From assembly GCA_000310025.1 (NCBI GenBank), contig FN649736.1, positions 1,393,231 through 1,437,052 on the forward strand: a stretch of DNA of 43,822 nt. The letters run 5' to 3'. The notes under the pieces are model-generated. The model had not been told where the DNA came from. It made no database searches and worked only from the letters and a program-made list of their open reading frames with translations. The stretch is from Ectocarpus siliculosus. Taxonomy: Eukaryota; Sar; Phaeophyceae; Ectocarpales; Ectocarpaceae. A program made the position numbers and the translations under genes. Shown here one piece after another: positions 1-43,822 of this stretch (positions are counted from its first letter, which is position 1; the number at the start of each line of letters is the position of its first letter).

Positions 1-340
1 GGGGGGGGTTCCCATTTGGGTTCTTCCAAACCCCCCGGGGTAAAAATTTTTTTTTCCCCGGGGAACCCAAAAAAAAAAATTTGGGGGAAAAAAAAAAATA
101 ATTCCCCCCCCTTTCCCCCCCGGGGGAAAACCCGAAAAAAAAAAAAGTTTTTGGGGGAGTTTTTTAAAAAAATGGGGCCCGGGGATTTACCCCCGGGTTT
201 TTTTTTGGGGCCTTTTCTGAAAAGGGAACCCGGCCGGGGGCCTTCGGGGTTACCAACCTTTTGGGGCTTTTTTATCCGGGCAGTTTTTTCCCCCCTTCCC
301 CCCCCCCCCCCCCGCCCCCCCCCCATTCCCCGCGAGCGCC
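1..340. other. Low-quality contig-end sequence
   Basis: The first ~340 bases are an irregular series of G, C, T and A homopolymer blocks, each typically 4-10 bases, with almost no mixed-base words. Around 340 the sequence changes abruptly to normal complexity. This looks like the unreliable tail of a sequencing read left at a contig edge, not biological sequence. Reading frames here encode only runs of Gly, Pro, Lys and Phe and should be ignored. Confidence 0.8.
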
Positions 341-2378
341 GCTGTCTCGAACCCAACAGACATCTAAACTTCACGCGGAAACAACAGCTTACACATACAA
401 GGGGATAGAGCAGCACAGCACGCACGCACACAAATACAAATGCTACAACTCACTCACATAAAATCCACGCACGCAACGCGAGATCACACACAACCCATAC
501 CTGTAACGTGTAAACATGCATCATTGCCATCGACTCAATACGATTCAAAACCGAAATAAAACACCATCATCATCGCCGTACGTATCCGATCCGTTGTATA
601 CACACAAAAACACAATGCAGCCTAGTGGACGCACTACAAGCCCGAGCAGGTTATGATAAAAAAACAGGAACAACTTTCCACAAACGTTGTCGGCACCCGA
701 AGCTAGCTGATGAAGAGGAACCCCGACTGGATGTGCTGCGCACGCCAAAATAATATTGCAACGTGACCAGTTCCAAGAGCGAGCTCAACCGAATAGAGTA
801 TCTATATCTACACGCCTACAGGCTGATGAACAAAATGGGCATACCCACACGCTACCGACAGAGAGTCGATCTCGTTCTGAAGAACATTCTTTAGAACGTT
901 CTCCTCGCTCAGTTGAATATACCGCAGATGATGATGATCGTGCCACTAAACACCGCAGCAAAATGACCAGTCGCAAGTCAAAACGTGATTTTATGGTATG
1001 TAGAAATTTCTAAAGTCCACCACCACACCCGAAAAAAATCAGCCAACCGCCTTGCCTGGTAAACATCCTACTGGCATGCGGCACAGAATAGTAGTGCAGA
1101 ACGCGGCTGGCTGCCGCAGAAAGTCTAGCGGCCAACCCGCACTCAAACTTCATACAAAAGCTAAAAGTATCTACGAAGGAATACAGCCACAGTTGCGGCT
1201 GGCTTTAAAAAAATGCTACTATCATGTACACAGCAGACTGGTCGGCATTCGTACCGCCCTTTTATGAAGAAAGTTGTCGGCGTTAGTGGGCCTCTCATCA
1301 GGAATAGAAAAAACAACAGTAGCGCACCAACCGCAAACAAGCTACAGGAGTGTGTGTGGTATAGGCTGGTGGACTAGAGGAGAGCGTTTCAAACCTCCTG
1401 AAAGGGCTGGCTGCTCTCTACAAGCTGAGATCCAACATTGATGGTCCACCTAGCTAGGCCGATCGATAGCCACGGACGGTGTGTTGTACGAATGCTCAGC
1501 GCAGCAGCACATGGTTCCAACCAGTTTGGACTCTAGCCGCTCGAGCGACCTTCTACACGCTCACATCTGTAGCAGGGTAAACGGTGGCGATAGCAGGTAG
1601 AGTATCTTGGAAGCGCACGAAAACGAGCGTCCACAAAAAAAAGTTGCCCAGTGGGTTCTGGGCTATCCGCTGCCGTACAGCCCGAAACTCTGGTTCCCAG
1701 CCAGGCACGACATGACATCGTTGTACGCCTGATTTGGACGGGGAAATCAACGCACAACGGCACGAGAAAAAACACGACAAACGAAGGGTGCAAAAGGCGG
1801 AAAATTTCAGAGACCTGCCGAATTTACGAGCAACGAAGCCGTGTGTCGGTTGAGACACACGGGGCCTATACCCTCAAGCTCCCGGGGCAAAGCAGCTCAG
1901 CCAGGTACCATGCGCGATAGTCGCCACTCTCCCTCCGCATCCGCTACTTTTCAGAGCATGTAGCGCAGCCAGCTAGAGAATTCTTGAGTACTGCTGCTAC
2001 TGTCGCCGGTTCCAACCACCAGACACTCACTCTGAAACTACAAATACAGTAGCTACTAAACTATTTTTCTCGACGATAAGCCCCGAGTCACCCGTCTAGG
2101 GGAGGCCATGGGCTCTGTATCAGCTGAGCGTCATACACACACGTGTCTTCCTGCAGCAAGTCATGGAAAGCAGGGCGCACTGCTGTGATGTGCATACAGG
2201 AGAGGAGAGGTCCCTGTCTAGTGCCTGTGCCCGGCGGGCACGCGCTCAATTTCCAAGTCATTATTATTACTTCGAATAGTGCCGGTCCGATATATATATA
2301 TAGTCCCGGTGATTTTTCTGGACACATCCCGGTACTAGACAGGACCTCTGCCGTACCGCAAACATCAACATCGCGCAC
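341..2378. other. Region with no resolved gene
   Basis: No conserved domain was recognised. One plus-strand stretch, about 756-995, is open, rich in Arg, Ser, Glu and Asp, and ends at a consensus-like donor (ATG followed by GTATGT near 995). It could be an exon, but no partner exon or homology is visible, and its AT-rich third positions differ from the confident genes. The rest is mixed sequence with a short TA repeat near 2290. Confidence 0.4.
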
Positions 2379-2495
2379 CTTGGGTGGGAGCTGACGTCTC
2401 CACTGCCTCAAGGCAGCCTCCGCTGACTCCCTGCGGGCGATTCGCTCCTCCAAGATCCTCACCGCCTGCTTCACGTCCGTCTCGATAGCGAGTAG
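2379..2495 (-). CDS. Likely internal exon of an unidentified coiled-coil protein
   Basis: Read on the minus strand, this 117-bp segment follows a pyrimidine-rich tract and an AG acceptor (GGGTCAG) and ends at a donor (CCCAAG then GTGCGC). It is exactly 39 codons and phase 0 at both ends. The peptide is strongly helical and charged with heptad-like spacing (it contains AVRILEERIARRESAEAAL), so a coiled coil is likely. A second minus-strand candidate at 3946-3868, bounded by CTCACAG and GAG/GTGAGG, encodes a similar helical stretch (LRLHAALVAKREAE), but its phase could not be tied to this exon. The two may belong to one gene downstream of the PTEN homologue. No family is recognised. Confidence 0.4.
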
Positions 2496-4242
2496 CTGAC
2501 CCACCCGTGCGGGTGGTGATTCACGTTTGTTTTTTTTCGTCGGAGGCAGGAAACGGACGCCGGAAAGCGAGCGCGGAAGAAAGAGAAGACGCAGCGTTTC
2601 GTCATCGGGGGTGGGGTTTGGAAGGGAAGGCTGGCAGAGAGAGTGCCTCGGCGGTGATGTTGGGGGAGGTCGAGGAAGGAGCGGGAACGAGATGTGGCTG
2701 GCTTCGTCTCTGCAAGATGCTTCTCCGCTTTCTGCGCGTGAGGCATCTTTGACCGAGGTTTGATTGAGGGCTTTGCGGCGTCATTTAACGGATCGGGTTT
2801 TGCCTTTGTTTATTTTGGTTCCGCTTGTTCGTTTTATGGACTGGCATGGAAAACCTCTGGTGTCGTGGTGGCAGAGGAGCCCCGTAGCAAAGACCGCGCG
2901 ACATACAGCACGTGTATCCTTCTTTTTGGAGCACCGATTACTCGGGTATACACCTCATTCACTATAGGCGACGCGAGACACGGCGCGGGAACGATGCCAA
3001 CGTTCGCTCAGTTGCAAGCTGCTCATACAAAGTTGCCGTCGGTACAAGTTGGTGCACGGAAATGAACCCAATTATATTCAACCACAGCTGCCAGACGAAA
3101 GATGTACACAAAATTGACACATGTTGTATCATAGTAGCCCCCATGAGCAAGGAAACAAATCGCCGTGGCCGGAATTTCAATCAGAGCCGTGGCCATAATG
3201 CAATGGAAATAAATGTGTCTCAGCCATTCAGAAGCCTTCAACATGATACAAAACTAATAAGGCATGCAAACCCGCACTTCCCACCTCTTTCTACCGCAGT
3301 TTTGCATCAAATAAATTCCCACCATGCTCTAGGGGACCTGTACAAAAAAGAAATAGAAAGCGGTCATGGTGGAAGCGAGTTATGCCCAAAATGGTGGTCT
3401 AACTGCCGATTTGGCGTCGCCTAATTTCCATGGACGGATTGTATATGGGAATTAACAATACACAGAGAGTTTCGTGTTGGTTTGCCTTGAATATATCGAG
3501 GTAAATATTGAATAGTCCTCAGATTGTGGTGGCATGGCGCAACAAAGTTCAGCAAACCGTAGAAGAAAAATGAGACGATGTTTGCACTACTGACCGGCTT
3601 TTATTGGGGTCCCCGGTGTGGAACCCCGAAAGCTGGTTCTAAATACATGAAGTTCAATGATCCTTTCCAGGAAGTTTTTGTAGTAACACTTGAAAAACTA
3701 GCGCAGCACGGGGCTTCACAGTGAAAAAGGGGGCCCGCGGATCTGCTCTGACTATCAAGTATCAAATACAAGGTTGGAGGAAAATCAGGATGGGTGTGTG
3801 GTATCCCGTGACACCTACGGTATTAGCTCGGTTCTTCCCCGACGACCGATCTCGCCGTTTCCCTCACCTCGGCCTCTCTCTTCGCCACCAAAGCGGCGTG
3901 CAATCGCAGCGACTGGCTCCCTCCCTCGCTTGCACCACGTCGAGACCTGTGAGCACGCGCGGCCGTGGGTCGGAACAGCCAGTTACCTCACGAGTTCCCA
4001 CTTGGCCGATCGCTACGACGATGCCTGAGGCCTCTGGAAAATCGTGGCAGCGGTCTAGATAACAACGGGGGGGGGGTGGGGGACGCCGACTGCGCCTCGG
4101 CCTTTGCCCCGTCTTCGCGGCAAGCCAGGCGGTGCCCGGTGTGTCGGTATCTCGCTGGTACACGCCTAAAACGCTGAATGAAGCTCTTCCGCAAACACCC
4201 AAGAAAAAAAGAACACAAGTACCATGAATCACATGCCGCTCT
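2496..4242. other. Mostly non-coding; PTEN 3' flank
   Basis: This lies immediately downstream of the minus-strand PTEN stop codon at 4243, so its right part should hold the PTEN 3' UTR and polyadenylation site; none was pinpointed. Apart from the weak minus-strand exon candidate at 3946-3868, there is no recognisable protein. A G run occurs near 4064-4078. Open frames between 2760 and 3424 show no domain, no splice support and an unbiased composition. Confidence 0.4.
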
Positions 4243-7200
4243 TTACCTTTCCCATTGGAGCCTCTTTCGTGCGAGCGCAAGCTTCGCGTCCTCCCCCCAA
4301 GACATGCCCGTGCTCCCGGTGCTCCCGTGCCTCCTGGCATGGCTGGCGGCGTGCGTCCTCTGCTCCCCCGCCCCCCCCGGAGACTCCAGGGCCCCCTGAA
4401 CCTCCTCGACCCCTGCCACGATCCCGCGGGGAGGCGGCCACCGTCGCTGGTTGAGCGGCTGGAAAGACTCCACGCCTTCGCTCTCGAAGGGCCTCATGCT
4501 GTCGAACACGTCTCCGTTCGCCCCCACGGCGACAACCATGCGGGTCTCCGCCGCCGCGCCGCGCGGGTGCGCCGGCAAAGCAGACGATACCGCGGGCCCC
4601 CCTCCCGCCGCCGACCGGACCAGCGCGCTTGTCGTTGCGGCCGTCGTCCCTTGCTGTTCCTGCTGTTCCCGCTCTTCCTGCTCCGCGTCGCCCTCCCCGT
4701 CCGAGCACACGCTGGCGTCCGACCAAACCTGCCCCTGTTCCGACCCGCGACCGGACGTCTGCCGAGAGGACTGTGGGTCTTCGAACGACCGCGCCGACAC
4801 GGCGTCCAGGAAGAGCTTAACGGCGGGCGAGGGTCTCCTGAAGCCGCTGCTCGACGGGGGGTCTCTCTCGGGTGCGACGTTTAACTCGACCGCCCTGGCG
4901 GCGGCGGGACCGCTTGCGGGTCCCGAGCCAGGCGCCACGAACGCCCACGGCTTCTTCGCCACGCCGCCGCCGCCACTGCTTGCGGCGTCTCCGGGAACAC
5001 AGGCGCCGCCTGCCGCGCCGTCCGCCGCCCCCGCCGGCGCGGGCGAGGCGCGTAGCATAAGCGGGCCGTTCGTCGTCGCCCAGGGTGCAGGGCTCTCTTG
5101 CTGCTGCTGCTGCTGCTGCTGCCCAGCAGCAGCATCACCCGCGAGCGGCAGATCGTGAATTCTCTGGGAAGACCCACTGGTGATAGCCTTTGCCTTGGAG
5201 CCGGAGCTGGTCCATCGAGGCAAGCCGTGCGGCGCCGCCGCTGACTGCTGCCGAGCCAACGCTTCCCGTTCGTCGGTCCGCTCGTTGAGCCTCTCCCTCT
5301 TGGACGATATCGCGGAGCGGGGGCACGACCGCATGGGAGACGGGAGCTTGGTCGACTTGGGCGTCGTGAAGCCGCCGCCGCCGCTCGCGAAGATACCGTG
5401 GGGGTCCTGGATGCTCCACTTCGGAGGGCTCGCCAGTATCCGCAGGGACCCGACCCCGCTCGCGAGGCGGAGCGACGCGTGCGAGCGCGCGGGCGTGCCC
5501 TTGGCCGACTCGTCGTCGTCGTCGTCCGAGAAGTAGAACCGACGGCGGTCGTCCTCGTCGTCCGACGACGTCTGGGCCAGCCCCTTCGCCGGAGAGTTGT
5601 ATACGTCTGGGGGCCCCGCGGTGTGGTGGTTGCCCGTGACCATGTTCTCGTACATGGATTCGTCGCTGGCCTCCTCCGGGTCCGTGTCCGGGGTGACCGA
5701 GTGTCCCACCTGACCGATCAGGGTCAGAGCGCCGCTGGTCGGGGTCGCGTCCGGCTCCACTCCGTCGAGACAATCCATCCCTTCCCAATTGACGGCGTGA
5801 ACGTGGCGGTGGTCCGGGCTGGGGGCGTCCGGCGGGGTGTGGGTGAGCACCACCGACACGTTTGCGGCTAGCAACCGCTTCGCCAGCGGCCCTGGAGGCA
5901 GGTCGTTCTCCGTGAAGGTGAACAGCTCTCGCCCTCCTGTGGGCCGTTTTGCGTCAAGCAACACGAGAGGCCAAAAAAAGGGTTTGCCTTCAGAGGGCTC
6001 TCTCTCCCTCAGGTTGGCGAACGACATACATAAGCCTAGGCGCGATGTGTCATGTATGTACCAAGCAATCGTGGAAGCAAACAAGAAGGAAAAACGCCAG
6101 TGACAAAAGAAAAATGTGACTACATGCGCTCTTCGTGAATACCGCGTCAGTGGTTCCTGGGGAAGTAGGTCGCGAAACATTCTGGACAAGAATCAAGGTA
6201 ACTGAGCCGAGGAAGAGCTAGGTATTGACAGACGACGCTCAGGGGTGCCTTGACTTTCATAGTACGATGAGCGTTAGCTCTTTCCGAGAAACTCTTTCTT
6301 TGTCGTTTCTGTTCTCCCAGAACATGTCTTCCCCACTCTCACCGTCTTCCTCCAGGAAGGTCGTGTTGCACCACACGTCCAGAACGTTCTTGGCCATGCC
6401 GAACAGCCCGGTAGCAGCAGAAACAACCACCTGTTGGAAGCCCATCAGTTGAACCCCAAAAGGCAAGGAATCAAGGCAAGTATTGTAGTGTGAGCCATCG
6501 CGGGAACCTACCGGGCGTCGTCGTCGGAGAAAGTACCAGTGTTCCTTCGCCTGCCGTGTCGGCGAGCGACCCGCACAACCAAGCCCTTCTCGCCTTCGAT
6601 CGACGTGAGCCTCCGGTACCACGGATTGGCAACATCACCCCCCCGTGCGCTATAACCGAGGTGTAGGACTTGCCTGAAAGGTCCCCTCCACGACAACGCT
6701 GCGAGGAAGAGCAGCCGCGAAAACCGAGTTCTCCTGACCCCGTTTCCTCGGCGAAACGGAAGGCATCCTGGCTCGGTGCACCAACGCCTTGCCCGCGGGC
6801 GTCTGCTGATACACGGCGCACGACGGATGGTGCTTCGCAACAAAGAACGCCGAGCACGCAACAACACCGAGGATGTAAGGAAGGAAGGAAGCGCGTCAGT
6901 TTCGAAAGGAAGAACGTCCGAACTTTGCCTCGTACTCTCGCGAGGAGCAGGCGTTTCAACCTGCAAACCGTTGTTTATTTGGCAAGCAACCGGCCGCTCC
7001 CAAATGGAAAGGGTTCACGACAGTAAAACACACCAGAGCAGTAGTTACTCTCGCCAGCAAGACCCAAACCACCGAGATACATGCGCATGCCACGAAAGAC
7101 TACCGTATCCACATATACCAAGGCAGGGCACCAGAGGCTGCGGCTGTACCCGAATCGTCTCGTGGGGGCTTTGACTCAGCTCACCAGGATCTGTTTCCAT

Positions 7201-9414
7201 CGGCGTTGTCGGGGCGGGACCTTCAGCTGCAACGACACGTCCCGAATGCTGGTGGCCAGCCGTGGCGGCGCCTTCAAGCCAGGGTTTTGTCCCGAGACAG
7301 TCCCTATCGTCTCCCGCAGGCCCCACACCTGTGATTTGAGCACATCACCAACGGAGTGGTGTGCAAAGTCCTGATCAGACGATGACCGAGCGTCGTCCAG
7401 CGCAAGACACGAGCTTCGTACGGTGGCAAGACTTTGAGACGCGCTCCAAGCGCTGCTGTGATTTTGGCTACGAAGGTGGCTTACAACCTCTCTCGGCGAT
7501 TTGCCGCTCGCTGCCTTCGGTCGGGCAATCTCGATTAGCACCACCAAACTCCACAGGCGATCAGACGCCGGCCTCACCTCCCTGATCAGCCTCTCGTAGA
7601 GGAAAACCCACGCCCTGTGGTTTACCCCCGCCCGCTTGATGGCCGCCCCCTGGGTCTGGGTTCATACGGCCGAGGGAACCGAGAGTTGTAGGCGAAGGGA
7701 TATGTCACTGCACTGAAATGCCGTCACATTGCTCGACGACAGGAATGACGGAGACAGAACCCAGCGCTTACAACTCACTCCACCGTAGATATCGGGCAGC
7801 GTACACTACGGTAGAATAGCGAAAGGTTGCAGGAGCATGAAATTCGGGGTGATACATTCCAAGCTCGTTGTACTTGGGGTGAGCCAGGTGGCGATATATA
7901 CATGGGTCACCCCCGCCTGCCCCAGATTACTTTTGCAACATTCCTACATTCCAGCGCCCCCCCTCCACCACCCCTCCGCCTGTTAGGTCAATGGTCTAAC
8001 GGCCAAGGCATGCAAAACAGAGTACTCCCCCCCCCCCACCCTAGATCATGTTGTGCGGGGTGGAGAAACCTCACTCCGCGCAACGGGGGATGATCGCACC
8101 ACGTTGTGTTAAAATGGTCAAGCTTCCTCGAGGCAGTTACACAGTGCTTACAACTGTCTCTGGAAGTAAAAGCACCAGAAAATAAATTAAGTCATACGTA
8201 GCTGTCATCCGTACGCAAGGAAGTAAGCACAAGATGCCGAACACCCTTAGCAGAATGCAGCTCCCCCTTCATGGGACTCGCCAAATACCTCACGGCGCTT
8301 CGCGCTTGGTGATGTGAGAGCCTGGTCCGGTGAGAACCCGGCGTGCTCCGTCCCGGCTTTGTAGGGATGCGAGGTCAATGGTCAAACGACTACGGCATGC
8401 ACGACTATGAGTACCCCCCCCCCCCCCCCCCTCCGCCTATTCTTCTCACCGCATCATAACGTGCTACCGCCGCCTGGGCAGTTTCTCCCATCCGCACCAT
8501 CAGACACGCCGCCATGATCCCCGCCCTCCCCTTCCCGGCCTTGCAGTGCAAGGAGACCACGTTATCGTCGTGAGCGTCTAGCCAAGCCTTGGCGTTCTCA
8601 CAGAAGTCGACCACGGACTCCAGCGGGGGGCAGGTATCGTCCGTGAAGGGGTACCTGTGGGGCAGATCAGATCATGCCATGAAGTTTGGTGGAGAGGCGG
8701 CATCGCGTGCAACGTTACAGCCCCCATCATGACGCGGACTTTCTTGGAAAAGCAACAAAAGAAATTGCGATCCAAGTAGGCAATCCGCGTGCGCCTGCTA
8801 ATAGTATACCTTCAATCCCTCCATGCACTATATATAGAGAGGACGTGCAACAGCAGACGCCACAGCAGACCGAGGCTTTACTGCAGCAACAGTCGATCTG
8901 CTGAGCACAGCGGTACGGTTACGGGGTGTTGCGAAAAACTGCGTCCCGCACCTTTCGACACGCGTGTCCATCCTGTGCGTCGGCGGGGTCATCTGTGCCA
9001 GCTCGCTGGCGAAGTTGTAGACCTTGTACCGGTCGCAGTGGTACTTGTCCAGCAGCCGTCGCACCTCCGTTCGCGGGTCCTCGTACAATGGATCTACCGG
9101 TACAGTACACGGTCCACCGCCCCGTCGCATTCCATTGCCCGGTCAGACGCCGCCCGAGTATGGACACAAGCTGCTACAGCAGATATCTATGCATGAATAC
9201 TTGATAGCAACACAGAGGTTGTGCGGTGGAACTACAGTAACAGCTGCAGAAGAGCTCTGAAGAGGGACGGTCGGTTCCTACTACCCAAAGTTTTTCGACG
9301 AGAGTTTCAGATGTTGGGCCTGGATCGATCCTGCAACATACCTGCGCTGACGTTGGGAACGCCGTGCACGATTATTCGCTTCGTCACGTAGACAACATCC
9401 AGATCAAACCCGTC
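4243..9414 (-). CDS. PTEN: PTEN-family phosphoinositide 3-phosphatase, long C-terminal tail
   Basis: Exons (minus strand): 9414-9342, 9093-8952, 8654-8450, 7655-7578 (start could be 7649), 7328-7185, 6832-6674, 6430-6343, 5936-4243. All junctions keep frame, giving about 860 residues plus a missing first exon. PTEN family members dephosphorylate PIP3 at the 3 position. Exon 1 shown here starts at the DGFDLD motif. Then come the helix YKVYNF, the segment YPFTDD containing the general-acid Asp, and the P-loop HCKAGKGRAG with catalytic Cys and Arg and both basic-pocket Lys. The C2 domain follows: VCQ-like strand (AVYQQ), DVWCNTTFL (human HFWVNTFFI), and FTENDLPPG with VSVVLTH (human LTKNDL and KVKLYF). 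The last exon adds an acidic, Ser-rich, Gln-rich tail; human PTEN has only 403 residues. The intron between 6674 and 6430 uses a GC donor. The Thr normally following the catalytic Arg is Ala. The membrane-binding N terminus was not found. Confidence 0.9.
5098..5121 (-). repeat. CAG/CAA trinucleotide tract coding poly-Gln
   Basis: Eight consecutive Gln codons (seven CAG and one CAA on the minus strand) lie in the disordered PTEN tail. Near-pure CAG tracts of this kind are prone to length change. A short separate run of CAG-type trinucleotides follows at 5124-5132 in a different frame. Confidence 0.9.
7985..8039. repeat. Left copy of ~55-bp direct repeat flanking a dispersed repeat
   Basis: Begins AGGTCAATGGTCTAACGG, continues through GGCATGCA and AGTAC, and ends in a C run. 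A diverged copy is at 8372-8428, 387 bp downstream in the same orientation. The two bracket the 305-bp repeat at 8042-8346 inside the PTEN intron 8449-7656. The GGTCAATGGTCTAACGG segment resembles a tRNA D-arm or A-box. Confidence 0.65.
8042..8346. repeat. 305-bp dispersed repeat, copy A
   Basis: Matches 43518-43822 over 305 bp in the same orientation with no gaps and about 8 differences (roughly 97% identity by hand count). It lies inside a PTEN intron, so it is presumably removed by splicing. It has no open frame. Near its start is GGGGTGGAGAAACCTC (copy B: GGGGTCGAGAACCCTC), similar to a tRNA B-box. About 60-70 bp upstream is an A-box-like stretch, which suggests a SINE-like, tRNA-derived origin. 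That origin is inference; the repeat itself is directly visible. Confidence 0.9.
8372..8428. repeat. Right copy of ~55-bp direct repeat
   Basis: Partner of 7985-8039: AGGTCAATGGTCAAACGA, then GGCATGCA, GAGTAC and a long C run. It could be a second head of a tandemly arranged repeat unit (period 387 bp) or one of two flanking terminal sequences. Confidence 0.65.
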
Positions 9415-9464
9415 CTGCCAAAACACAGGCGTCAGACAGAGTGTGACCGGCAAGGTCAAAGGGC

Positions 9465-9495
9465 GTGGTGGTGGTGGTGGTGGTGGTGGTGGTGG
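9465..9495. repeat. (GGT)n microsatellite in PTEN intron
   Basis: About ten GGT units. On the gene strand it reads as a CCA-rich tract between a CTAAC branch-site-like sequence (near 9500) and the acceptor TTTTGGCAG at 9415, so it occupies the place of the polypyrimidine tract. Confidence 0.85.
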
Positions 9496-10911
9496 GGGTT
9501 AGTACGTCTGTCGCAATGCGCAACATCATTTACACAATCACGCTTCCTCATTTGTCGACTCCACAAAGCCTCACCGCAAGAAGTGGTAGTAACTGATGTG
9601 TCTAATGGCCGGCGTGGTTTTTTGACAGGCGAGGCGCAACCGAGAGAGGGACCAAGAAACGCCTACCTACAGACTGGAACACTCAAATCAGTCCCTCATA
9701 GATGTAGTCGTGGCGACGGAAATTTACCATATGTTACGTGCGCGTGCACCGGTCTACGGTGGTGACAATCGGGAGCGGTAGATGTGATTGGTCGGCACAT
9801 CTTTTCTTTCGCCCGGCGGTGTCAACCGCGCGGGCATTCAGGGACTGCTTCACTCAGTTCTTCGTTACAAGTTGCTACTGCACACACCGGGTTTTCAAGT
9901 CCCGGTGGGAACAAGAGAACAAGAGAAGGAAGAGAGCGGCAAGCATTCATGACTCCGAGCCATGTGGTACTGTAAGGCGCAGCGGTTGCTTTTGGCATGG
10001 CGCGGTTGGTGTGTTGGGGTATCTTTCATCCTGCGAGTAATCTAGCTTGCCAGAAGAGGGGGCCGTGAAGTACGGCGAACCCCTTTTGCAGCCAGACCCG
10101 TGATTGGGGACGGAAAGGGTCAGTCATCAAATTGTCCCCCGCCCCCCCTTGTTGCGTTCCACGCCACGATCGATCCTCAAGTCAACAAAAATAACTGAAG
10201 AGTGTCCTGCCGATACTCGCACTGGCTCTTGATTACAGTAGGGACGTAAGACTCTTTGGCGACTGTACACCGCTGTGATGGCGCACGACGGCGTAGGAAT
10301 AGACATGCGCAAGATATGACGACATTCTGTTCCGCATCATGCCACAATGCACCGACCGTACCCCAAGTCACCAGGTGCGATGGATCTCCACTTTTGAAAT
10401 ATTTATGGTGCGTGAGCTGTTTTTGTTGTGGCCACAGCATTTGGTTCTTTGCCTTGGAGAGCAAGCAACCAACAAACGCACGAAAGTGGAGATGCTGAAG
10501 AGACCAGGACGGCCATCTTCATGGATAAAAAGATCAGGACAACACCACTTGGAATCGCAACAACTCCAGTTTTGATGGTCAATACCAACAATGTCTCTGC
10601 GTGTGCTATGTATTTTACAGTCGCAGTAGTACCGTAGTACCATCTGTCTGTGATGTTTCGCACACTGCCCAGTCGATGTTGCAGCGTCGGGGACGAAATC
10701 CACAGCATTTTGTACTATTATCTGGTTCATTACTTCGGAGTATGTACGATAGTGCACCTCTCTGCTTGGTGCGTTAGCCTGTGACCACGGGAATCGACCC
10801 GCGTCAAGTACGGACAGAAAAGGTACTGGGTAGAGAGATCGGAACGGTTCTTATTGGGAAGACAATAAAAGGAGACGGAATCGAAGAACACACATTGGGA
10901 GGTATGATCAA

Positions 10912-10949
10912 GGAAAAATAAATACACGCACAGAAAGACTACCCATTGG
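10912..10949. repeat. Short dispersed repeat, copy 1
   Basis: GGAAAAATAAATACAC followed by ACAG and AAGACTACCCATT. Nearly identical to 25996-26032 on the same strand. Similarity stops on both sides, so it may be the remnant of an older mobile element. Confidence 0.6.
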
Positions 10950-13650
10950 TATCATGATGAAGATTTTCTTTACACCGACAGGACCCAAGTGGCTAGCGGG
11001 AGGTCTGTTTACGGTCTGTTGGTGACTCACGGGTGGAGTCGGGGGCTGGCCTACTGGCCAATGTACATGATCGGGAACGCGAGACCCGATGATGACCGCT
11101 GCCCCCCTTCTCCCTTCCAAGAGATGTAGGACGACAACTTCTCCTCAACATCGCAAAAACTGTTGTAGTAGTACTTGTAGCCTCTGGACGGGGCTTCACT
11201 TCCTTCCCTCCTTACATAGTCTACATTCATACGGAATTTTCTTGGGATTGTCACGTTGGCCCTACACCATGTGCAAGACCCCGATTTGTCTCGAACCGGA
11301 CATACAATGGAGTTGTTACAAGCAGTAGTCTCGGTAGCTATGTATTCGTTAGAACGGTGGTGGTACATGTATGTTTCATTTGATAACTCAAGCACGTATG
11401 TATCTACGGTCGTGCATGCATATATGCATAGACTGAACTGAACACCCAACACACACACACCCAAACCACAAACATGGGAAGGCTGGTGTCCCAAGGGAAA
11501 TCCGCTTCTTTCGTATGTAGAGCGCAGAGCAAGGGGCGCTGGAACTATTTAGGTCGGAGCATTTGTCGCACTTCACAACGACCCAAACAGCCGGCGACAT
11601 CGCAGCGTCGGCCCACATGCGCTATGAGATGTGGACAGGAAGTGAGCTCGACCTGAATAATACGGGTGGAAGTCGATCTTGCACTCCAATACATACTTCA
11701 TACCCTTGATACGTGGGTGGGAAAACATTATAAAACACAGATATCATAGATCAGAACACGAACACTTTGTTTGTCTGTTGGTTGCCCACAGACACGCCTG
11801 CCCCGCGCCTGGTAACTTGTTGTCCAAACAAAATATACATTTCACATTTTATACTACAAAGACAGAGAAACCACGGAATAATGCCGACCGTTTTCGTCTT
11901 GAAAATAAAAGAACGTTATCTTCATCATCATCATATCGTATGTACATACTCGTTCGTATGCATGTACCATGTTGCTTGTCGCCATGATGCATATCATAGC
12001 TAGTTGGCGCAGTCGGCAAAATGTAGGTATGGACGATGGCTCATTTTTAGGTAGCCAGCCACCTGCTGACCGAGCGGAAGAAGCTAGAGCAGTTCAGTGT
12101 ACAGGTGGAGGAGAAAGAGAGAGGCCTTCCTTGCCCACTGCTGGAGAGGAGATCGAATATTGGACACCTACAAAATCACACGCGACCGATCGAAGTGCCC
12201 GCGCAGACACCTAAACTCACCTCCATGAACCTCATATTTTGAGTCGAGACGACTTTGAACGGACGAAGGACTGCGCCGAATGTCGACTTCCCGTTGCTAG
12301 GCCCCGCGCTTTCAGGCCGCTTCTGTTGCAACAAACAAGCAACGAGCACGCCGTGCAGCAGTCAGTTCATACGACCTTCAAATGTCAGAGCACAAAAACT
12401 GTTTTTTTAGCAAGGAAGAGAACACCTTTTGAAACAAGAAGGGTTGTAGCTGTGCGATTGTTTGTAGCGATCGGAAGTTGCACTACTCCTTGCTGTCGCC
12501 GGATGGCTTTCGAGTCAAGCCGCCTCGCACGCCGCCTTACTTCCATCCGTTCACCCCATCCGCTTGGCACCTCTCCATGCTTGGCAGGAGGGGCCATCCG
12601 ATGCAAGGGGGCGACGGATGCCACCACAAGCCGTGCCGCCTGCGCAGGGTTATGCGCGCCGTTGTATCGACCGGTAATGAAAAGGGTCGGAAATCGAGTC
12701 CCGCCCGTCTCTCCTCTCTGCCGCCTCCCCGAAAGGCACAGACCATCGCACGCACGCAAGGCGGTGTTAGCGGGGGGCACGCCCGCCGGAAGCGAGGTCT
12801 ACGCGCTCGCCCATGGTTCCAAAACGCTCGAGGTTGGCGGCCATCATCTATCGGCGGCGCACGACACCACAGCAACCGACATATACATCACACGGCGTCT
12901 GGCGGGAGCGGATGAATCTATCCGTCATACCTTCCACCATTTCCACGAGGGATCCCGATCTCGCCGGGCTAGCACCATGCCATCGCTCTTCCCCCGCGCC
13001 ACGCTCATCTTCTGATGTCGGGAATGCTGGGGCCGCTTCTTCTTCATTCCCCCTGCTGCAGTCCAAGCCACCACTTGGTACTAAAATAAACCTTCTCTGC
13101 CAGTGTTGTGCGCACCAACAGCAGCGCATCTGTGCAGGGTGTGAATTTTTGGAAAAAAAAAAAGGTGATGGGTGGAAATATCCCTCTTTGTGTCTACTGC
13201 CGAAAAGCTCACGAAATACAGCCAGCCTGTCCCCCTCCCTACTCGCACACAGCCTCTTGCTCGTTCTATGTATCTGTTTCAGACCCTCGCGATAGCATGT
13301 CTCGGCCTCCATCCCGTGAAGAAGAGATGCAAAGGAGGCCTCTTTTACAGATGATGTTGCCACGACACCTACTGAATGAATCATGTAACCGGGTGCGCGT
13401 ATCTAGCAGAGTATGTACACCAGCAGTAGTAGGAGGACTCAATATTTCTTCCTGACTGATTCTTCTTCCTTTCGTTCTCTCGCCCGCTGGTACCACTCAC
13501 TCCCCCCCCCCTTGTCTCTTCGGGGAGCTGGCTGCTATTGCCGCTGCTGCTATAATAGCAACAACAAACTTTGTCAATCGACACGAGATAGATGCGTAAT
13601 TCGCATTTTGCCCTCTCCCTCCTCCGTGACTCACACCCTTTCTTTGAAGA

Positions 13651-13669
13651 CAACAACAACAACAACAAC
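13651..13669. repeat. (CAA)n microsatellite
   Basis: Six CAA units in an AT-rich, non-coding stretch. Confidence 0.85.
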
Positions 13670-16528
13670 CCTTGTCTTGGCAGATTATCTCAGATGATTG
13701 ATGATGATGTATGTATCATGATGTCGTGCCTTTTTCCTTGCACGACAGAGGAAGGCCGTTCGTTTCTCTCTCTCATGGTTGATAGCAGTAATTATTTGAA
13801 TATTTGGCTGTTGTTGTCTGTTGAACGAAGAGAACAACAACGAACGGGTGGAAGACAGAAGCATATCGATCTCCGTTGATTGGGGCATAGTCTAGTCTAG
13901 TTATAGTCTTCTTGCTAGAAGAGCGAGAGAAAAGAGAAGACAGATAGTAGATGCAATTAAATGTAGATACTTGTAAATATATATATAGTCGAGAAAGGAC
14001 AGCCTACTGCCCCAGAATTAGGTCTACGAAGTAAGGAATAAGTAGTGTGTTGCAGCACCATGACGCGTCGTCGCCAGTCTATACCATCACCACACCGCCG
14101 CGGTCTTGAAGCTGATTGATGTTGTAAAGTATATGCACGAACGTACCTCAATCACTCACACCATTTTTTTTTGTTGTTGTTGTGCGAGTGAGGCAATTGT
14201 TGTGTGAGCGGGTCATATCTTTCCTGTATCTTTCGGAATGTTTTTTTTTTTTTTCCGATGATGCAATGCCATGAAGCCATCAGCAAGCCGAGAGGTGAGC
14301 GACAGACACAGCAGGCAGTAGCAGCTGGTCAGTAGTAGTTACAAGGAGGGCCAGTCCAGGGTTCATCATGGGCATAAAATAATACTATGCGTTCCACGTA
14401 GGAGAATCTCTCCCGTGGTGGGAAACGATTATTTTTCGTGGGAAAATGAGGAATTCTCGCACACACAAACAACAAGTAAAGGTTGATGAGCTTGAGCTTC
14501 GTGTTGAAAACCGGAACCAACCCGACGACTAAAAAATATTAGGCGGGGGGGGCATACTAAAGAGATACCAATACGTTACATGTAAAGGAGCTACGCTACG
14601 CATGTAGAGCAATCAATGTGTTGGATGTGTTGTGCATATATATATATTATATATGTAGAATACCTTGTCCTCCATAGCCGGCCGATGCATGCGTGAAAAA
14701 AAGATACTTCATGCCCCGAGTACCACAACACCTTCTTCTTTGTAGTAGTTTCGACATTGCATTTCCGGGTAGTAAATTGCTCCCGTCTGCAACAACAGAG
14801 CTCGCATTCTGCGCACCCTTGCACGGTTGGTCGCGCCGCAACACAAGCAGCGGCAGTGGAGGGGTGCGTGCCTTCGTTCAAAAATCGAGCAAGACTGTCG
14901 CTGCACCGCTGATCGATTCCCAGAATTTACTTCTTCAATTCGTTCCTTTCGCCCGACAATCAATGAAAGAAATGGAGACTTCAACGCCGCCGCAAATCTC
15001 TCCCTGTCTGTACTCCAACGCGGCCATCGCGATCGATCAGTGACAGTACGGGGATGGTTTCATTCTGTATCATCTTTTCTTGCCAACAAAACATACATCC
15101 ACCCACACGACACGACCTTTTATCTAGACTACGTACAAAAATCTCAGCAAAGTACCCGAATCTACCGTCAATATACAGCCGAGCCATGTCCGTTCATTGA
15201 TAGACACACATGTATGTTCACAGACGTCGTCTTGGTCGACCTACAGCCCGACCACATCATCATCCATCCGACTCGCCTATAGGTGCAATTGGTCCGAAAG
15301 CGAAACATCACTCATGATTAGTTGTGAGTGCGATTTTTTTCGCCCCAAAACGCAACCAGTCTGGTACTAGTGATTGCCCTGAACCCTGCGTAGGTAGAAC
15401 GCGTTCTCGTCGTTCAAGCTAACCCGTCACCTGCCGGCCTTTGGAAGCGGAGTGATCGATTATTGCCACGCAGCTTGCTCTCGAAGTAAGTGGCTAAATG
15501 AGAGCTGCTCTCATGGGAGCTCAAAACCAACTCTTCGCCTGCACGGCTCAAGCTTCCATCCTTCACACCCACGTATGTATGCATATGGCCTGGCTGGTTC
15601 GCGGTGGCGACACAATGTCTCCTACAACTGCTGTCTGTCGTACTCAGTCGAAGACGCAACTCATCACATGTTCCGGAGGAGTACCGCGAAAAATATTGTA
15701 GCGGGGTGAGGTGGAAAGCACCAGTCCCCACACGCAGTAACGTATTTAGTACAGCAGTAGTGCTGTGACGGAGTTCGAGCATGAACTGCGGGGGACATCA
15801 GACCACACCTACCCCACCAGGAGACGCAAAAACAAAAATGCGGAAAGACGAAAACAAACGTCGTACAACACAAAGTTCATCTAGCGCGCGGAGAACGCCC
15901 GACGAAAACGAGCCCTCGCATCCTGTCCTATTGGCACACGCACGCATCCTTCGAACAGCAACCCATGATTTGACGAAAAACTCACCCAGCCACACCCCAC
16001 CGGACAAAAACCTATCGCGACTGGAACGTGCGCCAGACCAGCACACAAAAATGCAAAAAAGCAGCAGTGTGGACCAACCCAAACATTTCAAACCATCTTC
16101 TTCCCCGACCTAGAGTACACGTTTATTCATCGCACGTTCGTGGTGGCACAGACAAAGGTAGGCGCCACGCAGCGTAGAACATACGATATGGTATACAACC
16201 TCCGACACTTCCCTCCCAATCTCAACTGCCCCCCGGACACCGCCGGCCATCGGTGGGAACTAAAAAGGCCCGTACGCCACCCACCGCCTTCCTTCCCTGC
16301 TCGTCTAAGAAAACAACATCCATTCACACCGCACGGCTGAAACAAGAAACGAGTCAACAGCAAAAAAAAAGAAGAAAGAAGCACACGATTGATTCGTCCA
16401 CCTTGATTCTCAGGAGGCCTCCCATCCCCCCCTCCTCCCGATGCACTCTATCTCTCCCACCCTCTCTTCCACAGCCAGCATGTCAGGGAAACAAGAAGCA
16501 CACTTCGTGTAACGACAAGTGGGTCAAG

Positions 16529-19500
16529 TCACCGACCCGACCGGTTGGCCTGGTCGACCCTCCCGCCGCGGCTACCGCTTTGTCTACCCGCTCCCCACGG
16601 CGGCGAGGATCGACGGTCCTGATCCTTTGCGAGGGACATGAAGTGATTTCGGTTGTCCACGGTAAGCTCCTTCTCGACCACCATGCTCTCCAGCGTCACG
16701 GAGAATCGAACCTGTGATTGTTAAAAACCGTTGCGCATTCAAGGGGGAGCGATTTCTCAGAACGAAAGGATTCCACACACAGACAAGCAGTAGGTAGCAT
16801 TCAACACAGGAGCGATCGCATGTACAACAAAGCCATTTGTATCGCTCGCCTCGCTATCCAAAACCAAGACGTAAACCACACCGTCACAGCTTTGCCAAAC
16901 ACGCCGCCCATCGCGGCTGCACAGCAGTGGGCGGCACACAATTCAGCCTTCTTGCCGTCGCTCTGCCTTTTCTCGACTTTTTGAAAGCTACTGCTGTCTT
17001 CTTTCCCGGGATTTTTTTTTTCTCTACTTACCGTGTCTTGTCAACAACTCGCCGCATCTCCCAGCACAACTACCGCACCTAGTCAACTACACGAGCCCAG
17101 ATAGTGTTGCAGAGACAACAGCGCCAGCTGATTGCTACTCTACTCTTTTACGCTAGGGCCCTGCTCCCCCGAGGTGCCAACACCAAGTGCGCCAACGCCT
17201 ACGATTATAGAGGTTCACGCCGTCGGTTTCCCCCTTCCCCGAACCTCACCGTCCCGATCAGGATCTCGGCGCCGTTGGACAGGGGATACGGCCTGCTCTC
17301 CGTGTGCATCCCGCTCAGCCGGAACCAGGTCCCGTTCGTAGACGGCTGCAAGTCAAGGAAAGAAACGGGGCGTAGACACATGCATGTATGGGTAACTCAA
17401 GGTGTTGGGATTGGCAGCGAAGGCCCTTGCACTACATACCTTTGCTTCCACATGAGGATTTAGCGGTCACCGTCGCAAACGTCAAGCTCTCTTGTCCGTT
17501 GCGTGCGTGCATTACACCAAATCATTGCATACCCAGGGATTGCGGCGGTTTTCTTCGCCCCGCGATAAAATGTGTCGTTCATCTCAACACATGCGTGTAC
17601 AGCAGTACGTTTGCATATTATGTCACACCCCCTGGACCAATTTTCGAAGCTCGATATCTCGGCAGGAAAAGCAGTGACGGTGCCGAAAATGGCGGGAGGC
17701 GTTGGAACCGTCCCGTCAAGAGCTTTCCGAAAACGTATACCTCAATTTCGGCATCCTCTTCGTCGTGGAGTAATCGAGCTTTGAAAATCGGTCCAGGGAG
17801 TGTGGTATGCATATCTTAATGCAACCTACGGGTACATCCACACGTGTTGCAACAGGACACTTTTTTCCCGGCGTGCAGCCACGAAGCTTCTCTCGTTGGA
17901 AGGAGGGGCCGCACAACGAGGACAACCAACCGCAACAGGCTCGACCCACCTTGGTCGGGGTGCCGTCCATGATGTGCAAGAAGTCGCCTTCCTCGTCGTA
18001 CACGATCCTCGCGTGCTCCCCCGATATGGAGGCGTCTATCCCCATCACGGTCCCGCCAGACTCGTGGGAGAAGGCGATGGTGTTGGTCTGCCGCCGCCCG
18101 AGGGTGGCCCCTTCTCTACCCACGAAGAAACGGCTTCCCTGTTGGTGGGTAGAATGGCGTAATGCGTGGAGAGAGACCAGAGGCGCCAGACGGTGCGCGC
18201 GCGGGATTATTCAAGGCTGAGTGGGAACTCTTCGAGGCTGAGCGTTGTCTTCTCCTTGAAGGGGAGGCAGGCGTGTTGCCTTTGGCAGCTCAGACGAGAA
18301 ATAACGCGTTTCTGCAAACAAATGGATACAGGGAACGGCTCAACACACATCCGTACTCTCGAACATGAGCTGTGGTCCGATCTCGCCTCCCTCGCGACAA
18401 GCCAACCCTTGGTGGTTCGTGACAGCTAGCGCCAGCTGCATCAGCATGCGCTAAAAACATCTCAAAATACCGCAGCCCTACACATCCAAGGGAGCTGGGA
18501 AAACGGGCTGCCTACATACCGACCCGCACAACAGCAGCGCCTGCACCCGCACAAAGGCTGCCCGTCGTTCCCGCACACAATACTAACGGGGAGGGGGGGG
18601 GGGGGGGGGCGACGCGTAATTGCTTGCCTGTATCGGGGTCCCTTCCGGCGCGAAACACTCCAAGCAGACTCTTCGGTGCCCCCGTGCAAGCTTAAGTCCG
18701 GCCTCGAATGACCTCTCGAGCCCCTCTAGCTCCTTCTCGTCGCCCGAGGCGCCTCCTTCTCCTTCTCCGTGCTGTGCCGAGCGCCAAACAAGGGCAGGCA
18801 AGACAAACGGTCGCGGGGGAGCCCCGGAACAACGAAGCCACTTAATATTAGCGAATCCTGACTTGGCAATAAACACTCTTGAGAATACCTTGGTTGAAGA
18901 AGGCCTCGTTAAAGGTGACAATCCTGGTCTTGTTAAATGATGTTGCTCAGCACCGCTCGCCAAGCTTAATTGCAGTAGAGAATGTTAATGGACCTGAAGA
19001 AGGATGATTATCATCTTTAGATATTACTTCTTCTACACAGGCGCCGTAGATGTTGCCCAGTCGAGCTCATTTTTGCTCTTGCGGGAACCCCCCCCCTCCC
19101 CCCCCCCGGGCAAATGAGCCACAGAAAGCATGTACATACGCTGGCAAACACACAAGAAGCCACAGCCTAGTCAGCGCCTTCGGCACAGAGCCTTCCCTCT
19201 CTCTCACCTTATCCTGCAGGGGGGTGTCCAAAACGCTTGCATCGTCCTCCCCGCCAGCGGCGTTCTCGTGCGGCAGCGGCGACCGGCTGCTGTCCTGCCT
19301 CACCCTGTGCTCCACGCTGTCCAGGAGCAAGCCGCCAGCGGGGCCATCCCCCGCAGACGAGACTCCGTCCGCCCCCGTTCCCGCCCCCCCGATCCTAAGC
19401 ACCGACAGCTCCTCCTCCACCTTCGACGACGACGACGACTTGGCTGACTGTGCGCTCGTGGGGCGCGCCCGCTCTCGCTGCCCGCCCCTGCCGCCGCTTT

Positions 19501-22500
19501 CCTCCTGGTCGGTCGTGGCGCCTTCCTTGACTCCCGCCGTGCCCCTGCTGCGCGCCGCCGCCGAAGCATTGTCGCCTGGTCTCGACGGTCTCGAACGCGA
19601 TGCGTCGTCGCCGCCCTTGTCCTCCGCGGCGATGGACGCACCATCGGCATCGACCGCCTTTACATCAACGTCCTCAGGGCACGCGTTTGTAATCTCCAGC
19701 TGAGGCGGTGTTCGGGAGTGCGTGGGCAAGGGCATGGGGTACGGGGGGTTCAAGATGAGGCGAAGGGAGCGGCGAGGTGCGGTGCTTGCAACGGGAGTCC
19801 ACGCGCCTCCGCTTGGCGGCGCGTTTCTAAAGCCGCAGTAGAGCAAAGACGCCTTCAACATCTGGCTTCGTGTATACGTGTCACCTAGTAGGGGTACAAT
19901 AAACGCCTCTTGCAGCACGGAACTTGAGGGTAACCTCTCAAAACATTTGCCGACTGCTTCCAAGCTAAGGTGCTTGGTGCGGGATTACCCCCTGCAGAGA
20001 AGAGCACGACCGACACACCTGGTGCTTCCCGAGCATGATCATCATGCTGGGATAAAGCGGAGTGGGCACGCCTGACGCAAGGCGAACGAACGTCCCGCCT
20101 GCACTCCCGAAGTCGCACAGCGAGAACTGCTTTTCCTGGAAGACGGGCGAAGTGGTGGGAGGGTGGACGGGATAGCAGAAATACGTCAAGACAGGCGCTG
20201 GGTGGGATATGGAGCCGGGCAACCGGAGCGAAAGCATTTGGACTCAACCACGACACATGCCCGTGTCGACTTGGCACAGATGCCACCTCACAGGCGACCC
20301 TGACAAACACGAAGCTCCATTCGACCCTGGTCTTCAGGGAGCAAAAAGGCCAATTGGACAACAACTGGGGTATAAACCTCCACCCGTCCGCGGTTAAATG
20401 CGAACTCATGGGTGGAGTGGCTCCAGCAAGTGGAAGCTATCATGGTCGCTGTCAGAAAATTCAAATCGCTTTGGCCTTTGCCCAGTTCCTCCAACCGACC
20501 TGACTCTAGAGATAAGGAAACGAAACTCTCTTGTCTATATAGTCGACTGCGACAACCCAAAATGTCGGGGGCGAGGTAGGTGAGTATCCAACACAGTCGT
20601 GGCAGCGAAGGCGGCGGTGTACATGAAAATCTACATGTTGAGGGGAGGGACCGGCGAAAACCCACCCTCGCTTTACGGACTCGCAAGCAAGCACTGGAGA
20701 AAGGTAGACGGGGGGCATCGGGGAGAGAAAACCTTCTGGGTGTGCTCCGGAAAAGCGTTACGAAACGTACTGATGGTGCCCGACATGAAGAGCACGCGGG
20801 CTGTTGCGGCTGCCCGCGACCATGAGAAAGCGAAACAGGCCTCGGCAGAGTGATCGGAGCTGCACGAGAAGCGGGCTACCACAGCTCTCGCTTGGAGGCG
20901 TCTGACCACCTAGCGAAAGCAGCAGCACCCAAGAGTGCCAAGAAGCACACGATGGAACACCGTCGCCTGGACCACAGGCCATGATGGTATGCATTCCGCT
21001 ACAACCTCGTTTCCTCGGCTGCGGCTGCTCCCGCCTGATGGCCAGACGCCTCCAGGCGAACTCAATTAACCTAACATACGATCTTTTTGCGGAGCCTATT
21101 TCGCGTTCTCCTGGTCACGAGCTGCCGGCTGCTTCGGGGTGGCGCTATTATAGTGGGTTGGGGGTTTGAAAGAATCCATGGAAAAAAGCCTACACCACAA
21201 CAGAGATGTTCGTCTTGGCGCATGCCCTGGCCAGGTGCATTTAACGCCATACACAACAGAGATCATGTCTGTCTTGGCGCATGCCCTAGCCATGTGCATT
21301 GTTCACCAGACGTGCCGGCGCGCACACACACCTCTTTGTCGAAGATGATGCCGAAGTGGCGCCTGCTGACGGTGGCATCCGAGAACTGCATGAAGTCCGC
21401 CCCAGCAAGCATAGCCGGCTGCTTGCGTCCACCCACACACCCGCGCTCGGTTACGCGAAAGGACTTGTCGTTCCAGTCCGAGTCCGTGGGGCCCAAGCAC
21501 TGCCAAAACAAGACAAAAAACGGACGACGACGGCAGCAGCAGCACCAGCGTGGCGCAAAATGTGATACTACTAATAGCGAGCAATAGAGCTTTGACTCGT
21601 TCGAAAACGCGAAGAGTTGGCTATATTTATGTATCTCGTGTTGATGAAGGGTTTATCTTTATCGAAGGAAAACCGCACGTTGTGCCAACATGCTGTGCCG
21701 GAGTTTATTCGAACTCTCAGATCCAGAAGACCTCACACACAACACGTGTGCGGGAAGCACGTTCCGTCTCTGCGGAGCATCGGTAACTCCAGGTGCTATC
21801 GGTCCGGACTATCCGCCCCAAAATTCGAACAGACGTGATACTCGGAAACAAACAAGAACCGAACAACATGACTCATACCCGAAGATATCACCCAGCCCCT
21901 AATCGTGGTTGAAAAAGGTCTAATCCTGGCGCACTTTGAATCATATCTGTGCTTCAAGTAGCCTGGATCTGAGGTATACACAAGTTGGGACTCTTGAAAG
22001 AAGAAAAGTCGGGCACGGACACTCCGCAAACAATTGGTGGTGCTGTGACTCTGACTCTCTGCAGATCGCCACCCACAATCAACCACATCCCAAACCACCG
22101 CTTGAGTCTACGGATGTGAAGCAAGAGAGGCGTTGCTTGCAGAGAAACCAGAGGCAGGCACCCTCAAACAACTCATCGTGATGATTTGTAAGTTCGGTGT
22201 CGAGCTATGGCGGGTCAAAAACTGGTCATTCTCGGAGAGGTGTTTAGGTCGGCCGGTCGAGCCCTCTCTCAACGGGAATAGCCGCCCTAAAACAGATTTA
22301 CCCAAGTATAGCTGGTCCATCGAATGCACAAATGCTTTTATGTACGAATATCTAGCCTTGCGTACCCGCAACCTAACTGGAGCTTTTCAATTCACTCGTA
22401 ATGAGGTGCCAAGAGTATGGCTGAAAAAGGGCGCCCTTCTTACGTTTCGAAGAACTCGTCCGGCTCATGAGACAAAAAACCCTTCTTCGGGTGGAACACC

Positions 22501-25500
22501 CCGCACTGCCGTGCTTATGATCCGCCAGGCTTCAAAATAAAGAGGCTGCCCACCCTATTGTATTTCCTATTTATTGAGTTTACCGCGGCCGCAAAACAAG
22601 ACAGAGGTGTAGAACGGTTGTAGCTGTTTTTGTTGTCGGTGGGATCGCAGCCGTTGGATTCGGCGAAATGGCGCGCAAATTTCTGAACCTCACCACTATG
22701 ATCAAGGGGTCATACCAAGTCACCACGCAAACAAACACCTTCTGCGCAGACGGTGCTCTCTTCAGTGCTCTCTCAAAGACTCCCGAAACATTATCCACAC
22801 ACGCACTCTTCTTTTGTCTTTAGCGGGGAAACGTGAGGCGGAGGGACCGTGCATCTGCAGCTAGTTTGTCGCACGAACGCGCACCTTGAGAACGAGAATC
22901 TGCTCCGTCACGAGCGCGAACCGGTACTCCCGGTTGCCCTCCTTTTCCCTACCCCTCTCCCGCCTCCCTCCTCCTCCTCCTTGCGCTCGGCTGCTCCCCC
23001 CGGGGCCGTCGCCTTCTTCATCGCTGTCCACCCGGTACACGTAGAGACCCTCGCCCCCTTCCGCTAGGAGGTCCTTGATCAGCCGCCGCAGATTCAGGTT
23101 GGGCACCAGCGACAGCTGCTCCATGGGCTGACCAGTCTGAGAGGAGGGACAAAAGAAAGAAAGGGAGTTAGGTAGAGGGTATTGAGAGAAGGAAAAAGAA
23201 AGAAGGGAGTGTCGTTTGAGATACGTAGAGGGTATTGAGAGAAGGAAAAACAAAGAAGGGATCGTCGTTGGAGTTGGGTGGGGAGGGCATTTGAGAGCAA
23301 GAGCCAGAAAGAAGGGATTGTCGTTTAAATTGAGTGGAGGGTATTGACCGCGACACGTCTTATTCCCCCGGTCGATGAGATTCAAGTGAGAGCCCCCCTT
23401 CCCCCGCCGCCCCCAACACTACCTGTGCCAAAAAATGCATGGGCATGAGCTGCAGTACCACGCCCGGCCGGTGCGCATCGCCAAAACAGCGCACAACTTA
23501 AAAGCTCGGTGAGTGGCAGAATATAACAAGTTGCTGAATTCAACTTTCATTTTGATGAAACCGAAAGGCACCACAGACATGTCACGGCGTCTCTCCAAAA
23601 CAATCCATGTCCAGCCAACGAGAGACGGCAGTAGACGAGAAAGGAGATCGCGGAAAGGACAGCAGAACGACCAAGAACAAAACCAGCCCTTCCACTTTGA
23701 ACGGGTGCTATAGCAGGGTAAGCCACGCTGTACCTTGACGACATTGCCGGCTACGGCCTATGTTCGTGCTTCCTCCCTGCTGTGTCGTGGAGACCATACC
23801 CCCCTTTGGTTGGGTTGGTTACTGATGACTTACTCCCTCCCCCCGCCCCTCAGAACGTTCCGCCCCCGCCGGGTTCTCCAAGGTTACCGTAAGATTGCGA
23901 GTCATCGCACAGCAGTCCGGAGTTATCGCCCCCCCGTGCGACAAAAAGCAAACAGCTGAGTTGCATAATTCGATTTTTGCACAGGGTCCGGAGTGATCGC
24001 ACAGGGGCGCGATGACTCACTACCTAGGGTCGTTGAATGCCAACGGTTTCGGAGAAACTTTTACTTCTGTCAACCAACCATGCCGTTGCTGGCGCGTTAG
24101 CTCCGCTGTACTTCAACACATGGCATCGTTGCAGACCACATGTTGAGGTATGAGGGAGGTAAAAAACAACGGATTCCCATTGATACTTCAGTTGAATCGA
24201 CTATGCATAGATCACGTAGAACAGCAGCAGCCACATCACAAGCTAAAACAACTACCCCCGACATGGTTGTCAAGCGACTGCCGTGTGTCGCGTGTGCGTG
24301 CATTCGGCGGCGGGGAATTTTGTTTCTCCGTGGTCAGGATTCCTTATTTGGTCGTGTATTATTTCGCCTCATATGCATATTGCTTGTGTGCGTTCTCAAA
24401 TGGCATAAACAGCGCCGACTGGTTGTGACTGATGTGCGTGTGTGTACGTTGCGCAAATACTTATTTGAGTACCGCACATACCCGAGTTATCGCACAGACG
24501 GGGGTGTGCGGTAAATATCAAGACCAAATGACTTCAATTAATCTCCGCATACAGTAGGGTCACGAAGGAGCTGATTTATGCAAATGTTAATGTGTTCGTT
24601 TGTGAATTCCCCCCCTATCCTCCTGCGGATGCGTGTTTTGTTTCTATATCGAGACGGGTAGATAGAACACAGCCATTTGGACTAACCGTTCGCTGAGCAC
24701 GCCACATGGTGTGAGGTGAGGTTGGAGAAGAATGACAAACACTGATGGACTGCAAAAATAACACATGGCTGTCGGGAGAAAAACAGAGGGTCCGGGGGGC
24801 GGCAGAATCTTAGTCCTCGTGATAGTCTATCGTGGGAGCAGCAACTCTCAAGGCAGTACTTTTGTACCAAGGTGATGCCTCCGTAATGCCCATCATCTTC
24901 ACAGCAGTTCACAGCAGTTCCTCACGTCGCAAACCTAGACTGCTTGAGCCATGTATTTCAGTACCAGTAAACTCGAAAGTGGTTTATTGCTGGACAAACA
25001 ACCGCCGGGTCGCTGGGTGCGTAAATTGCACTCTCGCCAATTCAAAAGAGCCGCGACGCAAGGTCCTCTCATCAATGATCACACCAAACAACAAGCTTCA
25101 CTTGACTTCACCGAACGAAAAAAAAAACAAGCCGGTTTGGGCACAGGATGACACAAAAACACAAAACGTCATTTCATCGGTCAGCCGGTTGGTGCGGTCG
25201 ATGCTAATGACAAAAAAAAACACATGAACGAGCCGGCTCGCATTTATGCCACCAACCACAAGGCAAAATACACGTCGGGTCGGGTCCCAATAGGACAAAG
25301 TTGAGGACGCCACCGAAAGCCACGGCGGTCACGAAACAAAAATCAACATGCTGATTCAGGGGCCGATGCGTCCGTGGGGGCAACAGCCGAACACACCCGC
25401 AAACGGCCAAATATAGGCCGTGTCGACTACATACAATAACCGTTCGCTCCAACACACTCACCCATCGACTTGCTGTCTGTGGTCTACCTATATGATATGC

Positions 25501-25843
25501 ACGATGGTAGCATATACACTTCGAGAGGTCATCTATAACAGTGAGCGATTGTAGTTTGTAAAAGAACAAAACAGGGTCAACGGCCACGTGTGTATTAGAA
25601 AGCAGATGAACAGCAATTAAGTGCACAGCCGAAAACACACAGCAGCATGACGTAAATAGCAAATAGTAGATGAAGATCAACCACATTTCCTGGGCATACC
25701 TTGGGAGAGGTGTCATGGTTCCTCAGCCACATTTCGATGGCCTCCCTGTCGTAGGTGTGGCCGTCCGCAGCGATGACCGGGTCTCGCATGAGCTCCCGGG
25801 TGATGGGACAGGAGAACTCATCCCGCAGGGCGGACCCGCGAAC
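16529..25843 (-). CDS. U-box / FHA / FHA protein, putative E3 ubiquitin ligase
   Basis: Exons (minus strand): 25843-25700, 23136-22885, 21499-21332, 20135-20019, 19699-19208, 18771-18628, 18138-17950, 17345-17250, 16711-16529. All nine are multiples of three, so every intron is phase 0; they encode 594 residues plus an unfound N terminus. Residues 1-75 are a U-box ([41 protein letters not shown]); U-boxes recruit ubiquitin-charged E2 enzymes. An acidic Gly/Arg-rich linker follows. FHA1 starts at [14 protein letters not shown] and carries [15 protein letters not shown] and GSAGGTF. A ~160-residue Ser/Glu-rich disordered linker separates it from FHA2: [57 protein letters not shown] domains bind phosphothreonine peptides, so FHA2, with all key residues, likely selects phosphorylated targets. 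FHA1 lacks the usual Asn. The intron after 18628 has a GC donor. Confidence 0.85.
21197..21300. repeat. Two-copy tandem repeat in intron
   Basis: Two similar units, 21197-21241 and 21253-21300, start at ACAACAGAGAT and run through GTCTTGGCGCATGCCCT to GTGCATT, about 56 bp apart. They lie just inside the intron following the first FHA1 exon of the U-box/FHA gene. Confidence 0.8.
23154..23349. repeat. ~54-bp minisatellite in intron
   Basis: About 3.3 purine-rich units built on GTAGAGGGTATTGAGAGAAG, GGAAAAA, AAAGAAGGGA and GTCGTTTGA, with unit starts near 23173, 23226, 23278 and 23333. On the gene strand it is a pyrimidine-rich tract at the 3' end of the 2.56-kb intron, directly before the acceptor at 23137, so it may serve as an extended polypyrimidine tract. 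Confidence 0.85.
23884..24515. repeat. Cluster of GAGTNATCGC motifs with terminal hairpin, possible MITE-like element
   Basis: Four copies of GAGT(C/T/G)ATCGC occur at 23899, 23920, 23991 and 24484. An inverted copy (GCGATGACTC) at 24009-24018 makes a palindromic arrangement with the first. At the right end TACCGCACA (24470-24478) and TGTGCGGTA (24505-24513) form a perfect 9-bp inverted repeat with a further CCCG/CGGG pairing, enclosing the fourth motif. The segment lies in the long U-box gene intron. A non-autonomous transposon is possible, but no target-site duplication was identified. Confidence 0.5.
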
Positions 25844-28800
25844 CTTTGCCACCAGTAAATAGACACAGCAGTATGGGTTTAAATGTTCACATGAACGAAT
25901 CAAACCAAATAGACCGAAAGGCCAACGTTAATGGAGGAAAGAGGAATATGTTTCACTTGGCGCTTCACCGCCACAAAACCAATACCATGGATTACGGAAA
26001 AATAAATACACACACAGGAAGACTACCCATTCGATTGTACCAGCAGGATGTTTGCTGCCGGGAGAGAATATTCAGTGTAGCGGAGTAACAACTCTCGTTG
26101 GCTTTTAGCAGCTGTTCAGTCTGTGACATCAGGAGACAACCACCTCCAAAATGTGCAAGGCGCACTTTGCTGTGATGGAGAAAGACGGACATCGGTGGGA
26201 GGTGGGAGGCAGCGCCCGGTTCGCCGGTCGGGCATTGAAAACAAATACTCGGAGTAGCAAAGGGACGCGAGGGTGCATGTGCACATGGTTGAGTATCATA
26301 TGCATTTGGGAGGCGCATAACCTGGTGCTTGACCCCAAACAGACATAATCAAGCGGTAGGGCCTTATTTATGGTCGAAGAGTCCAACAGACAACACATCA
26401 ACACGATCAATTCCGAAGCAACATTTCCCCCAGTCAGACGCCACTCGTAAACTCGTACAACTGTAGTGCCTGGGCGGACGGTGGACGCGCCGCTGTTTTG
26501 TTTTTGCGGGCCAGGCAGAAGGGGGGCGTGGTGACGACACCTCACCTGCCTTGGAACCAACGCAATCACGCATATCTTTTTATTTCGGCGAGGATTGTAT
26601 GCCACAACTCACTTGGTTGCTTCCCTACCACCGCCCCGAAAAAGAAAAAGAACACCAGTCTCCACAGGCAGGCTTTGGCTCCAAGCATGTCTACCACACC
26701 AAGACAAGCAAATATAATCCCTACCATTCGTTATATGGGCGGAGAGCGGCATCTTTGCCGTTCGACCACACGTGCTGAGGAACAACAGACCAGCGCGGCC
26801 GCCGTTTATCGGTACTGGTATGTACTTCATACGTCCAAACGCAGTTACGTTAAAAAAAAAAAGTGGCCGCCCGACATGGAAATGGGACAAGGGTTTTCGC
26901 CTTTTGGTATATTTTCCTCCAACCTCCAAAAGGAGCAGCCGGACAGAAAGAGTCGATTGACGTGACGGAGTAGGCACAAATGCCGGTGTACGAAGCTGCA
27001 GCGGTAGCACAGGCGCTTGAACAAGCACCAGAGGAGGAGAAAAGAGTTGAGCGAACTACTGCTGTAGACTACAAATACACTAGGGCCGGGAACCGTCCTG
27101 CTGGGAGAAATATTCGATTCTACACGTTCATTTTGCATAGGAGGCGAAATGAGGATGTGGGATGGGCGATACGTGTTAGGAGACGGAGCGTGCCTGAGGC
27201 CCAAGCCAAGCAGCAGGACAGCCCATGTGTGTTGCATAAGTTTTGTGGTGCATCACCCTGAAGCCAGGCACAGAAATGGAAGACATTGCCAGCTGTAAAG
27301 GGGAGAGGAACGGAGGATGCGCCCTCTATTGTCCCTCTTCCAAAGAGCCAAAATAGATGCCGCGAGAGAGATAGACAGGCACCGACAGCACAGCGCTGGC
27401 GTCGTTCACCAAAGAAACATGGAACACCAAGGCCGAATTTTCGCCACCCCTTCCCTCGGCAATGCTTCCCATCTAGCTCTAGGATCTCCTCTTACCAACA
27501 GAGGCCCGTTGAGCATGGCGTCTCCCGTCTGTTCCCACTCTCCCCAGCTGACGCTCCCCGCCTAAAACGACAGGAGGAGGGCGTAACTTTTCCCACCCAA
27601 CTTTGTCAGAGCAGTAGACAGAGAGGGAAGCGTTTCACGCGCGCGAGCTCACGCGATCGCTGTACTTCTCCCCGAGCGTTCCACAGCGGTAGGGCTCACT
27701 CCTTAAGTCCCGACGTTGACGCGATTTGCTTCACCTGGCGTTGCGCTGAGCTGTGATCTCCTACCCGGGTAGCACCAAGAGGACCAAGCTCAAGCGATGC
27801 GGCGCGCGCTATCGTGCCCTGCCCCCCTGGACCCTACTTTCTGTATTTTTTTGTCCCACGGGGGGTATCTTCTGCCGACCCCCTGTCCTTTGGCTGGCTT
27901 GTTGGCCGTTCATGTCGTGGTACCCTTGCTCTTCCAAAGCGAGAGAGAGATACGCAGCCATATGTTGATTAAATTCCAGGGACCACACACCATGAGGTCT
28001 TGGCAAGGAGTCTGCTATTGAGTGTTCGTATGATTTCATCGCAGGCGAAGTTGAAGCCTTTCGGTGGCCAAACAAGATATTTTCAAAAATTTCCAAAAGA
28101 AACACCCACCGCTGCTGTGTTCGTTCGTGTTCAAACAAAGAACCTCTGCTCTAGACTCCACCAGAAGTATGTGGCACAAGAAACATTTTACTTTTTACGT
28201 GTCCTCGAATAAATACTCGACGTAAATGTAGGCATGCAAACGTAGCCCCTCTGGTGTATTTTTCGCATAGGCAAGGAGCGCAATGTTGAGCCAATCGCGT
28301 CTCGTTTTCGACCTTGCCTCAGAGCGTAACAAGGGCCGGGAGCGTGGACAAGAGATAACGCTGGGTTCCATATATTTCTATGCTACACGGTTCAGTAAAC
28401 ATTTTCGGCGATTCAAAACCAAGAGTCACTCCCCCTGCCGCGATGATGTGCTCCAATCTAATTTTGGAGGTGACAGGACAACTTACTTGCAAAAGCAAAA
28501 TCCAATACATATGTCAGAGACAGCCATTGATTGAGAGAGGTGGCGTCTACACATTGCTCAGCTGGGAAAGTCATTCCTTTCGCCGGAATCCTTCATATGG
28601 TGGCAACCTCGTGCCCCCCAACCACAGCTTCATCATCAGAAATATTGCTCCGAGATGCATCTTGGGAGCCACGGGGCGCTAGAAAGAGGGCAGCCCGCCT
28701 TGATTACTCTGATGTTCGATTCTGGTAGCCATCTCTTTACCCTTTCCCTGCGGTCAAAGGATACTACAACAACATGGGAAATGCCCTCAATATTTCCTAG

Positions 28801-29095
28801 TCTATTATCTACAAATTGCGATTTCCGAGGTAGACTCTGCGTCGCCGGGCCTTCTAAAGAACTAATATAACACTTTGGTACATACAAATGCGCCCTTGAC
28901 ATGCGTGCGCGCAGCCCGAGGAATAAACGTGAGGCGTCTCTACAACAACAAGCTACCATGCCTCATTCCCTACGCCAGAAGCTTCTCTAAAACTTGTACA
29001 CGTGCCCGCAGTCCTAGCGGTCAATTTTCATGTGCCACTGAAAACTGCGCGTTGACGAAAGTGCGCTCCTCCCCTCCCCGGGTGCCTCCATCTCT
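25844..29095. other. Upstream region of the U-box/FHA gene and 3' flank of the DUF1517 gene
   Basis: Must contain the missing first exon(s) of the U-box/FHA gene. One minus-strand candidate ends at a strong donor (AGGCAG then GTGAGG, near 26552) in the required phase, but it has no in-frame ATG before an upstream stop, so I do not assign it. No other protein was recognised on either strand. The 3' UTR of the DUF1517 gene should lie just left of 29096. Confidence 0.45.
25996..26032. repeat. Short dispersed repeat, copy 2
   Basis: Partner of 10912-10949: GGAAAAATAAATACAC, then ACAGGAAGACTACCCATT. Confidence 0.6.
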
Positions 29096-32005
29096 TCAGA
29101 GTGCTCTTAGCTCCGGCCATTTGGTGTCCAAATCTTCCCGGTCCAAAGAATCATCTGGGTCCGCGGGAGTCCACAGCACCTCTACATCCAACACGTTTTC
29201 TCCCCGCCCTTCCGCGGCCTCGTCCCCTAGCCATTCCAGGAGGGTCAGCGCGGACTGCCTGCTTCGTTGGTTGGTTGCGCATCGCACACAAAACAGAAGA
29301 CGGCGGTGCATGGGTTGGTCGTTGCTGCGGCACGGCGATGCAACGCGCCAAGCACGTGCTGGAAGTTCACGCATCAATCCCGCCAAGCAAGATGACACGA
29401 GCCTCAAACCGCGCTACATACCTGCGCAGGGGCGTGCCGGCAAGGCCAGCCGCAAGAGCCGGCGTTCTCGTGCAAGTCTACTCCGACCGAAACCACCTCG
29501 GACTCAACAAGGCCCTCCTTTCTCCATTCGCCAACTATATCGGCGAAGGCCTCCAGCCTTCAGGTGAGAAATGGGATATTCCGAACGTGATTGCCCAAAC
29601 AAACACAACCACGTCCGCAAATACCACCACCGCGACGCAGCAAAAGGTGGACCTAGGGCCGTGATGAAATCACACAGCAGTTGTCATCTTCACCGCGCTC
29701 CAAGAAAACCACAAAAACTACAACCCATCCTACAAAATATGTAGCATAGTAACCGGTTATGTGAAAGAAGTTGCAATGTGGTCAGGAACTGGCACATCGT
29801 AGCAGTTCTGTGACGTGCATCTTCTGATATATATGTGACATCTTCTGCCAAAAACGAACTGCTTGGGCATCTTCCAAGTACATGCATGCATATGCATAGA
29901 TACCAAACACGAACTGTTTTTCCCTCGCACCTGTTCACCACCGAGAACTCCACGCCTCTGTCATCGTCGCGATCGCGGCTATCCCGCGTGAACCAGCCGC
30001 CTCTTCGCGGCTCAGCCCGAGGAGGGGTGCTGTTCAAACCCGACCACGCCACGATCAGCGTCGCTACCGCGTACGTTCCGCTCTTCTGGGCGCTGAACCC
30101 CCCCCATGAAGGCGCGGTGCTGCTGCTGAACCCTCGGTCGGGGGTGTTAGACACGGTCTCCCGCTCCCACTTTGATCGCTCGCGCATGGCGGCTCGGTTG
30201 AAGTCGCGCTTTGCCCTGGACACGGGGGAGGACTTCTTCCCTCTGCTGTTCGAACGGCCTGGGGGGCGGGTGTGACGGCGGGGCGAAATATTTCACCACC
30301 CGACCTGGACTTGCGTTGTTTACCGTGGGGCCATCGACGAGACTTAAGGCCTAGGATGGTCGCTACGTCATGTTATACGGGCTGGAAATAGCGCAATCGG
30401 AGCGCATCCTTTCTTGCCAGCAGCGTACAGCAGGATGATCCGGCAAGAGTGCGAACTTGAAGGGCTACCTATTCGAACTAGCAATCATTCGGCAGCACTC
30501 ACACGGGGGGCGAAACAATGCACAAATCTAGCAAACAACGCTGTTGTTGTATGTGCGACTGACCTTCCGAGGCGTACATTTTGACGCTTCCAGTGCCCCC
30601 TAGCCAATCTCTGCCCGATCGAAGCAGCGTCAGGCACACCTGTGCGCATACGGGTAAGTTTGATGCGCGTTAAAGTTACGGTAAACTCTGGGCTTACTTA
30701 CAACACGAGACGCCGGCGAAGGGGCCGCGAGCAGGAGTTGCAGTAGTCGCACAGTTAGAAACCCCACGCGATGACACACAAACATCTTCGTCAACGCACA
30801 CATGCAGGTACAGGGCGGTATTGTCGCCGGGTTGGATGTGCTGGAAAACAAAGGTACATTGCCCGCCGTTGCCTACTCAGCAAGAACCGCGCAAGATGGA
30901 AAGAGAACACGAGTTCGAACCCGTTCAATGGCTCGAAATGACCATCGACATCTCTCGTCAAGCTTCATTCTTAGGACCGGCGTACTGCGCGCTGCTCTGC
31001 CTGCCTCACCTCGTTGATAAGGGTGGATAACCCTCTCGGGCTGTTAACATCGGCCGTCTGCGAGAGCTTGTCCAGCGTAGCCAACACGTCCCCCTGTCCC
31101 CCCTGGCGGTCGCAATACAAACCCAACTGTAGCGTCGTCACCACGGCCGTTTGCGAGCTCCCCCCCCGGCCAGAACGCGGCGGCAGCGGCGCGGAGGGAC
31201 GCTGGCCGGAACCTTCTTCGTCTACAAAGCGTTTTCTGTTGTAGCGCTGAACGGCCGCCACGGCGGCGCTAACCCCGCCGATCATGGCGACGTCGCCGGG
31301 AGTGATGGAGGTGGAAGGCGCATCACCATCGTACGGGTTGAAGCGAGCGCGGGTTGATCGCCTCCCTCCTCGTCCACCATCAAACCTGATGTGAAACCGG
31401 CTTCCCTCGGAGCCGTAGATGTCTCGGCCAGCCCTTGGCCGCTGGTATCGCCCTTGTTGCTGCTGCTGGGGCGGCTGGTACTGCTGTTGCTGCTGCATTG
31501 GAGGGGCACTTGGCGTGCGCTCCGCGGCGGCCGGGGCGGAGTAGCCTCCGCCACCTATTCTGCCTCCAGTCACAGCAGCAGCAGCAGCGAGGCTTCTTCC
31601 CGTCGCCACAGCAACCAGTAGAGGGGGAATCGCCAGCAAACGACGCCCACTTCGGCCATCTCCGCCGATCTCGTCGCCGATCGTCAACCCCGTTGTTCCT
31701 GCCGTACCGGTGCCGGCGTTTCGGTTGTCGACGGCGGTGCAGACATCACGTCCCACAACGCACGCTGTTGCATCTCCTGGTACATCTTTAGAACACCCTG
31801 CAGCACTCATGCGTTCGCCCCACACGCTTCTGCTTGCCGGCAGCTGTGATCGAGCAACGATCCCTCGGGAGCTGTACCTTTCATGTGTCGGCTGCTGCCC
31901 GCTTGTTCTAGAGGCAGGTGGTGCGGAAAATGCTATCCTGGGAACAAAGGCTAATGCCTCGACAACAAAGAGAGAAAAAAACATCGTTCTCCAGACCGAC
32001 ACCAT
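29096..32005 (-). CDS. Plastid-targeted DUF1517 protein
   Basis: Exons (minus strand): 32005-31010, 30639-30564, 30258-29931, 29258-29096; all junctions keep frame, giving 520 residues. The chosen ATG at 32005 gives a 22-residue signal peptide (hydrophobic core FFSLFVV) ending ALA/FVP. This matches the ASAFAP motif of heterokont plastid proteins with Phe at +1, and is followed by a Ser/Arg-rich transit peptide. ATGs at 32092, 32059 and 31984 are in frame too. After a Gln- and Gly-rich middle comes the DUF1517 domain: LQLGLYCDRQ, LSQTADVNSPRGL, a helix LTLLRSGRDWL, FNRAAMRERSKWERET, YAVATLIVA and the C-terminal VEVLWTPADPDDSL. DUF1517 proteins occur in cyanobacteria and plastids; the plant member FLAP1 modulates photoprotection under fluctuating light. 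Function here is inferred only from the family. Two hydrophobic stretches (about residues 120-145 and 225-240) may be membrane-associated. Divergent from CCT4. Confidence 0.87.
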
Positions 32006-34137
32006 CGGCAGCGGGGAAAGGTACCAACACCCTGGTGTGGCGGGTAGCGAGAGTCTGAGCATATATGTGAGAGCAGCCTGACCACAACGCACTGCTCCAC
32101 TACTGCTCCACTACACTAGCACTGCGGTGCGTGAAGTACCTAGGGGGACCGTGGTTACATTCGGGTATGTCGCATACCTCCAGTGTTTGTCTGCGTGCCC
32201 CGACCACTGCCCTCGGTGTCGGCTTGTGCCACCGGCTCGCTGCGCCACCAACAAGAAGCAACAATCCCACGCCCAACAACTGCAGCCCGCCAGCGACGAG
32301 GCAAGTATTCCAACCTCTGATATTGCTTGGTCGTGAAGTCGATGGCGTTATCTTAGATCTTGGGGTAGGCCCTGTCACCATCCGATGCTTTCGAATCTAG
32401 CAGAGCCAGACAGACGCCGTGCAGGCCGCAATCGTTGCCCGAGAGCGACCGGGATCTGCGCGCGAGAGAGACGGGGCATAAGCCCTGTCTGCCAACGGCA
32501 TCAACAGAATGTAGCACGATGAAATGCCTTCGCCACACCAGGACCACGCAATCGATATGTTGTTCTGTTGCAGCATAGCTATGCAAACAGAACAAAGCTC
32601 TCGTGTTTGAACGGTAAAGGACGCGTAGTTTGAAATTTGTCTGCAATTTAGAGGGAAACCTCTGAAGCTGGGTACACAATTTCGACCCACGCTAGCCGAG
32701 CCAGGGTCTTGATCGGGCATGAACCAGCGTGTAGCCCACCTTGCTCTGTGTCCTCGAGAGTTCCATAATCCCTGTTTGAATGCACTGCGGAAGGCGGATG
32801 ATTAATTGGAAGCCTGGCAATAGGCAATGGCCCACACAGCTGGAAGGTGTGTTGGTACAACAGTTGCTCTAGAACCCGGGTAATGTACGTGGTATTACCT
32901 ACCTTGGTTTACAGATCGTGCTGCGGCTATCCTACGACTGGCGCACACATCCAACATCCAATCAAACACGAGCTTGTTGTTTTGGTGTCAGACACACCCA
33001 TGTTTATGTCTCTCCCTCAAATCCCTCGTTGCGGTTGATACGCAGGTAAAACAATCAAGCAGGTCCAGGCAGCACCCACGCTAGGCGAAAATTGACTACT
33101 CCAACCAGCCTATCGCTCCCCGCGTTGGCTGTCAGCTGATCAGAGATGGCTGGACCGAACCAACGAAAAGGCGACACACACAGGGATAGCCAGAAGGAGA
33201 AGGTTAGCGATAAAGCAGTTTGTGTGGTCATGTACCACCCCGGCGTTTCTCGCACATCTTACAGGTTGTGTTCTTGTGTTCCCAGAGGGGGGGGGAAACG
33301 GGGGTTCCGTCCTACAGTAGCTCTGGTAGTCTCTCTGCCCGACCGGCGCTCATGAGTTGATTTCGGATTGCCTCCCGTTTCTCCAACGCAAGCAGCATGT
33401 GATCAAGAGGTCCTGTTGCGAAAGGGAGGGTATGTATGCCTGTTGGATACCGCAAATTGCTGCAGTCTGTATCAGCACGCCATGACCCGCAACGCAGTGC
33501 ACGAAACACCAGCCTCTACGTGGCACCAACAGCGGTATTGTGGATGATCGCCTCATCTAGGTCAGTGCCGAATGAATCAGGTGGCAATCTTACGTTCTGA
33601 GGTCTGTGTGGGTTGTGTAGTGAATGCGCCTGGGGGGCTGTTTCGGCAGAGCATCAGGAGACGAAGTAGCCTCTCGCACTGCTGTTAGCCATGCCGGCGG
33701 GAAGTGTGGTGATTGCCGTCAATAGGGGTGGACTCGTCTCTCCGCGATGCCACGGCCGTGATGAAAGGATAAGACTCGGGGGGGTTGCGAAAACCGATGG
33801 CGGACGGGAAACAGTACAATTTAGCAGGGAAACCGTTTGAAGACTCTTGAGGGTAGCCACCTCTCCCCGGTTACCCACACCAAGCAGCTGTGCAACAATA
33901 CTGGTACGTTGACTACGCGGCTCATGTACAGGGTGGAGCCTGCTCTGTCGTACTCGTCTCTCTGTGTGTCCTCGGGTACCCTCTTGGTTTCCGCGTACCC
34001 ATTTTACGTGCCGTTTCGCCTTTCGAAAAAAATGACCCACACATCCCGCTTTTCCATGCTCCGACCTTTGCTGCTGCTCCTCTCCCAACACGCGCCGCAA
34101 CACACACGTCGAAATGTCCATTCAATGTCTGTAATAG
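32006..34137. promoter_or_regulatory. Divergent intergenic region between DUF1517 gene and CCT4
   Basis: About 2.1 kb separates the start of the minus-strand DUF1517 gene from the first recognised exon of plus-strand CCT4, so it holds both promoters. It must also contain the short CCT4 initiator exon, expected to encode about 20-30 residues and to end in phase 0. An ATG at 33797 opens a short frame beginning MADGKQYN, and one at 33571 opens a ten-codon frame ending at GAG/GTCTGT. Neither is convincing. No TATA box or conserved element could be assigned, and no other gene was seen. Confidence 0.5.
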
Positions 34138-37100
34138 GATGTGCGCACTGCCAACATCCTCGCGGCAAAAGCGGTTGCGGACGCGATCCGAACCAGCCTG
34201 GGTCCGAGGGGAATGGACAAGATGATCCAGGGGGGCGACGGGGAGGTGGTTATCACGAACGATGGGGCCACTATCCTCGGGCAGATGCAGGTGCGTCTTT
34301 CCGCAACGTAAATCTAAGGTGGTACCTTTTGCCGTACAACATAAAATGGGTTTATGCCGCGAGTCTTGGGATTGCGTCCGTAGTGCCGTAATTGGTGAGT
34401 GACTCGCTGATAGGATGATGAGGCGGGCTCTCTAGTTTGGATACTTGTTGCGGGTTGTATGCAAAACCATCAGCCCGGGATCGCTTTCAGGAAAGCTCTG
34501 CATGGTTATACATTGTATCATTGCTGGAGCGTTCTATTAATAGTGTCAAACGCCACTTGCGTGTACAGCTCCAAGCACGATCGTCGACCCTGAGACCACA
34601 CTGGATGTTGGCTACATCATTTCTAGCTATTTTTCTAGAATAGCTGTGCTCGAAGCGAACGTTCCAAGCCTGTTAAAAGGTACGGTGTGCCCCGTGCGTT
34701 GAGTGTCGTCGCACAAGAATGCCGCCGAAGAGCCCCGACGTCGACACCCATGCAAAGAAAACAATATCCATGGTGGTAATCAAGTACTCCCATGACACCT
34801 TGAGCACGCAGTCACCATAAGAGGATTTTGCGTCCAGGATTTGTCTCCCACTCTCTCTCTGTCTGTGTATGTGTCGCTTTCCCCGCTTGCTGCAGGTGTT
34901 CCACCCCACCGCAAAAATGCTCGTGGAGCTCAGCAAGTCGCAGGACATCGAGGCCGGCGACGGCACGACGTCGGTGTGCGTCATCGCGGGGGCCCTGCTG
35001 AACGCCTGCACCGACCTGCTGGCGAAGGGCATCCACCCCATGGCCGTTGCCGAGTCCTTCCTGGCCGCTGCCGACAAGGCGGAGGAGATCTTGGAGGGCA
35101 TGTCCACGCCAGTTGACCTGGCGAACAGGTGCGTGCGTGCGTGCACACGGGTTTTGGCAAAGCGATTGAGTTTCGTGTGTGGCGCGTGTTGTGTGCTGCC
35201 GAAGAACGGAGCGGTCGGACGAGATATTAGACACTACAATCATACGGTGGAACATGTAGCAATAAATAGTATGGTACGAAGAAGTAAAGGTTTCGATGTA
35301 GCCACTACGTGGTATAATATACCATTACATCGAAGAGGTGCATTTGAACTCAGAGTACTCCAGTTACCCAAAGCACACCTTTCTTCCACTCTCGTTTGCA
35401 GCATTTCAGCAGTGGGTGCCGCCACGAGTCTGGCCCGTGTTTTTTCTGCAGTTGGAAAACGGTGTCGTATTTTACCCTCGATATTACCTCCAACGACAAA
35501 GAACACGAAAAATTCATACCAAGCACGTCTTCCAAGGCCCCGCGGGGGCGCCCCACGCATTGCACTGCAGTGTCCGTGGTTTGTGGCGCTGTCGAGGAGG
35601 GTCGGCCCAACCGTAGCGATACGGCCGGGCCTACGTTTCTCCTTTTCGTGTTGTCCGATTCGGGTCGTGCTGCCGGCGAGAGCTTGCGCGGGTCCCGAGG
35701 TTGACATGGAAAGGAGGGAGACTTCAGAAGCGTGCGATATTATCCGTAAAAAGCGCGGCGCTGTGTGTACAGTCCTGCTCCCCACCCCCTGAGCAAGTCC
35801 TGAAGATTCAGCCGCGACATTCGTAGAGCAGTGTTGACGTGTAGTTAGTTTTGTCGACCGTCGTTCCGAGCTGGAACGGGACGAATGGAAGAGAAGGCGT
35901 TTTGGAGAAGGCCGTCCCGACAACCGAGGCGAAGGGCTGACTTCAACCGATGACAGCACTCAGACGAGTGGCGGGGTAGTGATGGCCGTGAGAGACAAGA
36001 GCCCTTTCCAGTCACCTTCCGGGGAACTCTTAAGCATGATCGTTTTCGTGGACCATCATGTCGCGTCTGCACAAGTAGGCCTAGCGTGTTCTCCCCGCCT
36101 AGAGCTCGTCAAGCGTTGTATTCTCCTTCCGGTGGTTGGCTTTCGGCTATGAAATAGCCAAATGATGTCGGTGCATGAGCTCCTTGGCCCATGGGAAGGG
36201 TTTATCTCATATTAGTATAGACGGCAGTCCCGTGCTCCGTGGGCGAGAGGATATGGTTGCACGGTCAAAGGTGAAGCAAACTAACTGTCCTTGTTATTTT
36301 TGCCCCAGTCGAAATTATGTTGACTGCGTTCTATATTGGCGGCGTCGCCCCGCCGCCCTGTCGCGGCGGTCGCCTTACGGTTCCGATAATGAATCGCATC
36401 CGCGTTGCCCCCCCCCCCTCCAGGGAGACGCTTATCCAGGCGGTGGACACGTGCCTGTCGTCGAAGGTGGTGAGCCAAAACTGCGAGACCATCAGTCCCA
36501 TGGCCGTGGATGCCGTGCTTGGCATCATCGACCCTATCAACGCCACCAACGTCGACCTCAGGGATATCAAGGTAATTTACTCGGGGGGCGGAAGACGTCT
36601 GGCGGGATGGGTGTGGGTGGGTAGACAGACGAGGCTCCTGAGCGCCGCGAGCAGTGCGCAGCGGGGCATGTACGTTGGGGTGGCCTTGACACGGAAGGCG
36701 TGTGTAGGTTGACCGGTCGCCTTGTCTTCGACCTCGCGCCTCAACGTACATGTCGTTACTCGTTTTTCTTTTTTTTTTTGTGGAATCTCTACTTTGCGAC
36801 AAAGAAGGGGCCCTCTGCCCCTCGGCGTGGGTCATGTCATGAGTATGCGATGTGTTGGATTCTTCACAGCAAAGGGGAAGGTTCCAAATGTTCATCAGCG
36901 CTGGCCGGGATAAAAAATCACTCATGAGAGGTACAGCACTTGCTGTTTCAAAACCTTTTTGAAATCCAACCTTACAACTTCCTTGTGTTCCAACGACCTT
37001 GTGTGGGACTATGTAACTCTTCCGGTGTGTGTTGCGTCGTGTGCGTGGCAGATCTGCAAGCAGCTCGGAGGTACCATCGACGACAGCGAGCTGGTGCACG

Positions 37101-40100
37101 GGATGGTGTTCGAGAAGGGCGCCAAGAAGAGCGCTGGAGGTCCCACCACCATCGAGAACGCCAAGGTTGGTATATACGGCGTGCTCGACCCCTTTTCTCT
37201 ATTGCTTCATGACTCCGTTTTGGTTCCTCTTCATTCCCTCTTTGGAGTCTCATTGGCGCCACAAAGCCGGCCCCAGTTGTTGCGCCTTTTCCACGTGCCC
37301 GTTTTATGTTGTCGTGAGGGGTTTGCCCTTTTTTGTCACGGCTCACGAGCGTTCTCATGTGGACTTTGTAGAACCTTGTCGGGCTGACTGCCTATGAGTG
37401 GCTGGCTTCTCCTGCTGTTGCTCCGCGTGCTTCCTGTCCTGAACTGGTGCCGCTCATTCTCGCGTCGGATTCGAGTTCCAAGCAGAACGACCTCGGTTTT
37501 TCCGGAGCTACTGTGCGTAACGCGATCCTGTGCCGGTTTTTCTCTCGGTTTTCTTTTTGGTCCTGGCGTTGTGGGCCTGAAAAACAGGTGGGCCTGATCC
37601 AGTTCTGCCTCTCGGCGCCCAAGACGGACATGGAGAACAACGTGGTGGTGTCCGACTACGCCGCGATGGACCGTATCTTGAGAGAAGAGCGCAAGTACAT
37701 CCTTGGTCTCTGCAAGAAGGCGAGAGCGTGTTCCCTGGTCTCTCTTGTCACGGACCATTTCTGCTGTGGTTCTTGTTTTTCGTTCTAACCACACCTCAGG
37801 CGTTGACTGTCACCATTCTTGTTACTCTCCACGACCCCGGCCAACCCAACGATCCTTTTTGGTTGTGGGCTTTCTTCTCTTGGTATTGATATTCATGCTG
37901 CGCTTGGGCGTCGTCGCCTTGTTGTCTTTTTTTTTTTGTGTGTCGTCTTGTGCTTTGGCCTTGTGCAGATCAAGAAGGCCGGGTGCACCGTGCTCCTCGT
38001 GCAGAAGAGCATCCTCAGGGACGCGTACAACGACCTTTCCATACACTTCCTCGCCAAGGTGAGGGCAAGCGCACCGCTCTATGTTACAGTAGTACCCTGT
38101 GCTTTCGCTTCTTGGGCTGAACAGAGTCTGTGGTTAGTGTTGCCTACAAGCACTTTGTCTTCTTTTGGAGTATACTGTAGCCTAGACGGACGTGGAGGAA
38201 CGCATTTTACGTACGTGTATACACACAATCGTGTATTTATACTCAGGTATACAGCTGGCTGTTCTGGACGTTGCAGTTCACGGTGGAATTATCCGGTGAT
38301 AACGTTGTGGAGGAGTACCGCAACCGTAGTTGTATCGTTACGATGAGTCCGACCAGGTAGCAGTAGACTAGACTACATTACTAAGCAGTACACGCCAACG
38401 ATCAGGTTACCTACCGCGCCACATGCAGCTTGTGGGGCCCCGCGCCAGAGATTGCACAACCAGGTACAAGGCCTACGGTGGCTCTTGACTGCGATGACCC
38501 CTTTTCGTGGAATCCCCCTATGGCTGGACGAGATGAAGCAAATAGTCTTGCGCGGTTACACGCAGACGTCTGTCTCTACTGTCTTGATACCGCAATTGCG
38601 CCGACCAACCGCTCCCGTCGGGACCCTCTTTGTTGGTTTAGATGGGCATCATGGTGATCACCGATGTGGAGCGGAACGACATCGAGTTCATCTCCCGGAC
38701 ACTGGCGCTCAAGCCATGCGCTCACATCGACACCTTCAACGCGGACAAGCTCGGGTAGGTACATGAAGCGTTGTCGTTCGAACGACCAAGAAGACAAGCT
38801 GCGAACAGTGGTGTTTTGTTGGTGCATCTCGGCTGCTATTGTTGGGGCGTCTCTTTAGTCGGCCCTGTCGGTCGTTGCCGCTTCCCTTTATGGGACCCTC
38901 TCTCTGTTGTGCCACAGCACAAACTTGCTAGGATTTTACTCGGGTTGTGTCGGTATGCGAAGCGAATGCGCCCGCGCTTCTCTCAAGATTCGGCAGCAAA
39001 GCTTGGCCTGCTTCTTAAATCTTGTGTCGCCCGCCCTTGGCTTCTCCTAGAGGCCTGCCTGTACCTTCGGCATTGGTCCGGTGGTGGTAGCACAACTACG
39101 TTCTTAGCGTCCTCTACATATCGGTCCTCTTGATCCACCAATCTTTCATTCCGTGGCACAGTCAATAGTCTGCGGGGAAGGCTTGGGTGCTTACTGCCTG
39201 TGGCTCGTCAGACCACGCGCAACGCCGCAGAGCACCTCGCAGCAACACACTCCGTCTCTTGCTTCTCCGTCGGCAAGCCGCCACGTCCCTCGTTAGGTGG
39301 GGATGCCATCCATCGCTTGGTCATTTCGTTCGTCCAACTCCCACAGCTGGCCGCCCTCTCCCTCTCTCTTTCTTGGCCGTTTCGTTCTCACCGCCACAGG
39401 ACTGCGGACCTCGTGCAGGAGGTTTCGATGCCGGGCTCCGGCCACAAGGTGGGCCAGCCGAACCTGCTTCCTTTTTCGTTGTGTGGCTTTTTTTTTGTTT
39501 TTTCTAGATGTTCCCGTGCGCGACCGGGACTCCTTGAGCACGAATATTGTGGGCGAGGCAAAAGAGTGGTGGTGGCACGACGGTTGGTTGCTGTTGAGGG
39601 GTTTCTGCACGGGAGGGGACGGGAAAACACACAAAATTTTGTTGTACGCGCCGCCGCCAGGTCTTTGCTGCTCCGAGCATGGCCTCGGGAGTGACGAGCC
39701 GTCTGCGTGTAGCGCCTGCCGTCTGCAGTATGTAGTAGGCGTGTGCGTCCAGTGTGGTGTGTATGCCCGATGACGACGCGATGAGGTTCCGTCGTGATGA
39801 GGCAATCACTCATTCAGTCCGAAAAACGCCAACGGTCAAAGCGAGAAGACCTCATGTTCTTCCCGGCTTCGTTCTTCCGCGCATGCTCTGGTGCCGCCGC
39901 ATGCTTTTCTTTCATTTAGAAGCGACCGTGCTTAACGGGCTGACCAATGAAAAGACGTCGGCCTTACGGCGGGATTTGAAAAATTCGCGAAAACGGTGTC
40001 AAGTCAAAGGGGTCCTACCGGCCAGGCCAGGGGTACGCAGGAGTTGGAGTAGAGCAGCGTCCTGCTTCTGTGTGTTTTGGGTACGCCTTTGTTCTTCTCA

Positions 40101-42795
40101 CCGACAGCGCTAACCGTGTTTGCGTTTGCGTTTGCGTTTGCGTTTGTCTATGTTTTTGTCTTGGATGTTGCTACGGCAGATCGTGAAGGTGACGGGCGTG
40201 CCAACAACGGGCATGACCATGACGGTGCTCATGCGCGGGTCTAACCGCCTGGTGCTTGACGAGGCGGAGCGCAGCGTGCACGATGCTCTGTGCGTCGTGC
40301 GGTCTCTGGTGAGTGCTTGCCAACGCAATTTTTTAATACCGTCTCTGGAAATTTTTAGCCACTACAGTACGACTGGCACGTAGGTTGCCAACCCTTAAAT
40401 CCTACGAGCACAGCGTCTTGTTTTTGTCTGTTGACAACAGGTGGCATCGATTCTAGACTATGATAGGCGCGTCGCGCGGTGTTTTTGTGCACTCTCGCGA
40501 CAGCCTTCCGGAGCTCAATGCGTCCGTTAGCGTGCTTGTGATCCGCTAGCAGAGGATTGTCCGGAACTTTGACCACCACTAGCACTGCAGAGAAATTCCT
40601 TGTCTTTTGTGACCCCGGTTCGGAGTCGTTGAGTAGAGGGAGGCAAAGGCCGTAGCGTAGCTACAAACTGCGAGCAACGCTCGTGAACACGTTGACGAAA
40701 TACTGCTTTAGAAGCACAAGAACACCCTTCAGGCTGGCCAACAGGCAGACGGAAGTTTCACTTCGACGACCAAAAAAGCGGAATGTCGTCGAACGGTGTC
40801 AGGTCTGCGGCGGCTACTCCGCCGGATAGAAGAGGCTGTTGTTAACATTGAATGGTCTTCGATAGCCCTTGTTTGACGCCTTCGGAAAGTAGGTCACCTT
40901 GTGCTTTTTTTCTTGAGCGTGCGTTGTCTTCGTCGTGCTCTTCTGGTTTCGGTCGTAGGAAGAGTCAACCATTGCTCTTTTCCGTGGGTGCACACCTAAC
41001 GCCATGTTAGGTCTCGCGTCGATGGGTTTGTCTTTGAGAAGGTTCCTAACCCGTATCCTGAAAGGTCTTGCATTGTTCGTCAGCTACACGTTTCCTTCAG
41101 CAATTGGATGGGGACGCGGTTGGATATGATGTATTAGAACATGGCCTGTCCCGCGATCACCATTGTTCCAAAAACGGCAGCGCATGCGTATTCCCCCCCC
41201 AGTTGAATGCCGTGACTTGACATGTTATTTTGCTCTCGGCATGGTTCCTTCTCTTGTCGGAAACACCCGCAGGTGAAAAAACGCTTCCTCATCTCGGGGG
41301 GTGGAGCGGCGGAGACGGAGGTCGCGATGCAGTTGACAGAGTGGGCCAAGACTCAGACTGGCATGCGAGGGTACTGCATACGGGCGTACGGCGAGGGTGA
41401 GGAAAAAGCACGCGCATACCACGCGAAGGTTCGCTTTTCGCAGGAGCATGACGTGGTATCACTAACCACCACCCTCAACCATACCGAGGACTGTCGTGCT
41501 TTGTGAGACTGGCCTTCTGGTGGCCGCCCGCCTGTCTGTGTCGTTGCAGTCACTCCTGATTGCCGCTTGCCTTGTTGTGCTTGGTTGCTTGTAGGATCAA
41601 TCCCGTTGCGGTTCGTGCAGGATGTGGCGCGGGGTGGTTGGGGTGGGTGGGAGTTAAGCGGTCTGTTGCTTGGAGTTGAGGGTCAAGAGTTGGCGGGTTG
41701 GTGTAAGTTGTTGGTGGCGAGCGTAGGACCCACCTGCCGTTACTGTTGCAGCTGCAATGGCACAGGGCATGGGTTATGCTAGTTTTCCGACGGGTGCGAT
41801 GGTGTTCGTGCCAGCGGCAGCTCTGCTCTCCGTGTTATTGCTTTGTTGTTGGAACCCCGAGCCGAAGAATGTACATCCACGCGCTTGTACCTATTGCCAC
41901 AGCAGCAGGGCTTATCCACGAGGAGTGTGAAACCTGCCATTAGCAGTCGTTACAACGACATGTTTGGGGACCCAAGCCTATTGTTGACCTGTTTGGAGTC
42001 TGTGTCTATCGTTGTGTACAGAAACAGATCCCTGGTCCGCTTGGCGTTGGCACGTCAACCTTTTTGGTGTGTGACTCTCGTTGAAGCTGCGCCAATGCCG
42101 CTGTTGTGGATGGATGCTGATGTCGTTGCTGTCGTTGCCATTGTCACTTCTGGTGCTTCAGCTCTGGAGGTTGTCCCGTACACCCTGGCGGAGAATGCGG
42201 GCATGAACCCGATCAGCATCGTCACCGAGCTTCGTTCGGAGCATGCCAAGGGCAAGGTTGGAGCAGGTGGGTGGGTCCTTGCGTGTTGCGTTTTGTGCCT
42301 GCCTATTTCATGTCATACGTCGCCAGAGAGAAGCTGTGCTGTATACGGTCATTTTGTGCCTCTACCGTTCCTCTGATCTTTGTATGCATATGATGCCTGT
42401 CCTTGTCTTGAAAGCAAAGAGCCTCGTGTGTATTGTCACTTTACTACACAAACAACGCCCTGTTGATAACGCTTGGCTACCGATTGAGCCCCCTTGTGTT
42501 GGACGTTTGTGTTGGACGTTTGTGAAACACCCGCCTCAAAATATCACTGCTCCTCTTGGTGGCGTTACCGTGAAATATAGCCGTAGTGCGACCACCAACG
42601 GTCGAGCCTGAGTTCCTTGCCGCCCCATGCGTATCCCCCCCGTCTTCAGGTATCAACGTACGCAAGGGCACCATCAGCGATATGTACGCAGAACACGTTA
42701 TCCAGCCGGTGCTAGTTAACTCGAGCGCTCTCAAGCTGGCCACCGAGTGCGTGGGCATGATCCTCAAGATCGATGACGTCGTGGCAGTCATGTAG
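34138..42795 (+). CDS. CCT4: T-complex protein 1 subunit delta (CCT4)
   Basis: Exons: 34138-34290, 34896-35128, 36424-36571, 37052-37165, 37588-37719, 37969-38058, 38642-38754, 39400-39448, 40180-40308, 41273-41396, 42162-42266, 42650-42795; 511 residues plus a short missing first exon (family about 535). It is one of eight subunits of the cytosolic ATP-driven ring chaperonin CCT/TRiC, which folds actin, tubulin and other proteins. Group II signatures: [10 protein letters not shown] and NDGATIL (equatorial nucleotide site), EAGDGTTSV with the catalytic Asp region, then [27 protein letters not shown] and [12 protein letters not shown] span intermediate and apical domains. The returning half has [48 protein letters not shown] and a C-terminal LKIDDVV. 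The order and spacing match delta rather than other CCT subunits (for example [13 protein letters not shown]). The intron after 37719 has a GC donor (AAG/GCGAGA). The last exon's 3' end is tandemly duplicated downstream. Confidence 0.96.
40118..40146. repeat. (GCGTTT)n hexanucleotide repeat
   Basis: About 4.5 GTTTGC units immediately after a CTAAC branch-site-like sequence at 40110 and 33 bp before the CCT4 acceptor at 40179. It contributes T residues to the polypyrimidine tract of that intron. Confidence 0.85.
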
Positions 42796-43032
42796 ATGAG
42801 AGGCGCGAGATATTTGGAATAAGGGAATCGGTGATCGGGAATGATCTTCGGGGTGAATTGGGACACAGCTGCTGTCGGTCACCGAGTGCGTGGTCATCAA
42901 AGTCGATGACGTCTTTGCAGTGATATAGATGAGGCACGAAATATGTGGAGATATTTGGGTAAACGGTGTCGGTGACCAGGAATTATATTTGGGATCATTA
43001 TGTCGGCCTTACGTAGGTGCTGTCGGTGCGGA
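42741..43032. repeat. Tandem duplication of the CCT4 3' end
   Basis: Copy 1 (42741-42879) holds the last 17 CCT4 codons, stop and 3' flank. Copy 2 (42880 to about 43032) repeats CACCGAGTGCGTGG, TCGATGACGT, GCAGT, TAGATGAG, ATATTTGG, TCGGTGA and GGTGCTGTCGGT in the same order. Copy 2 still translates in the same frame to a close variant (TECVVIKVDDVFAVI) ending at TAG. It is beyond the functional stop and is not part of the CCT4 reading frame. Confidence 0.85.
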
Positions 43033-43307
43033 AGAGCAATAGGACCTATTTACGGTCTGTTAGTGACTCTTTAGGTCTAACCGGACGTTGAACCTAGGTT
43101 CCTCACATGGGATGTGTCACACACCGTGACCAACCGAACCCAACCCAACCCTAACCCTCACCCACGGCCAACGCACGTCCTAGCGGCCGCGAACTGTGCG
43201 GAGGGCGCTGGAGAGGAATCGACCGCCTACTGGTGTGACCAAAGACCAACGGACCAAAGGGACGTCGTCTCTGAAAAAGCACCCCCCCCCTCTTTCCGCC
43301 CCCCCCG
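43033..43307. other. Intergenic spacer
   Basis: No coding signal. It contains TTTACGGTCTGTTAGTGACTC (43049-43069), similar to TTTACGGTCTGTTGGTGACTC at 11008-11028, and a degenerate CCCAACCCAACCCTAACCC stretch near 43140. C runs occur around 43280-43306. Confidence 0.5.
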
Positions 43308-43431
43308 GTGTTTGCCATCGGGGTTTGGGTTTTCGTCGCTTGGCAACGACGTTGTAAAACAAGCCCCCCACTCGGTGTTTGCCATCGGGGTTGGGTTTTC
43401 GTCGCTTGGCAACGACGTTGTAAAACAAGCC
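43308..43431. repeat. 67-bp tandem repeat, two copies
   Basis: Units 43308-43374 and 43375-43431 (the latter truncated) both read GTGTTTGCCATCGGGGTT, then GGGTTTTCGTCGCTTGGC, then AACGACGTTGTAAAACAAGC, with a single one-base length difference inside. Each unit holds an imperfect palindrome, GTCGCTTGGCAACGAC. Confidence 0.9.
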
Positions 43432-43517
43432 AATTCACTTCGTGAACTCGGCAACCAGGTTACCGTTTTTTTTTTTACCTCGTTTTTTTTTTGGCGGTAA
43501 CCATAATGGTGGTCGAG

Positions 43518-43822
43518 TAGATCATGTTGTGCGGGGTCGAGAACCCTCACTCCGCGCAACGGGGGATGATCGCACCACGTTGTGTTAAAATGGTCAAGCT
43601 TCCTCGAGGCAGTTACACAGTGCTTACAACTGTCTCTGGAAGTGAAAGCACCAGAAAATAAATTAAGTCATATGTAGCTGTCATCCGTACGCAAGGAAGT
43701 AAGCACAAGATGCCGAACACCCTTAGCAGGATGCAGCTCACCCTTCATGCGACTCGCCAAATACCTCACGGCGCTTCGCGCTTGGTGATGTGAGAGCCTG
43801 GTCCGGTGAGAACCCGGCATGC
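43518..43822. repeat. 305-bp dispersed repeat, copy B (truncated by window end)
   Basis: Same orientation and length as 8042-8346, roughly 97% identical without gaps. The sequence upstream of 43518 is unrelated to that upstream of copy A, so this is near the true left boundary of the shared unit. The right boundary is beyond the window. Here the B-box-like stretch reads GGGGTCGAGAACCCTC. Confidence 0.9.

Follow-up and report, generated by a model that had tools for sequence, protein, structure and literature searches.

A candidate phospho-reading ubiquitin ligase gene that joins a U-box to two FHA domains in Ectocarpus siliculosus, and its colinear paralogue

Based on the analysis reported here, we suggest that the window (the whole stretch of 43,822 nucleotides that was analysed) contains a single gene in which a U-box is followed by two FHA domains, FHA1 and FHA2. 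This single-gene architecture is well supported by the domain scores together with a constrained, colinear paralogue that shares most of the splice sites. In the model that we favor, and in which we have moderate confidence, the locus encodes one multidomain protein, a U-box ubiquitin ligase guided by phosphothreonine through its FHA2. In this model, FHA2 would dock onto a phosphothreonine on a substrate or partner protein, a kinase signal would set which targets the U-box ubiquitinates, and a long flexible linker would join FHA1 and FHA2. In other words, substrate choice would be exercised through FHA2.

The gene consists of nine described exons on the minus strand between positions 16529 and 25843, with the stop codon in exon 9 (Table 1). 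All nine exons are open, have AG and GT/GC borders and are multiples of three in length; all eight introns are in phase 0, measure 319-2563 bp and would bring in a stop codon if retained. The spliced frame of 594 aa reads, in order, U-box, FHA1, a low-complexity linker of ~200 residues and FHA2, with ~225 residues between the two Pfam FHA matches. We infer that these exons are joined in a single mRNA. An earlier note on this DNA had proposed a U-box–FHA–linker–FHA order within a nine-exon, all-phase-0 gene, and this is borne out by the Pfam scores, the frame and the colinear paralogue. The same note described the gene as unbroken, which holds for the nine exons in one frame; no ATG lies ahead of the U-box. 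The tight junction that it saw between U-box and FHA1 was not recovered: the U-box ends at aa 73, the first FHA1 strand lies by eye at ~aa 119 and the Pfam match at ~aa 170.

Table 1. Exons of the window gene and a candidate first coding exon (positions in the window; aa, residues of the spliced frame).
Feature	Position	Strand	Content
Exon 1	25700..25843	-	First two thirds of U-box, aa 1-48; 73% identity to C2 exon, donor position in common
Exon 2	22885..23136	-	Remainder of U-box (aa 49-73), then low-complexity spacer and first FHA1 strand by eye; aa 49-132
Exon 3	21332..21499	-	FHA1 core, G156-R157, S177-R178-R179-H180; aa 133-188; Pfam FHA1 match begins here
Exon 4	20019..20135	-	FHA1 GSAGGTFVR loop, Gly replacing family Asn; aa 189-227
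Exon 5	19208..19699	-	End of FHA1 by eye, followed by low-complexity linker; aa 228-391
Exon 6	18628..18771	-	Linker, first FHA2 strand by eye; aa 392-439; GC donor after
Exon 7	17950..18138	-	FHA2 core, G453-R454, S478-G-E-H481; aa 440-502
Exon 8	17250..17345	-	FHA2 STNGTW loop; aa 503-534
Exon 9	16529..16711	-	Final FHA2 strand by eye, a basic tail and the stop codon; aa 535-594
Weak candidate first coding exon	27496..27516	-	7 codons, ATG to gtaaga donor, phase 0, by eye

The strongest support for one gene comes from comparing its sequence with that of a second, colinear copy in the same genome, on a contig referred to here as C2. Nine of the 22 matches, at 42-77% identity, belong to this paralogue and cover exons 1-8 in order; the corresponding blocks fall within 4.4 kb and are separated by introns of 261-748 bp. 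An AG lies ahead of each of exons 1-8 in C2 and a donor behind each, while the acceptor of exon 9 was read by eye. Seven of the eight donors fall at the homologous codon in the two copies, including the rare GC donor gcaagcaa after exon 6. The C2 donor of exon 5 is presumed to lie earlier, as a stop and a frame change disrupt the second half of the exon in that copy, and C2 exon 9 matches the window weakly and in two frames, indicating a further frame change. The final 13 residues of exon 2 are identical in both copies and the spacer that precedes them differs; exon 2 reads in phase into exon 3, and exon 6 likewise into exon 7. With linker exon 5 left out, the 362 codons compared in exons 1-4 and 6-8 gave, by the NG86 method, dN 0.166, dS 0.620 and a dN/dS of ~0.27, a pairwise ratio that cannot assign the constraint to the window or the C2 copy; the differences by codon position are 59/54/120. 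The linker in exon 5 is weakly constrained (dN 0.35, dS 0.57).

At the 5′ end, the open frame extends upstream as far as 25927 with no ATG ahead of the U-box, its first Met (M19) lying within that domain. An AG precedes 25843, so that a 5′ exon is expected somewhere between 25844 and the DUF1517 gene that ends near 29099. However, 138 ATG-to-donor pieces scored in 25844-29098 yielded no good first coding exon: among the best 25 of the 138, two reach a score of 7.5, at the low end of the range of 19 known donors (7.3-12.7), one of them an ATG codon alone and the other 11 codons long. The seven-codon candidate chosen by eye (Table 1) is absent from the best 25 of 138 and has no conservation support. 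Exon 1 is preceded, ~130-200 bp upstream, by a fragment of a dispersed repeat. As the 5′ end is missing, the full protein may extend further at its N-terminus.

With neither an ATG nor a good first exon, the window copy could also be 5′-truncated or unexpressed. It is conceivable, although we consider it unlikely, that it is a decapitated duplicate without promoter or start codon that makes no protein, with C2, or a parent copy not seen here, as the working gene. This would fit with the absence of an ATG before the U-box, with at best two marginal first exons among those scored, with the repeat piece close to exon 1 and with the lack of a significant upstream match in the window to the NB-ARC-like and TPR exons found at C2. 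By contrast, every window exon is open between AG and GT/GC borders, the damage sits in C2 (the stop and frame change in exon 5, the frame change in exon 9 and Gly in place of R454), and a long-dead copy at a dS of ~0.6 would be expected to carry stops.

The U-box (aa 8-73) is recognised by Pfam with E 6.7e-19 and 68.3 bits against a curated cut-off of 21.4, and among solved structures in the PDB it aligns with plant U-boxes, the best match being U-box domain-containing protein 12 (4.9e-16). The core pattern of the domain, C-P-I, D-P-V, G-x-T-Y-D-R, W-L, P-N and L-I, is complete and unchanged between the window and C2 copies. On the U-box fragment, the zf-Nse model (a MIZ-type zinc finger) is also above its cut-off (28.5 vs 27), with the U-box model at 73.3. 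On the whole protein, the RING model zf-RING_UBOX is under its cut-off (18.1 vs 25.2). The domain is predicted to recruit an E2, as expected of a putative ubiquitin ligase.

Pfam finds FHA on the whole protein in two stretches (E 2e-16) and, scored apart, in FHA1 with E 3.7e-7 and in FHA2 with E 3.3e-9. These matches sit in exons 3-4 and 7-8 and outside exons 2 and 6, to which the first strands were assigned by eye. Matches to PDB sequences are weak: the best for FHA1 is 0.02, and for FHA2 an FHA1 chain (0.53) and Rad53 (0.92) come behind an unrelated reductase at 0.018. The phosphothreonine site of FHA domains usually comprises Gly-Arg, Ser and Asn. The window FHA2 retains G453-R454, S478 and T505-N506 and is alignable with Rad53 FHA1 from S478 onward. 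FHA1 retains G156-R157 and S177 and is without the family Asn in both copies (GSAGGT vs S-x-N-G-T). In the C2 FHA2, Gly occupies the R454 position and the following residue is Arg. From these residues, FHA2 is predicted to bind phosphothreonine, and FHA1 probably has a structural role or mediates a non-canonical interaction. The earlier idea of a phospho-reading E3 ligase is partly supported, by the U-box–FHA–FHA chain and the residues that the window FHA2 retains, with FHA1 as its exception, and such a ligase would be the most reasonable reading of the window protein.

The FHA domains might instead serve as phosphate-independent scaffolds, in dimerisation or in self-inhibition through the linker, leaving the E3 free of phosphorylation control. 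Since FHA1 has Gly for Asn in both copies and the C2 FHA2 is without the motif Arg, despite an Arg one position further on, conservation of the site does not extend to both copies; the window FHA2, however, retains Arg, Ser and Thr-Asn, and we hold the scaffold explanation to be improbable. Finally, that our model wrongly joins neighboring genes, one for the U-box and one or two for FHA, which were duplicated together could account for the long introns 1-3 (1.2-2.6 kb) and for the two pairs of Pfam FHA exons with no exon holding two Pfam domains, but is very hard to reconcile with a compact C2 copy of kept order, short introns and matching splice sites, or with an invariant exon 2 end that, like exon 6, runs in phase into the FHA exon that follows.

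In C2, the U-box exon (start C2:3538516) lies 442 bp behind exon T5 (end C2:3538073) of an NB-ARC-like TPR gene. The joined C2 exons match TPR_12 with E 4.4e-11, and the NB-ARC score is 20.2 bits (21 bits in another scan), under the cut-off of 23.5. The TPR exons are in phase 0 with one repeat per exon, T2 and T5 measuring 126 bp each. The 442-bp stretch matches, at its start, the intron of a tandem NB-ARC–TPR copy; at its end, there is a weaker resemblance to what precedes the U-box exon in the window. Judged by these matches, the stretch looks chimeric, and it fits with exon shuffling into an NB-ARC–TPR–U-box–FHA–FHA gene. The upstream resemblance of the two U-box exons is weak and length-dependent. 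In local alignments, segments scoring as high numbered 4/556 for the exon-nearest part, 12/556 for the whole 442 bp and 410/556 for the T5-side part. In global alignments, there was no signal at 60 and 100 bp, and the counts were 65/2162 at 200 bp, 3/2154 at 250, 2/2148 at 300, 12/2140 at 350, 2/2132 at 400 and 7/2126 at 442. The possibility that the window U-box exon once lay after T5 is unsupported for T5 itself, with 128/556 segments scoring as high. Candidate C2-like TPR exons on the minus strand of window 25500-33000 were also rejected (best scores for T1-T5 of 27-38 vs 33-37 on the opposite strand), and the C2 NB-ARC-like and TPR exons have no significant match in the window, where matches other than to the U-box exon have E of at least 0.39.

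We tentatively propose, as a real possibility if not yet a probable one, that C2 holds one NB-ARC–TPR–U-box–FHA–FHA gene, in which the U-box–FHA–FHA exon block was shuffled into the intron after a TPR exon of a candidate immune receptor, the window gene being a related stand-alone or source copy. If this is true, a STAND/NLR-like receptor would bear its own phospho-reading ubiquitin ligase. A candidate receptor would then have gained a ubiquitin-signaling output via exon shuffling, providing a testable case in brown algae, a lineage with little-known immune signaling.

The earlier note did not recognise a U-box with two FHA domains as a known combination. This agrees with a limited search of the open-access literature, which found no protein with U-box and FHA together; for a Dictyostelium protein set, a figure legend names U-box and FHA among the domains (PMC5087659). 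In viral contigs, neither the 12 matches to an FHA2 pattern nor the 15 matches for a two-row alignment, with a pattern from the U-box only, were confirmed. In prokaryote genomes, two of 47 matches to a U-box-only pattern were confirmed; both cover just the U-box part, at 42-43%. Exon-by-exon family scans of the source genome placed U-box and FHA apart, which is weak evidence against a wider U-box–FHA family there; because the FHA scan missed the window's own FHA exons, it says little on numbers.

FHA–RING ubiquitin ligases include CHFR, RNF8 and the fungal Dma1/Dma2, in which an FHA domain precedes a C-terminal ligase domain. Like these, the window gene would combine, in a single chain, an FHA reader with a RING/U-box superfamily domain that recruits an E2. 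However, a U-box takes the place of the RING, the ligase domain is N-terminal (order U-box, FHA1, FHA2) and a second FHA domain follows the first after a long linker. It resembles plant-type U-box E3 ligases in its full-length U-box, as the best PDB match indicates, and differs in having FHA as partner domains: FHA is not among the U-box partners in Chlamydomonas, Arabidopsis and rice in the main text of one paper, with 0 occurrences there (PMC4378952). With CHIP/STUB1 (TPR–U-box), it shares the U-box match, and the TPR exons upstream of the C2 U-box would give the same TPR–U-box order if fused; by contrast, no TPR was found in the window gene, and at C2 the TPRs belong to an NB-ARC-like gene, with one repeat in each exon. 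Brown algae have NB-TPR genes with exon shuffling (PMC11378527), and plant NLR–U-box fusions have been tabulated (PMC4759884). The C2 paralogue recalls the former in its place next to an NB-ARC-like gene, to which it may be fused and whose TPR exons are in phase 0; no FHA pair is described in the available parts of either source. In its described exons, the window gene has neither NB-ARC nor TPR, which sets it apart from this family of brown algae. The window gene would encode an FHA-containing E3 with a U-box in place of the RING. RING ligases are known to be steered by FHA readers. A U-box version, with another ligase domain and reversed domain order, would suggest more than one origin for the coupling of phosphothreonine reading to ubiquitin transfer.

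We conclude that the U-box–FHA–FHA gene of the window is real, duplicated and constrained. It consists of nine minus-strand exons, 25843-25700 to 16711-16529, forming a single phase-0 frame of 594 residues. In the spliced protein, Pfam places the U-box at residues 8-73 (68.3 bits, E 6.7e-19) and FHA in two stretches (E 2e-16 for the whole protein, residues 451-533 being the best); scored alone, the first and second FHA domains, FHA1 and FHA2, reach E 3.7e-7 (match at residues ~170-224) and E 3.3e-9, respectively. Together with a colinear paralogue on another contig of the same genome, C2, these scores and this frame bear out the earlier note's single nine-exon, phase-0 gene with the order U-box, FHA, linker and FHA. 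By contrast, the junction between U-box and FHA1, which it had described as tight, is not so because ~45 low-complexity residues (by eye) separate the two domains, with nearly 100 residues to the Pfam match. The MIZ-type model zf-Nse also scored above cut-off on the U-box fragment, at 28.5 bits far below the 73.3 bits of the U-box. The top PDB sequence match of the protein is a plant U-box (E 4.9e-16); FHA1 matches weakly to a GarA-type FHA (E 0.02), and FHA2 matches weakly to an FHA1 chain (E 0.53) and Rad53 (E 0.92), with an unrelated reductase ranking ahead (E 0.018).

The U-box has no ATG in front of it: upstream, the frame stays open as far as 25927 and holds none, its first Met is M19 within the U-box, and an AG lies immediately before 25843. 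Because the DUF1517 gene ends at ~29099, the missing 5' exon is expected in 25844-29098, where two marginal and no convincing ATG-to-donor pieces were found among the best 25 of the 138 scored. On the minus strand, 25974-26046 holds a fragment, 45-60 bp long, of a dispersed repeat. This repeat has at least 43 further matches among those listed (40 of 601 candidates scored), and in eight copies inspected the similarity fades by eye at about the same place, resembling the end of a mobile element.

Features neighbouring the two copies of the U-box–FHA–FHA gene (window positions unless C2 is given)
Feature	Position	Strand	Remarks
TCP-1/cpn60 chaperonin exons	34821-42373	plus	E 7.3e-22 and 1.4e-9 above cut-off, 6.8e-4 below
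DUF1517 gene, next upstream of the window U-box gene	29099-32110	minus	last exon E 1.8e-7, first 0.07 (below cut-off)
NB-ARC-like gene with one-TPR-per-exon phase-0 exons, then the U-box–FHA–FHA paralogue 442 bp on	C2:3532071-3543510 (loci L002, L001)		
Tandem NB-ARC–TPR copy	C2:3551994-3558691		50-84% identical by piece to first copy

The spliced protein was searched against its own genome (189 Mb, 492 contigs), giving 22 matches: nine at the window locus, nine on C2 and four others, namely a U-box-only place (45%), two weak pieces on contig C204 and one at chance level. The C2 matches are colinear (3538519-3542929, plus strand; 42-77% identity) and cover exons 1-8. Immediately 5' of the C2 U-box copy and on the same strand is the NB-ARC-like gene, with the P-loop GDSGSGKT and an NB-ARC score of 20.2 bits (21 in another run), under the 23.5 cut-off. 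Its TPR exons T1-T5 (borders by eye) reach E 4.4e-11 for TPR_12 when joined and 0.029 at best singly. The phase-0 126-bp TPR exon is reportedly a feature from a published study of such genes. In the tandem copy, more exons that look TPR-like by eye come after T5 (region C2:3551994-3562583, loci L003 and L004), and they match no Pfam family; no U-box at this copy is among the genome matches of the window protein, and its later exons, sought 3' of the C2 U-box gene, gave no match above chance level. Near the tandem copy, the end of an acidic open frame resembles a ubiquitin-interacting motif by eye; Pfam gave no match on this frame. For brown algae, a portion of PMC11378527 mentions NB-TPR genes with shuffling TPR exons and, likewise, ROCO exon shuffling; the NB-ARC-like genes with a single TPR per exon accordingly suggest a brown algal genome.

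In the first C2 copy, a donor closes T5 and the U-box exon begins 442 bp later. The first 60 bp of this stretch match the start of the tandem copy's T5 intron with a score of 127, reached by none of 2338 other segments (maximum 42), and the starts of four other compared introns score lower (33, 6, -19 and 16). The last 60 bp score 8, below the ends of the same four introns (36, 24, 32 and 42). The last 300 bp resemble the sequence 5' of the window U-box exon with a score of 104, reached by 2/2148 window segments and 0/300 dinucleotide shuffles. This resemblance is length-dependent (65/2162 at 200 bp, 3/2154 at 250 and 12/2140 at 350); the same upstream comparison of the window and C2 U-box exons gives 2/2132 at 400 bp and 7/2126 at 442, and nothing above background at 60 or 100 bp. 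Local alignment to the window upstream sequence gives 4/556 for the exon-proximal part and 12/556 for the whole stretch. The 442-bp stretch thus looks chimeric, and we prefer a model in which recombination within an intron brought the U-box–FHA–FHA exons in after the TPR exons. Alternatively, C2 may hold two closely spaced genes, the U-box gene beginning at its own ATG, and there is an ATG exactly at the start of the C2 U-box exon; the conserved start of the stretch could also have another cause, e.g. shared untranslated or regulatory sequence. Intron recombination leading to a receptor–ligase fusion would be the more interesting possibility for the C2 paralogue.

C2 exons 1-8 are each preceded by an AG and followed by a donor, at the homologous codon in 7/8 cases; the donor of exon 5 presumably lies further 5', as this exon is broken in its second half on C2. 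Both copies have the GC donor gcaagcaa at exon 6, and this GC-AG intron (window 18627 / C2:3542006) is kept at dS ~0.6. The exon 9 match on C2 is weak and split over two frames, and stops are reported inside 4/9 C2 blocks, three outside exon borders by coordinates and one in the low-complexity linker of exon 5. The copies differ by dN 0.166 and dS 0.620 (NG86, 362 codons of exons 1-4 and 6-8, exon 5 left out), with 59, 54 and 120 differences by codon position; exon 5, with the linker, is less constrained (dN 0.35, dS 0.57). Pfam FHA matches are confined to exons 3-4 and 7-8; judged by eye, the first FHA strands lie in exons 2 and 6, a judgement aided by the end of exon 2, which is invariant between copies. 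Colinearity, phase and splice sites common to both copies make a chance joining of the exons unlikely and leave very little probability to neighbouring genes wrongly joined, i.e. a tight gene cluster duplicated together, although the absence of Pfam FHA matches from exons 2 and 6 renders this slightly likelier and our best explanation slightly weaker.

The roles of the Gly-Arg, Ser and Thr-Asn residues are known from FHA structures. Window FHA2 keeps all of them (G453-R454, S478 and T505-N506); C2 FHA2 has Gly at 454, then Arg, and Lys replaces T505. FHA1 keeps Gly-Arg and Ser, and GSAGGT replaces S-x-N-G-T in both copies alike. Judged from these residues, the suggestion that the FHA domains read phosphothreonine suits window FHA2 but not FHA1 with its departure from the motif. 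U-boxes recruit charged E2, and FHA domains dock on phosphothreonine. Our best explanation, which we consider reasonably probable, is a one-protein U-box ligase with FHA2 as phosphothreonine reader and FHA1 as a structural or non-canonical domain. The U-box would recruit charged E2, FHA2 would dock on phosphothreonine, the flexible linker would bring lysines around the docking site within range of the ligase, and FHA1 would be structural or bind otherwise; beyond the domain calls, this mechanism is a plausible inference.

Related architectures appear in sections of several papers: RING/FHA in Plasmodium (PMC2408969), FHA among the domains of T. cruzi RING E3s (PMC5976635), a domain-clan table (PMC8409312), U-box proteins of Chlamydomonas and plants with other partner domains (PMC4378952), a Dictyostelium U-box with macro and PARP domains (PMC2964712), tabulated plant NLR–U-box fusions (PMC4759884) and a figure legend naming both FHA and U-box among the domains of a protein set (PMC5087659). 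In line with the earlier note, which did not recognise the combination, our searches of the open-access literature, which did not extend to subscription papers or proteome databases, yielded no protein combining U-box and FHA, and absence from print or databases is not implied. Prokaryote genomes gave two U-box matches, and none of the viral contigs yielded a confirmed relative. In FHA–RING ligases, FHA precedes the ligase domain. The window protein is similar to these ligases in its expected working; however, a U-box replaces the RING and the domain order is opposite, and hence it is not a member of this group.
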